From Thiohalobacter thiocyanaticus (lineage in GTDB: Bacteria > Pseudomonadota > Gammaproteobacteria > Thiohalobacterales > Thiohalobacteraceae), in assembly GCF_002356355.1 (NCBI RefSeq), contig NZ_AP018052.1, positions 1,426,001 through 1,490,000 on the forward strand: a stretch of 64,000 bases of DNA. Reading direction: 5' to 3'. Each line of letters starts with the position of its first letter. The first letter of the stretch is position 1. Below, piece after piece: positions 1 to 64,000 of the stretch. The notes below the pieces were generated by a model. The model did no database searches. It worked only from the letters and a program-made list of their open reading frames with translations, and was not told the DNA's origin. A program made the position numbers and the translations under genes.

Positions 1-115
1 CATAGTGATGATTGAGTTCTATATGTATGTGCATAGTTATTGCTGTGTGGAGCGCAGTTACAGCAACTAATATCCATCTTGGGTTGTTTGATATGATTAA
101 TGGAATCAATCTTGT

Positions 116-1633
116 ATGGAAAGAGTCCTTGTTAGCTGGATAGGTCAGCATGATTTGGATGCTGTCACTGGTAACTCCCCGGGGCCTGTCATGGCCGCAA
201 TTAGGGATGCCGAGCAGTCGGGTAATTCATATAATCATATCCATCTGATATATAACTATAAAACAAGCCAGGCTCTCCCGTATTTAGATTGGCTTTCGGC
301 TGGAGTAGACAGCGCCACGAGTATATCGAGTCGACGTTTCCGGCTTACCTCCCCAACGTCATATGCCGAAATTTATCCTGCTGTTTCCAGTGAGCTTGCA
401 AAACTGGAGCAGAAATACCCTCTGGCACAACGCGTAGTGCATCTGAGTCCTGGTACGCCTGCGATGGCAGCTGTATGGATCCTATTGGTAAAGACACGAT
501 TTCCAGCGATTTGCATACAGTCCTGGCAAAATTCCGAGGGAAAGCAGGTCGTACAGGAGGTTGAGCTTCCGTTCGAGATAGAGGCGCGATTCAGCCTTGA
601 GGCGACTCGTCGATCTGATAAACGGCTCAACCGGCTTCTTGATAGCGAAGAGGCTGCAGACAAGGCGTTCGCGAGGATTACCAGTGCAGGAGAGCTGCAT
701 GGTGCAATTGAAAAATCCCGTAAAATCGCGGTACGCGATGTACCGATATTGCTATTGGGCGAGACCGGCACTGGTAAAGAGCTTTTTGCTCGAGCTATTC
801 ACGATGCAAGTTTTCGGCGGGAGGGGCCGTTTGTTGCTGTGAATTGTGGTGCGCTCCCGCATGACCTTACTGAATCGCTGCTGTTCGGCCACAAGAAAGG
901 ATCCTTTACCGGCGCAATGCAAGATCATGATGGATTCTTCGCTCAAGCCGATGGTGGAACACTGTTTCTGGATGAGGTTGGAGAGTTACCCATCAAAGTG
1001 CAGGTGAAACTGTTGCGAGCCCTGCAGGAACACACGTTCATACCAGTGGGCGCCTCCGAGCCGAGACATAGTGACTTTCGTATTGTTGCCGCTACGCACA
1101 GGGAATTGGCTGAACAGGTTGGGGAGGGTAGCTTCAGGGAGGATTTGTTTTATCGCCTGGCTGTCGGTGTGATCAAACTCCCTGCGCTTCGTGACCGTCC
1201 GGAGGATTTTCCAGCCCTGATCGAGACACTGATGGAGTCCATTAATTCTGAGCTTTCCGACCAGCCTGGGTATAGGCGTAAGAAAATTGATGATGATGTA
1301 ATAAACGTTATCATGGCGCATGATTGGCCGGGAAATATCCGGGAACTCAGGGCGACTCTGCTCAGGGCCGCCGTCTGGAATGACAGTGCCACTCTTACCT
1401 GTCATGAAGTCGAGGATGCGTTGCTGGTATTGCCCAGCCAATCCAATCGCGCTACGCTGGGTGGAATAAGTCAACCTATTGATTTAGAGAAATTAATGGC
1501 GGATGTGGCGCGGCATTATATTCCCTTGGCCCTGGCCAGGGCTGATGGCAACAAGACCCGGGCCGCCAAGCTGCTCGGTCTCCGTAGCCAGCCGGTGCTG
1601 ACGAATAAGATGAAGAAATACGGAATCGACTGA
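116..1633 (+). CDS. Sigma-54-dependent activator with CARF/RtcR-like sensor domain
   Basis: Predicted bacterial enhancer-binding protein that remodels sigma-54 RNA polymerase. Residues about 200-440 are an AAA+ ATPase: Walker A GETGTGK (215-221), a GSFTGA loop (262-267, usually GAFTGA, the sigma-54 contact) and Walker B TLFLDEVGE (282-290). The last 50 residues hold a Fis-type helix-turn-helix (GNKTRAAKLLGL). The first ~165 residues are not a receiver, PAS or GAF domain. They look alpha/beta, with the segment HLSPGTPAM at 109-117, and resemble the CARF-type sensor of RtcR. By analogy the ligand may be a nucleotide or RNA-end signal; this is inferred. The gene starts the defence block and is followed after 4 bp by a sigma-54 promoter, so it probably controls the downstream restriction and Zorya genes. 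The ATPase call is certain; the CARF call is by eye. Confidence 0.9.
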   Translation: MERVLVSWIGQHDLDAVTGNSPGPVMAAIRDAEQSGNSYNHIHLIYNYKTSQALPYLDWLSAGVDSATSISSRRFRLTSPTSYAEIYPAVSSELAKLEQKYPLAQRVVHLSPGTPAMAAVWILLVKTRFPAICIQSWQNSEGKQVVQEVELPFEIEARFSLEATRRSDKRLNRLLDSEEAADKAFARITSAGELHGAIEKSRKIAVRDVPILLLGETGTGKELFARAIHDASFRREGPFVAVNCGALPHDLTESLLFGHKKGSFTGAMQDHDGFFAQADGGTLFLDEVGELPIKVQVKLLRALQEHTFIPVGASEPRHSDFRIVAATHRELAEQVGEGSFREDLFYRLAVGVIKLPALRDRPEDFPALIETLMESINSELSDQPGYRRKKIDDDVINVIMAHDWPGNIRELRATLLRAAVWNDSATLTCHEVEDALLVLPSQSNRATLGGISQPIDLEKLMADVARHYIPLALARADGNKTRAAKLLGLRSQPVLTNKMKKYGID

Positions 1634-1637
1634 TGAT

Positions 1638-1655
1638 TTGGCATGTCTCCTGCTA
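1638..1655 (+). promoter_or_regulatory. Putative sigma-54 (-24/-12) promoter
   Basis: TTGGCATGTCTCCTGCTA matches the sigma-54 consensus TGGCAYG-N4-YTGCW, with the invariant GG and GC separated by exactly 10 nt (GG at 1640-1641, GC at 1652-1653). It lies 4 bp after the enhancer-binding-protein stop codon and about 30 bp before the hsdR ATG, so transcription would start near 1665. Position and activator type together make this a strong candidate for inducible control of the downstream block. Confidence 0.75.
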
Positions 1656-1685
1656 CGCAAGGGGACGGTGATTTATTGACTCGCA

Positions 1686-4193
1686 ATGCAATCGATCAAC
1701 TTCGAATTTATCCGGCCGCACCGGCCCGCACTGGCCGATCTGGGCAGGTATGCGGAGGCTCTGCTGTATATCGACCCCGGCAGCGCGCTGATCCGGATGC
1801 GTGCCATGGCCGAGGCCTTAACCAAGATCATCCATAAGGAAGAGTGTCTCCCCTTTTTGCCGAACGCGACCTTCTATGATCTTGTCAAACACCCAGCTTT
1901 TGCGGCCTCTGTCGATAGGTCGCTGATTCATAGGATTAATTTTCTCCGTGTGAACGGTAATGATGCGGCGCACGGTGCTCAGGGGGATATACGGAGCGCC
2001 AGTCAGGGGTTGGAGATCGCACATCAGCTCGTCTCCTATATGGGCATGCGTTATCACGGTCTCAGTCGGGAAGCCATCGCGCCCTTCCAGGATGTCCCCG
2101 ACCCAACAGCGCAGCTGAATGAGCTCAAGCAATCGGTTGCCCATTACAGGTCTGCCCTTGAAAGTAAGGCGGAGGAGGTGGATCAACTGCTTGATCAACT
2201 CGATCAGGAACGTGCCAGGGCGGCCGCCGAGAAGACGAGTGAGTCCCACCAGGCGCAGTCACGCCAGCAGAGTCACCGGGTCGTCGATGCCCTACAATGG
2301 AATGAAGCGCAGACCCGACGCATGATGATCGATGCCCTGTTGGCGCAGGCCGGCTGGTCGGTCAACGACAAGACGCAGGTGACACTCGAGCATCCGGTCG
2401 AATATCAGGCGACGGGCAGTGGTACCGGCTATGCGGACTACGTCCTGTGGGGCGGCAATGGCAAGCCGCTTGCGGTGGTCGAAGCCAAGCGTACCAGTGA
2501 GGAGGGCCTGCAGAAGGGCAGGGAACAGGCGCGCATGTACGCCGATGGCCTGGAGCGAATGACAGGCCAGCGCCCGGTTATTTTCTACTCAAACGGCTAC
2601 GAGACCTTTATCTGGGACGACCAGCTGTACAACAGCTACCGCCCTGTCTACGGCTTTTACAGCCGCGACAGTCTCAAGTATCTCTTGTACCAGCGTCATT
2701 ACCGCCAGCCGGATCTGGAGCAGCACAACCCGGATGTGAATATTGCGGGTCGCCCCTACCAGATCGAGGCGGTCAAGGCAGTTGCCAGTCGTTTCCAGCA
2801 ACAGCGTCGCAAGGCGTTGCTCGTGCAGGCAACAGGGACGGGCAAGACCCGTGTGGCCATCGCCATCAGCGAACTGCTCACGCGCAGTGGCTGGGCCAAA
2901 CGCATTCTGTTTCTGTGTGACCGCAAGGAATTGCGGCGTCAGGCGGATGATGCCTTCAAGACCTATCTGCCCTCTGAGCCGCGCTGTGTAATCGGCGAGC
3001 GCAACCAAATCGACACCGAGGCGCGCATCTACGTTGCCACCTACCCCGGCATGATGAATCGCTTTCATCAGCTCGACGTTGGTTTTTTCGATCTCATTAT
3101 CGCGGATGAGTCCCATCGCTCGATCTACAACAAATACCGCGATCTGTTTGAATATTTCGATGCACTGCAGATCGGCCTCACGGCCACCCCTGTGAAATTC
3201 GTTGCGCGCAATACCTATGATCTCTTCGAATGCGAGGATCAGGATCCCACGTTCAATTTCAGTCTGGAAGACGCGGTCAACAATGATCCGCCTTATCTGG
3301 CGCCGTTCCGGGTCAAGGATCTGACCACCGAGTTTCTACGAGACGGCATTCACTACACTGAACTCAGTGACGAGCAGAAGCGCCAGCTGGAGGAAGATCT
3401 GGGCGAGGAAAAGGCGGAGATCACCAGTATCGCCGGCAAGGATATCGGCAAGAAGATCTTCAGTGTCGAGACCGACCGCATTATTCTCGAAAACCTGATG
3501 CAGAACGGCATCAAGGACGCCACCGGCTCACTGGTCGGGAAGACCATCATATTCGCCCAGAGCCAGAAACATGCAGAGCACCTCGAAAAACTCTTTTCGA
3601 AGCTGTATCCCCAGTACGGCGCCCGTGTCTGCAAGGTGATCCATAACAAGATCCCCCGCGCGGAAGCCTTGATCGATGAATTCAAGCAGGCGGATAATGA
3701 TTTCCGTATCGCGATCTCGGTCGATATGCTGGATACCGGTATCGATGTTCCCGAGGTCGTCAACCTCGTCTTTGCCAAACCGGTTCGGTCGCTGGTCAAA
3801 TTCTGGCAGATGATCGGCCGCGGCACGCGTTTGTGCGAGAATCTCTTCGGGCCGGGCGAGCACAAGTCCGAATTCCTGATTTTCGATCACTATTCCAATT
3901 TCACCTACTTCGATGAGGAGTATCAGGAGGCCGACGAGCAGCAGGGCAAATCTCTGCTCCAGCACCTGTTCGAAACACGACTGCGCCTGGCGCAGGCCGC
4001 GCTCAGGCAGAATCATCGAGAAGCCTTCGATCTGGCCACAGCACTCATCCGCCAGGATCTGAACGATCTGCCCGAGAAGAGCATTGCGGTGCGCCGCGAA
4101 CTGCGTACCGTCCACGAATTGCAGCAGACCGATACCATCGAGCGCATGGATGCCGATACCCAGCACCGCCTGGCCGAGGTTATTGCCCCCTGA
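1686..4193 (+). CDS. hsdR: Type I restriction endonuclease R subunit, nuclease and helicase part
   Basis: ATP-dependent translocase/nuclease subunit of a type I restriction system. Residues 1-125 form a helical DUF4145-like domain (HRINFLRVNGNDAAHG). A coiled coil spans ~135-185. The HSDR_N PD-(D/E)XK nuclease lies at ~210-300 with D in GYADYVLW and VVEAK. Two RecA-like helicase domains follow: Walker A ATGTGKT (~381), DESH (~475), LTATP, and motif VI QMIGRGTR. The chain stops after VIAP, where related EcoEI-type HsdR proteins continue into a C-terminal domain. That domain is encoded in the next frame, directly after the stop. The likely cause is loss of one C from the C-run at 4186-4190. Start: ATG, about 20 bp after the predicted sigma-54 transcription start. 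First gene of the restriction operon. Confidence 0.93.
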   Translation: MQSINFEFIRPHRPALADLGRYAEALLYIDPGSALIRMRAMAEALTKIIHKEECLPFLPNATFYDLVKHPAFAASVDRSLIHRINFLRVNGNDAAHGAQGDIRSASQGLEIAHQLVSYMGMRYHGLSREAIAPFQDVPDPTAQLNELKQSVAHYRSALESKAEEVDQLLDQLDQERARAAAEKTSESHQAQSRQQSHRVVDALQWNEAQTRRMMIDALLAQAGWSVNDKTQVTLEHPVEYQATGSGTGYADYVLWGGNGKPLAVVEAKRTSEEGLQKGREQARMYADGLERMTGQRPVIFYSNGYETFIWDDQLYNSYRPVYGFYSRDSLKYLLYQRHYRQPDLEQHNPDVNIAGRPYQIEAVKAVASRFQQQRRKALLVQATGTGKTRVAIAISELLTRSGWAKRILFLCDRKELRRQADDAFKTYLPSEPRCVIGERNQIDTEARIYVATYPGMMNRFHQLDVGFFDLIIADESHRSIYNKYRDLFEYFDALQIGLTATPVKFVARNTYDLFECEDQDPTFNFSLEDAVNNDPPYLAPFRVKDLTTEFLRDGIHYTELSDEQKRQLEEDLGEEKAEITSIAGKDIGKKIFSVETDRIILENLMQNGIKDATGSLVGKTIIFAQSQKHAEHLEKLFSKLYPQYGARVCKVIHNKIPRAEALIDEFKQADNDFRIAISVDMLDTGIDVPEVVNLVFAKPVRSLVKFWQMIGRGTRLCENLFGPGEHKSEFLIFDHYSNFTYFDEEYQEADEQQGKSLLQHLFETRLRLAQAALRQNHREAFDLATALIRQDLNDLPEKSIAVRRELRTVHELQQTDTIERMDADTQHRLAEVIAP

Positions 4194-5077
4194 TGGGAAA
4201 TCGCGTGTTGCGTGACAAGGATGCCATAGCGTTCGATCGGCTGGTTGCCGATCTCGAAGTCTGTTTTACCGAATCGGCCAGTTGCTTCGACGACCTCAAA
4301 CAGCTGCTACTCGACGAAGTCAGCAAGCTCGCCGTGAACATCCAGGCCGTGCGTCAGAAGGATGCCGTGATCGACCGGCTCCGCAGTGCAGCATTCTGGC
4401 AGGGCGTCAGCCTTGAGGATCTAGAATGGGTACGGAATGAGTTGCGCGGCATCATGAAGTACCGCCAGCGCGCGGGCGTGAGTTCCTCCGGTATCGACAC
4501 CACCCGGGTGCGGGACGGCGCCGAAATCCGGGAGCAGGAGCGTCCTCAATACCTGGGGTCGCAATCCGAGGCCCTGCAGTACCGGCGCCGGCTCAAAACG
4601 ATCCTGAGCGATATGATCGCCAACAACCCCGTACTGCAGAAAATCCGCCGCAACGAGTCGGTACAGCCGGAAGAGCTGGATCAACTGACCTCCAGTATCC
4701 TCACCCAGCATCCGGGGGTGGACCTGGGGATACTCAATGATTTCTATGGCCGCACAGCCAGCGGGCTACAGGCCACCATCCGCGAGCTGATCGGGATGGA
4801 TCCGGCGGCGGTGGAGGCGCATTTCACCCGCTTCCTTCATGCGCATCCCAGGCTGACCCACCTCCAGGTCCAGTTCCTCAATCTGCTCAAGGGGTACATC
4901 AGCGACAATGGTTCGATTACCATCGACAAGCTGTATGAGCAGCCCTTCACCAGCGTCTCCAATGAGGGCCTGGATGGGGTATTCTCCGAATCGGATATCG
5001 AAGACCTGATCGAGGTATTGAAACCCTTCGTCAGGCCGGAGTCCGCCCACAGCCCGGCAATGCCGAACGATCAGTAA
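4193..5077 (+). CDS. hsdR: Type I restriction R subunit, detached C-terminal (EcoEI_R_C-like) part
   Basis: Corresponds to the C-terminal domain of EcoEI-family HsdR proteins, which contacts the methyltransferase complex; the family normally has it in one chain with the helicase. Landmarks are DKDAIAFDRLVADLE, VSKLAVNIQAV, FWQGVSLEDLEWVRNELRGIMKYR and, near the end, LTHLQVQFLNLLKGYISDNGSI. The ATG overlaps the previous stop as TGATG, so coupled translation of a two-chain HsdR is possible. However, adding one C to the preceding C-run would fuse the frames as VIAPLMGNRVLRDKDAIA, which fits the family pattern. I therefore favour a frameshift (real, phase-variable or a sequencing error) over an ancestral split. 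Confidence 0.8.
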   Translation: MGNRVLRDKDAIAFDRLVADLEVCFTESASCFDDLKQLLLDEVSKLAVNIQAVRQKDAVIDRLRSAAFWQGVSLEDLEWVRNELRGIMKYRQRAGVSSSGIDTTRVRDGAEIREQERPQYLGSQSEALQYRRRLKTILSDMIANNPVLQKIRRNESVQPEELDQLTSSILTQHPGVDLGILNDFYGRTASGLQATIRELIGMDPAAVEAHFTRFLHAHPRLTHLQVQFLNLLKGYISDNGSITIDKLYEQPFTSVSNEGLDGVFSESDIEDLIEVLKPFVRPESAHSPAMPNDQ

Positions 5078-5078
5078 G

Positions 5079-5101
5079 ATTTGTTATTTTCGGTAACAAA
5101 T
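5079..5101. promoter_or_regulatory. AT-rich perfect hairpin downstream of hsdR
   Basis: ATTTGTTA pairs perfectly with TAACAAAT across a 7-nt loop (ttttcgg), starting 2 bp after the hsdR stop. There is no T-tract, so it could be an operator, an mRNA processing or stability element, or a weak terminator separating hsdR from rmuC-hsdM-hsdS. Confidence 0.45.
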
Positions 5102-5160
5102 ATTACAATTCGCGCCTGCGGTAAAATTGATAATTATATGATATTTAAGTCATTCCTGCT

Positions 5161-5178
5161 TTGGCATAAGAATTGATA
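5161..5178 (+). promoter_or_regulatory. Degenerate sigma-54-like site upstream of rmuC
   Basis: TTGGCATAAGAATTGATA has a perfect -24 box and a TTGA in place of TTGC at -12, with the correct 10-nt spacing from GG. It lies 35 bp before the rmuC ATG, in the only sizeable gap inside the restriction operon. The mismatch at the -12 C makes function uncertain. Confidence 0.35.
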
Positions 5179-5212
5179 TAACAAGGCAAACGCTGAACCA
5201 GGAGACGCTTTC

Positions 5213-6874
5213 ATGCCCATCGAAACCTTTGCCTTTGCCGCTGTTGCCCTGCTGATCGGGGCCGTGCTCGGTTATCTCGTCAGCCGCAGCCGCGCGGCCC
5301 GCACCGAGACCGCCCTCGATGCCCGCTTGCGGGCGGCTGAAGAGGGTCTGTCGGCCCAAACGACTGCGAACACCGAACTCGAGATTGCCCTTAATAGCCT
5401 GCGTACCGAGCATGCCCTGACCGCCCAGCAGCGCGATGCCGCGCAGCAAAGCGCCAACCAGCGAGACGCGGAACTCAAGGCGCTGACGGAAAGGCATGAG
5501 TCAGCCCGTACCCGCCTGTCCGAGCTGGAGCAGGCGCTTGCCCGGGCCGAGTCCGGCGTCAAGGCCGAGCAGAGCAACGTCACCCAGCGCAATGAGCAGA
5601 TCGCCCAGCTCAGGCAGGAGCTCGAGCAGGCGCGCAAGGCCAGGGAGGCCGTCGAGGCCGATCGCAGCAAGGCCCGGGAGGAGCTCGCTACCCTCAGGAC
5701 CAGCCTCGATGAGAAGCAGGCCGCCTTCGACAAGCAGCTCGCCCAGTTCGACGAGCAGAAGCAAGCGCTCAAGCAGGAGTTCCAGAACCTCGCCAACGAG
5801 ATTCTCGAGGCCAAGGGCAAGGCATTCAAGGAGCAGAGTCAGGCATCGCTCGACTCCATGCTCAAGCCCTTCCGGGATCAGATCGAGGGCTTCCGCAAGC
5901 GGGTCGAGGAGGTGCACACCAACCAGACCCAGAGCCAGGCATCGCTGCGCACCGAGCTGACCAAGCTGCACGAACTCAACCGCCGCATCACCGACGAGGC
6001 CGCCAATCTCACCAAGGCCCTGAAGGGCGACAAGAAGCTGCAGGGCAGCTGGGGCGAAATCCAGGTGGAGATGATCCTCGACCGCTCCGGCTTGCAGAAG
6101 GGCACCGAGTACGAGCGCGAGGCCAACTTCAAGGACGAGGAGCACAAGAACTGGCGGCCCGATTTCATCGTCCACCTGCCTGAGGGCAAGCATGTCATCA
6201 TCGACTCCAAGGTCTCCCTGGTGGCCTACAACGACTATGTGGCCGCGGAGACGGACGAGGAGCGCGAAGGCTTCCTCAAGCAGCATGTGCAGTCTGTGCG
6301 CAAGCACATCAGCGACCTGAGCGCGCGCGACTACCCCAAGCTCAAGGGGCTCAACTCGCCGGACTTCGTCTTCATGTTCATGCCGGTGGAGCCGGCCTTC
6401 GTCGCCGCCTTCCAGTACGACCCGGAGCTGTTCAATTCGGCATTCGAGAAGCGCATCGTGGTGGTCACGCCCACCACCCTGCTGGCCTCATTGCGCACCA
6501 TCGCCAATCTCTGGTCCATCGAGCGTCAGAATCAGAATGCCCGCACCCTGGCGGACCAGGCCAGCAAGGTCTACGACAAGCTGCGCATCTTTGTGGACAA
6601 GATGGATCGGCTGGGCAACCAGCTCGCCACCGCGCAGAAGACCTACGACGACGCCAACAACACGCTCACCGGCTCGCGCAGCCTGAGCTCTTCGGTACAG
6701 AAGTTCGTGGACCTCGGCGTGCGCGTGAAGAAGGAGCTCCCGGCCACGGTCGTGGAAACCGCGCTGCTCGATGACGACGACCTCAAGGCCATCGCGCAGC
6801 CCGGCGATGACGAGCCGGACACTGAGTCTGAAACCCAGCCCGAAACCCAGCAGTCCGACAGCGAGGACGCCTGA
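5213..6874 (+). CDS. rmuC: RmuC-family DNA recombination protein
   Basis: RmuC/DUF195 family. A single N-terminal membrane anchor (residues ~5-23) is followed by a long coiled coil (~30-230, very rich in Gln, Glu and Ala). The conserved RmuC nuclease-like core lies at ~265-480 ([64 protein letters not shown]). In E. coli RmuC limits inversions between short repeats; its placement here suggests a role with restriction cleavage or its repair. The acidic C-terminal tail is low complexity. The stop overlaps the hsdM ATG as TGATG, so the two are translationally coupled. The gene has its own ribosome-binding site (AGGAG). Confidence 0.92.
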
Positions 6875-8466
6875 TGCTCACCGGTACCCTGAGAAACGAC
6901 ATCGACAAGCTCTGGGAGAAGTTCTGGACCGGGGGGATCACCAACCCCCTCACGGTCATCGAGCAGATCTCCTACCTCATGTTCGCCCGCCTGCTCGACA
7001 TGCAGGAGCAGGCCAGCGAGCGTAAGGCCGCCCGCACCAAAAAACCGTTCGAGCGGCTGTTTCCGGACACGAAGGAGGGCCAGCTACTGCGCTGGCAGAA
7101 CTTCAAGAACCTGCCCGGCACCGAGATGCGCGCCCATCTGCGGGACAAGGTCTATCCGCACTTCGGCACCATTCATATGGGGCAGAGCGACGTGGCCGAA
7201 TTCATGGCCGACGCGGAAATGGAGATCAAGAGCGAGTCCCTGCTGGTCGCCGCCGTGGAGATGGTGGACAAGCTCCCCCTCGGCCAGACCGACATCAAGG
7301 GGGATATCTACGAGTACCTGCTCTCCAAGCTCACCACCGCCGGCATCAACGGCCAGTTCCGCACCCCGCGCCACATCATCGACCTGATGGTCGCCATGGT
7401 CGGCCCGCAGCCGGAAGACACGGTCTGCGACCCGGCCTGCGGCACCGCCGGCTTCCTCGCCCGGACCATGGAATACCTGATGCGCAGATATTCGAGCGAG
7501 CAGGGCACCTTCCAGGACGAGGAGGGCAACACCCACTACACCGGCGATCTGCTCGAGCCCTACCGCCAGCACATCGCCAACGACATGTTCTGGGGCTTCG
7601 ATTTCGACACCACCATGCTGCGCGTCTCCGCAATGAACATGCTGCTGCACGGCGTCGCCGCGCCCAACATCCACTACCAGGACTCCCTGAACAAGTCCAT
7701 CAAGGAGCACTGGCCGGACAAGGAGCAGGACGCCTTCGACGTGGTGCTGGCCAATCCCCCGTTCAAGGGCGCCATCGACGCGACCAGCACCAACCCCGAC
7801 CTGCTCAAGATCGTCAAAACCAAGAAGACCGAACTGCTGTTCATCGCCCATATTCTGCGCATGCTCAAGCTCGGGGGCCGCAGCGCCACCATCGTGCCGG
7901 ACGGCGTGCTGTTCGGCTCCTCCAATGCCCACCAGCAGCTGCGCAAGACACTGATCGAGGACAACCAGCTCGAAGGCATCGTCAGCCTGCCGAGCGGCGT
8001 GTTCAAACCCTACGCCGGCGTCTCCACCGCCATCCTCATCTTCACCAAGGGTGGCAGCACCGACCAGGTCTGGTTTTACGACCTCACCGCCGACGGCCGC
8101 AGCCTGGACGACAAGCGCACCCCGCTGGTGCCCGAGGACAGATTCGGCCCCATGCCGGCCGCGAAGCTGAGCGAGGAAGAGCGGGAAAAGAACAACCTCC
8201 CGGACTGCCTCGACCAGTGGCTGGAATACCGGGAGCTGCGACTCAAAAACAAGGGTGCGGACAAATACGCCGACCGCACCCGCAAGGCGTTCGTCGTGCC
8301 CGCCGAGGAGATCGCCGCCAACAAGTACGACCTCTCCATCAACCGCTATAAGGAGGTGGTGTATGAGGAGGAGGAGTACGAGCCGCCGAAGGAGATCCTT
8401 GCGCGTATGAAGACGCTGGAGGAAGAGATTATGCGGGAGATGGATGAGTTGGAGGCGATGTTGTGA
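6874..8466 (+). CDS. hsdM: Type I restriction-modification DNA adenine methyltransferase M subunit
   Basis: N6-adenine methyltransferase that protects host DNA and forms the M2S core of the complex. The N-terminal HsdM helical domain ([15 protein letters not shown]) spans ~1-135. The N6_Mtase domain has the SAM-binding motif [10 protein letters not shown] (~188-197) and the catalytic NPPF (~293-296). The C-terminal part is helical ([22 protein letters not shown]). At 530 residues the length is normal. ATG overlaps the rmuC stop (TGATG), and the hsdS GTG overlaps its stop (GTGA). This arrangement should keep M and S in fixed ratio. Confidence 0.96.
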
Positions 8467-9575
8467 CAGCGCAAGAGTTCGTTGCATTAAGTGAAGTATG
8501 TCCAGCATCCCCTGTGAGAAGGAAGACGAGGGTGCCCGATGAATCCGTATGGACTCTCAATCTTGATCAAATCGAGTCGGGGACCGGTAAAATCCTAGAA
8601 AAAATATCTGCGCCTGTGGCAGCGGCGAAGAATTCAACGCACTGGTTTGACGAAAGACATGTACTGTACTCAAAACTTCGCCCATATCTGAACAAAGTGG
8701 TTCTTCCAGATCAGCCGGGATTGGCTACTACGGAGCTGGTTCCGTTATTGCCTGATGAGAAGCGCTTGGATAGGAAGTACCTAGCCTATTATTTGCGTTC
8801 CCGTCCATTTGTGAATTGGGTAAGTGCCCAGGTGGCTGGGGCCAAAATGCCTCGTGTAAATATGAAGGTTTTTTGGGAGCATAAAATTCCCCTGCCACCC
8901 CTGAAAGAACAAAAACGCATCGCTGCCATCCTCGACAAGGCCGACAGCCTGCGCCGCAAACGCCAGCAGGCCATCCAGCTTGCCGACCAATTCCTTCGCG
9001 CTGTCTTTCTCGATATGTTTGGAGATCCGACGAGAAACCCAATGGGTTGGGCGGTTAAGTCGCTTGGTGGGTTGGTCCAGAACCTGGATGGTAAGCGTGT
9101 TCCTGTAAAGGCGGCGGATAGAAAGAAAATGGCTGGTGAATATCCATACTATGGAGCGAGTGGAATCATTGATTACGTCGACGACTATTTGTTTGAAGGG
9201 CGGAATTTGTTAATAGGCGAGGACGGTGCAAATCTGTTGGCACGCTCTACACCGATCGCGTTTATTGCGGAGGGAAAATACTGGGTTAATAACCACGCGC
9301 ATGTTTTAGGAGAGACTGAGCATGCAAGATTGGAGTATTTGATGTATACGATTAATCGAAAATCCATTGCTGATTATGTTTCAGGTAGCGCTCAGCCAAA
9401 ATTAAATCAGGCTCAGATGAATAGGATTCCGATTCCGGTGCCGCCAGTGGAGCTGCAGGATAAGTTTGTGGACATCATTTCTTCGATGAAGGAAATCGGG
9501 TCTAGGTATTCGGATTCTAGATATAATATCGACAGAGTATTTCAATCACTTACCTCTAAAGTCTTCCGAGGTTAG
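8463..9575 (+). CDS. hsdS: Type I restriction-modification specificity S subunit
   Basis: DNA sequence-recognition subunit. It has two target-recognition domains, each followed by a conserved helical spacer. TRD1 (~1-145) ends in IPLPPLKEQKRIAAILDKADSLRRKR; TRD2 (~185-330) ends in RIPIPVPPVELQDKFVDII. TRD1 has an unusually short N-terminus. Base composition drops in the TRD-coding stretches (AT-richer than hsdM), as is common when TRDs are exchanged horizontally. Start: GTG overlapping the hsdM stop. Confidence 0.94.
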   Translation: MTAQEFVALSEVCPASPVRRKTRVPDESVWTLNLDQIESGTGKILEKISAPVAAAKNSTHWFDERHVLYSKLRPYLNKVVLPDQPGLATTELVPLLPDEKRLDRKYLAYYLRSRPFVNWVSAQVAGAKMPRVNMKVFWEHKIPLPPLKEQKRIAAILDKADSLRRKRQQAIQLADQFLRAVFLDMFGDPTRNPMGWAVKSLGGLVQNLDGKRVPVKAADRKKMAGEYPYYGASGIIDYVDDYLFEGRNLLIGEDGANLLARSTPIAFIAEGKYWVNNHAHVLGETEHARLEYLMYTINRKSIADYVSGSAQPKLNQAQMNRIPIPVPPVELQDKFVDIISSMKEIGSRYSDSRYNIDRVFQSLTSKVFRG

Positions 9576-9577
9576 TT

Positions 9578-10528
9578 ATGTCGGTGGACTTGAAAAATAC
9601 GTTGGTTATTGGCATCTCTAGCCGTTCCCTTTTTGACCTCGAGGGAGAAAACCGTATCTTCGAGGAGCAGGGTCTGGATGCCTATCGCGCCTATCAGATC
9701 GACCACGAGGACGTGCCGCCGAAGCAGGGCACGGCCTTCCACCTGGTCGAGGCCATCCTCAAGCTCAACCAGTATCGTGAACAGGGCCGCCCGCCGTTGG
9801 TCGAAGTCATCATCCTTTCGCGCAACGATGCTGGCATGGGCCTGCGCATATTCAACGGCATCAAATCCTACGGCCTGGATGAGCATATCACCCGCGCCGC
9901 CTTCGTCAGCGGTGCCTCGCTTGCGCCCTATCTCGACGCCTATTCCGTTGACCTGTTTCTGTCCAAATCCGAACAGGATGTCCAGGAGGCGGTCAATGCC
10001 GGTGTGGCGGCGGCCGTCATCCAGGAGCCGCCAGAAGGTTACGAGCCGGACCGGGATGTCATCCGATTGGCCTTCGATGGGGATGCCGTACTGTTCTCCG
10101 ACGAGGCGGAACGCGTCTTTCAGGAGGTGAAGGCAAGAGACGGACACGAGGCGGCAGTGCAGGCATTCGTCGATCACGAGCGGGAGAACGCCCAAAAGGA
10201 GCTCCCCGAAGGCCCATTCGGCAAGCTTCTCAAGACCCTGGCCAAGATGAACGGCCGCTTCCCGCCGGAAGAGCGGCCGGTGCGCATCGCGCTGGTCACC
10301 GCCCGCAATGCACCGGCGCATGAACGGGTCATCCGCACTCTGCGCGCGTGGAACGTGGATGTGGACGAAGCCTTCTTCCTTGGCGGCCTGCCGAAAGCGC
10401 CGGTCCTGCAGGCATTCAGGACACACCTTTTCTTCGATGACCAGCCGGCGCACGTGGACCCCGCTTCGCGTACGGTCCCGGCGGGACAGGTGCCTTACCT
10501 CAAACTCACATCATCAGAACAGGATTGA
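9578..10528 (+). CDS. Cytosolic 5'-nucleotidase (NT5C1A-like)
   Basis: Matches the PF06189-type 5'-nucleotidase family (HAD-like, related to mammalian cytosolic 5'-nucleotidase IA), which hydrolyses nucleoside monophosphates. Family landmarks: VIGISSRSLFDLE near the N-terminus, VEVIILSRNDAGMGLRIFNGIKSYGL, the LAFDGDAVLFSDE acid loop (~164-176), RIALVTARNAPAHERVIRTL and FFLGGLPKAPVL. Start ATG is 2 bp after the hsdS stop, so it is part of the restriction operon. A nucleotidase here could act on nucleotides released by restriction, deplete nucleotide pools during infection, or remove a signal nucleotide made for the CARF-like regulator. All three are inference. Confidence 0.87.
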   Translation: MSVDLKNTLVIGISSRSLFDLEGENRIFEEQGLDAYRAYQIDHEDVPPKQGTAFHLVEAILKLNQYREQGRPPLVEVIILSRNDAGMGLRIFNGIKSYGLDEHITRAAFVSGASLAPYLDAYSVDLFLSKSEQDVQEAVNAGVAAAVIQEPPEGYEPDRDVIRLAFDGDAVLFSDEAERVFQEVKARDGHEAAVQAFVDHERENAQKELPEGPFGKLLKTLAKMNGRFPPEERPVRIALVTARNAPAHERVIRTLRAWNVDVDEAFFLGGLPKAPVLQAFRTHLFFDDQPAHVDPASRTVPAGQVPYLKLTSSEQD

Positions 10529-10531
10529 AGC

Positions 10532-11587
10532 ATGCCAATAACAGAAATAAGCAGGCAGGTCCGTGACCAGATCGTTGCACAGGTCGAACGCGCCGGCTGG
10601 GAGGTGCAGCTGAGGAAGGACGGCAGGGACCGCTATGTGAAGGTCCTGATGTTCGTCTCCCGCCGCACTGGCGATACCCTCTACATTCCCAGGCAGGGTA
10701 TGTCCGTGGATGGTGGCGGGATGCCGAAGTATTTCAGGGTGGTCATCCACCCCGACGCGGCCCAGCCTGACTGTTTGGATAGTGAGAACGGTATCACCCA
10801 GGCCCGCAATCGGAAGACGGGTAGTGAATATTTCGCCAGCTCGAATTACCAGGCGTTCCCGGTGCGGGAAGGTGCCGACGAGCCCGCCGGTATCTGCTAC
10901 GACGCCCGGGACCTCGAGGCGCTGGGCCGGTTGCTGGATTGTCTTTCGGAACGGAAGTCACATGCCACTGCGGAAACAGAGCCAGCCGCCACTGCCCAGG
11001 CATCGGAGAGTTCGGGTATGCCGATCACGGATCCGCAGGCACACATCCCCGCACAGGTGGTACAGCGCGCCGAAAGCCGGACCAGCACCCTGGCCACGCG
11101 GCCCGAGGGGGTATTGAAAAGCGGTCTGGTCATCGACTCGCCGCACATCGAGCGCATCCTGGAAGGCGAAAAGATCTGGGAGATGCGCTCTTCCCGGACC
11201 GCCACGCGGGGCTGGATCGCCCTAATCAGGAAGGGCAGCGGGACGGTGGTCGGGGTGACGAGGATCGTGGATGTGCTGGGGCCGCTCTCACTAGACGAGC
11301 GGCTGGCCGCGCTGGACAAGCACAGGATCGATGAAGCCCAGCTTCGCAGCGGCGAGGTGGAGAAGTGGGTCTATGCCTGGGTGCTGGAGGAGGCGCAGCC
11401 GCTGCCCCGCCCGGTCGCCTACCAGCATCGCAGCGGCGCGGTCATATGGGTTACCCTGGACGAGCCTGTCATCGAGGCGATCTGTGCGCAGGTCAAGGGG
11501 CTGCAGCCAGGGAATGGCGTGAATACTTTTATACCTAATGCAGGCTTCAAATTTCCTGAAGCGAGCGAAATCGACGCCGATACATGA
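10532..11587 (+). CDS. ASCH-domain protein with unknown N-terminal domain
   Basis: The C-terminal part (~198-315) reads as an ASCH domain, a PUA-like fold tied to RNA or modified-nucleic-acid binding: LVIDSPHIERILEGEKIWEMR, then GWIALIRKGSGTVVGVTRIVDV. The N-terminal ~140 residues form a separate alpha/beta domain (WEVQLRKDGRDRYVKVLMFV, GMPKYFRVVIHP) that I do not recognise. A low-complexity Ala/Ser/Thr linker joins them. Start is 3 bp after the nucleotidase stop. Being last in the restriction operon, it may sense modified bases or cleavage products; this is inference from context only. Confidence 0.75.
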   Translation: MPITEISRQVRDQIVAQVERAGWEVQLRKDGRDRYVKVLMFVSRRTGDTLYIPRQGMSVDGGGMPKYFRVVIHPDAAQPDCLDSENGITQARNRKTGSEYFASSNYQAFPVREGADEPAGICYDARDLEALGRLLDCLSERKSHATAETEPAATAQASESSGMPITDPQAHIPAQVVQRAESRTSTLATRPEGVLKSGLVIDSPHIERILEGEKIWEMRSSRTATRGWIALIRKGSGTVVGVTRIVDVLGPLSLDERLAALDKHRIDEAQLRSGEVEKWVYAWVLEEAQPLPRPVAYQHRSGAVIWVTLDEPVIEAICAQVKGLQPGNGVNTFIPNAGFKFPEASEIDADT

Positions 11588-11659
11588 GAGGTGTGCCCGT
11601 CCCAAGGGCCTGGACAGGTCGTCGTGGCAAAAATCCCCTTTATTTTATAAGTTTAAACT

Positions 11660-13168
11660 ATGTCTACCAAGCATCTGGCGGAATTATTGGACAGATTGGC
11701 GAATGCCATCGTCACCCTCGAGGGCGTGGCGCTCATCTGTATACTGATCGCGCTCGTCGCCCTCTACAATTATTTGCGGTTCCGTGCTCGTATAGCGCCG
11801 ACGGTTCGGGAGTTCAAGCAAGCCTGTGATCGGCTCAAGTCAATAGAGGGCGAGGAAGGCTTTGCGGCTGAATACTATGCCTTTGATGAAGCGATAAAAA
11901 AGTCATCCATGCTTCAGCACGCCTGGCATGAGTTTTCGGAAACCCTGCTGCTGCCCGACCCTGACCTCGACGACGGCCCCGATGTGGTCAGGAATACCGC
12001 GGATGCCGATGCCTATTTCTCCCGGCAGACGATCCTGCAGCCCATCGTGGATCTGCGCTGGTACAGTGCCGTCCCGAATATCCTGACGGGCATGGGCATC
12101 ATGTTCACCTTTGTTGGGCTAGTCGCCGGTATCTACCTCGCCAGTGACGGCCTTGGCGGTGGCGTGGAGGAGGCCAAGCAGGCGCTGGAGCGGTTGCTCG
12201 GCGGCGCATCCCTGGCCTTCATGACTTCGATTGTCGGATTGTTCTTTTCCCTGTTGTTCTCCGCTCTGGAAAAGCGTTGGGTACACAGGTTCGACCGGCT
12301 GATCAATGAATGGGTCAACGAGCTGGATAATCGTCTGTCCCGGGTGACCCCTGAGCACCTGGCGCGGGAGAGCCTGAAGGAAGCCCGGCAACAAACGAGC
12401 ATCTTCGCAGCCTTCTCTAATGATCTGGCATTCTCGATCTCGAAGGTGCTGGAGGAGCAGGTCAAGGCCCCGATGTCGGAGGCGATGGAGCGCCTGGTTT
12501 CGGCGGTTGAGGGCTTGCGGGCCGATCAGGGGGCATCCAATGAGGCCATGCTCAAGGAGGTGGTCAGTCAGTTTTCCGACTCGATCCAGGGTGCTGCCGG
12601 TACCGAAATGGAGGCGTTCGCCGAGACCGTCCGGAGCCTGAATGACAATCTGGTGACAAGTGTCAACGAACTCTCGGAGGTGGCCAAGGATATCGGCACC
12701 ATCACGGGTGATACCGCCAAGATCCTGGACCGGACTGGTGAGCTGGTAAACGAGATCCAGGAAGCCTACGAGCATCTCACCGGGGCCGCGGATCCCCTCG
12801 TTGCCGCGGCCGACCGGGTACAGGAAGGCAGTGCCGCCCTGCAGGATGCGGCGCTGAAGGTGACCGGATCGACGGATTCGATCGGACAGGCGGTTGAAAA
12901 TCTCGCCGAGTTGCAGGAGAACGTCAAGGCCGCATGGGATGACTACCAGAGCCGGTTCGAGGATGTGGATAATTCCCTGGGGAGAACCTTCCAGGAGATT
13001 GACGACGGCCTCTCTCGCTACACCTCATCGATGCGTGAATTCGTTGAACAGCTCGATGCGCATGCCAGCAGTATCGTCCGTGATCTCTCCGGCGCAGTGA
13101 AGGAGCTAGGCGAGGGGATCGAAGAACTGCGCGAAGTGATGGAGGCCAGTGGTGAAACGGCCGGCTGA
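11660..13168 (+). CDS. zorA: Zorya anti-phage system motor stator protein ZorA
   Basis: MotA/ExbB-like proton-channel subunit of Zorya. TM segments lie at ~20-40, ~135-158 (ILTGMGIMFTFVGLVAGIYLA) and ~185-207 (ASLAFMTSIVGLFFSLLFSAL), the MotA arrangement. Residues ~225-502 are a long alpha-helical, Glu/Gln/Ala-rich cytoplasmic tail. In characterised Zorya a ZorA5-ZorB2 complex forms an ion-driven motor whose tail extends into the cytoplasm and is thought to transmit the infection signal to ZorC/ZorD. At 502 residues this tail is shorter than I recall for the E. coli protein (~730). Starts 72 bp after the ASCH gene and overlaps zorB by 20 bp. Confidence 0.93.
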   Translation: MSTKHLAELLDRLANAIVTLEGVALICILIALVALYNYLRFRARIAPTVREFKQACDRLKSIEGEEGFAAEYYAFDEAIKKSSMLQHAWHEFSETLLLPDPDLDDGPDVVRNTADADAYFSRQTILQPIVDLRWYSAVPNILTGMGIMFTFVGLVAGIYLASDGLGGGVEEAKQALERLLGGASLAFMTSIVGLFFSLLFSALEKRWVHRFDRLINEWVNELDNRLSRVTPEHLARESLKEARQQTSIFAAFSNDLAFSISKVLEEQVKAPMSEAMERLVSAVEGLRADQGASNEAMLKEVVSQFSDSIQGAAGTEMEAFAETVRSLNDNLVTSVNELSEVAKDIGTITGDTAKILDRTGELVNEIQEAYEHLTGAADPLVAAADRVQEGSAALQDAALKVTGSTDSIGQAVENLAELQENVKAAWDDYQSRFEDVDNSLGRTFQEIDDGLSRYTSSMREFVEQLDAHASSIVRDLSGAVKELGEGIEELREVMEASGETAG

Positions 13169-13928
13169 ACATACCACATTCGAGGATGACGGGGCGGGCT
13201 ATCTGATCTCCGTCAGCGACATGATGGCGGGGCTTTTGTTTGTTTTCATGATTACGCTGATGGCCTTCGTGATCAATTTCCAGCAAGCCAGCGCCGAATT
13301 CAAGGAAATCAATCAACGGTATACCAATGCCGAGCGGGTGCGAGCGGAAATGCTTGAACGGATCCAGCAGGCGCTCGAGAGGCACGATATTCATGTTGAA
13401 ATAGATGAGCGGCACGGCGTGCTGAGGCTGACCGAGAATGCCATTCTCTTCCCGACGGGCAGGGCGTGGCTGAAAGAATCGGAACTAATGAAACTGAGCC
13501 GGATCGGTGAGGTGCTGTCCGATATCCTCCCGTGCTATACCGCCGGAGACCTGCCCGAAGGGATCGATTCAGCCAGCTGCGATGAGGATTACCGGGGGCG
13601 TCTGGATTCGGTATTCATAGAAGGCCATACGGACAACGTGCCTATTCGAAGCGCACAATATGACGATAACTGGGATCTGTCCGCGGCAAGGGCGATTTTC
13701 ACCTATCACGAACTCGTGGATGACAACCCGGTACTGGCCGGACTGACAAATCAGAAGGATCAGCCCGTATTCAGTGTCAGTGGCTATGGTGAGGGCAGGC
13801 CGGTTCGCCGTCACGAGGTACCCACTGGTGATAGCGCGAACCGCCGAATTGACCTGCGTTTCATCATGACACCGCCCAATGAAGATAACCAGCTGGTGCA
13901 GAAAATGAGAGAGGCGGGTGTCAAGTAG
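13149..13928 (+). CDS. zorB: Zorya anti-phage system stator partner ZorB
   Basis: MotB/OmpA-like inner-membrane subunit that anchors the ZorA ring to peptidoglycan and carries the ion path. It has a short cytoplasmic N-terminus, one TM segment (~25-46) preceded by the plug-side aspartate in SVSDMMAGLLF (D24), a short coil, and a C-terminal OmpA-like peptidoglycan-binding domain (VFIEGHTDNVPI, NWDLSAARA, VSGYGEGRP, NRRIDLRF). Start is one of two consecutive GTG codons (13149 or 13152). It overlaps zorA by 20 bp and zorC by 1 bp. Confidence 0.94.
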   Translation: MVKRPAEHTTFEDDGAGYLISVSDMMAGLLFVFMITLMAFVINFQQASAEFKEINQRYTNAERVRAEMLERIQQALERHDIHVEIDERHGVLRLTENAILFPTGRAWLKESELMKLSRIGEVLSDILPCYTAGDLPEGIDSASCDEDYRGRLDSVFIEGHTDNVPIRSAQYDDNWDLSAARAIFTYHELVDDNPVLAGLTNQKDQPVFSVSGYGEGRPVRRHEVPTGDSANRRIDLRFIMTPPNEDNQLVQKMREAGVK

Positions 13929-15358
13929 TGGCCGGCCTGAAGGAAAGCCTGTCAAGCCGGGTTGTCACGTCGCCGCATAGCGAGAGTTGGCCCGCACCGG
14001 CGCTCGAAACAGCGATTCGTGAGGCGCGCTGGAAACTGGCCCGGGTTGAGCCCAGAGATCCGCCGCAGTGGGAGCTGGATGCAGTAAGAACCCGGCTGCG
14101 TGCGCTGCTCCCATCTCCAAAGAAACTGTATGACGCACCCCGGTCCTTGATAAGGCGTGGTGCCTGGCTGCTGTTTGAACCGGGTTCGGCTGATGGTGAA
14201 ACGGCCTTCGCCAGCGAGCGACGCTTTATCGAAACCTATTTCCGGCGTGTCTATGGTGACCGAATGCAGGGGACGGTAATCGCTATAATCAGGGCGTTTC
14301 TCGCCGCGTACCCGGCACAAGAGGATTATTTCAATCCCGTACGGAAAGCGCTGGGCCAGATGGTCAGTGATATCGACGGTGTCCGTCTGCGTGTTGTCAA
14401 GGAGCAGGTCGACAAGTTCGGACTGCTTGAGGAAAATGCCCCGACTGTACTCGCCGAACAACTCGCCCAGGCTGAGAGAGAGCCTGAGCAAGTACTGGAG
14501 CAGGCCGGCCTTACTGGAGACTGTGCCGTACGGGGGCTGATTGAGTATGCCTATGCCGCGCTGCTGGATCATATCGGCCAGTGGCTCAAAGATTCCGACA
14601 ACGCTGAGGCATTGCTGCAGCGGCTGTTCCGATTTTCGATTGTCCGGCAGCCCGCAGGAGCCGCGTTTCGGTTCCCTCGCTACAGAAATCAACTCATAGA
14701 ATCCGTATTGATGCCTTTTTCGGAGCGAGATCCGTCGGATTCCGAGCAACGCGTCATCCGGGACTTTCTGCTTGAGCATGTCGGTGACCCCCGTACCCAT
14801 CGGGGTGAATGGTACGGAGTGAGTGACGCTGCCCGCGCGGTCATGATGCAATGGCTGGTTGAGGAGACAATGGAAGACTTTTTCCGCCTCCTCAATGCGT
14901 TGTCGGATACGGACCGGGAAGTTGACAGACACTGGCGGTATCGCCGCGCATTTTGGATGGCGTATCTCCGTCACGGCTACATTCGGGATGCCTGGATAGC
15001 GCTGGCCTCGGGTGCTGAACGTCTGGCCAGGCAGCGGTTCAAGGCAACCAAGGACGGCTATGGAACCGTCTCCGGAAACGGGACAAAGGCGAATCATGCG
15101 GTGTTGCTGATGCGGATTGATGATCTGGTTATTACCGAATGGAATCACACAGGAAAATATCGCGTATGGCAGATGGATGACCGGCACTGCCCACGTCTGT
15201 ATCAGCGCAGCTATTCGCGCCAGGAACTCATGAACCAGCCAAGACATGACGGGGCTCACATGGGAGCCGAGAACGGGACCTGGCAATCGAATCTAGCCGG
15301 TTATGTCAGGCGTAAAACCGGTGCGTCAGTTTCCGCACGTGAGTATCTCAGGGGCTGA
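13928..15358 (+). CDS. zorC: Zorya type I effector component ZorC (EH-signature protein)
   Basis: Type I-specific Zorya protein. The C-terminal region carries the EH signature: MRIDDLVITEWNHTGKYRVW with E and H about two residues apart, followed by PRLYQRSYSRQEL and an H-rich segment ending in WQSNLAGYVRRKTG. ZorC is reported to bind DNA and act with ZorD downstream of the ZorAB motor. The N-terminal ~300 residues are helical without a motif I recognise. Start GTG shares one base with the zorB stop. Presence of ZorC and ZorD, rather than ZorE, makes this Zorya type I. Confidence 0.9.
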   Translation: MAGLKESLSSRVVTSPHSESWPAPALETAIREARWKLARVEPRDPPQWELDAVRTRLRALLPSPKKLYDAPRSLIRRGAWLLFEPGSADGETAFASERRFIETYFRRVYGDRMQGTVIAIIRAFLAAYPAQEDYFNPVRKALGQMVSDIDGVRLRVVKEQVDKFGLLEENAPTVLAEQLAQAEREPEQVLEQAGLTGDCAVRGLIEYAYAALLDHIGQWLKDSDNAEALLQRLFRFSIVRQPAGAAFRFPRYRNQLIESVLMPFSERDPSDSEQRVIRDFLLEHVGDPRTHRGEWYGVSDAARAVMMQWLVEETMEDFFRLLNALSDTDREVDRHWRYRRAFWMAYLRHGYIRDAWIALASGAERLARQRFKATKDGYGTVSGNGTKANHAVLLMRIDDLVITEWNHTGKYRVWQMDDRHCPRLYQRSYSRQELMNQPRHDGAHMGAENGTWQSNLAGYVRRKTGASVSAREYLRG

Positions 15359-15361
15359 TCG

Positions 15362-18205
15362 ATGGCAGAACTTGCATGGCATGTGAAAGATGATGGAGTT
15401 GAATTTCAGCTGCAGGCGGAAGGCAAGCGGGTTCCACTGGATCAATGGGGCATGCACTCAATCGACCTTTCATCGGGTCAGGGCACACCGGGTCCCCTGC
15501 TCGCTCGTATGGAGGATGGCATTGCGCAGCCGCAGGGCCAGGACCGCCTGTTCCTGCGCCACGACGCGGTTGCTGACCTGGATGATGACGAAGCGGCTCA
15601 GCTCGGGCTCCCCGAGCCGGCACCTTACCGGTTGCAGATACGCGGTCAGGGATTGCTCGCCAGTCCCGGGTTCGAGCTCAAGTCTGTTTTTGTGACATAC
15701 GACAGCCGCCCCGTCATGGGGTTGAAGCGACATGGTGCTGTACTGATAGCTGCCGGTAAGACTTATCTGCTGCATGAACCCCTGTATTCGATTGTGAAGG
15801 GGATTGAGCATTTCCGTGCCTCGCCCCCGAAGGATATGGATGAGCGCTTTGCGCGATGGGCTGAACTCAGGCTGCTGCTTCCCGAGGATGCGGTGGTGGG
15901 GGATCAGCTGAAGAATATGAATATCGTCCGCCCGGATGCCCTGACGCTCAATATGGTGGAGGATGATCAATTCGACCCGGTTCTGCTGACTCGTACGTCT
16001 CAGAGTGAGGTCGATTTGGATGATACACCTGAATACTCCGCGATCCTGCCTGAGTCCCACCATGACACCTTTGCCAACCGATTTCGAGAGCTCGACACGG
16101 TGCGGCATCATTACGCCCTGGGCGGGGGCTGGTATGTCCTGGTGCCCGAGCATGTCCAGAAGGCGTTAACCGCGGTCAAGAAGGCACAGGACCGGCCCGC
16201 GCCGCAACGCAGGGCCTTTCTTGCTAATCCGTTTGCCGCCATAAGGGAGGAACTGGGAGACGACGCGGAAACAGATCTCGAGGATTTGTTCGAGGAGACG
16301 CCGGAATTTCTGAGTGAACGGGTACAGGCTATTGGCGAGTGGGTGCCCAAGGCAAACGTTTATATGCTGCCGAAGGGAAATCAATGGCTCCCACCTGAAG
16401 AAGTGGAAATCGCCATCCCGGTGGATAATGCCTTACTCAGTCTCAAGGCTGGCGAACTCCCTGATGCGCTGGAAAAGGTGGAGGAGGCGCTTGCAAACGG
16501 CCAGCGGGAGGTGACGCTGGACGGCCAGACGATTGCGGTCAGTGAAGAGGTGGCAGACACCCTCTCCAGGCTTGTCGTTAAACCCGCCGGGGATGAAAAT
16601 GTCACGACCGAGCCGCATGATAAAAAGACCGTACTTGCGCCTGTGCTCATCGACAATATCGATGAGCTCGGCTACCAGGCTCCATCCCAGCGCAGGGAAG
16701 GTGAGGCGGGTGGTCTGCCTGTCGGCCTGAAAACGACGACGCTCTTTCCGCACCAGGTACAGGGGTTGCGCTGGCTTCAGCAACATTGGATAGCAGGCAG
16801 TCCGGGCGCGTTGCTCGCGGACGACATGGGATTGGGCAAGACACTTCAAACCCTGGCTTTTCTTGCCTGGCACAAGGAGATGGCAGGCCATTCGCGGAAC
16901 AGGTCCAAGCCGTATCTGATTGTGGCGCCGACCGGTTTGCTGAAAAACTGGGCTGATGAGGCCGAAAGCCATCTGATGCCGGGCGCACTGGGCAGCCTGG
17001 TAAAGGCGTTTGGCCAGGATCTAAAGGAACTGACAGACCTTGGCTCCGCGCAACGAAAACAACGGCTGCAGGACGCTGAGTGGATTCTCACCACGTATGA
17101 GACACTACGGGACAAAATTTCGCTATTCCTGCCCGTGGAGTGGGGGGTTCTCGTATTTGACGAAGCCCAGAAAATCAAGAATCCAGCCGCACGACTGACT
17201 GAGGCCGCAAAATCGCTCAAATCCGATTTTACATTGCTCCTCACGGGCACGCCTGTTGAAAACCGGCTTGCGGATCTATGGTGCATCGTTGACGCCGCCG
17301 CACCCGGGTTCCTCTGCTCCATGAAGGAGTTTCACGATGCCTATGAGGTGCCATCCAGCAATGCATCGGACGTCCCGGCTGAATTGCGGACAATGCTTCA
17401 GGAAGAGGGTGAGCCCCCACTGATGCTTCGCCGGCTGAAAGAGCACCATCTTGACGGACTGCCGGATAAACAGAGTAATGTCATCCGGCACCCAATGCCG
17501 ACACCTCAGATTGAGGCTTATGATGCGGCACTTGCAAAAGCCATGCAGGCTAAGGGTAAACGTGGGGCGATGCTCGAAGTGCTGCACGGCTTGAGGATGA
17601 GTTCGCTTCTGCCCCAGCGTATAGGGAATGAGGGTGTGACGGATGAGGTGGTCGAAACCTCTGCACGATTGATGGCACTCGTGGAGATCCTGGATGAAAT
17701 CAGCAATAAGGCGGAGAAGGTGCTAGTTTTCCTCGAGTCGCTGAAACTCCAGGAATACCTTATCCCCTATCTCCAGCAGCGTTATCGTCTTCACAGGCCC
17801 CCGGTTCGGATCAGTGGGCAGGTGGGAGGTGCCGAGCGAAAGTCCCGCGTTGATGAGTTTCAGAATGGACCAGAAGGGCAGTTTGACGTGATGATTCTGT
17901 CGCCGAAGGCCGGGGGTGTCGGTCTGACGTTGACCGCCGCCAATCATGTGATCCATCTGTCACGATGGTGGAATCCGGCAGTCGAGGATCAATGTACGGA
18001 TCGCGTATATCGAATCGGTCAGAAACGTCCTGTGACGGTTTATTATCCGCTAGCAGAACATCCCAGATATGGAGACGGGTCATTCGATGTCAAGTTGCAT
18101 GAGTTGTTGGAGTCGAAGCGGAGCTTGAGCCAGACTGCGTTATCTCCACCAGCCTTGGCGGAATCTGAATTCGAGAATTTCTATGATTCGGTGCTGGCTA
18201 ACTGA
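15362..18205 (+). CDS. zorD: Zorya type I SNF2-like helicase/nuclease ZorD
   Basis: SNF2-family ATPase that in type I Zorya degrades or translocates on invading DNA. The first ~440 residues are a ZorD-specific N-terminal region. The helicase part has LLADDMGLGKTLQTLAF (~485-500), DEAQKIKNP (~600), LLTGTPVENRLADLW, then in RecA2 the SPKAGGVGLTLTAANHVIHL and RVYRIGQKRPVTVYY motifs. The protein ends about 30 residues after motif VI, so no separate C-terminal domain is visible. Starts 3 bp after zorC. Last gene of the co-oriented block. The ~200 bp after it contain no clear terminator. Confidence 0.95.
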   Translation: MAELAWHVKDDGVEFQLQAEGKRVPLDQWGMHSIDLSSGQGTPGPLLARMEDGIAQPQGQDRLFLRHDAVADLDDDEAAQLGLPEPAPYRLQIRGQGLLASPGFELKSVFVTYDSRPVMGLKRHGAVLIAAGKTYLLHEPLYSIVKGIEHFRASPPKDMDERFARWAELRLLLPEDAVVGDQLKNMNIVRPDALTLNMVEDDQFDPVLLTRTSQSEVDLDDTPEYSAILPESHHDTFANRFRELDTVRHHYALGGGWYVLVPEHVQKALTAVKKAQDRPAPQRRAFLANPFAAIREELGDDAETDLEDLFEETPEFLSERVQAIGEWVPKANVYMLPKGNQWLPPEEVEIAIPVDNALLSLKAGELPDALEKVEEALANGQREVTLDGQTIAVSEEVADTLSRLVVKPAGDENVTTEPHDKKTVLAPVLIDNIDELGYQAPSQRREGEAGGLPVGLKTTTLFPHQVQGLRWLQQHWIAGSPGALLADDMGLGKTLQTLAFLAWHKEMAGHSRNRSKPYLIVAPTGLLKNWADEAESHLMPGALGSLVKAFGQDLKELTDLGSAQRKQRLQDAEWILTTYETLRDKISLFLPVEWGVLVFDEAQKIKNPAARLTEAAKSLKSDFTLLLTGTPVENRLADLWCIVDAAAPGFLCSMKEFHDAYEVPSSNASDVPAELRTMLQEEGEPPLMLRRLKEHHLDGLPDKQSNVIRHPMPTPQIEAYDAALAKAMQAKGKRGAMLEVLHGLRMSSLLPQRIGNEGVTDEVVETSARLMALVEILDEISNKAEKVLVFLESLKLQEYLIPYLQQRYRLHRPPVRISGQVGGAERKSRVDEFQNGPEGQFDVMILSPKAGGVGLTLTAANHVIHLSRWWNPAVEDQCTDRVYRIGQKRPVTVYYPLAEHPRYGDGSFDVKLHELLESKRSLSQTALSPPALAESEFENFYDSVLAN

Positions 18206-18402
18206 GACCGTTATTGTTGAATTTTATAAGAAACGGAGAGCGCCCATTTTCAGCCTGACCCGGCTGTGCGGTTATGCAGCGGAATATCGCCGATGCATCA
18301 ACTCCGAGAACTGCTGTTGCAGTTGGTCTATATCCTCACAGCCCTCCGCACAACTGTGAGCTCGCGCTATATATCAAAGGAAGTATCAGTTCGCTATCAA
18401 AC

Positions 18403-19344
18403 TTACAGCAACGGCGGATTAACCAATGCTGCTGCCAGTTTCAATAACACCTCGTCAGGATAATTGCCTTTTGCGCGGTTGAGCGACCATACTACCATCC
18501 GGCAATTATCTTTCGTGTAGCCCTTCCTGTTATCGATCCTGTCTATCGATATCGCCCATGGGTCTTGTCGATATTTACCTGGCTTTTCCCCAAACCTCCC
18601 TTTGGCGAACGGTAGCCCAGTCACTTCACACCTTCCCTTATCCAGGCGTGATTGGATCCAATCACGGTCAAGGTCAAATTCGCGGTTTTCGCGTTTGGCC
18701 TTGCTTTTGTACAAGCTCAGCAGGGCGTTAGCAGGATTTCTGCGATAGCACTCTCTGACCTGTTCACGGCGTTTATTTGCGTCACGATGGTTCTTGTTGT
18801 ACCAGCGGCGATAATGCTTCGGACACATGCCGTGTTTCTTTGGCCAAACATCAGGAGATCCGCAGACACTGCATTTACTGGTGTTACCATTTATACTTGG
18901 CGGAGGAGCAAGTTTTCGACGCTTTATCTTGGCTTGCTTATTTTCAGCGCTGCCAGTCGTTAATGCAGTAATTGCTCCCGCTTTTGCTACACATGAGGTA
19001 TGCAGTGACGGAGTAGTATTATTTGTCCTGACATGGGTCAGTTGAAGTTGGACAATTCGATAATCAACATTACCAATTGGTGCTGGTTGTTTCCGTAGTA
19101 CTACTGATGCCCACTGCTTTCGCTTGATCTTCTTTAAGGGCGCCACTTTATCTCCAGCTTTGATATAGGCATTGATCATTCCAGACATGTGTTCCAGACG
19201 TAGACGGTGTATATGCTGTCCACTATCCAGATCCATTTCAAAGTGCATGCCTATGATCCGGCATTCTAGCTGCTGGCTAAGTCCCTGTTGATTCATGGAA
19301 ACTTTCTCTGAAATCATTTTGTCACCTGATAAATAAATAAACAC
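18403..19344 (-). CDS. HNH endonuclease with zinc-knuckle domain
   Basis: Three parts can be seen. Residues ~25-110 are beta-rich (QLECRIIGMHFEMDLDSG, DYRIVQLQLTHV) and resemble a small OB-like fold. Residues 158-178 form a C-x2-C ... C-x2-H zinc knuckle (CSVCG, MCPKHYRRW). The C-terminus is an HNH-type nuclease (CEVTGLPF at 239-246, WAISIDRIDNRKGYTKDN, then VVWSLNRAKG ending ~293). A basic linker at ~138-148 probably contacts DNA. It faces away from Zorya and is divergent from the RHH gene. The 98-bp promoter region between them holds an inverted repeat. It could be a restriction-type or homing nuclease; no methylase adjoins it. Confidence 0.75.
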   Translation of the reverse strand: MFIYLSGDKMISEKVSMNQQGLSQQLECRIIGMHFEMDLDSGQHIHRLRLEHMSGMINAYIKAGDKVAPLKKIKRKQWASVVLRKQPAPIGNVDYRIVQLQLTHVRTNNTTPSLHTSCVAKAGAITALTTGSAENKQAKIKRRKLAPPPSINGNTSKCSVCGSPDVWPKKHGMCPKHYRRWYNKNHRDANKRREQVRECYRRNPANALLSLYKSKAKRENREFDLDRDWIQSRLDKGRCEVTGLPFAKGRFGEKPGKYRQDPWAISIDRIDNRKGYTKDNCRMVVWSLNRAKGNYPDEVLLKLAAALVNPPLL

Positions 19345-19371
19345 GTCTACACATTATACATAAAATTTTGC

Positions 19372-19394
19372 CATTGTCAATACTGTAGACAATG
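19372..19394. promoter_or_regulatory. Inverted repeat (operator-like) between HNH and RHH genes
   Basis: CATTGTC and GACAATG form perfect 7-bp arms around a 9-nt centre. The site lies between the two divergent gene starts, where a ribbon-helix-helix protein such as the neighbouring one could bind and repress both directions. Confidence 0.45.
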
Positions 19395-19445
19395 TCCATG
19401 TATACAGGTACGATTTCTCAAATTGTCATGCAGTGAGCAGCACCG

Positions 19446-19616
19446 ATGGAAGACAGAGTGCAGATAAACGTCCGTATTAGTGCGGACCTGGCGGATAAGA
19501 TTGATGAGAAGCGCATGCAGCTCAAAGGGGAGCTGGGTAAGATTCCGACTCGTTCTGAGGTCGTGCGGCTGGCGCTTGAGGCATATCTCAAAGTAAACGA
19601 TGAGCCGTCTTCTTGA
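19446..19616 (+). CDS. Small ribbon-helix-helix DNA-binding protein
   Basis: 56-residue protein starting MEDRVQINVRISADLADKID. A beta strand with alternating polar residues (VQINVRI) is followed by helix A (ADLADKIDEKRMQL) and helix B (TRSEVVRLALEAYLKV), the MetJ/Arc/CopG ribbon-helix-helix pattern. It is probably an autoregulatory repressor, or the antitoxin remnant of a TA pair, since no toxin adjoins it. Start ATG has no strong Shine-Dalgarno. It is followed by the broken SRAP copy. Confidence 0.7.
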   Translation: MEDRVQINVRISADLADKIDEKRMQLKGELGKIPTRSEVVRLALEAYLKVNDEPSS

Positions 19617-19672
19617 CTTAATTTTCACGGTCTATGTACTGACCTGAACCTGAGGCTTCCGAAAGGGAATGT

Positions 19673-20392
19673 ATGTGCGGTCGCTTTACCCAAATTACCA
19701 CACCTGTGCGTTTCGCTGAGCTCGCCAATGCCCGTTTCGAATTTCTCGTGTTACCGCCGCAGTACAACATCCTCCCCGGCTAAAATGCGCTCGTCTGTCG
19801 GATTGATCCCGTAGGCGAGCGGGAGATGGCCATGCTGCGCTGGCCTTACATCCCGCCCTTCGAGAAGCAGCCCAAGACCCGGTACTCCACCATCAATGCC
19901 AAGGCCGAAACACTGGCGACCAGCCGCCTCTGGCGGTTCCCCTTCCAGCATTTCCGCTGTCTCATCGCCGCTGATGGCTTCTATGAGCCGAAGGACACCG
20001 GTGAGAAGCGCAAGCCGCAGTACTACTTCCGTCGCAGGGACGGCGAACGCTTCTTCATGGCCGGACTCTGGGGCCGCTGGGAGCCGCCAGTAGGGGAGGG
20101 CGGTGAGGCGTTTGATTCCTGCGCGATCATCACGGCCGAGGCCAATGCAGCCGTTGGCGAGGTTCATCCGCGGATGCCGGTGATTCTCCCGCCCGATGCC
20201 TGGGCGCAGTGGCTGGATCCGACGACCACGCATCCCGAACATCTACAGGACCTGTTTAAGCTTGCGCCTGTCGAAGGATGGGAGGGGTATTCGGTAGGGT
20301 ATTACACGCGCGAAGATAGCCCGCAGGTGATCGAACCCCAGAAGTGGAAACCCCCCCCGCTGGAGCGGGGGCTGCGCCTTCCCTGGCATTGA
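19673..20392 (+). pseudogene. SRAP (HMCES/YedK-like) gene copy 1, interrupted by a stop codon
   Basis: Encodes an SRAP protein, a sensor of abasic sites in single-stranded DNA that acts through Cys2 after removal of Met1. Reading starts MCGRFTQITTP and matches the intact copy at 28341 along its whole length. A TAA at 19781-19783 replaces the Gln codon in LLPGQSVL (here ILPG-stop-NALV). The rest (240 codons in all) remains open, with NAKAET, ADGFYEP and VHPRMPVILP preserved. The lesion therefore looks recent, or the residue could be read through. A stem CCCCCGC/GCGGGGG lies in its last codons, as in the intact copy just after the stop. Confidence 0.85.
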
Positions 20393-20562
20393 GCCGGTTC
20401 GCAGACCCTAGTGTCGCTCGGCGCGCAAGTAGTATCCAGTTATCCTTATCTGGAGTCTGTCCGCCAGGCTGATATTGGTGACAGCCTGGGATTGCGTCGC
20501 CGCCCTGGCACGGCACGGCTGACGGATCTGTAGCTCACTGATCTCGTGACTGAACGCAAAAT

Positions 20563-20595
20563 CCGAGGGCGACGTTCACCATCCATTGTCCTCGG
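20563..20595. terminator. Hairpin shared with the downstream module copy
   Basis: CCGAGG pairs with CCTCGG, extended by an AC/GT step, after the sequence aaaat. The same 'aaaatccgagggcg' context and a better-paired version occur at 29873-29906, so this belongs to the duplicated module. It is terminator-like but lacks a T-tract. The rest of 20393-20962 is non-coding apart from the repeats listed next. Confidence 0.4.
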
Positions 20596-20650
20596 ACAAG
20601 TCCAGTAAGATATTGATAAAATAATAAAATATCTGTCCGAGTGAACAGGA

Positions 20651-20674
20651 GTGTACCACCTGACACACTTTTTT
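20651..20674 (+). repeat. Palindromic repeat copy 1 (GTGTACCAC...CACACTTTTTT)
   Basis: First of three related copies of a palindrome followed by six T and gcagtcggaga. Here the right arm is degenerate (CTGACACAC). It is followed by the conserved sequence ggagaccggt. Confidence 0.55.
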
Positions 20675-20847
20675 GCAGTCGGAGACCGGTGGCATCTCGC
20701 TATCTGAGCCCATCCCCAGGGGCGATCCCGGGTGTCGAGTCAGATCCTCCACATGAATCCGAGGTTACTGACACCGCCTCGACAACCCGCAGAGATTCAT
20801 CGTAAAATATTGATATACATAGTGTAATTCGTGTACCAAAGATCTGG

Positions 20848-20871
20848 GTGTACCACGTGGTACACTTTTTT
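20848..20871 (+). terminator. Perfect palindrome plus T-tract (intrinsic terminator-like), copy 2
   Basis: GTGTACCAC/GTGGTACAC is an 18-bp perfect palindrome (7-bp stem with ACGT loop as RNA) followed directly by TTTTTT. It is the best-preserved of three copies (others at 20651 and 29962) and lies 90 bp before the endonuclease I gene. It may end transcripts from the SRAP side. Confidence 0.6.
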
Positions 20872-20962
20872 CGCAGTCGGAGAGAGGCCCGAGACCGGCC
20901 TATCGGGATCAAGATCTGATCCGCCACCAAGCAAAATAATTAACAAGCCATTGGGATAAGAA

Positions 20963-21634
20963 ATGGGGTTTTCGGGTAAGCAAGCGTGGATTGGTATTTT
21001 CATCTCCCTGTTGATTACTCCGTTGGCGTACGCAGAACAGACTGTGATCGACTCCTACAGGCAAGCGCGGGAGATCTGGTTCTGGGATCAGCTTTATCCA
21101 CGTGGCGGCGAAACCCTTTACTGTGGACAGGCATTCCGTGGCCATGCCCCTCTCAACATCGAGCATGTCTATGCCGCCAGCTGGGCAGCTGAAGCGATGG
21201 GATGCAGCAGTCGATCAGCCTGTCGAAATGATCCTGATGAAGGTGAGACCTTTAACCACTTCGAGGCAGATCTGCATAACCTCTTCCCTACGCTTGGCGG
21301 GGTGAACAGCGCTCGCGGGAACCTGCCGTTTGGCCGGGTTCCCGGCGAAGAACTGCATCTGTTGGCTTGCGATTTCGAAGTTGATCGGGATATCAACCTA
21401 GTCGAACCCCGTACCGAGGTTCGGGGTGATATCGCCCGCGCCATATTCTATGTCCACGATGCCTACGATCTTCCCATCCCCTTCGAGATGAAGGAGATGC
21501 TGGTCGAGTGGCACCGTAATGATCCACCGAGTACCCACGAGATATGGCGCAATGACACTATTGCTAGGCTGCAGGGCACCCGGAACCCCTATATCGATAG
21601 CCCTGAGCTGGCAGATGAGCTCGAGGGACCGTAA
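20963..21634 (+). CDS. Endonuclease I family nuclease, exported
   Basis: EndA/NucM-type His-Me-finger nuclease. The signal peptide spans residues 1-25 (AWIGIFISLLITPLAYA, then EQ), so it acts in the periplasm or outside the cell. The catalytic region reads NIEHVYAASW (His ~60), then EADLHNLFPTLGGVNSARGNLPFG, the family hallmark that holds the metal-binding Asn. Cysteines (YCGQ, GCSSRSAC, LLACDF) probably form disulfides. Length is typical (223 residues). Its first ~35 bp of coding sequence and ~130 bp upstream are repeated at 29960-30110, where the gene is truncated. Confidence 0.9.
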   Translation: MGFSGKQAWIGIFISLLITPLAYAEQTVIDSYRQAREIWFWDQLYPRGGETLYCGQAFRGHAPLNIEHVYAASWAAEAMGCSSRSACRNDPDEGETFNHFEADLHNLFPTLGGVNSARGNLPFGRVPGEELHLLACDFEVDRDINLVEPRTEVRGDIARAIFYVHDAYDLPIPFEMKEMLVEWHRNDPPSTHEIWRNDTIARLQGTRNPYIDSPELADELEGP

Positions 21635-21982
21635 TCACATGTATGTCAGATGCCAAGGAAGGAGGAGCGGGAGGTCCGGATCCGGCACTAAGCGGACTTT
21701 CGCGCCAGGCGAAACGGGCTTCCGCCTATTATCAATATGTCTGTGAATTAGTTGATTGAAGGTAAAGTATGGTGGCCTATTACGATTCGGTAGATGTAAG
21801 TCAATCAAGGTAATGCTATTGATTCATATATAATTTTAGGTGAATATACCCGGTAGGATGTACCGATAATATGCGGAATCGGGAGTATTGCATGATAGGC
21901 AGAATCTGCACTATTACTAATAATATATATTCCTTATAACAAAACTGTTATACATAAAAATTCATAGTCATGAGCAAAGATC
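21635..21982. other. AT-rich gap before the cassette array
   Basis: No gene seen. The DNA is much AT-richer than the flanks and contains a small perfect hairpin (TATAAC/GTTATA, loop aaaact, 21935-21952) 31 bp before the first cassette gene. GTTATAC there resembles an integron core site only loosely (GTTRRRY is not met), so I do not call it attI or attC. Confidence 0.4.
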
Positions 21983-22582
21983 ATGCATAAAGTTTTCATT
22001 AGCTTTCATAGTAGCGATATCGCCTACAAAGACTCGTTGATTAAGTTCAATGAGGACAATCCTATGTTTATCGACGGATCTGTAGATACCCGTGATATTT
22101 CAGATGATTTGCCGGATGACAGAATTCGACAGAAAATCCGCGACGAGTATCTCGGAGACTCTACTGTAACAATTCTTTTGGTGGGGCAAGGCACCAAAGG
22201 GAGAAAGCATGTTGACTGGGAAGTTTACTCAAGCATGTACGATGGAAAATCCAACAAACGATCCGGTGTCATAGCAGTTCTACTTCCAGGCGCCAACCCC
22301 GGCAACAACTGGACTGCGGCTCACGACAATGAGAAAAGCGCGATCTACCCCGAAACAACGAGCTGGACATCTGTTGATAATCGTGCTGAATACGAACTCC
22401 GCTATCCATATCTTCCCGCAAGAATAATTGATAATCTTCTCAGTAAAGAGGTTAAGTTATCCGTTGTTCCTTGGAAAAAATTAGATACCAAAACCTTGCC
22501 ACTACTAATTGAAAATGCATTCGATTCTCGCATTTCAAATCAGTACGACCTCAGCCGCCCAATGCGCCGTGCAAACTCATGA
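21983..22582 (+). CDS. TIR-like (MTH538/ThsB-type) protein
   Basis: MHKVFISFHSSDIAYKDSL at the start, then RDEYLGDSTVTILLVGQGTKGRKHVDWEVYSSM, is the pattern of the TIR-like MTH538 family that includes Thoeris ThsB. Such proteins make nucleotide signals from NAD or act as NAD-consuming effectors in phage defence. The domain fills residues 1-160; the C-terminal ~40 residues are a short helical extension. The stop overlaps the start of the SLATT-like membrane gene (ATGA), so the pair forms one unit: sensor/signal protein plus membrane effector. Low GC compared with neighbours indicates recent transfer. Confidence 0.85.
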   Translation: MHKVFISFHSSDIAYKDSLIKFNEDNPMFIDGSVDTRDISDDLPDDRIRQKIRDEYLGDSTVTILLVGQGTKGRKHVDWEVYSSMYDGKSNKRSGVIAVLLPGANPGNNWTAAHDNEKSAIYPETTSWTSVDNRAEYELRYPYLPARIIDNLLSKEVKLSVVPWKKLDTKTLPLLIENAFDSRISNQYDLSRPMRRANS

Positions 22583-23478
22583 TTGAACCCACGGACACCA
22601 GAATGGAAATGCAGGAAGAGGATTTTCCTGCATTGTATAACTCTGCAGATAGTACGTCTTTAAAAGCACAAAATCATTATTTTAGCGCATTGATATGCTA
22701 TCTCTTTTTATTGATTCTTGCAGCCTTTGTGTCATACGCATGGCTCACCAGTGTTTATGGGGCAATCACTTCTGCCGCACTCTTTTTAATAACATTGGGC
22801 ATATTAGTTTGGCTCAAAGTGCATAAGCCAGAAGATATTTGGTACAACGGCCGCGCTGTAGCCGAGTCTGTCAAAACTCGTACATGGCGTTGGATCATGA
22901 GATCTGAGCCATACGATGACAACATTCCAGAAGAGCAGGCACAAAAAGAGCTTTTGAATGATCTCAAGGGAATTCTTGATCAAAATCGATCCTTATCCCA
23001 CGTATTAGAATGGACCCCTAACTTGGGTGAAGCGATTTCTGAGAAGATGAAAGTCATTCGTTCTTTGCCCTGGTCAGAGAGGCTAGAAACTTATGTAAGG
23101 GATCGGGTGGATAATCAGTCGATGTGGTATTCAGAAAAATCGCAGTTGAACAGGCGCCTCGCAAAACGCTGGTTTATTGTTTCAATCGTTTTGCATTCGG
23201 TAGCGGTCCTTCTGTTGCTCTATCGAATTAAAGAGCCAGCTAGCTCACTACCAATAGAGGTAATCGCCACCGCGGCCGGTGCCGTTCTAACTTGGGTTCA
23301 AGCGAAGAAGTACAATGAACTTAACTCATCGTACGCGCTGGCTGCACATGAAATCGTATTGATTAAAGGTGAGTCTGTTTTTGTAAAGAATGAACAACAA
23401 TTATCTGAGTTTGTTGTAAATAGTGAGGCGGCATTTTCAAGGGAACATACCCAATGGACTGCTCGGAAAATCGTATAA
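22579..23478 (+). CDS. SLATT-type (DUF4231-like) membrane effector
   Basis: Two 2-TM units: helices at ~36-56 and ~61-79, then at ~198-215 and ~224-240. Each is followed by a helical cytoplasmic stretch (DIWYNGRAVAESVKTRTWRWIMRSEPYD after the first, KKYNELNSSYALAAHEI after the second). This is the SLATT_3 plus SLATT_1 / DUF4231 arrangement known from nucleotide-activated pore-forming effectors. Its pairing with a TIR-like protein by a 4-bp overlap suggests that a TIR-derived signal opens a membrane pore and kills the infected cell (inference). The stop codon lies inside the attC-like site that follows. Confidence 0.8.
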   Translation: MIEPTDTRMEMQEEDFPALYNSADSTSLKAQNHYFSALICYLFLLILAAFVSYAWLTSVYGAITSAALFLITLGILVWLKVHKPEDIWYNGRAVAESVKTRTWRWIMRSEPYDDNIPEEQAQKELLNDLKGILDQNRSLSHVLEWTPNLGEAISEKMKVIRSLPWSERLETYVRDRVDNQSMWYSEKSQLNRRLAKRWFIVSIVLHSVAVLLLLYRIKEPASSLPIEVIATAAGAVLTWVQAKKYNELNSSYALAAHEIVLIKGESVFVKNEQQLSEFVVNSEAAFSREHTQWTARKIV

Positions 23479-23554
23479 CAATAGGCTGCTGTCGGACTGG
23501 TAACAGTTCCGGCTTCGCCTCAACTTTCACCAGCCGCAGAGCCAAACGTTGGGC
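23473..23554 (+). repeat. attC-like integron recombination site 1
   Basis: It ends in GTTGGGC (GTTRRRY core) and begins with GTATAAC (one mismatch to RYYYAAC). The arms 23484-23501 and 23529-23543 pair fully except for three unpaired bases on one strand (G23488, T23492, A23496). That reproduces the extrahelical bases that orient attC folding. The length (82 bp) and position between genes fit. Confidence 0.8.
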
Positions 23555-23609
23555 GGCCGTGATCCGCTCGTCGATAAAAAAATAGACCGCTTCATTAAGG
23601 AGATTTGGA

Positions 23610-24002
23610 ATGCCTAACGTTTGTTTTTTTAGCTTCACAGAAGCTGATCGTGAAGTTGTCCTTACTATCAAGGGCCGGGCTGTGAACCCAAATTACAGAA
23701 ATCTAAATTTTCGTGTTAAAGACTTATTGAAGCGCTGGAATACGGAGGATGTTGCCGTTATCCGTCAGGCGATTTCAAAAGCCATGAGTGGAACTTCGCG
23801 GACAATCGTGTTCGTCGGTGAGAGAACCCATCGTAGTCGATGGGTACGTGAAGAAGTTGAAATGACGTTAAGAAATAATAAGCCCGTCTACGCTATCCGC
23901 TTGAACAATACAAACGGTACTAAACCGAAGGTATTAGAGGATAACGGGATTAATCTATACAACTGGAGCGAGGAGAGGCTTCAAGATCTCGCTACTCTGT
24001 GA
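23610..24002 (+). CDS. Short TIR-like (MTH538/ThsB-type) protein
   Basis: 130 residues starting MPNVCFFSFTEADREVV. The second half, RTIVFVGERTHRSRWVREEVEMTL followed by KPVYAIRL, is the conserved TIR-like MTH538 core, and the domain makes up the whole protein. It is not closely similar to the TIR-like protein in the previous cassette. Ribosome-binding site AAGGAGA lies 10 bp before the ATG. The next gene begins 12 bp after its stop, so the two form one cassette. Confidence 0.82.
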   Translation: MPNVCFFSFTEADREVVLTIKGRAVNPNYRNLNFRVKDLLKRWNTEDVAVIRQAISKAMSGTSRTIVFVGERTHRSRWVREEVEMTLRNNKPVYAIRLNNTNGTKPKVLEDNGINLYNWSEERLQDLATL

Positions 24003-24014
24003 AGGAGAGGTACG

Positions 24015-25334
24015 ATGAAGCCTTATTGTTTTGTGCTTATGCCGTTCGGGCGGAAATCTGATGAAACCGGGCGTGTTGTCGAATTCGACGCTGTGTATGA
24101 TCAGATAATTGCGCCTGCAATAGAGGATGCAAACTTAGAGCCTATAAGAGCTGACGAAGAGATAATTGGCGGAATCATACATAAGCCAATGTTTGAGCGC
24201 CTCATGATGTGCGAATATGCCGTAGCGGATCTCACAACCGCAAATGCGAATGTGTTTTATGAGTTAGGAATTAGGCATGGAGTGAGACCGTATAGCACCG
24301 TACCTATTGCCGGTAGTGGAATGCGTCTGCCTTTTGATGTGGCACCTTTGAGAGCAATCCTCTATGAATTAGACGACTATGGGTGTCCAGAAAAGCCAGA
24401 ATTAGCACGCAAACTATTAAGGGAAAGGCTTGAATCCTGCCGTGATCCTTCCGACGACAGTCCGTTATATCAATTATTAACTGATGTGCCGCGACCTGAT
24501 CTTCAAAGGTTAAAGACAGATTCGTTTAGAGATTTGGTTGAATATTCGAAATCTATGAAGGGGCGTTTAAGATGCGCGCGCGAGGAAGGTAGTAGTGCGA
24601 TCGATGTTATTGAGAAAGAAATTGATGTAGTCGATGCTGACCCAGCTATCGTTATTGATCTATTCCTGTCTTACAGAGCAGTAAAAGATTGGCAGAGAAT
24701 GGTCGATCTGACTAATAAAATGGCACCACCACTGAAGCAAACGATCCTTGTACAGGAGCAGTTAGGGTTTGCCTTGAATAGGCTAAAGCTCCACAAAGAA
24801 GCCGAGCGTATATTAATCGAAATTATCGATAATCATGGACCAAGCAGCGAAACAAACGGAATTTTAGGGCGGGTATATAAAGATCAGTGGATAACAGCCA
24901 AGGGAAATGGAAGTCCAGCAGCCAGCGCCTACTTGAAAAAGGCTATTGATGCCTACCTGCAAGGTTTTGAGGCGGATTGGAGGGATGCATACCCTGGGAT
25001 CAATGCGGTAACGCTTATGGAGTGTACTGAACCCCCTGATCCACGGAGAATCGAGCTTATTCCGGTGGTAGCCTATTCGGTAAAGAGGCGATTAGCCAGT
25101 AAAAACCCTGATTACTGGGATCATGCGACCGAATTAGAAGTGCATGTTTTGTCCCAAGAATCTGAAAAAGCTCAAGCTGCGTTAGGAATGGCTCTAGCCT
25201 CGATTCGAGAGACGTGGGAGCCAGAGACGACTGCTAATAACATAAGAATGATAAGGAATGCACGAGAAAGTAGAGGAACTGATTGTGAGTGGATTCAGGA
25301 TATTGAAAACGCTCTAGAGCAAGCTCGACAATGA
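24015..25334 (+). CDS. DRHyd-like / TRAF-binding-like (DUF4071-type) protein
   Basis: Residues 1-~140 form a Rossmann-like nucleotide-processing domain: CFVLMPFGRKSD, then MCEYAVADLTTANANVFYELG. This resembles the deoxyribosyltransferase-like domain (DRHyd) found in ASK kinases and prokaryotic conflict proteins. The remainder (~200-439) is helical and TPR-like (VQEQLGFALNRLKLHKEAERILIEI, ASAYLKKAIDAYLQGFEADW), as in the DUF4071/TRAFs-binding region. It shares a cassette with the small TIR-like protein. I infer that it receives or modifies the TIR product, or serves as a nucleotide-cleaving effector. RBS GGAGAGG precedes the ATG. Confidence 0.75.
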   Translation: MKPYCFVLMPFGRKSDETGRVVEFDAVYDQIIAPAIEDANLEPIRADEEIIGGIIHKPMFERLMMCEYAVADLTTANANVFYELGIRHGVRPYSTVPIAGSGMRLPFDVAPLRAILYELDDYGCPEKPELARKLLRERLESCRDPSDDSPLYQLLTDVPRPDLQRLKTDSFRDLVEYSKSMKGRLRCAREEGSSAIDVIEKEIDVVDADPAIVIDLFLSYRAVKDWQRMVDLTNKMAPPLKQTILVQEQLGFALNRLKLHKEAERILIEIIDNHGPSSETNGILGRVYKDQWITAKGNGSPAASAYLKKAIDAYLQGFEADWRDAYPGINAVTLMECTEPPDPRRIELIPVVAYSVKRRLASKNPDYWDHATELEVHVLSQESEKAQAALGMALASIRETWEPETTANNIRMIRNARESRGTDCEWIQDIENALEQARQ

Positions 25335-25349
25335 CTTACATTGAAAAGC

Positions 25350-25423
25350 ACCCAACAAGGGGGCTCAAGATGAACGGTTTTCCGCTGGCGCTCCAAACCG
25401 GCGGCTTAGCCCAGGCGTTAGAT
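25350..25423 (+). repeat. attC-like integron recombination site 2
   Basis: It begins ACCCAAC (perfect RYYYAAC) and ends GTTAGAT (perfect GTTRRRY). GGGCT[C]AAG (25361-25369) pairs with CTTAGCCC (25405-25412), with C25366 extrahelical. CGGTTT pairs further in with AAACCG. Only 8 bp separate it from the apeA start. Confidence 0.75.
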
Positions 25424-25430
25424 TTTAAAT

Positions 25431-26852
25431 ATGAAAGATTTACCAGAATTTGAAGGCTTTTGGTGGTCACCAGATGACCCAGATACTCAACTCGCTGGCC
25501 GATTGATTTCCGACGATGGCGTTGCAAAGCTAATACTTACTATAGATAGCCCGGGGCATTTCCCGTTCTCAAGATCGGAATCGAGAGAATATGAGGTACT
25601 GCACGGGCGTACATCTGATGGAAAACAAATTACACTTCTCAAATGCTTTGACCTAAATACATCATGGTCAAGTAGCGGTATAGAAAAACGGATTGTCTTA
25701 GCAAATTATGTGCTAGTCGGAGGATTAGTACCCCAATCAAAGGTAGAGAATGCGTTTAGCGAGCTGTCTTTAAAGTGGCCCGGGTTACAGCGCTGGTTCT
25801 TTGAATCTGGGGTATCAGTAGAGCACGATGATGGCGATTTTCGATCATTTACGATTAGATATAAGGCGAAAGAAACATTCGGGTTTGAATACTTAAAGGG
25901 CCTAAAAATCGAATTTGGCTTTAGTACCGATAAGATACCGTTCGGTGGGCCGCTAACTGAGCAAATAGAGTTTAATGAAATCGTTTGGGTTACGCTGAAA
26001 AAAGATACCCCAAAGTCGCTGGAATACTATATAGAAAAACTAAATGAATTGATTCAATTCTTTTCAATCTGCGTTCTCGAATACAATCAGCCCCAAGTAG
26101 TTACACTGGTAGGGGATTTTGATATAGAGACAAGAGAAGATGGCACGAGTATATCGCCTCATCTACAAGTTTACTATTCTTCTGTTCAAGAACCGCAATC
26201 GGATAGGCGCCCTCATCCGATAGAAATACTTATGCCCTACGGCGTAATCAAAGAAAACTTTCAGCAAATACTTAAATCATGGGCAAAGGTAGCAGCAGAG
26301 GTATCCCCCTCTAGGTCGCTGTATTTTTCATCACTCTATGGAACCAACAAATACATTGAGTCTACCTTCTTGTCGCTTGCACAGTCGGCAGAAGTATTTC
26401 ACCGTAGGAGATATGGTGGAACATATATACCTGACGAAAAATATCGGGAAGACGTCTTACCTGCCCTTGAATCTGCGATACCGCATGAATTGGATAGTGA
26501 CGTAAAGCAGGCATACAAGCAGAGACTAGAGTACTTTAATGAATTTTCTCTAGCTAAACGGCTAAAAATGATGTCTTCCAATCACAAAGATGTATTTAGT
26601 ATGTTTGTTCCAGATTGGAAAAGCAAGATTCGATCTATAGTAAAAGCGAGAAATTATTACACGCATTATTCTGAAGGCGGTGGAAATGTTGCTCCAGACA
26701 TTAATAAACTGGTGGAGTACAGAGAATTCTTAAAAATGCTTATTGAACTAGAAATGTTGACGGCTACCGGAGTGAATATAGAGCTATTACACAGTCAAGC
26801 AAAAAGATGCCAAAGGTATCGTTGGAATTTTCCAGTGAATCATGCGAAATAA
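25431..26852 (+). CDS. apeA: ApeA-type HEPN anti-phage protein
   Basis: N-terminal EFEGFWWSPDDPDTQLAGRLISDD is the ApeA N-terminal domain signature. The C-terminal ~150 residues form a HEPN domain with the RNase motif Rx4H as R407-NYYT-H412 (KARNYYTHYSE). ApeA proteins abort infection, probably by cutting RNA when the N-terminal domain senses a phage component. The length of 473 residues is typical. It is a single-gene cassette between two attC-like sites; the 8-bp gap after attC2 leaves no room for its own promoter, so expression probably comes from upstream or from cassette read-through. Confidence 0.88.
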   Translation: MKDLPEFEGFWWSPDDPDTQLAGRLISDDGVAKLILTIDSPGHFPFSRSESREYEVLHGRTSDGKQITLLKCFDLNTSWSSSGIEKRIVLANYVLVGGLVPQSKVENAFSELSLKWPGLQRWFFESGVSVEHDDGDFRSFTIRYKAKETFGFEYLKGLKIEFGFSTDKIPFGGPLTEQIEFNEIVWVTLKKDTPKSLEYYIEKLNELIQFFSICVLEYNQPQVVTLVGDFDIETREDGTSISPHLQVYYSSVQEPQSDRRPHPIEILMPYGVIKENFQQILKSWAKVAAEVSPSRSLYFSSLYGTNKYIESTFLSLAQSAEVFHRRRYGGTYIPDEKYREDVLPALESAIPHELDSDVKQAYKQRLEYFNEFSLAKRLKMMSSNHKDVFSMFVPDWKSKIRSIVKARNYYTHYSEGGGNVAPDINKLVEYREFLKMLIELEMLTATGVNIELLHSQAKRCQRYRWNFPVNHAK

Positions 26853-26853
26853 A

Positions 26854-26916
26854 AACAAACAATGCGCTCGTTCGGCGCAAATTACGCTGCGATTTGTTTG
26901 CGCAGCATAGTTAGAT
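26854..26916 (+). repeat. attC-like integron recombination site 3
   Basis: It ends in GTTAGAT (GTTRRRY). Outer arms AACAATGC (26858-26865) and GCATAGTT (26905-26912) pair at 7 of 8 positions; inner GCGCAAAT faces ATTTG-ttt-GCGC. The left core is degenerate. It starts 2 bp after the apeA stop, as expected of a cassette end. Confidence 0.6.
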
Positions 26917-26946
26917 CGTTGGGGATCACTCTAAGGAGCTATCGCG

Positions 26947-27276
26947 ATGAATGAGCCACCTGTGCCCGAAACACCAAAGAAGGCTCCAAGTGAAGCTACA
27001 AGGCTTGTGACATCTGCCGTCATTTCAGCAGCGGGTCAAATAATTGGTGGTTGGCTGACGGGGCGCGGAAATCAACCTATCACGGGACCACAGAAAGGGA
27101 CTGTTGACTACTACAAGAATATCTTTATAAACAGCAAGTGGTTCAGTCCAATTATTTTTCTTGCGATTTTCATTATTTCGTTGGGTGCACTGGTCGATGG
27201 AGCAGCAAAGATCTATTGCGTAGGCGTCAAACTCTGCTCTCTTGTGACTCTATGCAGCGCGTCGTGCCAACTCTAG
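26947..27276 (+). CDS. Hypothetical one-TM protein in a cassette
   Basis: 109 residues with a Pro/Lys-rich N-terminus, a small Ala/Gly segment (~22-40, VTSAVISAAGQIIGGWL) and one clear TM helix (~67-87, FSPIIFLAIFIISLGALV). The Cys-rich tail (CVGVKLCSLVTLCSASC) may be lipid-associated or disulfide-bonded. RBS AAGGAG lies 8 bp before the ATG. I do not recognise the family. It is the last unit of the array, between attC-like sites 3 and 4. Confidence 0.65.
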   Translation: MNEPPVPETPKKAPSEATRLVTSAVISAAGQIIGGWLTGRGNQPITGPQKGTVDYYKNIFINSKWFSPIIFLAIFIISLGALVDGAAKIYCVGVKLCSLVTLCSASCQL

Positions 27277-27285
27277 CACATCCAT

Positions 27286-27354
27286 GCCCAACCCGGCGGT
27301 AGAGAGGGTCGTCTGCCGGAAAGCCGTCAGCCACCCCTCACCTCCACGTTAACT
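27286..27354 (+). repeat. attC-like integron recombination site 4 (degenerate)
   Basis: It begins with GCCCAAC (perfect RYYYAAC) and ends with GTTAACT (one mismatch to GTTRRRY). GG-C-GGTAGAGAGGGT (27295 on) pairs with ACCCCTCACCTCC (27333-27345), with one unpaired A and two mismatches. It lies 9 bp after the previous stop. Confidence 0.55.
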
Positions 27355-27521
27355 TCTGCTATTGGTCGGTAGCTGACATCCATAATAATCGTAATAACCG
27401 GCCCCAGGGTCACGGCGTGTGACCGCGGCTCGAGATCCGCCGGGAAGAGGCGGGGCCGTTTGCCTCCCCTTACCTGGCCCAGCCGCCCTTCGGGCACCCT
27501 GTTGCCAAGTCCGGTTGTCAG

Positions 27522-27697
27522 TTAGACGACCTTTTCTGGCACCGGGGGCGGTCCGCACGTCAGGCCAGCGCCAATGGGAGGCGTCACCCGCCTTGGTAAG
27601 TGACTGATTTTTCGTTGCGCGCATCGATTACGCGGGCGGTTAGCCGCCTCCACAGCTGCTGCCAGCATTTGTATTTTAGACTACCTTTTCTGGCACC
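27522..27697. repeat. Pair of 22-bp direct repeats in a GC-rich gap
   Basis: TTAGACKACCTTTTCTGGCACC occurs at 27522-27543 and 27676-27697 (21 of 22 identical), 154 bp apart. The surrounding 27355-27821 holds no recognisable gene; a small hairpin GGTCAC/GTGACC lies at 27408-27424. They may be scars of a deleted element; unresolved. Confidence 0.5.
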
Positions 27698-27821
27698 AGC
27701 CCATAACCCGCTGTATTAAAATATAAAAATCATATCGATTTGGGCGCGGAATGGCTTCACGCCGATGGCGCCTCCCTGCAGGGCGGTTGTTTCTCGCCCA
27801 TGGCCGCTGCCATCCGTGGCC

Positions 27822-28238
27822 TCACCGGCTCAACCGGATTACAACCCGGGGTTGCAGGGGCGACTCAGCATCCTCACTGGGCGGGAGGGTCACGACATAC
27901 ACGCGACGCTGGGGTCCGTCCCGAGCCACAAGCCCCTGGAGGACATGTCCCTTGATGAGTGGGTCCGTCCACTGTCCGCGCCCGCGGTGATCCCGGTACA
28001 TGTAGCTGTGGATCGGGAGCTGGACCGGGATGGGGAACCAGTAGTCCCAGTCCCCGGCATACAGGGTGTCCAGGCGGGTCCAGCCGCCGTGGGGGAAGAC
28101 GCCCTGGCGCCGGGGCTCGCCCCAGGCGAGCAGCCGGATCCCGCCTGAGCGCGTATACACGGGCAGCACGGCGTCCGGATGGCCGAACCGGGCTAGGACC
28201 CGCTGGCCTTCGTGAAAATACAGGATGGCAATGCACAC
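27822..28238 (-). CDS. Small SRAP-like candidate protein starting Met-Cys
   Basis: 138 residues starting MCIAILYFHEGQRVLARFG. A Cys directly after the start is the hallmark of SRAP proteins, whose catalytic Cys2 is exposed by Met removal. Further segments (PVYTRSGGIRLLAWGEPRR, GWTRLDTLYAGDW, HVLQGLVARDG, RRVYVVTLPP) could correspond to the SRAP strands in shortened form, but the canonical NARAE and HxRMP motifs are not visible. The GTG start coincides with the edge of a LexA box, and the gene is divergent from the intact SRAP gene. GC-rich DNA makes chance ORFs common here, so the gene itself is only moderately certain. Confidence 0.5.
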   Translation of the reverse strand: MCIAILYFHEGQRVLARFGHPDAVLPVYTRSGGIRLLAWGEPRRQGVFPHGGWTRLDTLYAGDWDYWFPIPVQLPIHSYMYRDHRGRGQWTDPLIKGHVLQGLVARDGPQRRVYVVTLPPSEDAESPLQPRVVIRLSR

Positions 28239-28253
28239 TGTGCAAATATACAG
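28238..28253. promoter_or_regulatory. LexA (SOS) box
   Basis: CTGTGCAAATATACAG fits CTGT-N8-ACAG, with the AT-rich right half (ATACAGT) of the gammaproteobacterial LexA consensus. It lies at the start of the Met-Cys minus-strand gene and 88 bp before the intact SRAP gene, which belongs to a family often tied to the SOS response. Confidence 0.7.
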
Positions 28254-28340
28254 TTTATCCGGACCACGGGGAATCCCTGGGCAGCGGGGCGCGGGTGGGG
28301 TACCATGGCCAAAATAAGAATCAAACGGTTATGACCCAGT

Positions 28341-29015
28341 ATGTGTGGACGCTTCGCCAGGACCACGCCCCCCGAGCCCTTCGCAGAACTTGCCAAGGCC
28401 CGCTGCGAAGTCGGCGCGCTGCCCCCTCGGTATAATCTCCTGCCGGGCCAGTCAGTACTAGCCTTCCGCCTGGATCCGGCCGGTGAGCGTGAGCTGGTCG
28501 CCCTGCACTGGCCCTACATCCCGCCGTTCGAGAAGCAGCCCAAGACCCGGTACTCCACCATCAATGCCAAGGCCGAAACACTGACGACCAGCCGCCTTTG
28601 GCGGTTTCCTTTCCAGCATTTCCGCTGTCTCATCGCCGCTGATGGCTTCTATGAGCCGAAGGACACCGGTGAGAAGCGCAAGCTGCAGTATTACTTTCGA
28701 CGCAGGGACGGCGAACCCTTCTTTATGGCCGGCGTCTGGGGCCGCTGGGAGCCGCCAGAAGGGGAGGTGGGTGAGGCGTTTGATTCCTGCGCGATCATCA
28801 CGACCGAAGCCAACGCAGCCGTTGGCGAGGTTCATCCGCGGATGCCGGTGATTCTGCCGCCCGATGCCTGGGCGCAGTGGCTGGATCCGGCAGTCACTGA
28901 TCCTGAGCAAGTACAGGACCTGTTGGAGCCAGCGCCGGACGAAGGATGGGAAGGGTATCCGGTGGGCTATTACACCCGCGAGGATAGCCCGCGGGTGATC
29001 GAACGCCAAAATTGA
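28341..29015 (+). CDS. SRAP-domain protein (HMCES/YedK-like), intact copy 2
   Basis: Abasic-site processing protein: Cys2 (MCGRFARTTPP) forms a thiazolidine link with an abasic site in single-stranded DNA. Conserved features: PPRYNLLPGQ, STINAKAET (catalytic Glu), LIAADGFYEP, AGVWGRWEPP, and VHPRMPVILP (catalytic His). The common GFYEW is GFYEP in both copies. Length 224 residues, normal. It is a near-identical paralogue of the interrupted copy at 19673 over more than 600 bp, including sequence beyond the stop. It is probably SOS-inducible through the LexA box. Confidence 0.92.
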   Translation: MCGRFARTTPPEPFAELAKARCEVGALPPRYNLLPGQSVLAFRLDPAGERELVALHWPYIPPFEKQPKTRYSTINAKAETLTTSRLWRFPFQHFRCLIAADGFYEPKDTGEKRKLQYYFRRRDGEPFFMAGVWGRWEPPEGEVGEAFDSCAIITTEANAAVGEVHPRMPVILPPDAWAQWLDPAVTDPEQVQDLLEPAPDEGWEGYPVGYYTREDSPRVIERQN

Positions 29016-29018
29016 AAA

Positions 29019-29036
29019 CCCCCGCCGGAGCGGGGG
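29019..29036 (+). terminator. GC-rich hairpin after SRAP gene
   Basis: CCCCCGC/GCGGGGG with a cgga loop starts 3 bp after the SRAP stop. No T-run follows. The same hairpin in the broken copy lies at 20354-20371, upstream of its stop. Confidence 0.45.
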
Positions 29037-29191
29037 CTGCGCCTTCCCTGGCATTGAGCCGGATCGCAGACCCTAGTGTCGCTCGGCGCAAAAGTAGTAT
29101 CCAGTGATCCTTGTCTGGAGTCTGTCCGCTGTGGCTGAAATTCCTGACAGCCTGGGATTACATCTGCAATCTCCGCATCCACAGAAGATAA

Positions 29192-29470
29192 GTGGGGGGT
29201 GAGGACAAGAGCAAGCCGGCGCCGGCCCAGCGCCAGATCATGCCGTATCCGGAGAACGATGCAGTGATTCAGGAGTTTCGTCGCCGGTTCGCAGATGCGG
29301 GCAACCCGATACCCAGTCACTCCCAGATCCTCCGCGCCGAGGTCGCTACCCTGGCCCGGCTGACGGCCGGGAGGTTGCCAATCTCGTGGAATAATATGCT
29401 GGGTGTGGATCCATACGTGCGTAGGGCGTGGATATGTATATATGGAGGGAGAGATGCTATCGAAAGATGA
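29192..29470 (+). CDS. Hypothetical protein, doubtful
   Basis: 92 residues from a GTG start: helical, charged (PYPENDAVIQEFRRRFADAG, HSQILRAEVATLARLTAGR), with no motif I recognise. The composition is protein-like and the frame is open, but there is no good ribosome-binding site. It may be the remnant of a gene lost from the other module copy. Confidence 0.3.
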   Translation: MGGEDKSKPAPAQRQIMPYPENDAVIQEFRRRFADAGNPIPSHSQILRAEVATLARLTAGRLPISWNNMLGVDPYVRRAWICIYGGRDAIER

Positions 29471-29594
29471 ACAGGAAACATGGGAAAAGAGGAAAAAGGA
29501 AATCCGGACCCGGCACCCGCGCCTTATTCCCAAGCAGTTAGGCTTTGCGTGCCCGCCGGCTTAGGCGGAGGTTCTCGAGGACACATTTCGGCAG

Positions 29595-29864
29595 ATGGAA
29601 GAGGCCGCAGAGCGGATGGATCTTCCTACTGATGCTTGGCCTCAGATCACTGATGTAAAAGAAAAATACGGCGGATTGAGAATCTACTACCAAGGGTGCA
29701 GCCTGTCAGATGAAGCGGTTTTCGATCAGATTATCGAAGCCGCTGAAGAGCGCATCGAGCGCACATGCGTGAAATGTGGCGCCCCAGGCCGTGTCGGTCC
29801 CTGTGGCATGTGGTCGTATTGCGGCGAGCACATGCCCGAGACTGAGGACGAGCGCGTGCTGTGA
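29595..29864 (+). CDS. Zinc-ribbon protein, N-terminally short paralogue
   Basis: 89 residues. ITDVKEKYGGLRIYYQG followed by ERTCVKCGAPGRVG and a Cys-Gly-Glu-His end matches the 152-residue protein at 42511-42966 (AQIKQKFGGLRVYLS, FRTCEKCGKPARPG) but lacks its first ~65 residues. Four metal ligands can be counted (CVKC, then C and H/C near WSYCGEH). Function unknown; such proteins are widespread in mobile DNA. It could be a truncated gene or a short family member. Confidence 0.5.
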   Translation: MEEAAERMDLPTDAWPQITDVKEKYGGLRIYYQGCSLSDEAVFDQIIEAAEERIERTCVKCGAPGRVGPCGMWSYCGEHMPETEDERVL

Positions 29865-29872
29865 CCCAAAAT

Positions 29873-29906
29873 CCGAGGGCGCCGGGTACGCTTCGGCGAC
29901 CCTCGG
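29873..29906 (+). terminator. Stem-loop terminator after zinc-ribbon gene
   Basis: CCGAGGG-CGCCG pairs with CGGCGACCCTCGG across a 10-nt loop with one bulged base, 9 bp after the stop codon. It is the strong version of the hairpin at 20563. Confidence 0.6.
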
Positions 29907-29961
29907 GCTTACGCAGTAATTATCTGATAAAAAATAAAAATATATGCCTTATCGAATAAAA

Positions 29962-29985
29962 ATGTACCACGTGACACACTTTTTT
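29962..29985 (+). repeat. Palindromic repeat copy 3 (ATGTACCACGTGACACACTTTTTT)
   Basis: Third copy of the palindrome plus T-tract seen at 20651 and 20848, followed by the same cgcagt-ggaga sequence. It begins the ~150-bp stretch that matches the upstream region of the endonuclease I gene. Confidence 0.6.
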
Positions 29986-30076
29986 CGCAGTAGGAGAAGG
30001 GGCGGAGACCAGCCTATCGGGATCTAGATCTGATCCGCCGCCAAGCAAAATAATTAACAAGCCATTGGGATAAGAA

Positions 30077-30148
30077 ATGGGGTTTTCGGACAAGCAAGCG
30101 TGGATTGGTATTGTCGTGTACCTACTGTTTACCCCTTTGGCCACTTGA
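30077..30148 (+). pseudogene. Truncated 5' end of an endonuclease I gene
   Basis: It reads MGFSDKQAWIGIVVYLLFTPLAT and stops. The first 12 residues and the 110 bp before them match the intact endonuclease I gene at 20963 almost base for base, then similarity ends near 30110. Only the signal peptide part is left. Confidence 0.75.
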
Positions 30149-30316
30149 TCCTGCTGTTGTATCTCGTCTGGCTGATCGTTCGCTGCCTTCTAAGGGCCTC
30201 AAACTGGCCAGCCGCAGCGAGCCGATACCGAATCCCGGAATCTGGCTATTCTGATCGTCAACAACACAACCCCTTCTTGCCGCCCTTCGTGGCTTTTGTT
30301 TGCACGGTCGGTTGGC

Positions 30317-30450
30317 TGGCCCGTATTGGCCCACTTCGGGCCCGAAGTGGGCCAATACGGGCCACTTTAGTAGAGCGCACCGTCATCAAACACCTTACTG
30401 GGCCAATACGGGCCACTTTGGGCCCGAAGTGGGCCAATACGGGCCACTTT
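30317..30450. repeat. 48-bp perfect palindrome and three 20-bp direct repeats
   Basis: 30317-30364 is a perfect inverted repeat (24-bp arms, centre GGGCCC). The unit GGGCCAATACGGGCCACTTT occurs at 30349-30368, 30400-30419 and 30431-30450, and once inverted as the left arm of the palindrome. The last two units are linked by tgggcccgaagt, the palindrome centre again. It lies 200-340 bp upstream of the tyrosine recombinase, so it may be its recombination or binding region. Confidence 0.85.
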
Positions 30451-30619
30451 GCCAGGCGCTGAACTTGATCCGGTGCCGATCTCCAGACTCGAAAACACCA
30501 TTCTGCGCTCGATGCCAACACCCATTAACGATACCCAATTTAAAAAAGATGCCGAATCTGGTGTGAGCTAACCGGGGAAACCATTGTCAATATTTACTAC
30601 CCGGTTAGATCGCCGATAC

Positions 30620-30644
30620 CATTAATACACATCGTGTATTAATG
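30620..30644. promoter_or_regulatory. Perfect inverted repeat in front of the recombinase gene
   Basis: CATTAATACAC and GTGTATTAATG are perfect 11-bp arms around atc. The repeat ends at the Shine-Dalgarno GGAGGAGG (30645-30652). It may be an operator or a recombination core; as RNA it would put a hairpin directly before the ribosome site. Confidence 0.6.
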
Positions 30645-30660
30645 GGAGGAGGGACAGATT

Positions 30661-32055
30661 TTGCGAGCGGGAACGCGAGTAAAATTGGCCCGACCCCGGG
30701 AGGCTCTGACGGGCCATTTGCATCCAAATGGCATGACAGGGCCGAGGACGACTGAGATGGGCATCAATACAGAATACGGTATCAACACAAATTCGGCATC
30801 CGACACCCAATCGCGCAACATTTCCCGATTGGCATCGAAGTTCGACCTCGGCATCAAATCCGAAAATGCAGAATTCCGATTGCTGAATCCGGACAACATT
30901 AACACGATCGAAGATGCGAATATGGTCGCCAAGCGCGCGCACCAATACGTCGAGAAGGAGCCGCGTGAGCTGTCACCGAGCACGGTACGCTGCTACGAGA
31001 GTATGGTCCGGCACATCGAGCATTACCGCATGGGCATGTCCGACGTGCCCAATATGCCGCGACTCGGAAAATACCATCCCGGCCACAAGCAATATTGCGT
31101 CGCGCGCGCCGCCTTGGTGTGGGATGCGCAGCGGGGCGTCAATGTGTGGTTCGAGAAAATGGGGCATGCATGGCAGGTGCAGGACAAGATCGGCCTGCTG
31201 TACGCCGCCAAAATGCTCGCCCACTACCTGCGCACCCTGATCGCATTCCCGAAAGGTGAAAAAAGCTCCGCGCTCAAGACCGCCAACGCCGTGCGTGAAC
31301 AAATCGGTAAGCGGGAACCGCCGCGAACCGGAGGTGAGCGGGGATCGAAGAAGAAATTGCTGCCGAGGCTTCCGAAAGATTGGCGTCACCGGATGTGGTC
31401 AGCGGCGGCCGGCTCGAAAAAATACCGACTGCCACTGGCCGCGATTGCCTGCTGCGGTTGCCGGCCGGCGGAATTGAAAAATGGCGTCACGGTAAAATTG
31501 GTCGATGGAGACCTGCTTTACTTCCGCATCGAGGGGGTGAAGGTCGACGAAGGCAGGGGCCACAAAGTGCGCTCCGTCACTTTCGCCCTGGCAGATCCGG
31601 AGGCGCATCCAGAGTTCATCTGGCTTCGGGACCATGTGCGTGACGCCGGAGGGGAAAAGCGGGTCAACATCTCTAACGCCAATGCGTTCGGCATGGCGGT
31701 GAGCCGATTCAGCAAAAATGCATTCCCCCGGATGCGTAATACCGTCACCCCTTACGTCTATCGTCACGCCATGGCGCAGATGATGAAAACGGATCCGGAT
31801 ACGGATCAGGAAACCATTGCCCAGGTACTGGGTCATATCACCGACCGGACGCAACGCCATTATGGGACCCGAAAACAGAAAGGCTCATCCGGCCTGAAAG
31901 TGATCTGGTCATGGTCCAGCCGGAAAGTTAAGCTGGATGAATCTACTCGGAATCGTGACCCGGTCCGCCAGGCGCAATTCCAGAACGTGATGACCGGAAT
32001 CCATATCCCGAAAACTAAACGCGGAAGTTTTCCGCTAACGGCGCAAAAAATTTGA
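30661..32055 (+). CDS. Tyrosine recombinase / integrase-domain protein
   Basis: C-terminal catalytic domain: Arg I in CCGCRPAEL, then TPYVYRHAMAQ (H-x-x-R box with Tyr for the first His), VLGHITDRTQRHYG with the nucleophile Tyr. The N-terminal SAM-like DNA-binding domain (~90-190) has RHIEHYRMGMSDVP. It is not IntI-like: no extra helix between motifs II and III is evident. The TTG start at 30661 is 8 bp after a strong Shine-Dalgarno; ATG codons at 30733 and 30757 are alternatives. It probably moves this part of the island, acting on the palindromic repeats just upstream. Confidence 0.82.
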   Translation: MRAGTRVKLARPREALTGHLHPNGMTGPRTTEMGINTEYGINTNSASDTQSRNISRLASKFDLGIKSENAEFRLLNPDNINTIEDANMVAKRAHQYVEKEPRELSPSTVRCYESMVRHIEHYRMGMSDVPNMPRLGKYHPGHKQYCVARAALVWDAQRGVNVWFEKMGHAWQVQDKIGLLYAAKMLAHYLRTLIAFPKGEKSSALKTANAVREQIGKREPPRTGGERGSKKKLLPRLPKDWRHRMWSAAAGSKKYRLPLAAIACCGCRPAELKNGVTVKLVDGDLLYFRIEGVKVDEGRGHKVRSVTFALADPEAHPEFIWLRDHVRDAGGEKRVNISNANAFGMAVSRFSKNAFPRMRNTVTPYVYRHAMAQMMKTDPDTDQETIAQVLGHITDRTQRHYGTRKQKGSSGLKVIWSWSSRKVKLDESTRNRDPVRQAQFQNVMTGIHIPKTKRGSFPLTAQKI

Positions 32056-33320
32056 TTTAACTCTCAGCGCGAGGACCCCGCAGCGCTGCCTGATCTGTCC
32101 CGGCTGCCGCCGACACTTCCCAGGGAGCGCGCTGCGGGGATGGGTAGACCGAGCCCCAAACTGACGACGAAACGAAAAGGTACGACGCAATGAAAATCAG
32201 TGAAGGGCATTGCGGCTGTCGCCGCTCCCGGATCCCCGGTGCCGGCCGGGTGAACAGCATAGCCATTCCTTTCGGTCGGTCAAAGCATTGTTCGCACACT
32301 GCCTGCGCTGCGCTCCACCTGGACCTTTCATCATTCCATGCCTTCATAAACTCCGAGGCCGGCTCCGGGGAATGGCATATTGAACTTGAAGAGGGTCTGT
32401 CGTCGTGATGTGCAATAAGAGACCGAGATCAGTATCGCTGCATAGGGAAAACGCCTGCAGGATGTCGTTGCGTCGGCCCGTAAGAAAGCGGACCCGCACT
32501 TCCAGATCAATCTCGACCCGCGGACCCGTGAGCCACTGGGTCTGGTCAAATCGAGGAAAAATCGGTTGCAGGCCATCGTGTCGGTTCGCTGCAGGTGTAA
32601 ATACTTCGGATGTACGCGGACATGGATCAAAGGATCGACCTTATGAACTCGACAGGGGGATATTTCTTATACGCAAGACTAGATCGATGCCGGTTTCTCA
32701 GGTACCGCCACTGATCAGGTGTAAGCCATTGTGGAGTTGGCGACGGAACTGTTCGGCCCTGAACCGGACAAGCGCCTGCAGTGGTCAAGACCGACGCACA
32801 GGGAAAACCGCAGCGCGAGAATATCGTTGCCACCTGCCTACCAGACCCGGGGCGATTCATGTAGCCGCTCTGCAATAATTCCGAATCATGCCAATTTTTG
32901 GAATTTCGGTTTCGCACTTAATAGTCTGCATCTGAACTGGCTTCCGTCCTCATATTTATAAGTAACTGCATTAATTAGTATTAAATCCTGATTCGGTCAT
33001 TTTTGCGCTGGTGTATATGAATGATGTTTACCTTTCCAATTGGGGGCAATGTCAAGGGTAACAATGTGGTGAATGATGTAGATAATAGGATATGAGGAAT
33101 GTGATGAAGAGGTAGCTTTAATTATATAGGGTAGGTCAGATGCTGAGGTACTCCTATTTTAGGATGGTGAAGTGTGATGAGGGTATGAGCCACCATGCTA
33201 TACTAACGGGTTGCAGCCGCCAATCTTAGTATTGGGAAAACATACACTCTGACCTTGTCTTATATCATATGAAAAACCTTCATCATGTTCTGTGTGTCTA
33301 AAACTGCATAGGTGATCATC
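32056..33320. other. 1.26-kb stretch without a recognisable gene
   Basis: Short open frames here lack family motifs and ribosome sites. In 32450-32645 one frame reads QDVVASARKKADPHF and NLDPRTREPLGLV and then decays, and gcctgcag and caygggaaaa-type words recur near 32760-32820. This suggests degraded coding DNA. From 32950 on the sequence is AT-rich and probably contains the promoter of the next gene. Confidence 0.5.
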
Positions 33321-33683
33321 ATGAAAGACATTAAATCAGCACTTGAAGAAAAACGCCGCTTTCTCGCTGAGCGTGCCACCCGGATACGTACGGCGGGTAT
33401 ACCAGCATTGCAACAGCTCATTCTGGTCGGGCATACCGATACCGGTGGTGGAAGGGAAGCACGAGCACTGTTGACTGCACTTTATGCGCCTCAGGCGCAT
33501 TCATATTCACTTGATGGATTGCGGGCGTTTGATTCAGAGCTGACAGAAGCTGCGCTTGCGGTAATGGCATTGGACTCCCTCGCTGAGATGTCGATTGACC
33601 GATGGGTGCCTAACGCGGCAGTTATACGGGAGTGGTCTGTTGAAAATATGAACCAGCATGCCCCTGTACAGCTGACACCTTAG
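33321..33683 (+). CDS. DUF7673-like hypothetical protein
   Basis: 120 residues from ATG (a GTG 9 bp upstream is also possible). IPALQQLILVGHTDTGGGREARALLTALY followed by RAFDSELTEAALAVMALDSLAEM recalls the DUF7673 pattern (ALxRLL-x-A-xxDTGQ ... LL) seen in plasmid and ICE genes. Function unknown. It stands alone in the island, followed by a hairpin. Confidence 0.6.
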   Translation: MKDIKSALEEKRRFLAERATRIRTAGIPALQQLILVGHTDTGGGREARALLTALYAPQAHSYSLDGLRAFDSELTEAALAVMALDSLAEMSIDRWVPNAAVIREWSVENMNQHAPVQLTP

Positions 33684-33717
33684 CCTGTAGTGAATGTGCT
33701 GCTTTAACCACGTTAAT

Positions 33718-33745
33718 CCCCCTCCAGTCTCGCTACTGGAGGGGG
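33718..33745. terminator. Strong GC hairpin
   Basis: CCCCCTCCAG and CTGGAGGGGG pair perfectly (10 bp) around an 8-nt loop, 35 bp after the DUF7673-like stop. No T-run follows on either strand, so termination is likely but not certain. Confidence 0.55.
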
Positions 33746-33922
33746 AAAATCCGAGATTCATGACAGAAGTGACGAGTATATATATTAATCAATTACGCAT
33801 ATGTCGATGGTGTACGTTATATATAATACGCAATAAGATACTGAAAAACAATATAAAAATTGGAATTTGGGCTCAGAAATTGAGATAATATGCATGAAGG
33901 GTAGGTGGATAGGAGAAAAGGC

Positions 33923-34147
33923 ATGAACTACATCGCGAGACTCATTCTGGAGGCCCTGATCGAGCAGGGGCATGACGATGCATATATTGAAGAAAAGCGC
34001 ATCGAGTTGTCGGGGCATACCGGGAAATTCTGCTCACTTTTGTCATTGAATTGTTTTGATGCCGATACGACTCGGAAGGTCGCTGATAAAGTAGGCGTCC
34101 CAGTCGACGACTTGAAGACGACGCTGCATACAATCCGGGAGTTCTAA
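33923..34147 (+). CDS. Small hypothetical protein
   Basis: 74 residues, starting MNYIARLILEALIEQGHDD; two helical segments and a Val/Asp-rich end (KVGVPVDDLKTTLHTIREF). ATG is 7 bp after AGGAG, and a terminator follows, so this is a real monocistronic gene. I do not recognise the family. Confidence 0.6.
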   Translation: MNYIARLILEALIEQGHDDAYIEEKRIELSGHTGKFCSLLSLNCFDADTTRKVADKVGVPVDDLKTTLHTIREF

Positions 34148-34162
34148 TTAACAGAGTTTAAT

Positions 34163-34190
34163 ATTTCTGATAAGGCGCATTATCAGAAAT
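34163..34190 (+). terminator. Rho-independent terminator
   Basis: ATTTCTGATAA pairs perfectly with TTATCAGAAAT around ggcgca and is followed by TTCTTATT. It lies 15 bp after the preceding stop codon. Confidence 0.75.
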
Positions 34191-34270
34191 TTCTTATTGA
34201 ATTCGGTGTCTTGAAATCGTCGAGGTCGTGATATTCAATACTCCAAATTGCCGTGCCACAGGAGGTGCGC

Positions 34271-34474
34271 ATGTCTGACCGGTTGCGCCGAGTCGCCTAT
34301 ATCTATCGCGCCGCAATACAGCTATTTGAAGGTGACAGGAGGATGGCCCGGCGTTGGCTGCGTCGGCCATCCAGGGCTCTCGGCGGTGATACGCCTCTGG
34401 AGTATATAAGGACGGATGCGGGTGCCGAGGAGGTATTGGACCTGATCGGTCGATTGGAGCATGGAGTGATGTGA
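34271..34474 (+). CDS. DUF2384 (MbcA/ParS) antitoxin C-terminal domain protein
   Basis: 67 residues from ATG with GGAGG 5 bp upstream. AIQLFEGDRRMARRWLRRPSRALGGDTPLEYIRTDAGAEEVLDLI is the toxin-binding DUF2384 C-terminal domain; the usual Xre-like N-terminal domain is missing. Its stop overlaps the GTG of the next gene, which carries a full Xre-MbcA-like region. It may be a stand-alone half antitoxin or a truncation. No RES-type toxin follows. Confidence 0.65.
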   Translation: MSDRLRRVAYIYRAAIQLFEGDRRMARRWLRRPSRALGGDTPLEYIRTDAGAEEVLDLIGRLEHGVM

Positions 34475-35292
34475 CCACAACTATGGACGTATCGACACTG
34501 GATCCACAACGCGTCGCGACCGCCGCGCTCCAGGGCTTCTTCACCATCACTGGGCAGTGGGGCTTGAGCGGTGCGGAGCAGCGGAAACTGCTCGGAGACC
34601 CTCCCGAGGATACCTTCTTCGAGTGGAGAACGGAGCATACGGCCAGCCAGCTCGAACCGGATACGCTGAAGCGAATCAGTTACATCCTGGGCATCCACAA
34701 GGCGCTGTGCATCCTGCTGCCATCGAGACGTGCGGCCTTCGAGTGGGTCAAAAAGCCCAACGATGCACCCCTCTTTCAGGGGCAGACCGCGCTCTCGCGG
34801 ATGCTGACAGGGCGCATGGAGGACCTGCACGATGTACGGGCATATCTGGATGGTGAGTGTGGGGACACCATGGAAATGGAACACAGGAATTTCAGGGCCA
34901 TCATCGTCATCGACTTCGATGAACAAGATCAATGCTACCACGGCCACGTCACAAACTTTCCTGGTATCTGGCCGTTTCATGGCGCCACTATTGACGCACT
35001 CCGCCAGGCATTCGAGCAGGTGGTCGACGACTATTATGAGGCCCATCCTACATTCGCGGGGATGATCACCGAGGCAGACCATCAAGCTAAGCGCGATCGG
35101 CAGGCGGCGTTCGCACGCTGGTTCGACGAAAATCCGGACAGGGAGGTGCCCCACTCGAAACTATTCGAGAACTGCAAGATTGAGCCGTCGGCCACGCTGA
35201 AGGCGAAACAGGATGCGCTCGATGAAGCGATGCGGGCATTCGACCGGACCTGCGAGAAGTTCGATAACGCGCTGCGTGAGCTGGCGAAGTAG
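34471..35292 (+). CDS. MbcA/ParS-like antitoxin fused to a HicB-like domain
   Basis: Residues ~15-130 are Xre-MbcA-ParS-like: SGAEQRKLLGDPPEDTFFEW, LEPDTLKRISYILGIHKALCILLP, then EWVKKPNDAPLFQGQTALSRM. Residues ~140-190 read as HicB: FRAIIVIDFDEQDQCYHGHV, then FHGATIDALRQAFEQVVDDYYE. The C-terminal ~70 residues are a charged helix. It is followed after 6 bp by a Doc toxin, so it occupies the antitoxin place of a TA pair. This is a domain pairing I have not met. GTG start 4 bp after GGAG; ATG 12 bp further is an alternative. Confidence 0.72.
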   Translation: MTTTMDVSTLDPQRVATAALQGFFTITGQWGLSGAEQRKLLGDPPEDTFFEWRTEHTASQLEPDTLKRISYILGIHKALCILLPSRRAAFEWVKKPNDAPLFQGQTALSRMLTGRMEDLHDVRAYLDGECGDTMEMEHRNFRAIIVIDFDEQDQCYHGHVTNFPGIWPFHGATIDALRQAFEQVVDDYYEAHPTFAGMITEADHQAKRDRQAAFARWFDENPDREVPHSKLFENCKIEPSATLKAKQDALDEAMRAFDRTCEKFDNALRELAK

Positions 35293-35298
35293 GCCGTT

Positions 35299-35682
35299 AT
35301 GAGCGGCTGGAACTGGATCCCGGACAATACTCTGGCTGTCTGTCACACCGATCTATTGAAATACGGTGGCACGAGTGGCTTGATCGATCACGCCAAGCTG
35401 GACTCGGCCATGACGCGCGCCACCAATCTGGCTGCCTATGGTGAGCCGGACCTGGCGGAACTGGCCGCGGCCTATGGCTACGGTGTGGCCCGTAACCACC
35501 CCCTCCCGGATGGCAACAAGCGGGCCGCCCTGGTCGCCATCGATATCTTCCTCCAGCTGAACGGCCAGGAGCTGATCGCTGATGAGGCTGAGGTGGTGCG
35601 GGTCATCCAGGCCCTGGCTGCCGGCAATCTCGAGGAACCGGAGCTGGCGGACTGGATCCGCGCTCACATGCAAAATGTTTAG
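35299..35682 (+). CDS. doc: Doc (Fic-fold) toxin
   Basis: Death-on-curing toxin, a kinase-like Fic protein that inactivates elongation factor Tu in the P1 prototype. The active loop reads N66-HPLPDGNKR (Fic consensus HxFxDxNKR), with VARNHPLPDGNKRAALVAID following the usual helices (LDSAMTRATNLAAYG, DLAELAAAYGYG). Leu replaces the usual Phe in the motif. At 127 residues the length is normal. The stop codon lies within the first of two inverted repeats. The upstream fusion gene takes the place of the usual Phd antitoxin. Confidence 0.88.
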   Translation: MSGWNWIPDNTLAVCHTDLLKYGGTSGLIDHAKLDSAMTRATNLAAYGEPDLAELAAAYGYGVARNHPLPDGNKRAALVAIDIFLQLNGQELIADEAEVVRVIQALAAGNLEEPELADWIRAHMQNV

Positions 35683-35694
35683 TATTCTAAACAT
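35675..35694. promoter_or_regulatory. Operator-like inverted repeat 1
   Basis: ATGTTTAG-tatt-CTAAACAT, a perfect 8-bp inverted repeat that includes the doc stop codon. Its centre is 40 bp from the centre of the next copy. Confidence 0.6.
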
Positions 35695-35714
35695 ACCGGG
35701 AGTGAGGTGGTGAA

Positions 35715-35734
35715 ATGTTTGAAATACTAAACAT
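35715..35734. promoter_or_regulatory. Operator-like inverted repeat 2
   Basis: ATGTTTG-aaata-CTAAACAT, a second near-identical inverted repeat 11 bp before the ATG of the DUF2384 gene. Two copies about four helical turns apart suggest cooperative autoregulation by an antitoxin. Confidence 0.6.
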
Positions 35735-35745
35735 GGCAAGGCGAA

Positions 35746-36342
35746 ATGACAGACTCACACTCCCAGGATGAATTGATTGCCCTCGGCCGGGCCGCGGAAG
35801 CCGCCGGCCTCGATCTCGAGGATCTCCAGGCCCTGCGCGAATTCCGCGACCAGGGCGGGGACTTGCTCATGCTGATGAAACGGATGCGCCAGGAACTGGA
35901 TTATGAAGCCGTTCGCTCGGGCCGGAAGACGGCCGCGGATATGAGCCTATTCAGCCCCGAGACGGCGGCACGGACCCGGATCAAACATCGACTTGAAGAC
36001 GTGGATGACGATCCCCTCGAGGTGCTGATGCGGGATTACCGGTTCACGCTGGAAGAAGTAGCGGGCCTGCTTGATGTCTCCAAGTCAGCCGTTGAGGCGC
36101 GCATCCGGGATGATGAGGCATTCGGGATCGATTCCGAGGCGGTGTGGCAGTTGCATGACATCCGGAATCTCGCTCACCGCGCACTCGAGGTGCTGGGTGA
36201 GACCGAGAAGGCTGCCCGGTGGCTGCATAAGCCGAATCTGGCGCTGAACGGGGAAACGCCGCTTTCCAGGCTAGCTACCCGTGAGGGCATCCAACAGATC
36301 GAGGCGGTGCTGGAGAGAATCAGTGAGGGACTCCCGGGCTAA
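35746..36342 (+). CDS. DUF2384 (MbcA/ParS) antitoxin-like protein
   Basis: 198 residues. The N-terminus is helical (DELIALGRAAEAAGLDLEDLQALREFRDQGGDLLMLMKRM). The middle holds a helix-turn-helix-like stretch (RFTLEEVAGLLDVSKSAVEARI). The C-terminal DUF2384 domain reads AARWLHKPNLALNGETPLSRLATREGIQQIEAVL. Probably a DNA-binding antitoxin or regulator acting on the two operators upstream. No toxin follows; it may belong with Doc. A paralogous broken copy lies at 38705-39261. Confidence 0.72.
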   Translation: MTDSHSQDELIALGRAAEAAGLDLEDLQALREFRDQGGDLLMLMKRMRQELDYEAVRSGRKTAADMSLFSPETAARTRIKHRLEDVDDDPLEVLMRDYRFTLEEVAGLLDVSKSAVEARIRDDEAFGIDSEAVWQLHDIRNLAHRALEVLGETEKAARWLHKPNLALNGETPLSRLATREGIQQIEAVLERISEGLPG

Positions 36343-36391
36343 ACTTCCCGAACGATATAGCTGCGCTTTTCATTAGTGAAAAGCCAGCAAG

Positions 36392-37456
36392 CTATGGGTT
36401 GGGAGACCACTGCTCTTGCAGCCATGAATTTAATTTGGTTACCACTTCTTCTGGTATATCCTCATCTAAATAAGCTTTCTTCCATGATCGGACTGTTATG
36501 TCAGGTATGTTAAATTGTGATGCGATCTCAGTAGCAGCTTGATTTGCATATTCGCTTGGCCATGATAATTCATGAAAATCTATTATTAGCTCATGCTTGG
36601 GTGATGGTGCAGGGCGAGAGTTGTTTTCATTCTCATATTTTATCCAGGTCTTTTCTAATAACTCAGGTATCGGCATCAATCGATTTCGACGCTGTGCTAC
36701 CTCTGATGCAGTAGCCCATTCGAATCTATCAAGCACTGACTTTGCCATAACGTTTATGTCAGGTAGGTCATTTTCATCATCGAGCCCTATCATTCCATCT
36801 TCGTACTTGGATTCACCGAAGATATGTATACAGAACCAATCTTCTTCGCTCCATCGAAGCATTTCGTAACTGATGCGAGCATCCATATAATGCAATGTAG
36901 CGAAGATTGGTAATTCTGGTAGCCGATAATAAATGTATATACCGAATTCGTCATGTTCATTGTATGCTTCAAAATGTACCTCGAGACCATCTGAAATTAT
37001 GCTTCCATTTACAGGTTCGAGAATAGAAAACAGTCTGTCTCTGTATTTCAAAGCAATATTTCGATAGAGGGTTTCTTCGTCAATGCATCGTTCTTCCTCT
37101 TCTTTCCTTGAATATGCAAGATCTTTAATGTAGTCCAGCGGGTTCCAGTCTTGCGGTAATTCATCAGATTCCTGTAGTGGTGATGCCATAGACTCTATTA
37201 GTTCGACAACATTTGTAAGGCTTTCAGTAAAAAACTCCCGGTTGTGGCTCACTCGTTTGGAACTGAGTTTCCTGTGTATCTGAAGCTCAAGCTGATCGCA
37301 ATTTTCTACATAACGGGAATATGCGACTTTGTATGGAGTTGGAACACCGGTAGAGGATAGCTCTGCTGCCCTCTGCTCAGGACTACGCTGTGTTTTGCCG
37401 ACTTTTAAGTATGGTAATGAGTCATTAACCAGCACATAAATAAATCCGAAAGCCAT
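36392..37456 (-). CDS. GIY-YIG (T5orf172/Mug113-like) nuclease-domain protein
   Basis: N-terminal ~95 residues: FIYVLVNDSLPYLKVGKTQRSPEQRAAELSS, then VENCDQLELQIHRKLSSKRVSHNREFFTES. This is the T5orf172/Mug113 branch of GIY-YIG nucleases (FIYVL ... YLKVG replaces GIY ... YIG; Arg, His and Glu positions kept). The remaining 260 residues have no motif I recognise and may be a target-recognition part. AT-rich DNA contrasts with both flanks, indicating separate acquisition. ATG 37456 is chosen over the adjoining GTG. Confidence 0.78.
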   Translation of the reverse strand: MAFGFIYVLVNDSLPYLKVGKTQRSPEQRAAELSSTGVPTPYKVAYSRYVENCDQLELQIHRKLSSKRVSHNREFFTESLTNVVELIESMASPLQESDELPQDWNPLDYIKDLAYSRKEEEERCIDEETLYRNIALKYRDRLFSILEPVNGSIISDGLEVHFEAYNEHDEFGIYIYYRLPELPIFATLHYMDARISYEMLRWSEEDWFCIHIFGESKYEDGMIGLDDENDLPDINVMAKSVLDRFEWATASEVAQRRNRLMPIPELLEKTWIKYENENNSRPAPSPKHELIIDFHELSWPSEYANQAATEIASQFNIPDITVRSWKKAYLDEDIPEEVVTKLNSWLQEQWSPNP

Positions 37457-37537
37457 CACATTTTCCGTTATTGTTTATTTGAATTAGGCGAACGCGGGGC
37501 GCCAGCATCGGGGTGGGTTCAGAGTCAGGGAATACGC

Positions 37538-37867
37538 CTACTTCGTGCACAGCGCATCGATCAGCGAAATCGTTCCGCCTGCCACCACCGAAACGATGCC
37601 CGCGATGAGCAGCCAGTGATTGAGTGGCGTCCATTCCCTGGCATCGCGTTCGATCGCTTTGGCTGTCATTTGGATGCCAGTGTCGATAGGACTGGTTTTC
37701 TGCCCACCGGATGGTTCACCGGCTTGGCCTTGGGGGGATGCTGTTTGAGACAATTTCACCGAGTCACGCAGTAACACGCTGGCCTTCAATGCCGGAATGA
37801 CCAGCAGGACCGACCCGACGAGTGACAGGATCGCACCTAGTATCGCGCTGGAGTCAAAGCACGGCAC
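37538..37867 (-). CDS. Hypothetical two-TM protein
   Basis: 109 residues with TM helices at ~7-27 (AILGAILSLVGSVLLVIPAL) and ~84-103 (HWLLIAGIVSVVAGGTISLI), and a polar loop between them. Its start shares a base with the stop of the antitoxin-like gene, so it is a third gene of that TA operon. Function unknown; it could be a small membrane accessory to the TA pair. Confidence 0.6.
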   Translation of the reverse strand: MPCFDSSAILGAILSLVGSVLLVIPALKASVLLRDSVKLSQTASPQGQAGEPSGGQKTSPIDTGIQMTAKAIERDAREWTPLNHWLLIAGIVSVVAGGTISLIDALCTK

Positions 37868-38220
37868 TACAGGGCAACCAGGTTGCCGTCATGGTGGTCG
37901 CTCGATTCGTTCTTCTCCACTTCGGCGAACTCGAGCTTAATACCTTCCGCGCCCAGGAGAAGCCGCTGGTCGCACGCGTGCGCAATCTCGATCAGGGTGC
38001 CGAGATTCGGCAGGCTTTCATTATCGCTTGACTCGAGTCGCGAGATAGCGGTCTGCGTGGTATGCACTCGTTCCGCCAATTCGGTTTGTGTGATCTGGGC
38101 TGCTTTGCGCCACTCTCTGACCATCTGAGCCACGCGAATAATCGCCGCCTGTTCATCAAAGGCTTCCTTGGCTTCCGGTTCCTGGATGAGCTGGTTAATT
38201 GCCGAATCGATTTTGGACAT
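37867..38220 (-). CDS. HTH-Xre antitoxin (HigA-like)
   Basis: 117 residues from ATG 38220. The helix-turn-helix reads QMVREWRKAAQITQTELAERVHTTQTAISRLESSD, a clear Xre domain at ~35-95 in the C-terminal half, as in antitoxins that follow their toxin gene. It lies 5 bp after the toxin-like gene. An upstream start (38262) would overlap the toxin and is less likely. Confidence 0.75.
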   Translation of the reverse strand: MSKIDSAINQLIQEPEAKEAFDEQAAIIRVAQMVREWRKAAQITQTELAERVHTTQTAISRLESSDNESLPNLGTLIEIAHACDQRLLLGAEGIKLEFAEVEKNESSDHHDGNLVAL

Positions 38221-38225
38221 AGCCG

Positions 38226-38552
38226 TCACCACGCTTGTGCTCGCTGCTTCGCAACACTCCACAGCCGGGAATCATTGTACGGACCGATTACGACCAGGTG
38301 GACCTCGTCTTCGCATACCGCGAAACACATGGCCACTGCGGTACGCGTCACGCAGTGAACCTGCACGGTCTTTCCATCCCGCCGCTGAACCGACTGGCAC
38401 TGCGTCAATTCCACCGGCCCGTTGACGAGAATGTCGAGCTTCAGAATCGACCACAACCGGGCGCAGGCGCGCTTATGCGATGTGGTCGTGGCGCTGGAGT
38501 GGATCCAGGCTTCGTATTCCGCCTGACTATCCTGATCCCACGAGTCTTTCAC
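38226..38552 (-). CDS. RelE/HigB-like toxin candidate
   Basis: 108 residues, GTG start. RACARLWSILKLDILVNGPVEL and KTVQVHCVTRTAVAMCFAVCEDEVHLVVIGPYND give the helix-plus-sheet outline of RelE/HigB mRNA interferases, and the toxin-first order before an Xre antitoxin is the HigBA arrangement. The family resemblance is weak by eye, and the call rests partly on context. Confidence 0.6.
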   Translation of the reverse strand: MKDSWDQDSQAEYEAWIHSSATTTSHKRACARLWSILKLDILVNGPVELTQCQSVQRRDGKTVQVHCVTRTAVAMCFAVCEDEVHLVVIGPYNDSRLWSVAKQRAQAW

Positions 38553-38704
38553 CGGCGCCCCTACCTGTGGTTATCGGTCAGTGCGAAGAGAATTATAGCA
38601 AATATGTGATATTTTGGCATCAGAGCATCGCCGGCGGTATTCGGATGACCTTATTAACATATGAAAATCAATGGTATGCGATAGGCCCCCGCCACGGGTC
38701 ATCC

Positions 38705-39261
38705 GGTCGGGCCGCAGAAACTGCCGGACTGGATCTCGAGGATCTCCAGTCCAGCGCGAGTTTCGTAGCCAGGGCGGGGACCTGCTCATGCTCATGAAGC
38801 GGGTGCGCCAGGAGCTCGATCATGAGGCCGTCCGCTCGGGCCGGAAAACGAATGCGAATATGAGCCTGTTCAGCCCCGAGACGGCAGCCAAGACTCGGGT
38901 CAAGCATCGATTTGGGGGCGTGTGCGACGATCCCCTCGAGGTGCTGATGCGGGATTACCGGTTTACGGTGGATGAGCTGGCGAGCCTGCTCAGTATGCCA
39001 GTGACCAACATTGAGGCGCGCATCCGGGATGATGAGGCGTTCCGACTCGATTCGCAGGCGGAGTGGAAGCTGCATGACATCCTCAATCTCGCCAACCGGG
39101 CACGCGAGGTGCTGGCTGAGACGGAGAAGGCGGTTCGGTGGCTGCACAAGCCGAATCGGGCGCTGGGAGGGGCGACGCCAATGTTTCGGCTGGCTACCCC
39201 TGAGGGCATCCGACAGATCGAGGACGTGCTTGAGAGTGTCAGCGAGGGGCTTCCAGGCTAA
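38705..39261 (+). pseudogene. DUF2384 antitoxin-like copy 2, frameshifted
   Basis: It matches the gene at 35746 over ~560 bp. GRAAETAGLDLEDLQ is read in one frame; after a 1-base loss near 38750 (CTCCAGTCCAGCGCGAG versus CTCCAGGCCCTGCGCGAA) the rest continues in another frame (REFRSQGGDLLMLMKRVRQELDH to EGLPG). The N-terminal ~12 residues and start codon are also missing. The remaining frame is open from 38671, so a shortened protein is conceivable. Confidence 0.75.
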
Positions 39262-39380
39262 ACTACCCGAACAGCAAGCTCCGCTCTTCACTGTATGCCT
39301 ACCGGCTCGACGTCACACTGATTGCCCGCCTGGGTAAGTGCTTCCTTTCGCCCGGGGGCGATATTGAGGCGGTCACGCCT

Positions 39381-39608
39381 TATGTGATGGAAATGACGCA
39401 TGGAATCGGGGACTATCTCGATGTCGGGGTCGCGACAGCCACGATGGCTTGTGGGCGTGAAAATATCGCAGCCGCGCGGAATGCGCGTGGCTGGTACGGT
39501 CAGCCTGCGCATTTCAAGCGGGATCCGGTGAGGATGGTGAGCTGGCCGGAGGATAGTCTCCAGGCCAGGATTGACGCATTGACATGCCCTGGTATGGATG
39601 GAGAATAA
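39381..39608 (+). CDS. Hypothetical fragment after the broken antitoxin
   Basis: About 75 residues: EMTHGIGDYLDVGVATATMACGRENIAAARNARGWYG and more. The frame is open back to ~39240 without a start, overlapping the antitoxin pseudogene end, so it may be a remnant of the cognate toxin. No RES, PIN or RelE motif is seen. Confidence 0.3.
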   Translation, partial: YVMEMTHGIGDYLDVGVATATMACGRENIAAARNARGWYGQPAHFKRDPVRMVSWPEDSLQARIDALTCPGMDGE

Positions 39609-39678
39609 GATTTAGCTCCAGTGCATAAACGCGAATAGTTTTCTGGCATAAGCAAAATACTGAAGAAGCGCCAGGTAC

Positions 39679-41175
39679 ATGTATCAACTTGTCTCCATCA
39701 TTATAGTTGCCGCTCTTACATTAATTGCCCCACCCTTTGGGTTCATTGCGGGGATGTTGGCGATTTATTTCTACGGTGAACTGGATAAGAAAAAGCAGAT
39801 TGAGGCTAGAGATAAAGCGTGCAAGGAAGAAATCAGCCGGCATGAGTCTCACGGCAGAAAACTGATAAGCGCGCTTCGCCGGCACGCTGATAATGGTGAT
39901 GCGCTGGCCAAGACTCTCCTTGGCCAAGCCCTGTTGGGGATCCCTTTCCATGTCGGTGGTAGCGGCATCTTCAAAGGCACTGAAAGTATGCTTGAGTATT
40001 ACTACCCGGATAAGGATGCAGACAAGTTTATACTTTCGGACCTATCAAAATATCCCGATCTCCACGACAAGGATCTCGGGCTCTCGCTGATCAACGAGGG
40101 TTGCGAAAGAGATCAACATAAAGCTCTAGTCACAAAAGGTTACATGATTGAAAACGGGATCTGCTTCGAGAGGGAAGTGCAGGCAGGGCGTGAGATCATT
40201 GAAGCAGCAGATAATGCCGAAGCGCATAAAGCGTTTGTTGAACGGTCAGAGCAGTCCGTTACTGAACCTGAGCTTTGGGGTTTCGATGAGGGGTTGAAGT
40301 TAAAAAACAAGCGTGGCGAGCTTGTTCGAAGCGAGGCTGAACGTGTTATTGCCAACAAGCTATTTGATGCGGGGATCGATTATCAATATGAGCGCGCCTG
40401 GGTAGGCAGTGGTTACGTTTACAAGAAAGACTGGAAGAACCCCAATAAGAAACGTCGTGTGCTGCGCACAAGCCGAAAGTTTCCGGATTTTACGATTCAT
40501 ACCCAGGATGACCGGTGGATTATCTGGGAACATCTCGGGATGATTGATGATCCAGAATATTCGAGGGAGTGGATAAAAAAGCGACATTGGTATATGGGGA
40601 ATGGATTCAGGCCGGGCGAAACGCTCCTGATATCAAGGAATTCAGAGGATATCGAAAAGGTATTCGCATTCCTGCTGAAAGACCTTGGGATCGATGGATC
40701 CAGTAATGAAGTTTCTTCGGCAGAGCCTGATGATCCAACTGATAACAACGAACCCTGGAAGTTTCTGTGGGATATGAATAACGGATATCCCGTGGTAACC
40801 AGGTTTCGAGAGCAGGCGGTATCAGTCGCCAAGACATTGGCGGCTCAGAACTCAATTATCACCAGGATATATCCCGTAAACGTAGAATACTGGACTGTCG
40901 CAGTTCGTGAATCAGTCAGGTTATCCCCGGAAAGTATCGAGTTCCTGGAAGGGGTGTTTACCGGTAATCAATGGCGTACCGTCAATTATTCGTTTTTCGG
41001 TTCTCTCAATTCAGGTAATGATGAGTATGATACTGAAGACGAGGGTGGAGGGGTGTTCGAGGACGATAGAGAGGTCGAGTATATTGATGAGCGCCAGGAG
41101 ATCCGGGATGACGTTGCAAGCGATGTCTGGGATTATTCGCGCGCAGAACTGGATGGTTGGTTCTATCCTGATTGA
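39679..41175 (+). CDS. Membrane-anchored PD-(D/E)XK nuclease
   Basis: Residues 4-33 form one or two hydrophobic helices (LVSIIIVAALTLIAPPFGFIAGMLAIYF), then a charged helix. Residues ~62-190 are helical, possibly SEL1-like (NGDALAKTLLGQALLG, DQHKALVTKGYMIENG). The nuclease core lies at ~217-320: RSEAERVIANKLFDAGIDYQYE, KFPDFTI (D270) and WIIWEHLGMIDDPEYSREW (E284), the PD-(D/E)XK set also seen in nuclease ends of some UvrD-like helicases. The C-terminus is acidic. It could cut DNA entering at the membrane; this is inference. It stands alone. Confidence 0.7.
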   Translation: MYQLVSIIIVAALTLIAPPFGFIAGMLAIYFYGELDKKKQIEARDKACKEEISRHESHGRKLISALRRHADNGDALAKTLLGQALLGIPFHVGGSGIFKGTESMLEYYYPDKDADKFILSDLSKYPDLHDKDLGLSLINEGCERDQHKALVTKGYMIENGICFEREVQAGREIIEAADNAEAHKAFVERSEQSVTEPELWGFDEGLKLKNKRGELVRSEAERVIANKLFDAGIDYQYERAWVGSGYVYKKDWKNPNKKRRVLRTSRKFPDFTIHTQDDRWIIWEHLGMIDDPEYSREWIKKRHWYMGNGFRPGETLLISRNSEDIEKVFAFLLKDLGIDGSSNEVSSAEPDDPTDNNEPWKFLWDMNNGYPVVTRFREQAVSVAKTLAAQNSIITRIYPVNVEYWTVAVRESVRLSPESIEFLEGVFTGNQWRTVNYSFFGSLNSGNDEYDTEDEGGGVFEDDREVEYIDERQEIRDDVASDVWDYSRAELDGWFYPD

Positions 41176-41262
41176 CGCTATCCGTCTGAGGGCTGAGGCC
41201 CGGCGGGCTTGATCAGATCGCCATCGATGTCGATGGGATACGGCTGGAGCAATGTCAGCGGT

Positions 41263-41727
41263 TCATCGTTGGATTTCACTTGTGTCATAATACATAACGT
41301 AGCCGCGTTTTTTGTTACCAGAAAGACCACAAGACCGGTAGAAGTCATGTGTGGTATCTTTCTTAGATCCTGTTAACAGCATTACCTTGTAACAACTGTG
41401 GCCCCAGGCGACGTCGAGCGCATGTTTAACGACGCGCTTGCCAAACCCCCGTCCTCGAGACTGCTCATCCGTTACGACATTCTCGATTACACCAAACGGG
41501 CGAGCTGACCGGGTCAGATTCGGCGTGCAACTGAGATAGCAAGTTGACTCGACTCTGCCCTTGTCCTCGAGCACAAACAGGTGTAGCCAGTGATTCTCCA
41601 TTATTTCGTCGAACGTAGCTTGTGCGGTCTCGTCTGTGAGAACAGAATCCTGCGGATTCAGCTGTCTATACAGCTCAATAATATGCACGAGATCGCCTCG
41701 CACGGCTTCGCGCACTCCCGATCTCAT
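41263..41727 (-). CDS. GNAT-family N-acetyltransferase
   Basis: 154 residues. The acetyl-CoA site reads VIENVVTDEQSRGRGFGKRVVKHAL (motif A, R-x-x-G-x-G/A) and YKVMLLTGSKKDTTHDFYRSCGLS is motif B. The substrate cannot be told. It is the last gene of the 11-gene minus-strand operon; its ATG overlaps the previous stop as ATGA. Confidence 0.85.
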   Translation of the reverse strand: MRSGVREAVRGDLVHIIELYRQLNPQDSVLTDETAQATFDEIMENHWLHLFVLEDKGRVESTCYLSCTPNLTRSARPFGVIENVVTDEQSRGRGFGKRVVKHALDVAWGHSCYKVMLLTGSKKDTTHDFYRSCGLSGNKKRGYVMYYDTSEIQR

Positions 41728-42503
41728 AGAGCTACCATCCTGCCCGGATTATATTTACCTGACGGCGTCTCCCCCGGATACCCCGGCTGATTCGACACCA
41801 GCCGCACTCCGTTGACCCAGGTATCGACATTCCCGTGGGTATGGCCATAGATCCAGAGCTGCGCGGCCTGCGGGTTGAACAGGTCTGTGAGATCCGACCA
41901 ATAGGCGCCGGACAGTGCATCCACCGGGTATTCCGGGCACTGGCAGGCCGGGGCCGGGCCATGATGGGTGATCACCACGGTGTTACCCGGATGGGGTTCG
42001 GCGAGCTTCTCTGCCAGCCACTCGCGGGCCCGGATATGCAGGTCCGCGGCGTCTTTGGGCAGGAATTTCCGGTACCGATTCCCGATCCGGGTCCGGATCC
42101 GCCGGTGGTCATTCATCATGTCTTCGCATTCCTGCATCGCGAGGCCCTGGCGGATCTCGGGGTCGGCCCGGTAATCGGTCCACAGGGTCGCACCGAGATA
42201 GCGAGCCCCGTCGAGGATCAGCTCATCGCAATCCAGCAGATGGACGCCCTGTTCCTTGGCGGCGTCACGCATCTCTTTGAGGGCGTACTCATGCACCCGG
42301 CCATAGAATTCATGGTTGCCGGGGACGTAGATCACCGGCACGCCACGCTCCCGGGCGAGCTCGCCGGCCCAGAGGATGCCCTGGACGCCTGTGCTGATAT
42401 CGCCAGCCAGGATGATGACATCGGCGTCGGTCCTGGCGAGCAGCAACTCGCCCTTGCGGCCGCCAAATTCCAGGTGCAGGTCCGAGGCGTATTGGATTTT
42501 CAT
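41724..42503 (-). CDS. Metallophosphoesterase
   Basis: Calcineurin-like fold. Motifs: IQYASDLHLEF (D-x-H), VIILAGDIS (GD), VIYVPGNHEFYG (GNHE), VVITHHGPAP and IYGHTHGNVD (GHTH); all five metal-binding blocks are present. Substrates in the family range from cyclic nucleotides to phosphoproteins and nucleic acid ends. It lies 7 bp after the zinc-ribbon gene in the PP2C operon. Confidence 0.93.
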   Translation of the reverse strand: MKIQYASDLHLEFGGRKGELLLARTDADVIILAGDISTGVQGILWAGELARERGVPVIYVPGNHEFYGRVHEYALKEMRDAAKEQGVHLLDCDELILDGARYLGATLWTDYRADPEIRQGLAMQECEDMMNDHRRIRTRIGNRYRKFLPKDAADLHIRAREWLAEKLAEPHPGNTVVITHHGPAPACQCPEYPVDALSGAYWSDLTDLFNPQAAQLWIYGHTHGNVDTWVNGVRLVSNQPGYPGETPSGKYNPGRMVAL

Positions 42504-42510
42504 GTCCGGT

Positions 42511-42966
42511 CTACTCAGGATACAGATTCAGGTGGCCGGCTTCGGTCCACTCACCGTCGCCCCATGCCTCGCGCTCATCCTTACGACATGAGAGGCATAG
42601 TGTCAGCACGGTGCCATTGAGCCAGCCCGGGCGCGCAGGTTTGCCGCATTTCTCGCAGGTGCGGAAGCTGCACATCTCTGCATGCTGGATGTAAAAGTAG
42701 AAACCCTTCGGAAGCCTGCTCAGATACACGCGCAGACCGCCGAATTTCTGCTTGATCTGCGCGACAGCCGGATACTCCGGGCTTGCAGGGTCAAGCCCCA
42801 TATCCGCTGAATCGGCTTCAAGCGTTTCGAGCAGGGCCCAGACAATAGGTCGCCACCCCATATCGATCGCCAGCTCCCCATGGACCAGTCTGGGGTTGGT
42901 GATTTCCTCCCTGTTTCGGAAGAATGCCGGAAAGCGCTCGAAAAACATCTCATCTGTCAATTTCAC
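42511..42966 (-). CDS. Zinc-ribbon protein of unknown function
   Basis: 151 residues from a GTG that overlaps the previous stop (GTGA). The N-terminal ~95 residues are alpha/beta (FFERFPAFFRNREEITN, MGWRPIVWALLETLEAD); AQIKQKFGGLRVYLS is followed by a four-Cys ribbon (FRTCEKCGKPARPG, LTLCLSCRKDE). A shortened relative lies at 29595. The family is widespread in mobile DNA and has no function I know of. Confidence 0.7.
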   Translation of the reverse strand: MKLTDEMFFERFPAFFRNREEITNPRLVHGELAIDMGWRPIVWALLETLEADSADMGLDPASPEYPAVAQIKQKFGGLRVYLSRLPKGFYFYIQHAEMCSFRTCEKCGKPARPGWLNGTVLTLCLSCRKDEREAWGDGEWTEAGHLNLYPE

Positions 42967-43487
42967 TGCGATCCTCCATGGCGCGTGAGCGCCATTCGGT
43001 ATAACTCGATCATCTGCCGGACATCGTTGCCGGCATCGTGCCGCCTGCCGGCGACGCGTTGCCAGGCCGCTTCCCGCCATTGCACATCCCAGCCAAGGCG
43101 ACGGGTTACCGAGGCGGGCATGAGGCCGTGAATCAGGCGCCAGTAGTCTCCGATTGCGAATACCGGGCTCAGTTCTGCCACCTCAAACAGCGTCTGACAC
43201 CACATTCGGTCCAGGCCCGAGTCGGCATAGAGGATCCGGCCGCCGAGCTGGGCGTTCATCCGCGCCGCGACCTCGTGCGGCGGCCTGCCATGGGTGTACA
43301 GCTGATCCCGGGGGATCAGGTGGATGGCTTGTGCATTCGAATCCCAGTCATCCCATTCTTCGATTCCGGCTGGCGAGATGAGCCAGCACTCGATGCGGCT
43401 GTCCGGCAGCGACCAGGCGACCTGAATGGGGTAGGAACCCGGATTCAGGGAGCTGGCCTCGAAATCCAGGAAGCAGGGCAGGCTCAC
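42963..43487 (-). CDS. DEDDh 3'-5' exonuclease-like protein B
   Basis: 174 residues. CFLDFEASSLNPGSYPIQVAW gives the D-x-E of motif I (D8, E10). LYADSGLDRMWCQTLFEV supplies motif II aspartate, and RRHDAGNDVRQMIELY motif III H and D. It is a compact relative of protein A two genes upstream (same FLD-EASSL start, same order). It may trim RNA or DNA ends. 4-bp overlaps on both sides. Confidence 0.75.
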   Translation of the reverse strand: MSLPCFLDFEASSLNPGSYPIQVAWSLPDSRIECWLISPAGIEEWDDWDSNAQAIHLIPRDQLYTHGRPPHEVAARMNAQLGGRILYADSGLDRMWCQTLFEVAELSPVFAIGDYWRLIHGLMPASVTRRLGWDVQWREAAWQRVAGRRHDAGNDVRQMIELYRMALTRHGGSQ

Positions 43488-43753
43488 CGGGAGCCTCCGA
43501 ACTCGTCCCGGCAGAACTTCTCTCGTAGATAATTGACGTGCAGCGGCACAACATCCTTGCTGGCGATAACGCCGGCTCGCTCCAACGCCAGCAACAGCAA
43601 TTCCACATCGTCCATTATCACCTCGTCATCAGACAATCGCGTGATGACATCCGCCATCGCGTCACCCGCTGTACGCACGTAGCGGACACTGTGCTGGCGC
43701 GCCAGGTCGGTGATGTACTCGGCGACGCCAGTGGTAGGGATTTTGGCGCTCAT
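43484..43753 (-). CDS. 89-residue hypothetical protein between two exonucleases
   Basis: It starts MSAKIPTTGVAEYITDLARQHSV; helical, with an acidic centre (LSDDEVIMDDVELLLLALERAGV) and a basic end (LREKFCRDEF). No motif recognised. Both ends overlap neighbours by 4 bp, so it is translated with them and may be a partner of exonuclease A or B. Confidence 0.65.
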   Translation of the reverse strand: MSAKIPTTGVAEYITDLARQHSVRYVRTAGDAMADVITRLSDDEVIMDDVELLLLALERAGVIASKDVVPLHVNYLREKFCRDEFGGSR

Positions 43754-44259
43754 GCGAACTCCGCCTGCGCCCGCCGGTACCAGGCCAACCGATGCCGGAC
43801 ATCGGTCCCGGCCCGGTGAGGCTGACCCGCCACATCGGCCCAGGCGGCGTCATAAAGTTCATGCAGCCGCCCGCCGCGCGCATCAGGCCACAGTACCCAG
43901 ATCGGGTGCAGGCGGACCGGACTGCGTACACCCAGGGCATCGCCGAACAGCGTCTCCAGCCAGCCCTGGTCATAATCAGGGGCATCGGAGTACACCGGCT
44001 GCCCGGCCAGCACCGCCTGGATCCGTCCGGCCACCAGTTTCGGGTCCGCGCCGTGTTCACTCAGATAGCGCCGGGACAGGCCGTGGACGGCCTGCGCGGC
44101 CGGGTCCCAATCGGTCCAGTCGAGGATGTGATACGGGTCGATCAGGTGCGCCTCGACCTCGCCATTCGGGTACGACCAGGCGATCTCGATCGGGTAGGAA
44201 TCCCGCCCGAGTGAGCTGGCCTCGATGTCCAGAAATTGGGGCAGGGGATGCAGCGTCAT
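43750..44259 (-). CDS. DEDDh 3'-5' exonuclease-like protein A
   Basis: 169 residues. QFLDIEASSLGRDSYPIEIAW (D11, E13), VYSDAPDYDQGWLETLF and QPHRAGTDVRHRLAWY form the DEDDh set. It is a paralogue of protein B at 42963 with the same architecture, diverged to low identity. The middle has a family-specific WTDWDPAAQAVHGL segment. Overlaps neighbours by 4 bp. Confidence 0.75.
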   Translation of the reverse strand: MTLHPLPQFLDIEASSLGRDSYPIEIAWSYPNGEVEAHLIDPYHILDWTDWDPAAQAVHGLSRRYLSEHGADPKLVAGRIQAVLAGQPVYSDAPDYDQGWLETLFGDALGVRSPVRLHPIWVLWPDARGGRLHELYDAAWADVAGQPHRAGTDVRHRLAWYRRAQAEFA

Positions 44260-44846
44260 GATTTCTGCCTCCCCAACCGGGCCTGGCCGAAGATGTATGG
44301 CATCAGTCTGACCATGTTCCGCGCATCGTCGATGCCCCGGTGATGAGTGCCTTCCAGCGGCAGGCCCGCGAGCTGGAGTGCCTTCTTCATCCCGACCGAT
44401 TTACCGATGCCCTGGCGCTTGGCGAACCGGGCTTTGATATTGATGTGATAATCCGTCGGAAACGGGTAGGGCACCCGATGGTGCGCGCAGTCCTGGAGGA
44501 ACTGGTTGCGATCATAATTGCCCCAGCTACAGAACACCGGGCTGGCGAATCCGCCCACCCAGGCCCGGAAGCGGTCATTGACCACGGGAAATGGATCCGC
44601 TGCCTCGACCTCTGCCTGGGTGATGCTGGTCAGCCGGGTGCAGAACTCGGTCAGGAGCGGATTGCGCACCGGGCGCACGAACGCCTCGAACTCACCGACC
44701 TGCGCCAGGGCCTTGCCCTCGACCGCGACGGCGCCGATCTCGATGATTTCCATCTCATGTCGCGGGAATTCCCCTGCATCGGTGCAGGTGGCCTCCAGGT
44801 CGACGATGAGGTAGGTGTTGCCCTTTTGGCTGGACATGGCATTCAC
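44256..44846 (-). CDS. DEDDh 3'-5' exonuclease (ERI1/KapD-like)
   Basis: 196 residues. TYLIVDLEATCTDAGEFPRHEMEIIEIGAVAV (D16, E18), VFCSWGNYDRNQFLQDC (motif II) and THHRGIDDARNMVRLM (motif III H and D) are the full set of the ERI1-type exonuclease family that degrades single-stranded RNA ends. It follows PP2C phosphatase 1 with an ATGA overlap. The other two exonuclease-like genes of this operon are more distant relatives. Confidence 0.9.
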   Translation of the reverse strand: MNAMSSQKGNTYLIVDLEATCTDAGEFPRHEMEIIEIGAVAVEGKALAQVGEFEAFVRPVRNPLLTEFCTRLTSITQAEVEAADPFPVVNDRFRAWVGGFASPVFCSWGNYDRNQFLQDCAHHRVPYPFPTDYHINIKARFAKRQGIGKSVGMKKALQLAGLPLEGTHHRGIDDARNMVRLMPYIFGQARLGRQKS

Positions 44847-46156
44847 TCACTGTGCTTCCGGTCATGGGTCCTGTATTCGAACCGGAGGGCCTTGCGGCGT
44901 TCGAACCGTTTTATCACCCACAGCTTTACCCCTTCGTCACCGTCCACCTGGATGAGCGCGCGCCAATCAAATAGACCAGCAACGCGGATATCATCCCGGT
45001 ATTCCTCGGGTAGACCCTGCGTGAGCACATAGGCCGTCTCGCCGTCCTGCCAGACATCCAGCGTCCCGACGATAGGCCAAGGGTCAGGCGCAGGGCGCAG
45101 GGCGACCATCGTGATGTTGTCGGTCAGGTTCTGCCTGCTGACCAGCTCGGTGCCGATGGCCTCCATTGATTCTCCGGCGCGGAGGCGTTCGGCGATCTCC
45201 CGATAAGCGGCGTGGCGCTCCTCCAGGTTTCCCGCGTTGTGGACCCCGTCGGTGACGCCCAGGATCAGGCTGTCCTGTGGGACGTTGAAATCCTGCAACT
45301 CCGGCTCGCGAAATAACAAGCCATCGAGTTCCGTATCACCCAGGGCGCGGGTCATGGCAAGGCCATACCCGTAATCCCCGCCTCCGTTCATCAGATATTG
45401 ATCACCGATATAGGCGCGACACAGGATACTGTCGTAATCATTTCTTTCATGCGCTTCATCGATTTGTGCCTGAATACGCTCCCGATCCGCTATACATGTC
45501 TGCACCGAGTGATCGGGCGTGACCCGCAACTCCCCCTCGGGAGAGAGGATCGCGATGGACGAATCCCCAAGCTGGGCAGTAAATATCAGCAATCCGTTCT
45601 CTTCCGTTATGACATAGGCCAGGGAAAGTGTCGAACCTGTTCGATGGCTTTTCTTAAAATCCGATTGCAACTGAGTCACGGTATCTCGAAGCGCGTCATG
45701 AATGTCCCGATACGGATCCAATCTGATGGCTTTTTCACGCTGCTGTTTGATGCGTTTATCGACCAGATTGTCCCGGGCAACTTGGTCCAGGATGGCTCGC
45801 TTACCCGCCTCGTCCGCCTCTTCATATCCCGTGAATCCCAAATCCATATCGAGATAATCGGGATCCCTACCTTTAATCCACGCTTCAATCTCATCAGGCC
45901 CCAACGCTGCCTCGATCTTTTCTCGCCGCGCCTGATGCGCGGAAAGCTGCAAAGGCAACTTCCGGATAAGCGCCATCCGGAAATAATGGGCGAGCCGGCT
46001 TGCAGCAAAATCGGCAACATAGCTTCCGCCATGCCCATCAAGCACTGCCAACAGGTAGCCATCCTCCACCGGCTGCGCCACCCAGCGGTCCTCCTGGCTG
46101 TGACGCTGGTTGGTGGCCTGATATACGGCTAGAGTGAGCCAGTCGAGTGTGTTCAT
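44843..46156 (-). CDS. PP2C-family protein phosphatase 1
   Basis: 437 residues. All metal-site aspartates are visible: HSQEDRWV, AVLDGHGGSYVA (~38-46), AQLGDSSIAIL, LAMTRALGDTELDG, LGVTDGVHNAG and LTDNITMVAL. A ~95-residue insert between the DGH and GDS motifs and a C-terminal ~85-residue extension (WPIVGTLDVWQDGETAYVLT) are not in minimal PP2Cs. It should remove phosphate from Ser/Thr of an unknown target in a metal-dependent way. Overlaps phosphatase 2 by 4 bp. Confidence 0.93.
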   Translation of the reverse strand: MNTLDWLTLAVYQATNQRHSQEDRWVAQPVEDGYLLAVLDGHGGSYVADFAASRLAHYFRMALIRKLPLQLSAHQARREKIEAALGPDEIEAWIKGRDPDYLDMDLGFTGYEEADEAGKRAILDQVARDNLVDKRIKQQREKAIRLDPYRDIHDALRDTVTQLQSDFKKSHRTGSTLSLAYVITEENGLLIFTAQLGDSSIAILSPEGELRVTPDHSVQTCIADRERIQAQIDEAHERNDYDSILCRAYIGDQYLMNGGGDYGYGLAMTRALGDTELDGLLFREPELQDFNVPQDSLILGVTDGVHNAGNLEERHAAYREIAERLRAGESMEAIGTELVSRQNLTDNITMVALRPAPDPWPIVGTLDVWQDGETAYVLTQGLPEEYRDDIRVAGLFDWRALIQVDGDEGVKLWVIKRFERRKALRFEYRTHDRKHSE

Positions 46157-47238
46157 GTGTTACCTCGGATGTGGCAGGCATCGTGCAGTGCCACGATCGT
46201 GATGTTGTCATCATGATCCGGCCGCTGCGCCAGCTCATCTCCGATGGCCTGGGCGCGCTCACCTGCCACCAGGCGCTGCGCGATCTCCCGATACACGCCA
46301 TGGCGCGCCTCCACCGTGTCGGCGACATGCACGCCATCCGTCACGCCCAGGATCAGGCTGCCTCGTGGGGCGCTGAATCCCTGCACGTCAGGCTCGCGGA
46401 TCAGCAAACCCTCGAGCTCCTTGTCTCCCAGGGCGCGGGTCATGGCCAGCCCGACACCCAGATCGCCGGTGTCATTCATCAGGTATGCTGGCGCCATAGC
46501 CGGCGTGAAATGGGCGCGATAAAAGACACTCCTGTGGTCTTCCACAAAATGCGCCCTGTCGATTTCATTCTGAATTGCCGCACGATCCGACTCGCAGGTA
46601 TGCACCGAATGATCCGCCGTCACATGCAATTCGTCTTCGGGCGTCAGGATGACGATGGCGGAATCTCCGAGCTGCGCCGTATGGATGTGCAGGGCATCCT
46701 CAGTCGGATAAACGTAGGCCATGGAGAGCGTCGATCCCGCGGTGGAATCACCGAAATCCTCAACCAGCTGGGTGACCGTGGCCCGCAGTGAATCGTCGAT
46801 CGTCGATTTTCCCCTGTGCTCCGCCAGCGCGTAATCCGCCATGTAGTCCTGCGCAAGTTGATTGATTTGATCCCGTTTTTCGTTGTCATCCGCTGTCGCC
46901 GTATCGAGCCCCATTTCCCAAAGATCAAACTCGAAGGACGGGGAGCCCCTTTCCGCAATCCACGCCTGAATAGCCTCCGGCGTCAGCCCGGCCAGGAATT
47001 CCTCACGCCATGCGGCATCAGTCCGCTGCTGGTGGGGCAGCTCACGTTCAAATCCCAGTTGAAAATAATGCGCTAGCCGGTTTGCGGCCTGGTCTGAAAC
47101 CTCGTCATTGATGTGGCCATCCAGCACTGCCAATAAATACCCGCGGTGAAACGGCTGGGCGACCCAGCGATCTTCCTGGGGCGGTTTCAGGTTGGTCGCT
47201 TGATACCCCTCCATGTAGAACCGATCGAATATACTCAT
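46153..47238 (-). CDS. PP2C-family protein phosphatase 2
   Basis: 361 residues. It starts MSIFDRFYMEGYQATNLKPPQEDRWVAQ. Motifs AVLDGHINDEV (DGH kept, GG lost), AQLGDSAIVIL, LAMTRALGDKELEG, LGVTDGVHVADT and HDDNITIVAL. It shares the ~95-residue insert type of phosphatase 1 but lacks its C-terminal extension. Loss of the DGHGG glycines may alter activity. It overlaps phosphatases 1 and 3 by 4 bp each. Confidence 0.92.
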   Translation of the reverse strand: MSIFDRFYMEGYQATNLKPPQEDRWVAQPFHRGYLLAVLDGHINDEVSDQAANRLAHYFQLGFERELPHQQRTDAAWREEFLAGLTPEAIQAWIAERGSPSFEFDLWEMGLDTATADDNEKRDQINQLAQDYMADYALAEHRGKSTIDDSLRATVTQLVEDFGDSTAGSTLSMAYVYPTEDALHIHTAQLGDSAIVILTPEDELHVTADHSVHTCESDRAAIQNEIDRAHFVEDHRSVFYRAHFTPAMAPAYLMNDTGDLGVGLAMTRALGDKELEGLLIREPDVQGFSAPRGSLILGVTDGVHVADTVEARHGVYREIAQRLVAGERAQAIGDELAQRPDHDDNITIVALHDACHIRGNT

Positions 47239-48560
47239 GGATCATCTTCCTTGTGCGGATGGTCGTGATAGCGCAGCGCCAGCTTGAGGCGACATGCTCG
47301 CGCTTGTCCATCGACGTGCGCGATGTGCGTGACATGATCGCCGCCGTGTATCCCGATGATCGGGACGAAGAACGTGATCGCCTCGATACGCTTGCGCATC
47401 TCGTCCGGGAGGTCGGCCAGGAGGACATAGTGATCCCTATTCGGCGCCGTCCAGACATCCACCTCCAGATCAACAGGGCGGTCGTCTTCGGCTTGGCGAT
47501 ACGCCACGATAGTGAGGTTATCCCCGCTTCCTTCGCGCTCGAGCAGGGATTGGCCAATCGCCTGCGCGGACTCACCGGCAAGCAGATGCTGCGTGATCTC
47601 CCGGTAAATCCATTCCGGCTTCCCACCCTTGGCCGCATCCCCGACAAGCACACCATCGGTCACGCCAACCACCAGGGAATCGAGGGGCACGATGTGATCC
47701 GTCAGTTCCGGCTCACGGATCAATAAACCGTCCCACATCGTATCCCCGATCGCGCGGGTGACGCTCAATCCCCTCGAGGACCCCATGGTCACGCCGGCCC
47801 AGACACGACTGTCGCTGAGGGAGCCCCAGCTCAAATCCGGCGGGATATCCCCTGACTCCCCGATGGCCTCGAGCCGGCGTTGGATCTCAGCCCGATCCGC
47901 CTCATGCGTCGCAGCGTTATGCGCCGCCGTCGTGATTAACTCACCGTCCGGCGGCTGTATGAGAATCATCGAATCCCCGAGCTGGGCCGTGTGGACGTGG
48001 AGCTTGTCGTCTACGACGCGGATATAGGCCAACGACAGGGTCGTACCTATTTCTTTCTTGCCCCGCATATCCTCGATCAACTGCGCGACGGTATCCCGCA
48101 GCGCATCATGGATCTCATAGAGCGGGTCCGTATCCTGGCGCTCGCGTCTCAGTTCGCCAAGGCGGCTATACGCATAGTTGCCGCGGATATCATCTTCAGT
48201 GGCCGGCACGCTGTCATACACGGGAAATATTTCATCATCCTCTTGACGCTCCCGCGCAACCGCATACCCGGGATGCGCCTCCAGCGCAGCCTTCGTATCG
48301 GCATCACTCATCTCCTCACGAATCGCCTGAAACTGCGCTTCATCCGCTTTTTTCTGGATCGGCAGTTCACGACTGAGACCCTGATCGACATACAGCGGGA
48401 GTCGGGCGGCGACGTGACCAGAGACGAGCCCAATTCCGTGGCCATCGCATACGCCGAGAAGAAACCCGAGGCTGACAGGCTGAGCGACATAGTAATCCTC
48501 CTGAATCGGCCGTCGGCCAATGGTGGAGTAGACGTCCAGTTTGTATTCGTTATGGAGCAT
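47235..48560 (-). CDS. PP2C-family protein phosphatase 3
   Basis: 441 residues. Motifs RRPIQEDYYVAQ, GVCDGHGIGLVSG, AQLGDSMILIQ, LSVTRAIGDTMWDG, VGVTDGVLVGDA and GSGDNLTIVAY. Like phosphatase 1 it has the middle insert and a C-terminal extension (DLEVDVWTAPNRDHYVLLADL), which differs in sequence but aligns in place. 4-bp overlap with phosphatase 2; a 3-bp gap separates it from phosphatase 4. Confidence 0.92.
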   Translation of the reverse strand: MLHNEYKLDVYSTIGRRPIQEDYYVAQPVSLGFLLGVCDGHGIGLVSGHVAARLPLYVDQGLSRELPIQKKADEAQFQAIREEMSDADTKAALEAHPGYAVARERQEDDEIFPVYDSVPATEDDIRGNYAYSRLGELRRERQDTDPLYEIHDALRDTVAQLIEDMRGKKEIGTTLSLAYIRVVDDKLHVHTAQLGDSMILIQPPDGELITTAAHNAATHEADRAEIQRRLEAIGESGDIPPDLSWGSLSDSRVWAGVTMGSSRGLSVTRAIGDTMWDGLLIREPELTDHIVPLDSLVVGVTDGVLVGDAAKGGKPEWIYREITQHLLAGESAQAIGQSLLEREGSGDNLTIVAYRQAEDDRPVDLEVDVWTAPNRDHYVLLADLPDEMRKRIEAITFFVPIIGIHGGDHVTHIAHVDGQARACRLKLALRYHDHPHKEDDP

Positions 48561-48563
48561 TTC

Positions 48564-49580
48564 TCATGCCTCACCTTCATCGAATTGCACCTTGATGCCG
48601 TTTTGGCGCTCCCAGCTGAGCACATCCTGGGGATAGGCCGCATCCGGCACTCCCGGTACCGATGGGACTGCCGACGCGAGTAGAAACTGATTCAGCGATT
48701 CGCGTACGGACCGGGGCAGGTCGCTCACCCGCGCGTATTTCATCCCCTGGTGTTCGTGCAGCGGCAGCCTGAGTGATCCGCCGTCCCCATGACGGCAAGC
48801 GGTAATGATGGTCAGATTGTCCGAGGTCCGCGGGTCATTGGCATGCTGCCGTCCCAGGTCAGCGGCGCTGCCTCCGGCGGCGACCCGATCGAGCAGATCG
48901 GTGTAGTGGGCCTCCAGTGTCTCGGAATCCGTGCTGACCTGAATCCCGTCCGTCGCCAGGATCAGGTTGAACTCGCTCTCTGGGGTGAGCGGATGCGTTT
49001 CCACCTCCGGCTCCCGGATCAGGTAGCGGGCGAAATCCCGGTCACCGATTGCTCGTGTCAGCGCCAACGCGGTCCAGGAGGCGAGACGGAGATGCGATGA
49101 GTCGATATGCAGCTCACCCCGCATGATCTGGTCCTGATGGGCGGCTTCAATCCGGGCGACATCCTTGGGATTGAGCTCGACATTGTGCGCGGGCGCGATC
49201 CAGTCCTCGCCGTCGATCCGCAGCAGAATCGGGCTGTCGCCCAGGACGGCGGTGGTGATCCGGTCATCCTCGATGAAGGCCGCCGAGAGGGTGGTGCCGC
49301 CGGTGTCATTCATCCAGACATCCCGCGCACTGGGATAGCGGGCCACCAGCTCGGCGATCACCCGGCGGAAGGCTGCGGTCGGCGGGGTCTCATCCCGATC
49401 CAGCTCCTCGAGTGCGCGCTGGAGCAGTCCCGGCAGCGCAAGGGCACAATCCTCGGCAATGCCAGGGCCGCCGTGGCCGTCGAGGACGGCAATCAGGGTG
49501 CCGTCGAATAGTGGCGTGACCACGTAGCGGTCTTCCTGGAGCGGGCGCTGGCCCCGGTTTTGGTAGACATGAAATTCCAT
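48564..49580 (-). CDS. PP2C-family protein phosphatase 4
   Basis: 338 residues, first gene of the operon. Motifs QRPLQEDRYVVTP, AVLDGHGGPGIAED, AVLGDSPILLRID, LALTRAIGDRDFAR, LATDGIQVSTD and TSDNLTIITA. It lacks the long middle insert, so it is closest to ordinary PP2Cs, but carries a C-terminal extension like 1 and 3. No kinase, vWA or forkhead-associated partner is found in the window. Confidence 0.92.
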   Translation of the reverse strand: MEFHVYQNRGQRPLQEDRYVVTPLFDGTLIAVLDGHGGPGIAEDCALALPGLLQRALEELDRDETPPTAAFRRVIAELVARYPSARDVWMNDTGGTTLSAAFIEDDRITTAVLGDSPILLRIDGEDWIAPAHNVELNPKDVARIEAAHQDQIMRGELHIDSSHLRLASWTALALTRAIGDRDFARYLIREPEVETHPLTPESEFNLILATDGIQVSTDSETLEAHYTDLLDRVAAGGSAADLGRQHANDPRTSDNLTIITACRHGDGGSLRLPLHEHQGMKYARVSDLPRSVRESLNQFLLASAVPSVPGVPDAAYPQDVLSWERQNGIKVQFDEGEA

Positions 49581-49786
49581 ATGGATTATCGCCTTCGGAT
49601 TGGGATAGGTGACCGACGCCGCAAGATCGAATCGAGAACACAGGATAATCCAGAGAAAAATATATTAAAATCACTGAAATAAAAATAAAATTATATTTTT
49701 ACGATATATCTTGATATAATGTTTCGTGGTAATGCGGATATCTCCAGAAATGGGCAAGTAAGTAACCTGAGTGAAGATCTCCTCGC
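49581..49786. promoter_or_regulatory. Divergent AT-rich promoter region
   Basis: 206 bp between the PP2C operon and the plus-strand gene at 49787, markedly AT-rich from 49640 to 49730. On the plus strand TATAAT lies at 49715-49720 with only a weak -35. It probably serves both directions; no clear repeat operator seen. Confidence 0.45.
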
Positions 49787-50623
49787 ATGAAACCAGGCAG
49801 AAAAAAACGAAGCGATATTGATGTGCTTGCTGCCAAGAGCTGGCTCCACGCGCTTGCCTCGGCGAGCGATGCCATTGGTTGTGAATACCACCGGCGTCCT
49901 GGAGTCAATTCGCGTGGCATTAATGGCATTACCAATTTCTGTTCCGAAGCGCTGGATGTCCTCGTTCAACCCATCGCTATTTCCATGTACCAGCATGGCA
50001 AGCGTTCTCCTGGACCTGACACAGTGGCAGCAATCGACAAGGGACTGCGCCGGCGCAAGTATTCCATGATTGCGGATCTCCTGAAGGTCGGACCGCAGTC
50101 GGAGGTAGGTGTTGCCATCCCCTTGTGGCCAGCATTGAGACGGAATACGAAAGCGATCGAAGCAGGCTGGAGGAGGTGGCTCAATTCCCAGGAACCTGCC
50201 CACCCCGGGCATGACTTGCTGCACATGCTGCGATCTGAATATGGACGACACTGGAGTACAGTGGATGCCCTGATACGGATCGCCGGCGGTTCCGGTTTTC
50301 AGACGTTGGTCCGTGTTGCGGCAGCGCTGTCTCTTGCTGCCTTGCGTGCAGAACCCGTGGAGAAATTGGAAGAACAGACTCCGGAGCGCCACTGGCTCAG
50401 CCGGTACGGCATCATCCGACCTGTTGCCGATGGCGCGTTAATGAGCGCCGGAATAGCATTGGATGACCTGGAGAGGGCCGCAATCAACGCGGGACTCCTG
50501 TCTGCACCGGACATTCCTGCCCGGCCTGGGCATGATGATTATGCTGATATGAAAGTGGCTTGGGAGGAAGTGGAGAATGAGATCATGGCCAGGGCGTCGG
50601 GATTGAGATTCGAATCATTCTGA
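49787..50623 (+). CDS. Hypothetical protein divergent from the PP2C operon, possible regulator
   Basis: 278 residues with a very basic N-terminus (MKPGRKKRSDIDVLAAKSW). FCSEALDVLVQPIAISMYQHGKRSPGPDTVAAIDKGL reads like the recognition end of an Xre-type helix-turn-helix (strand-like start, helix, S-P motif, I-x-x-x-L). Two repeats of similar character recur later (WLNSQEPAHPGHDLLHML and the end). I do not recognise the family. Its position suggests control of the phosphatase operon; unproved. Confidence 0.55.
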   Translation: MKPGRKKRSDIDVLAAKSWLHALASASDAIGCEYHRRPGVNSRGINGITNFCSEALDVLVQPIAISMYQHGKRSPGPDTVAAIDKGLRRRKYSMIADLLKVGPQSEVGVAIPLWPALRRNTKAIEAGWRRWLNSQEPAHPGHDLLHMLRSEYGRHWSTVDALIRIAGGSGFQTLVRVAAALSLAALRAEPVEKLEEQTPERHWLSRYGIIRPVADGALMSAGIALDDLERAAINAGLLSAPDIPARPGHDDYADMKVAWEEVENEIMARASGLRFESF

Positions 50624-50645
50624 GGAGGAAAACGAGCATTTTCTG

Positions 50646-51680
50646 TCATGGGCAGATCCCCAGCCGCTCGGCCACACCGGCATAATCCGGGTTTCCCGCA
50701 TAGAGCTTTTCCCATTCGCGGCGAGCGCGTGACTTGTGGCCCAGTTCGGCATAGACCTCAGCCCGCTCAAAGCGCAGCGCTTGCAGAAGGTCCTCCGGCC
50801 GGTCCTTCTTGCGCCGCAGGGCCAGAGTGAGGGCATCCCGGGCGGGTGTTAGCATGCCCAGGCCACGCAGGGCGCGGGCCTTGTACAGCAGCAGGGTGGC
50901 ATGCAGTTCGGATTCATTGTCGATGCCCTGCGCCAGCTTGACGACCCGGTGACCGGTTTTGCGATCATCCGCGTCGCGCTCCAGCAGCAGTTCGGCCAGC
51001 GACAGGCGGGCAACGATATCCTCGGGGTCCTTGCGGCGTAGTTGCTCCAGCCAGGCGATGGCGGCTTCGATCTCGCCCCTGCCCTGATGGGCCTCGGCCA
51101 GCCCCAGCCAGACGCCGCGCCGGTTTGGGCCAAGGTGCGCGGTGACCTCCTCGGTGATGGGCAGGCTCAATGTGGCGGCCATGCCGTACTTGGCGAAATA
51201 GCGTCCGAGTCGTGAGCTGTTCTCAACGGCCTGGTTGAGCCAGGCGATGGCGTTATCAAAGTTCTTGTGCTTCAGCGCGAGAAAACCGGCCAGGAAAGCC
51301 CCGTCGGCCAGCGAGGTGGCCTGGCGGAGATGCTTCAGGGCGGCCGCCTCGTCACCCAGAGCCAGGGCGCGGCAGCCGTCGACCAGCGCCTCCTCGCCGG
51401 CTGGGGTGAACAGGCGCTGGAAGAAGTTCAGGTCCAGCCGGTCACGGGCCGGGACGCTCGGCGGTGGGGCAGGGCGGTTGCGCTGCCGTCCGCTACCCTG
51501 GTGCATCTGGCTGGTGTAAAACAGCCCGGTGCCCGGCAGACCCGCTGTCGTGCGTTTACCGCGGGGCCCGACGGTGAATTTCGCGCCCCGCGGACCGAAG
51601 GAAAGCGAGCCGCCTGACTTGCTCAGGTTGAGCGTTATGCCGGGTAGCAACTGTATGCGTCGCCAGAATCGAAAACCCAT
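50646..51680 (-). CDS. DUF4236 and TPR-repeat protein
   Basis: N-terminal ~57 residues GFRFWRRIQLLPGITLNLSKSGGSLSFGPRG ... GLPGTGLFY are the DUF4236 domain. Residues ~90-344 form tetratricopeptide-like helices (GDEAAALKHLRQATSL, KHKNFDNAIAWLNQAVEN, GRGEIEAAIAWLEQL, ARDALTLALRRK). Function unknown; probably a scaffold. It reads toward the gene at 49787 from the other side and has no operon partner closer than 23 bp. Confidence 0.8.
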   Translation of the reverse strand: MGFRFWRRIQLLPGITLNLSKSGGSLSFGPRGAKFTVGPRGKRTTAGLPGTGLFYTSQMHQGSGRQRNRPAPPPSVPARDRLDLNFFQRLFTPAGEEALVDGCRALALGDEAAALKHLRQATSLADGAFLAGFLALKHKNFDNAIAWLNQAVENSSRLGRYFAKYGMAATLSLPITEEVTAHLGPNRRGVWLGLAEAHQGRGEIEAAIAWLEQLRRKDPEDIVARLSLAELLLERDADDRKTGHRVVKLAQGIDNESELHATLLLYKARALRGLGMLTPARDALTLALRRKKDRPEDLLQALRFERAEVYAELGHKSRARREWEKLYAGNPDYAGVAERLGICP

Positions 51681-51703
51681 GGGATTCCTTGTCTGCTGTG
51701 CCG

Positions 51704-52588
51704 CTAGTTCTTCAACGTGTTGGATTGAGTGTGCCTCCGGCCACCATGGGGATGGTACCGTTTGTACTGTTCGCTTAGCCAGAACCAGGCATCTGCGCGC
51801 CTTATTATTCCGGTAAGCTGGTCAGGATCGCTGAGGATTTCGCTGTGAAGATCTTCTCGCGCCTGGGCCAGACTTCTGGGTAGGGTATCTTTAGCGTCCA
51901 GCCATTTCAGCAGGCGTTTGGCGTCCATATCCCGTTTGGCCTGATCAGGCAAATGGCTGTACAGCCACGGGCGATATTGTTCGAGCCATTGGCCGAGTGG
52001 CTGGTTGCCTGCGATCGCTGATTCCCAGTGATCGTTTTCTTTTGCGTGTCTTTTCTGCCTCTGTAACTTCATGCGAGCATCGAGGTTGTTGATACGTCTC
52101 CCTCCAGCATCGATGTTGTCATGGTGCTCGGGCAGTGCGCAGTAGACCACTCTACGCGCTGCCCGATAGGCGCTATCGTTATGCTGGGGGTCATGTTCCG
52201 GGCAGTATTTTCGATTACGCAGGGCGGGCCTCCAGCACAAGTCGCAATAGGGGTTGGCACGTGAGGCTCGAGTGCGCTGTGTTCTTGCGTAGCCGGGCAT
52301 CTCGATGAGTAGCTCCCCGATGCATGTCGACATCCAGTCTTCCGATTTTCTCTGTATCTCCACTCCCAGCTTTCTCAAGTCACTCCATGACAGCGCAAAT
52401 GGTCTCAGGCGCTGCGGTATTCCAAGCCCCGGGCGCAGGGGATGGACATGGCGCGTCAGTAACTTTCGCGCCTTGGTTGGAACGAATGCAGCATCCGCGG
52501 CTTCCATTTTTATCAAGCCGATCGCCCCGACCAGGTCATCCGGCCAGTTCGCATGTTCCAGCAGTTGCAGATCAATGTTGAATCCCAT
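51704..52588 (-). CDS. Hypothetical zinc-finger protein
   Basis: 294 residues. It begins MGFNIDLQLLEHANWPDDL; the centre has a zinc knuckle CDLCWRPALRNRKYCPEHDPQH (C-x2-C ... C-x2-H). The C-terminal ~120 residues are helical and Trp/Tyr-rich (WLEQYRPWLYSHLPDQAKRD, DAWFWLSEQYKRYHPHGG). Such genes occur near integrases of genomic islands; function unknown. Lies 23 bp upstream of the DUF4236 gene and may share its promoter. Confidence 0.65.
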   Translation of the reverse strand: MGFNIDLQLLEHANWPDDLVGAIGLIKMEAADAAFVPTKARKLLTRHVHPLRPGLGIPQRLRPFALSWSDLRKLGVEIQRKSEDWMSTCIGELLIEMPGYARTQRTRASRANPYCDLCWRPALRNRKYCPEHDPQHNDSAYRAARRVVYCALPEHHDNIDAGGRRINNLDARMKLQRQKRHAKENDHWESAIAGNQPLGQWLEQYRPWLYSHLPDQAKRDMDAKRLLKWLDAKDTLPRSLAQAREDLHSEILSDPDQLTGIIRRADAWFWLSEQYKRYHPHGGRRHTQSNTLKN

Positions 52589-52741
52589 TTATGACCACCT
52601 GAAGTCAAGTATCCGAAAAAATATATATATTTGATATTAATATAATTAAAACCCAAACGATAAATCAAGACAAGCACGGACAAATGATGTGCCGTGTTTG
52701 AGTGAAATGTTTGGAAATCTTCTGAATTACAGGTGGTTAGC

Positions 52742-53116
52742 ATGAAATCTGACGGTGGTGATACGGGTCATATCAAGCCCTGCCTCATCCGCGCCTGTCG
52801 GGCGCCGGCGTACTTCGACATGGGTGAGACCCTGTTCAATCGATACATCAAGCCCCTGATCCCGACGGACATCCGGTTCGGCGAGCGGGGGGTGTTCTAC
52901 AGAAAGGTTGATTTGGACTGGGCACTCGAGGAGTATTTGAGGCGCAGCGGACAGTCCGGTCACGACCGCAATATTCCCATGGAGGAAACATGCGAAAGTA
53001 TCCCGGATTGTCAAAACGCAGTAACTCCCCGTACTGGCAGATCAACAAAACAGTCAAGTACCGGAGGAAGAAAGTTGTCATACGCGAAAGCACGGGCTGC
53101 GAGAATTACGAACTAG
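52742..53116 (+). CDS. Excisionase-like regulator
   Basis: 124 residues from ATG (alternative GTG 9 bp before). PCLIRACRAPAYFDMGETLFNRYIKPLIPTDIRFGERGVFYRKVDLDWALEEYL is a MerR-like winged helix typical of AlpA/Xis island regulators. Its last ~40 residues overlap the integrase gene by 127 bp in another frame, so its C-terminus is unconstrained. It probably directs excision from the tRNA site. Confidence 0.7.
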   Translation: MKSDGGDTGHIKPCLIRACRAPAYFDMGETLFNRYIKPLIPTDIRFGERGVFYRKVDLDWALEEYLRRSGQSGHDRNIPMEETCESIPDCQNAVTPRTGRSTKQSSTGGRKLSYAKARAARITN

Positions 53117-54210
53117 CCCTGCAATACTGTCAGAAACGTGAACAGGAGGAACTCGAGCGTCTCATACACGGGTTACGCTACCCATTCACGGTTGAAGATG
53201 CCGCAGCCAAGCTGATGAGCATCGATGGCCGGAATAACCAGTCGGATGTCTATCACTGTGACATGCTGGTCGCGGCACTCGGACACGTTCCGTTGGCCGA
53301 GATGCACAATGACCACCCGGATCTGGCGGCGTTCAGGCAGGCGCGGTTGAAGACCTGCAAGAACAACACCGTCAATCGATCCCTGGAGGTGCTTCGACAC
53401 ATGCTGAACCTGGCCGCTTACGAGTGGAAGGACAACGGCATGAGCTGGATCCAGCATCCGCCGAGGATCAAGCTGCTGCCGCGACGGCCGGGTCGCTTCG
53501 GCGATGTTACCAAGGGCGAGTCCGGAGGCTACCCGCTGACGCACCAGCAGCAGCGGGAGATGTTTCGGCGCCTGCCCATGCACGCCTACCTGGTGGCCTG
53601 GTTCATCACCATGACAGGGTGCCGCGAGCATGAGGTTCTGCCTGAGCGGGATGCCAAGGGAGAACTGATTGGCGGGTTACGCTGGCAGTACGAGGTCAAG
53701 CTGCCCAATGGCTGGTCGGTGTTCGATTTGCCGATGAGCAAGAATGGCCGGCCGCGGCGGATCTTCCTCAACAGTGTGGCACGTGAAATCGTGGAGACGG
53801 TCCGCGGCGATCATCCCGAGTTTGTCTTTGTCTTCCGGGGCAGGACCGACAAGGGGGGCATTGCCAAGCCGTTCACCAAGCTCAACAACACGGCCTGGAA
53901 ACGGGCACGGCAGGAAGTGGGTTTGGAGCACTGTCGCGGGGAGAATATGCACCTGAGGGTGCACGATCTACGTCATACCTTTGCCACCCGTTTGCGCGAG
54001 GCGGGCGTGTCCCGCGAGGATCGCAAGGACCTGCTCGGTCATGTCAATCATGACATCACCACGCACTACTCGGCGGCGGAGACGATGACCATGGTCGGCA
54101 TGGTGGAGAGACTGGTGGAATCGGCCGAGAAACCGGCGCTCTATCTGGTTCACAACACACACAGCACACAGTCGGAAAATCGCGATGTCACTGGTGCTGC
54201 AAGTGCTTGA
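52990..54210 (+). CDS. Phage-type tyrosine integrase at tRNA-Arg
   Basis: 406 residues. The arm-binding N-terminus (SPYWQINKTVKYRRKKVVIRES) is followed by a SAM-like core-binding domain and a catalytic domain with MTGCREHEVL (Arg I), HDLRHTFATRL (H-x-x-R) and LLGHVNHDITTHYS (Tyr nucleophile). It ends 4 bp before the 3' end of the tRNA-Arg gene, the classic position for an integrase that uses a tRNA 3' end as attB. It is the likely driver of integration of the whole left-hand island. Confidence 0.93.
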   Translation: MRKYPGLSKRSNSPYWQINKTVKYRRKKVVIRESTGCENYELALQYCQKREQEELERLIHGLRYPFTVEDAAAKLMSIDGRNNQSDVYHCDMLVAALGHVPLAEMHNDHPDLAAFRQARLKTCKNNTVNRSLEVLRHMLNLAAYEWKDNGMSWIQHPPRIKLLPRRPGRFGDVTKGESGGYPLTHQQQREMFRRLPMHAYLVAWFITMTGCREHEVLPERDAKGELIGGLRWQYEVKLPNGWSVFDLPMSKNGRPRRIFLNSVAREIVETVRGDHPEFVFVFRGRTDKGGIAKPFTKLNNTAWKRARQEVGLEHCRGENMHLRVHDLRHTFATRLREAGVSREDRKDLLGHVNHDITTHYSAAETMTMVGMVERLVESAEKPALYLVHNTHSTQSENRDVTGAASA

Positions 54211-54214
54211 AAGA

Positions 54215-54291
54215 TGGCGCGCCCGGAAGGATTCGAACCTCCGACCGCCTGGTTCGTAGCCAGGTACTCTATCCAGCTGAGCTACGGGCGC
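54215..54291 (-). tRNA. tRNA-Arg (anticodon ACG)
   Basis: 77 nt on the minus strand. GCGCCCG pairs with CGGGCGC as the acceptor stem, G73 follows and CCA is encoded. The D arm has GCTC and GAGT; the anticodon stem CCTGG/CCAGG holds CTACGAA (anticodon ACG). The T loop is GGTTCGAATCC. A complete canonical cloverleaf. It marks the junction between island and backbone. Confidence 0.96.
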
Positions 54292-54397
54292 GTTGAAGGC
54301 GGGAATTATCCGGAAAAAGACGGCCGAGTGCAAGCCGGTCGGGGCGGGGGAAAGCGGGCGGGGCGGGCAGGGACTGTCCGCCCCGCCTGCCGGGCGC

Positions 54398-54601
54398 TCA
54401 GTGGCTGCGGGTGAAGGTGTATTCGTCGCCGTCGCGCTTGATGTCGATGTCGGCACGGTCGATGTGGAGTTGCTCGCCGTCGCCGATATCCTTGAGCTCG
54501 CCGGCACAGGCGACCACGCCCGGGCGGGTCACGCCGCAGTGAACGACTCCCAGTTTGTCGTGCTGAGCGGGTTTCAGGGTCAGGGTTTGCTGTTCGGACA
54601 T
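54398..54601 (-). CDS. Small hypothetical protein
   Basis: 67 residues, starting MSEQQTLTLKPAQHDKLGVV; beta-rich with acidic turns (ELKDIGDGEQLHIDRADIDIK). AAGGAGG lies 8 bp before the ATG, so it is a real gene. It belongs to the backbone side. Family not recognised. Confidence 0.6.
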   Translation of the reverse strand: MSEQQTLTLKPAQHDKLGVVHCGVTRPGVVACAGELKDIGDGEQLHIDRADIDIKRDGDEYTFTRSH

Positions 54602-54790
54602 TTGACTTACCTCCTTGCTCGTTGGTGCCTCGAAGCAGGCATGTCTTTACGGGGTCCATTACTCTAAAATGTCATCGAGGATCCTGCCCAGTTCCCTTGG
54701 GCAGAACAGGGTTTTGGTTCCCGGGTCGAGGTCGGCAGTCCTGTGCGTCTCATTCAACTCATTGATTAATAAGAGGGAGAGGCTGGCGTT

Positions 54791-55840
54791 TTGAAGACCT
54801 TCGGCTGTGTGTGCGGTAACCGGCTGCACTTCGAGAACAACCGCTGCCTGGTGTGCGAGCGGTCACTGGGCTTTCTGCCCGGACTCGGGGTTCTGACCGC
54901 GCTGGAGCCCGCGGCCAGCGGCAACTGGACGGCGCTGGCCGATGGCGGCCTCTACCGCCAGTGCGCGAACTACAGCCGCTACAATGTCTGCAACTGGATG
55001 GTGCCGGCGCAGGAGAACAATGCCTTCTGCGTGTCCTGTCGACTCAACCGGGTCATCCCGAATCTCAGCGAGGGCAACAACCTCACCCTCTGGGCCAGGA
55101 TCGAGACCGCCAAGCGGCGTCTGCTCTATACCCTGCTGCAGCTGGGCCTGCCGGTGGTGGATCGCAGCAGCGATCCACAGCGGGGGCTGGCCTTCAAGTT
55201 CATGGAGGATCCCGAGCAGGACAATGAGTTCAGCAATGCCGTTACGCCCCAGCGGCAGGTCATCACGGGGCACAGTACCGGCATCATCACCATCAATATC
55301 ATGGAGGCAGAGCCCAGCGAACGGGAACGGATGCGCGAGCGCATGAACGAACGCTACCGCACCCTGCTGGGCCATTTCCGGCACGAGATCGGCCATTATT
55401 ACTGGGAGTTGCTGGTCCGGCGCGGCACCTGGCTGGATGAGTTTCATGCCCTGTTCGGTGATGAGCAGGCGGATTACCACAGCGCGTTGGGACGCTACTA
55501 CGAGCAGGGGCCGCCGCCGGACTGGCAGCAGGACTATGTCAGCGCCTATGCCAGTGCCCATCCCTGGGAGGACTGGGCCGAGAGTTGGGCCCACTATCTG
55601 CATATGACCGATACCCTGGAAACGGCCCAGGACTACGGTTTCCGCATGGGCGCGGACACGGGAGAGCGGTTCGAGGATCTGGTCTCGGACTGGGCCTATC
55701 TTGGCGTTGCGCTCAACGCCCTGAACCGCAGCATGGGGCTGGAGGATGCCTATCCCTTCGTGCTCTCGGGCCGGGCGTTGGAGAAGCTGCGCTTCGTGCA
55801 CCAGGTGGTGCAGGGTCAGTGTGGCGCCGCCTTTGCCTGA
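54791..55840 (+). CDS. Putative zinc-binding metallopeptidase
   Basis: 349 residues from a TTG start preceded by GAGGGAGAGG. N-terminal zinc ribbon CVCGNRLHFENNRCLVCERSLG, then CANYSRYNVCNWMVP. The zincin site reads FRHEIGHYYW (HExxH) with FHALFGDE and HPWEDWAESWAHYLHM downstream giving the third ligand. This is the family annotated as putative zinc-binding metallopeptidase (DUF2248-like); substrate unknown. Confidence 0.85.
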   Translation: MKTFGCVCGNRLHFENNRCLVCERSLGFLPGLGVLTALEPAASGNWTALADGGLYRQCANYSRYNVCNWMVPAQENNAFCVSCRLNRVIPNLSEGNNLTLWARIETAKRRLLYTLLQLGLPVVDRSSDPQRGLAFKFMEDPEQDNEFSNAVTPQRQVITGHSTGIITINIMEAEPSERERMRERMNERYRTLLGHFRHEIGHYYWELLVRRGTWLDEFHALFGDEQADYHSALGRYYEQGPPPDWQQDYVSAYASAHPWEDWAESWAHYLHMTDTLETAQDYGFRMGADTGERFEDLVSDWAYLGVALNALNRSMGLEDAYPFVLSGRALEKLRFVHQVVQGQCGAAFA

Positions 55841-55855
55841 GGCGGGGACCGCAGG

Positions 55856-56593
55856 TCATTTGCCGTCCTCCCAGTCGAAACGCGGCAGCCGGTTAAAGGC
55901 GCGTTTGAGGCCCTCGTTCCAGCGTTTCTGCAGCGTCTTGTAGAAGGGCGAGGCCAGCTTGAGGCTCATATGCCGCGGCTCTTCCAGGCTGTCAGCCGTA
56001 TAGATGGCGAGTTCCATGGGCGGACCGACGGAGATGTTGCTGCGCATGGTCGAGTCCAGCGATACCAGCGCGCAGCGGGCGGCGTCCTCCGGGCTGGTCT
56101 CCTGGCCGATGATGCGGTCCAGGATGGGCTTGCCGTACTTGTTCTCGCCGATCTGCAGGTAAGGGGTCTCCGGAGAGGCGCTGATGTAGTTGCCCTGGGG
56201 ATAGACCAGGTAGATCTCCGGCGCCCGGCCGGCGATCTGGCCGCCCACGATGAAGCTTGCCTCCACATTGATCTTGGATTTTTCCACCGCCTTTTCGTGC
56301 AGATGCTGCTCGCGCTGGTTGAGCTTGCCCACATAGTGCGCGATCTCGTACAGGTGCTCAGCCGTGCGCAGATTGAACTCGGCCTCGTCCTCCAGGTGTT
56401 TGTTGATCAGGTTGACCACCGCCTGGGTGGTGGCGAGGCTGCCGGCGCTGAGCAGGATGCAGACGCGCTCGCCGGGCCAGACGAAGCGGTGCATCTTGCC
56501 GTAGGTGGTGACATAGTCCACTCCCGCGTTGGTGCGCGAGTCGGAGGCAAAGACCAGGCCCTTGTTCACTTTTATCGCAAGACAGTAGGTCAC
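55856..56593 (-). CDS. Anbu (proteasome-like Ntn hydrolase)
   Basis: 245 residues. MTYCLAIKVNKGLVFASDSRTNAGVDYV shows the Ntn-hydrolase start (Thr2 exposed after Met removal, D17, K-G-L-V-F-A-S-D-S-R). SAGSLATTQAVVNLI and ASFIVGGQIAGRAPEIYLVYPQG are typical of Anbu. In many bacteria it sits beside ATP-grasp, alpha-E and transglutaminase genes, as here in part (divergent pair at 56720). No transglutaminase is present in this cluster. Confidence 0.92.
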   Translation of the reverse strand: MTYCLAIKVNKGLVFASDSRTNAGVDYVTTYGKMHRFVWPGERVCILLSAGSLATTQAVVNLINKHLEDEAEFNLRTAEHLYEIAHYVGKLNQREQHLHEKAVEKSKINVEASFIVGGQIAGRAPEIYLVYPQGNYISASPETPYLQIGENKYGKPILDRIIGQETSPEDAARCALVSLDSTMRSNISVGPPMELAIYTADSLEEPRHMSLKLASPFYKTLQKRWNEGLKRAFNRLPRFDWEDGK

Positions 56594-56719
56594 GTGTGCT
56601 TTCCTGGTGCAGGGTTGGGGCGGGTTTCGTTCGAATTATCGATACAATCCAACGGGCTTGCAATCGCTGTTTGCAGCGGGTTAATGTGATGCCGATCCCA
56701 ATCGGAACAGCAGGATGCC

Positions 56720-58177
56720 ATGGCGATACGTTGGGGAAGTTACAAGGTCAAGGGGCTCTATGACGAGCTGATCCGGGCCAGTGGCCGGCCCCGGCCCGCG
56801 GCCCAGGCCCTGTGCCAGTATCTGCGCGGTCTCAAGGACCAGGAGATCGAGGAGTACAAGGCCGCTGCCGAACTGGCCATCCACGTAATGGGCATCACCT
56901 TCACGGTCTACACCGAGGAGGAGGGTTCCATCGACCGGGCCTGGCCCTTCGATATCATCCCGCGGGTGATCGACAGGCACGAATGGCTCCGGGTGGAGGC
57001 CGGCCTCAAGCAGCGCGTGCATGCGCTGAACCTGTTCATCGACGACCTCTACCACAAGCAGCGCATCGTCAAGGACAAGGTCTTTCCCGCCGAACTGCTG
57101 GCCGATTCCAAGAACTTCCGCGAACAGTGCATCGGCATCAGGCCGCCGCGCGGCATCTGGGCGCACATCTGCGGCTCGGACCTGGTGCGCGACCGGGACG
57201 GCGCCTTCTATGTACTGGAAGACAACCTGCGCGTGCCTTCGGGCGTATCCTATATGCTCGAAAACCGCCTGGTAATGAAGCGCATCTTCCCCGAGTTGTT
57301 CGAGCAGTACAGCATCCTGCCGGTGGATGACTATCCCTCCCAACTCTACGACACCCTGGCCTCGCTGTCGCCGCGCCCGGGCGACGCACCCGAGATCGTG
57401 GTGCTCACGCCGGGGGTGTACAACTCGGCCTATTTCGAGCATGCCTACCTGGCCCAGCAGATGGGTGCCGAGCTGGTGGAGGGCCGCGACCTGGTGGTGG
57501 AGAAGGATGATTGCGTCTACATGCGCACCATCGAGGGCCTGTCCCGGGTGGACGTGATCTACCGCCGCATCGATGATCTGTTCCTCGATCCCGAGGCCTT
57601 CGATCCGGATTCCATGCTGGGTGTGCCGGGCCTGATGCGGGCCTGGAAGGCGGGCAAGGTGGCCCTGGCCAACGCCCCCGGCGCCGGCGTGGCCGACGAC
57701 AAGGTGGTCTACGCCTTCGTCCCCGAAATCATCAAGTATTATCTCGATGAAGATCCGCTGCTGCCCAACGTGCCAACCTACAAGTGCGTCAACAAGGATG
57801 AGCGCGACTACGTGGTCAACAACCTGGACAAGCTGGTGGTCAAGCCGGCCAACGAGTCCGGTGGCTACGGCATGCTGATCGGGCCCCAGGCCGATAACGA
57901 GGAGCGCGACAAGTTCGCCCGCCTGATCCGGCGTGACCCGCGCAACTATATCGCCCAACCCATGCTGACCCTGTCCACGGCACCGACCCTGGTCGGCAAC
58001 CGGGTCGAGCCGCGCCACCTGGATCTGCGGCCCTTCATCCTCAGCGGGCAGCAGACCCATGTGACGACAGGCGGATTGACCCGGGTCGCGCTGCGCAAGG
58101 GATCCACCGTGGTCAATTCCTCCCAGGGCGGCGGCAGCAAGGATACCTGGATCGTCGACACGGAGGCGTCCTCATGA
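56720..58177 (+). CDS. Circularly permuted ATP-grasp protein
   Basis: 485 residues. YDELIRASGRPRPAAQALCQYL at the start, then IFPELFEQYSILPVDDYPSQLYD, VVLTPGVYNSAYFEHAYLAQQMG and KLVVKPANESGGYGMLIGP are the DUF404/DUF407 circularly permuted ATP-grasp motifs. It presumably ligates an amine and a carboxylate in a peptide-like product made with the alpha-E protein; exact reaction unknown. Its stop overlaps the next ATG. Confidence 0.93.
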   Translation: MAIRWGSYKVKGLYDELIRASGRPRPAAQALCQYLRGLKDQEIEEYKAAAELAIHVMGITFTVYTEEEGSIDRAWPFDIIPRVIDRHEWLRVEAGLKQRVHALNLFIDDLYHKQRIVKDKVFPAELLADSKNFREQCIGIRPPRGIWAHICGSDLVRDRDGAFYVLEDNLRVPSGVSYMLENRLVMKRIFPELFEQYSILPVDDYPSQLYDTLASLSPRPGDAPEIVVLTPGVYNSAYFEHAYLAQQMGAELVEGRDLVVEKDDCVYMRTIEGLSRVDVIYRRIDDLFLDPEAFDPDSMLGVPGLMRAWKAGKVALANAPGAGVADDKVVYAFVPEIIKYYLDEDPLLPNVPTYKCVNKDERDYVVNNLDKLVVKPANESGGYGMLIGPQADNEERDKFARLIRRDPRNYIAQPMLTLSTAPTLVGNRVEPRHLDLRPFILSGQQTHVTTGGLTRVALRKGSTVVNSSQGGGSKDTWIVDTEASS

Positions 58178-59100
58178 CCATGCTCTCCCGCGTCGCCGAG
58201 AACATCTACTGGATGGCGCGCTATATCGAGCGGGCCGAGAATACCGCGCGCCTGATCAACGTCAATACCAATCTGCTGCTCGATCTGCCCAGGCGGGTGC
58301 GGCTGGGCTGGGAGCCGATCATCGACATCATGGGTACGCGCGAGGTGTTCAACGCGCACTATCATGAGGCCGACGAGCGCAGCGTGATCCGCTTCCTGAT
58401 CACCAACCTCAACAACCCCAGTTCCATACTGACCTCGCTCAGTCTGGCGCGGGAAAATGCCCGGACTATCCGTGACATCATTCCGCGCGAGGCCTGGGAG
58501 CAGGTCAATCAACTCTATCTCAGTGCCCGCGAGGATGCCGGCCAGTCGCTGGCCCAGCGCAATCGCTATGACTACCTGCGCCGGATCATCCTCGGCGCGC
58601 AGACCATCACCGGTCTGCTGGCCGGCACCATGACCCACGACGAGGGCTACGACTTCCTGCGCATGGGGCGCAACCTGGAACGTGCCGACATGACCACCCG
58701 CATCATCGACGTGCGTTCCGCCACCCTGCTGCCCGAGACGCATGAGGATCTGACCCCGTTCGAGAACATCCAGTGGATGTCGGTGCTGAAATCGCTCACT
58801 GCTTACCAGATGTACCGGCGCACCATGCGTATCCGGGTCCGCCGGCCGGACGTGCTGCGCTTCCTGCTGCAGGAACGACGTTTTCCCCGTGCCTTTGTGC
58901 ACACCAGCTGCGAGGTGGAGAACTGTCTGCAGAACCTGCCGCATAACGACAAGCCGCTCAAGGCGCTGGGCACGCTGCAGCGCAAGGTGCTGCGGGTGAA
59001 GCCGGAGAAGCTGGCGCAGGATGAACTGCATGGTCTGATCGATGACCTGCAGCTGGGGCTGGCGAAGGTGCATCAGCGCATCACTGAGACCTATTTCTGA
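58174..59100 (+). CDS. Alpha-E domain protein (DUF403)
   Basis: 308 residues, all-helical. RVAENIYWMARYIERAENTARLI at the start is the alpha-E signature; FLRMGRNLERADMTTRIIDV and FVHTSCEVENCLQNLP follow. It works with the ATP-grasp protein just upstream (ATGA overlap) and the divergent Anbu gene in a conserved bacterial gene set. Confidence 0.93.
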   Translation: MTMLSRVAENIYWMARYIERAENTARLINVNTNLLLDLPRRVRLGWEPIIDIMGTREVFNAHYHEADERSVIRFLITNLNNPSSILTSLSLARENARTIRDIIPREAWEQVNQLYLSAREDAGQSLAQRNRYDYLRRIILGAQTITGLLAGTMTHDEGYDFLRMGRNLERADMTTRIIDVRSATLLPETHEDLTPFENIQWMSVLKSLTAYQMYRRTMRIRVRRPDVLRFLLQERRFPRAFVHTSCEVENCLQNLPHNDKPLKALGTLQRKVLRVKPEKLAQDELHGLIDDLQLGLAKVHQRITETYF

Positions 59101-59150
59101 TTCCGGGCTTGTCTGCAGCAGCGGCCTTGCCCCCTGCAGGTGAACTGTCA

Positions 59151-59570
59151 TCATCGGGTGTTGAGAATCCCCTCCGCCCAATCCAATACCCGTAACACCC
59201 GCGGGGTGAGCAGGCGCCGCGCCTGCCCGGCCGTGACCCAGCGGTACTCATGGTGTTCGGGCCGCCCGAGTTCGGGGTTGAACCCCAGGGTGATGTGTTC
59301 GGTCCCGGTGCGGGCCAGGTAGTAGCGGGCGATCTTCAGCGGCCGGCCGTAGGGCCGGGTCTCGACCCAGGGCTCGCCCCAGTCGAACTGCAGATCGGTG
59401 ATGCCGCTTTCCTCGTTCACCTCGCGCATGGCAGCGGCCAGCGGGGTCTCGTCCGGCTCCACCTTGCCCTTGGGGAAATCCCAGTAGTTGTAGGCCCGCA
59501 GCAGCAGGTACAGCAACTGCTCCGGGGCTTTGCGGACCACGACCACACCGGCGGAGAGATAGGGCTTCAT
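59151..59570 (-). CDS. Nudix hydrolase (Ap4A hydrolase-like)
   Basis: 139 residues from ATG (MKPYLSAGVVVVRKAPEQLL). The Nudix box is complete: G-KVEPDETPLAAAMREVNEESGI (GX5EX7REVNEEXGI). YWDFPKGKVEPDE and the EYRWVTAGQA end resemble bis(5'-nucleosyl)-tetraphosphatases, which clear alarmone-like dinucleotides. Upstream open frame to 59741 crosses repeats and is ignored. Confidence 0.9.
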   Translation of the reverse strand: MKPYLSAGVVVVRKAPEQLLYLLLRAYNYWDFPKGKVEPDETPLAAAMREVNEESGITDLQFDWGEPWVETRPYGRPLKIARYYLARTGTEHITLGFNPELGRPEHHEYRWVTAGQARRLLTPRVLRVLDWAEGILNTR

Positions 59571-59596
59571 CGGGCGTCCTTGCATTCTTGAAAATG

Positions 59597-59881
59597 GCCA
59601 CGGAATACACGGAAAATATGATTGTAAAAAACTGAAGGGGTTCCGCCTGACTTGGGACTCGTCATTCCAGGGCAGGCCGGAATCCATTGACCACGGCGGC
59701 TTCTGGATTCCGGCCTGCGCCGGAATGACGGGGAATCTCAAACAGTATTGTAGGTTGGGTTAGCCCGTAGGGCGTAACCCAACGTTCAGACCAAGGCCCG
59801 TTGGGTTACGGCGCTACCGCGCCTAACCCAACCTACAGTGACACACTCGGATTTGTCCGTGCTTTCCGTGTATTCCGTGGC
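59597..59881. repeat. Nested inverted-repeat cluster (three palindromic elements)
   Basis: Outer 19-bp perfect arms: GCCACGGAATACACGGAAA (59597-59615) and its complement at 59863-59881. Inside lie two more elements: 59661-59729 (GTCATTCC ... GGAATGAC with long inner arms ggccggaatcca/tggattccggcc) and 59749-59837 (TGTAGGTTGGGTTAG ... CTAACCCAACCTACA). These resemble dispersed palindromic repeats of gammaproteobacteria. They fill the gap between the Nudix and permease genes. Confidence 0.8.
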
Positions 59882-59892
59882 GCTCTTTCTTT

Positions 59893-60672
59893 TTACACCA
59901 GCAGCCGCCGGCGTACCAGCACCACGGCCAGGTAGTAGCTGACCAGGGTATACGCAGCCAGCACGGAGAGGTGCAGGCCGACGTCGGTCACCGCCTGGCC
60001 GGCAACCAGCGGTCGGGTCAGGGCCACGGCATGGGTCAGGGGCAGCACCTGGACAATGCCCTGCATCAGCGCGGGCAGACTGTCGATGGGATAGAAGACC
60101 CCGCACAGCAGCATCATGGGCGTGACCACCAGTACGAAATAGTAGTTGAAGAAATCATAGTTGGAGGCCAGCGCGCTCATGATGATGGCCGGTCCGGCGA
60201 AGCACAGGCCGGTGAGAAACACCACCGGCAGGGCCAGCAGGGCCTGCCAGCCGTTGACCACTCCCAGCAGGCTGGCCACGGCCAGGATGGCGATGCCGCT
60301 GAACAGCGCCTTGGTGCCGCACCACAGCATTTCGCCGGCCAGGATGTCGTCGATCTCCAGCGGCGTCGCCAGCAGTGCCTCGTAGGTGCGCTGCGGCACC
60401 ATGCGGGTGAACACCGAATACATGCCCTCGAAGCTGGCCGTGGTCATGGCCGAGGAGGCGATGATGCCCGAGGCGAGGAAAGTCAGATAGGGCATGTCCG
60501 CCATCTGGCCGATGAAGATGCCCAGCCCGTAGCCGAAGCCGAGCAGGTACAGCAGCGGCTCGCCGAAGTTCATCGCCACGGCCGGGCCGAGCAGTTTGCG
60601 CCACACGCGCAGGTTGCGCCTGAGCACGGTCAGGGCGTCGCGGCGCAGGCTGGGCAGTCGCCAGTCGAACAT
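59893..60672 (-). CDS. ABC-2 type transporter permease (NodJ-like)
   Basis: 259 residues from ATG 60672. Six TM helices: ~40-60, ~70-90, ~115-140, ~145-170, ~180-200, ~235-255. RMVPQRTYEALLATPLEIDDILAGEMLW is the conserved cytoplasmic loop of DrrB/NodJ-type permeases. It is coupled to the ATPase upstream (1-bp gap). Substrate unknown (lipid, polysaccharide or drug export). Confidence 0.9.
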   Translation of the reverse strand: MFDWRLPSLRRDALTVLRRNLRVWRKLLGPAVAMNFGEPLLYLLGFGYGLGIFIGQMADMPYLTFLASGIIASSAMTTASFEGMYSVFTRMVPQRTYEALLATPLEIDDILAGEMLWCGTKALFSGIAILAVASLLGVVNGWQALLALPVVFLTGLCFAGPAIIMSALASNYDFFNYYFVLVVTPMMLLCGVFYPIDSLPALMQGIVQVLPLTHAVALTRPLVAGQAVTDVGLHLSVLAAYTLVSYYLAVVLVRRRLLV

Positions 60673-60673
60673 A

Positions 60674-61609
<936 letters not shown>

Positions 61610-61747
61610 CGTCTGGATGGTCTCTGCCTGTGCATGAAGCCTCGTGAGCATACCGAATCCACCAGAACGGTGAAAGCTGTCGCAATACAGGGGCGGGAGC
61701 GGCATGTTAACCTCGGGGTTGTTGAACTGTCCCGGGTTGAGGTGCCG

Positions 61748-62602
61748 ATGCCGTCCATGCTCCGCAAATCGCTGCTCAGCCTGTGCATCCTGCTCCTGCT
61801 GGGACTGGCGCATGGCGGCTGGCTGGATGCGGCCGGGCGTGACTATACCGAGGCCGGCTTCAAGCGGGCGCTGGTGACCTTCGGCATTGCCCGCGGGCTC
61901 AATGGCGTCATTTCGGTTGCTCAGGGGACCGAGGTGGCCTTCCAGCCGGCCGGGGTGGGGGTCAACTTCGCTCCGGGGCAGATCCTGGACCCGGCCAACG
62001 ATCTGATCGAGCGCTTCTCCTGGGTGATGCTGGTCAGTTCGACCTCGCTGGGCCTGCAGCGGGTACTGCTGGACATCACCGCCTGGACCGGCACCACCTG
62101 GCTGGTCACCCTGGTGGCCGCGCTGGGGTTGATCCTGCTCTGGTGGCGTCCGCGCCGGGTCGGCGACTGGCCGCAGCGTCTGCTGCAGCTGACGCTGCTG
62201 CTGCTGGTGATACGCTTCGCTATCCCGCTGATTGCACTGGCCGGCGAGGGCGTGTACGGCCTGTTCCTGCAGCCACGCTATGCCGCCTCCACCATCGAGC
62301 TCGAACAGAGCACTGAGCGGATCGGTCGCATCAATGAATCCACCCGTCAGCGGCTGGAGGAGGAGGGCGCACCGGGCCTGCTGGAACGCGCCCAGCGCGC
62401 CTACGATTCGATGGTGGGCTCGCTGGACATCGAGGCGCGCACGGCGGAACTGCGCGCGACCGTGGCCCGGGTCAGTGAGCACACCATCGACCTGATCGTG
62501 GTGTTCGTGTTGCAGACCGTGATTCTGCCGCTGCTGTTCCTGTGGCTGCTGGCGAAACTGGCCAGGGGGCTCGGCCGCTGGCTGTGGACCGGTTCCGGGT
62601 GA
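61748..62602 (+). CDS. Hypothetical inner-membrane protein
   Basis: 284 residues from ATG (MPSMLRKSLLSLCILLLLGLAHG). A signal-like first helix, then TM helices at ~115-135 (WLVTLVAALGLILLW), ~145-170 (LLQLTLLLLVIRFAIPLIALAG) and ~250-275. A periplasmic or cytoplasmic helical domain with coiled-coil character lies between them (TIELEQSTERIGRINES). Function not recognised. Divergent from the ABC pair. Confidence 0.75.
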   Translation: MPSMLRKSLLSLCILLLLGLAHGGWLDAAGRDYTEAGFKRALVTFGIARGLNGVISVAQGTEVAFQPAGVGVNFAPGQILDPANDLIERFSWVMLVSSTSLGLQRVLLDITAWTGTTWLVTLVAALGLILLWWRPRRVGDWPQRLLQLTLLLLVIRFAIPLIALAGEGVYGLFLQPRYAASTIELEQSTERIGRINESTRQRLEEEGAPGLLERAQRAYDSMVGSLDIEARTAELRATVARVSEHTIDLIVVFVLQTVILPLLFLWLLAKLARGLGRWLWTGSG

Positions 62603-62605
62603 GGC

Positions 62606-63106
62606 TCAGGATTCGGGATAGCGGATGCCGTTGACGTAATAACGCCGCAGCCCCTGCGGGGTCTGTACCTCCACTTCGTCGTCCAGGGTCTTCTTGAGCA
62701 GCGCACGCGCCATGGGCGAGTCGATGCTGATCCAGCCGCGGGCCGGGTCGAACTCGTCGCCGCCGACGATGCGATAGGTATGTTCCCCGCCGGTCTCGTC
62801 CTCGAGCGTCACCCAGGCCCCGAAGAAGATGCGCTGCGGATCGCTCGGGGGCTGTCCCGCCACCCGCAGTTCGGGCAGGCGCTTCTGCAGATAACGGATG
62901 CGCCGGTCGATGCCGGCCAGTTCCTTCTTGCGGTAGATGTACTCGGCGTTTTCCGAACGGTCGCCCTCGGCCGCGGCCGCAGCAAGCGCCTTTGTCACCT
63001 CCGCGCGGCGCTGCCACAGGCCCTTGAGTTCGTCCTGCAGGCGGGCGAAACCGTCAGGCGTGATATAGGGCGTGCCTTTGGGCTGCGGTGGACGGTAACG
63101 TGACAT
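62606..63106 (-). CDS. greB: Transcription elongation factor GreB
   Basis: 166 residues. [27 protein letters not shown] then the coiled-coil tip [28 protein letters not shown] and the C-terminal FKBP-like part ([37 protein letters not shown]). YIYRKKEL and the basic tip distinguish GreB from GreA. It stimulates RNA polymerase to cut backtracked transcripts. Confidence 0.95.
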
Positions 63107-63195
63107 GGCGGGCCGTGCAGAATGAAGAGTGAAGAGATTGTAGCGGCTGCGGTCGGGGCTGTAACCCGGTCCGCACTCCGGTACAATGTTCCGAC

Positions 63196-64000
63196 ATGAA
63201 CCAGCCTGAAGTCGCACAACCCCTTTCCCTGGACGGTTCCATCGGCGAGGGCGGAGGGCAGGTGCTGCGCACCGCACTGTCCCTCTCGCTCTGTCTGCAG
63301 CGACCGTTTCGTATCGAGAATATCCGCATTGGCCGCAAGCGCCCCGGACTGCAGCCGCAGCATCTGGCCGCAGTGCGTGCCGCCACGGCGATCAGCGATG
63401 CCGTTGTCGAGGGCGATGCACCCGGTTCGACCGCGCTGAGCTTCGCGCCGGGCCCGGTACGGGCCGGGGTCTATCACTTCGATATCGGCACCGCCGGCAG
63501 CACCGGGCTGCTGCTGCAGACCCTGCTGCCGGCGCTGATGCTGGGCGAGGATGACTCCACCCTCACGCTCGACGGCGGCACCCACAATCCCCTGGCCCCG
63601 ACCTTCGAATACCTCAACCAGGCCTATCTGCCCATGATCAACCGCATGGGGCCGCAGATCCAGGCCGAACTGGTGCGTCCCGGCTTCTACCCGGAGGGCG
63701 GTGGCCGCATCCGGGTCCATATCCGCCCGGCCGTGCATCTGTGGCCACTGCAGATCCCGCGGCGCGGCAAGGTGCTGACCCTGGACGGTCAGGCGCTGGT
63801 CGCCAATCTGCCGCTGGAAATCGCCGAGCGGGAGCTGGCCGTGCTCCAGTCCGGCCTGGCGGTGCATGCCGGCGGTCTGCAGGCCCATCGCGTCGAGGAC
63901 TGCATCAGTACCGGCAACGCAGTCTGGGTGAGTGTCTACAGCGAACACATCACCGAGGTGTTCAGTGTGCTGGGTGAGAAGGGCGTGCCTGCCGAGACGG
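63196..64000 (+). CDS. rtcA: RNA 3'-terminal phosphate cyclase, cut by the window edge
   Basis: First ~268 residues. [72 protein letters not shown] and [10 protein letters not shown] are RtcA landmarks. It converts RNA 3'-phosphates to 2',3'-cyclic phosphates using ATP through a C-terminal His that lies past the window end. Divergent from greB with an 89-bp promoter region. No rtcB or its regulator is visible on this side. Confidence 0.94.

Follow-up and report, generated by a model that had tools for sequence, protein, structure and literature searches.

Gene content and surroundings of the operon

The window analyzed here, a 64-kb stretch of the Thiohalobacter thiocyanaticus genome, carries on its minus strand (41263-49580) eleven ORFs, all of them present in the ORF list of the window, that form a real operon as the preliminary description had it. 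Its genes and the features beside it are:

48564..49580, minus strand: PP2C-A, 338 aa (PF00481, 1.8e-18; motifs QED, DGH, LGDS, TDG and DN)
47235..48560, minus strand: PP2C-B, 441 aa (PF00481, 6.4e-07; motifs)
46153..47238, minus strand: PP2C-C, 361 aa (PF00481, 6.1e-09)
44843..46156, minus strand: PP2C-D, 437 aa (PF00481, 1.7e-11; AlphaFold model, Foldseek)
44256..44846, minus strand: DEDDh-1, Eri1/KapD-like 3'-5' exonuclease, 196 aa, GTG start (RNase_T, 1e-22)
43750..44259, minus strand: DEDDh-2, 'FLDxEASSL' family, 169 aa (PADLOC DEDDh, 9.7e-06; phrog_192, 9.3e-08)
43484..43753, minus strand: 89-aa protein with no known domain (plasmid homologues)
42963..43487, minus strand: DEDDh-3, 174 aa, GTG start (PADLOC DEDDh, 4.7e-05; phrog_192, 2.9e-05)
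42511..42966, minus strand: zinc-ribbon protein, 151 aa with the corrected GTG start (CxxC...CxxC)
41724..42503, minus strand: calcineurin-like metallophosphoesterase, 259 aa (PF00149, 6.1e-12; phrog_1649, 6.1e-48)
41263..41727, minus strand: GNAT acetyltransferase, 154 aa (PF00583, 2.2e-11)
49581..49786, minus strand: AT-rich intergenic stretch, likely the operon promoter region (from the sequence)
52990..54210, plus strand: tyrosine-recombinase-like integrase at the island edge, abutting tRNA-Arg (ORF; family by sequence reading)
54215-54291: tRNA-Arg, adjoining the integrase and bounding the island

Taken in order, the junctions between the genes measure +3, seven consecutive -4, +7 and -4, such that 8/10 are 4-bp overlaps once the start of the zinc-ribbon gene is corrected. 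That start is most likely the GTG at 42966, which follows a GGAGG, rather than position 43080; the revised gene codes for 151 aa and itself has a 4-bp overlap. The eight serial overlaps, together with a single AT-rich intergenic stretch upstream of PP2C-A, are more than chance, and the tight translational coupling of eleven genes on one strand argues for co-expression and a single selective regime. A consensus promoter scan of the intergenic stretch returned no strong sigma-70 site, and the tRNA was the sole element detected with Rfam.

The operon lies in a defence island that also contains a type I Zorya system (ZorA-D), a type I restriction-modification system, an RtcR-CARF regulator and a Thoeris-like ThsB-TIR. 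A search for tRNA-derived attL/attR sites found no exact repeat of at least 15 bases within 100 kb. A CRISPR array of 97 repeats is situated ~13 kb upstream of the window; its spacers had no match to the loci compared. The island has no kinase (PF00069 matches in the genome are confined to C1:47012 and C1:1979184) and there is no vWA domain near the operon (PF00092 matches only at C1 490634, 512631, 681279, 1885166 and 2895023); a separate kinase-PP2C pair is found at C1:47012-48553. The preliminary description was thus right on both the defence-rich surroundings and the want of a kinase or TerY-like partner.

With no kinase or vWA gene nearby, the operon is neither of the two PP2C-containing conflict systems that it most calls to mind. 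KKP is a prophage module of one PP2C-family phosphatase and two adjacent Ser/Thr kinases, in which the phosphatase is the antitoxin and a phage protein inhibiting it triggers defence (PMC11341870); the operon resembles it in placing PP2Cs on a mobile element, an association tied to phage defence in KKP, but differs in having four of them, nuclease genes and no linked kinase. The TerY-P triad combines a vWA protein, a PP2C and a kinase-zinc ribbon protein (PMC11090510; the kinase/PP2C/vWA trio is also described in PMC7159879). The shared elements are a PP2C within a conflict-system neighbourhood and a zinc ribbon, but the operon encodes its zinc ribbon as a stand-alone protein belonging to the nuclease half, and the island is devoid of kinase and vWA. 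We found no description of the operon in the literature searched, in keeping with the earlier claim of novelty.

Diverged PP2C phosphatases within and beyond the operon

All four PP2Cs are supported by the Pfam profile PF00481, and their metal-binding Asp residues are retained throughout on motif reading, which bears out the catalytic aspartates reported initially. They look catalytically intact and are predicted to be pSer/pThr phosphatases. They differ in form: PP2C-A is a compact PP2C with a C-terminal extension, PP2C-B has both a helical insert and a C-terminal extension, and PP2C-C, 52% identical to PP2C-D, is without such an extension and has a Lys at the position usually held by the phosphate-binding Arg. 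In its AlphaFold model (mean pLDDT 79; Foldseek E 2.5e-10) PP2C-D adopts the PP2C fold, superposing on ABI1 with a VIA-align Z of 25.7 and an rmsd of 3.2 over 245 aligned positions. None of the four is matched by PADLOC-DB 2.0.0; for the remaining operon proteins it gives PDC-S48, PDC-S10 and generic DEDDh matches only. The operon stands out, as the matches listed in 229 gammaproteobacterial genomes include no second PP2C cluster.

The count of four stands for the operon; a further PP2C of this rare family, its fifth in the genome (PP2C-E), lies 10 kb outside the window together with a 97-residue partner and closes a 7-kb WYL/tandem-AAA+ cassette (C1:1416015-1423061) from which DEDDh and phosphoesterase genes are absent. 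The 7,048-bp stretch that holds PP2C-E is 91.9% identical to a locus in a Porticoccaceae MAG (L012) that likewise has no DEDDh, so that in two genomes a mobile WYL/tandem-AAA+ cassette carries the PP2C as its last gene. The link to the operon is the shared PP2C family; the cassette has no exonuclease or phosphoesterase, and its AAA+ relatives elsewhere are without a PP2C (none in ~20 other AAA+ loci, where WYL does recur). In a third instance (G011) a distant PP2C, with which PP2C-A clusters in the tree, sits beside a 1135-aa helicase-domain protein and again no exonucleases. The family therefore occurs without exonucleases at three further places (PP2C-E, L012 and G011), albeit in a small sample of one near-identical and one distant locus; this is the pattern that the preliminary description had named as a refutation of its own proposal.

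PP2C-E is 77% identical to its Porticoccaceae orthologue as against 97% for the AAA+ proteins. Positive selection on the PP2C, which this disparity suggested, was rejected on a dN/dS of 0.30; dS climbs toward the cassette edges and in the C-terminal part of the PP2C exceeds 1, a pattern indicative of boundary recombination.

The exonuclease and phosphoesterase genes

The DxE...D...HxxxxD motif is complete on motif reading in 3/3 exonucleases, consistent with their original assignment to the DEDDh class. In DEDDh-1 (D16, E18, D112, H169 and D174) the best match is the KapD model (8.5e-26), at 90.7 of 169 bits far under its equivalog cut-off, and the protein aligns along its length with human ERI1 (1.1e-18). 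DEDDh-1 is accordingly akin to Eri1/KapD-type exonucleases, whereas DEDDh-2 (invariant residues D11, E13, D92 or D97, H148 and D153) and DEDDh-3, 44% identical to each other and with no Pfam matches, constitute a separate family; the AlphaFold model of DEDDh-2 is weak (mean pLDDT 40). The metallophosphoesterase has the full set of metal motifs (DxH, GD, GNHE, THHG and GHTH), and its identity and that of the GNAT protein are upheld by Pfam; the GNAT gene has a GC content of 0.50, below that of the rest of the operon. The zinc-ribbon protein shows a clear CxxC...CxxC pattern with sub-threshold profile matches only, and homologues of the 89-aa protein, up to 72% identical, occur among toxin-antitoxin genes on Polaromonas plasmids. 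Profile searches found no RNA ligase, RtcB or HAD_SAK among the operon proteins.

DEDDh and metallophosphoesterase genes recur without a PP2C in phages, plasmids and chromosomes of other gammaproteobacteria. DEDDh-1 adjoins DEDDh-2 in two genomes (G094 and G217) and on the Leaf58 plasmid, and a Marinobacter plasmid carries DEDDh-1, a metallophosphatase, a nucleotidyltransferase and an ORF like the 89-aa gene. DEDDh-2/3 adjoin a metallophosphoesterase in IMG/VR contigs (L022, L075/L076 and L077) and in G131 and G245, the last of which includes HAD_SAK_2 (1.8e-32), an 'RNA repair' phosphatase by its Pfam description. A phosphoesterase of the window type is linked to DEDDh-2/3 in only 1/5 other genomes bearing both, so it is chiefly the viral contigs that show the association clearly.

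Two travelling modules or one system

The full gene set was not found in 185 relatives, 369 class genomes and 398 phylum genomes; a GTDB pattern scan for the operon gave one match, which is without the exonucleases, and scans of IMG/VR and plasmids for the full operon gave none. As the set did not recur in these searches and its halves recur apart, the co-evolved phosphatase-sensor/nuclease-effector system originally envisaged is not supported: the operon appears to have been assembled from two parts and so might not be a single, dedicated antiviral apparatus. We consider it rather probable that it is a mosaic accessory operon, in which diversified PP2C protein phosphatases have been joined to a 3'-end-processing cassette as two separately travelling modules. 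The tight translational coupling counts against this reading, leaving room for a newly evolved joint function.

The activities and substrates that we infer for the mosaic operon, and any functional tie between its modules beyond co-transcription, may be sketched as follows. In module 1, a rare PP2C family associated with defence islands has diverged into four paralogues; its stand-alone form is the 97-aa protein and PP2C ending the mobile WYL/tandem-AAA+ cassette. These PP2Cs could dephosphorylate Ser/Thr-phosphoproteins, whether these belong to the host or to other systems in the island or are the product of phage kinases; the divergence of the paralogues might confer differing substrate or inhibitor preferences, and the combinatorial recognition suggested initially is no more than conceivable. 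Module 2 would be a nucleic-acid 3'-end-processing cassette common to phages and plasmids, consisting of the Eri1/KapD-like DEDDh, the two 'FLDxEASSL' DEDDh and the calcineurin-like phosphoesterase, in which the phosphoesterase would remove phosphate blocks from ends and the DEDDh enzymes would then trim RNA or DNA 3' ends.

The separate kinase-PP2C pair in this genome, the position of a PP2C at the end of a mobile cassette in two genomes, and the PP2C antitoxin of KKP (PMC11341870) would also suit an account, unlikely in our estimation, in which the PP2Cs serve as antitoxins on their own or as 'orphan' phosphatases, countering host, phage or prophage kinases encoded elsewhere, with the downstream genes as passengers. 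However, a cognate kinase is not linked, nothing points to which kinase would be opposed, and four diverged copies with conserved active sites suggest more than a passive relic.

Decidedly unlikely is a single dedicated antiviral system, whose four paralogous PP2Cs would sense phage phosphoproteins or inhibitors and thereby control the three DEDDh nucleases by a kinase-less KKP-like logic. The single strand with its eight overlaps, the defence island, the intact active sites and the lack of further PP2C clusters among the matches listed in the 229 genomes are compatible with it, as is the KKP precedent of a phage protein that elicits defence by inhibiting a PP2C-family antitoxin (PMC11341870). 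Against it, the set is not recurrent, each half recurs alone, and KKP requires two kinases where the island has none. Moreover, DEDDh exonucleases are not known to serve as phosphorylation-controlled effectors.

We give little credence to a phosphatase-only immune operon, where a kinase-free bank of PP2C sensors, each engaged or inhibited by different phage proteins or phosphoproteins, would control an exonuclease/phosphoesterase effector from the same transcript. Just as improbable is an RNA-repair or end-healing cassette, in which the phosphoesterase and DEDDh enzymes would process ribotoxin-cut RNA ends and the PP2Cs act on nucleic-acid or nucleotide phosphates: DEDDh-1 resembles ERI1, HAD_SAK_2 (PF18143) and a nucleotidyltransferase adjoin related cassettes, as in the Swiss-army-knife RNA-repair neighbourhoods that Pfam describes, and RtcR-CARF is in the same island, but the operon lacks HAD_SAK, nucleotidyltransferase and any RNA-repair ligase, kinase or cyclase, RtcR is ~40 kb away beside restriction genes, and nucleotide substrates are atypical for PP2C.

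The PP2Cs of bacterial conflict systems are usually interpreted via their partner kinase. A mobile PP2C family that is linked to no kinase, resides in defence islands and has here multiplied to four tandem copies would make it possible to test phosphatase-centred conflict, for example the reversal of phosphorylation introduced by kinases of phages or prophages. The recurrent exonuclease/phosphoesterase cassette of phages, plasmids and genomes can be tested independently as a second unit, with RNA or DNA 3'-end processing as its plausible role.

Layout of the operon and its island

The eleven open reading frames claimed in the preliminary description were all found, on the minus strand, and are transcribed in the order PP2C-A, -B, -C and -D (the four phosphatases), DEDDh-1 and DEDDh-2 (3'-5' exonuclease-like), an 89-aa protein, DEDDh-3, a zinc-ribbon protein, a metallophosphoesterase (MPE) and a GNAT protein. 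The probable start codon of the zinc-ribbon gene is GTG 42966, preceded by GGAGG and in a 4-bp overlap with the DEDDh-3 stop; the junctions then read +3, then -4 seven times consecutively, +7 and -4. By this arrangement, the eleven genes clearly appear to be a single transcriptional unit. The host chromosome is one contig of 3.23 Mb (C1; the window is C1:1426001-1490000), and GC is 0.47-0.60 across most of the island versus 0.63-0.66 past 56 kb.

Features of the island and its upstream flank (window coordinates, or locus coordinates on C1 and the host locus L008)
116-18205: consecutively, an RtcR-CARF regulator, type I restriction-modification and a complete type I Zorya (ZorA-D), by PADLOC models
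21983-22582: ThsB-type TIR gene (PF08937, 4.6e-17), followed up to 25334 by more TIR- or nucleotide-signalling-like ORFs; 21983-25334 is possibly a Thoeris-like or unassigned TIR system
29616-29798: second stretch similar to the operon zinc-ribbon protein (36% over 61 aa)
34471-35682: Xre/MbcA/ParS-type antitoxin gene adjoining a Doc/Fic-like ORF
41263-49580, minus strand: the eleven-gene operon
54215-54291: tRNA-Arg, adjoined by an integrase
19826-20392, 28341-29015 and L008:13475-14179: three near-identical ORF copies of the 'MCGRFARTTPPEPF...' type, SRAP/HMCES-like as judged by eye
L008:2103-7216: Cas-like ORFs upstream of the CRISPR array
C1:1407314-1413105 (L008:7314-13105), upstream of the window: CRISPR array of 97 repeats (GTTCGCCGCCGCGTAGGCGGCTTAGAAA, 60-bp period), the repeat, read by eye, resembling a type I-F variant

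The PP2C family and a mobile cassette

All four operon PP2Cs match PF00481 above cut-off and keep the QED, DGH, LGDS, TDG and DN[IL]T motifs, the only departure being a Lys in PP2C-C where the phosphate-binding Arg is usual. An AlphaFold model of PP2C-D (mean pLDDT 79) matched PP2C structures (Foldseek E 2.5e-10) and aligned with ABI1 at a VIA-align Z of 25.7 (rmsd 3.2, 245 aligned). A helical insert distinguishes PP2C-B, -C, -D and a fifth member, PP2C-E, from PP2C-A; a C-terminal extension is present in PP2C-A, -B and -D and absent from PP2C-C and -E.

PP2C-E (C1:1415996-1416985; 39-43% identity to PP2C-C and -D) is preceded by a 97-aa ORF. A pattern scan across GTDB recovered one relative, in a Porticoccaceae MAG (locus L012, contig PABE01000011.1), where host C1:1416015-1423061 (L008/L009) matches L012:1481-8521 over 7,048 bp at 91.9% identity. 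The shared cassette comprises a WYL regulator, four smaller ORFs, a tandem AAA+ ATPase (97% identity), the 97-aa protein (84.5%) and the PP2C (77%); homology extends beyond the PP2C, at whose gene it stops, and neither DEDDh nor MPE was found in L012. Identity this high over 7 kb suggests that a candidate defence cassette was transferred recently. Positive selection on its PP2C was rejected: identity is lowest at the cassette edges and PP2C dN/dS is 0.30, so that recombination at the boundary fits better.

WYL regulators are known to cluster with defence systems (PMC9122601). Relatives of the AAA+ protein, both on plasmids and in other genomes, occur with WYL genes and BREX-2, DUF2779 or Sir2 genes, and no PP2C was found beside them. 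A distant PP2C nearest to PP2C-A (genome G011) adjoins a 1135-aa helicase-domain protein. A PF00481 search found PP2Cs in 138 of 229 gammaproteobacterial genomes; among the matches listed for these, the host alone has at least two within 10 kb.

The nuclease half in other genomes and phages

By sequence, DEDDh-1 is assigned as Eri1/KapD-like. DEDDh-2 and DEDDh-3 (44% identical to each other) form the 'FLDxEASSL' family, recognised only by weak exonuclease profiles and the conserved DEDDh residues, and present in 25 of 369 class genomes, host counted. The MPE retains a full set of metal motifs and strongly matches the phage family phrog_1649 (6e-48).

DEDDh-1 is followed directly by a DEDDh-2-like gene in genomes G094 and G217 and on the Pseudomonas sp. 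Leaf58 plasmid pBASL58, while a Marinobacter plasmid carries DEDDh-1 with a metallophosphatase, a nucleotidyltransferase and an 89-aa-like ORF. A DEDDh-2/3 gene adjoins an MPE gene in genomes G131 and G245 and on the IMG/VR viral contigs L022, L075/L076 (near-identical loci) and L077, the last also holding a terminase gene. Counter-evidence comes from the window-type MPE, present in 5 of the 24 other DEDDh-2/3 genomes and linked only in G131. In G245 the DEDDh-2/3 gene is present in tandem copies, together with a zinc-ribbon relative and with HAD_SAK_2 (1.8e-32), by its Pfam description a HAD domain of Swiss-army-knife RNA-repair proteins; relatives of the Xre/MbcA/ParS-type antitoxin also lie beside the G245 DEDDh cassette (L055). 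The short stretch L054:1-7861 (G131, C13) is a hot spot of the operon-type DEDDh/MPE cassette, with four 'FLDxEASSL' copies (one at L053), an MPE, a HAD_SAK-like gene and VapBC-like ORFs. No PP2C of the operon family was seen at the DEDDh or DEDDh/MPE loci described here for other genomes, plasmids or viral contigs.

A probable mosaic of two halves

The reading that fits best is a mosaic operon, in which a 3'-end-processing cassette and an array of PP2Cs were joined into one transcription unit within one island. Judging from their families, the PP2Cs would likely dephosphorylate Ser/Thr residues of proteins, and the MPE would strip blocking phosphates before the DEDDh enzymes trim 3'-5'. The proposal that the phosphatases sense and the nucleases act as output gained no comparative support, and the PP2C family was found without exonucleases, an outcome that the preliminary description had named as refuting its reading; it is possible nonetheless, because tight coupling can create new functions. 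The closest functional precedent is KKP, in which a PP2C-family antitoxin restrains two toxic kinases and a phage protein inhibits the antitoxin (PMC11341870); further PP2C conflict contexts are TerY-P (PMC11090510) and a kinase/PP2C/vWA trio (PMC7159879). KKP and TerY-P kinds require kinases, and TerY-P additionally a vWA gene; in the host, every kinase and vWA gene is located far outside the island, and the operon therefore belongs to neither.

No description of the operon was found in the literature searched. It is real, unusual and assembled from known kinds of parts, and the points worth following are a mobile PP2C family that lacks linked kinases and a DEDDh/MPE cassette shared with phages.
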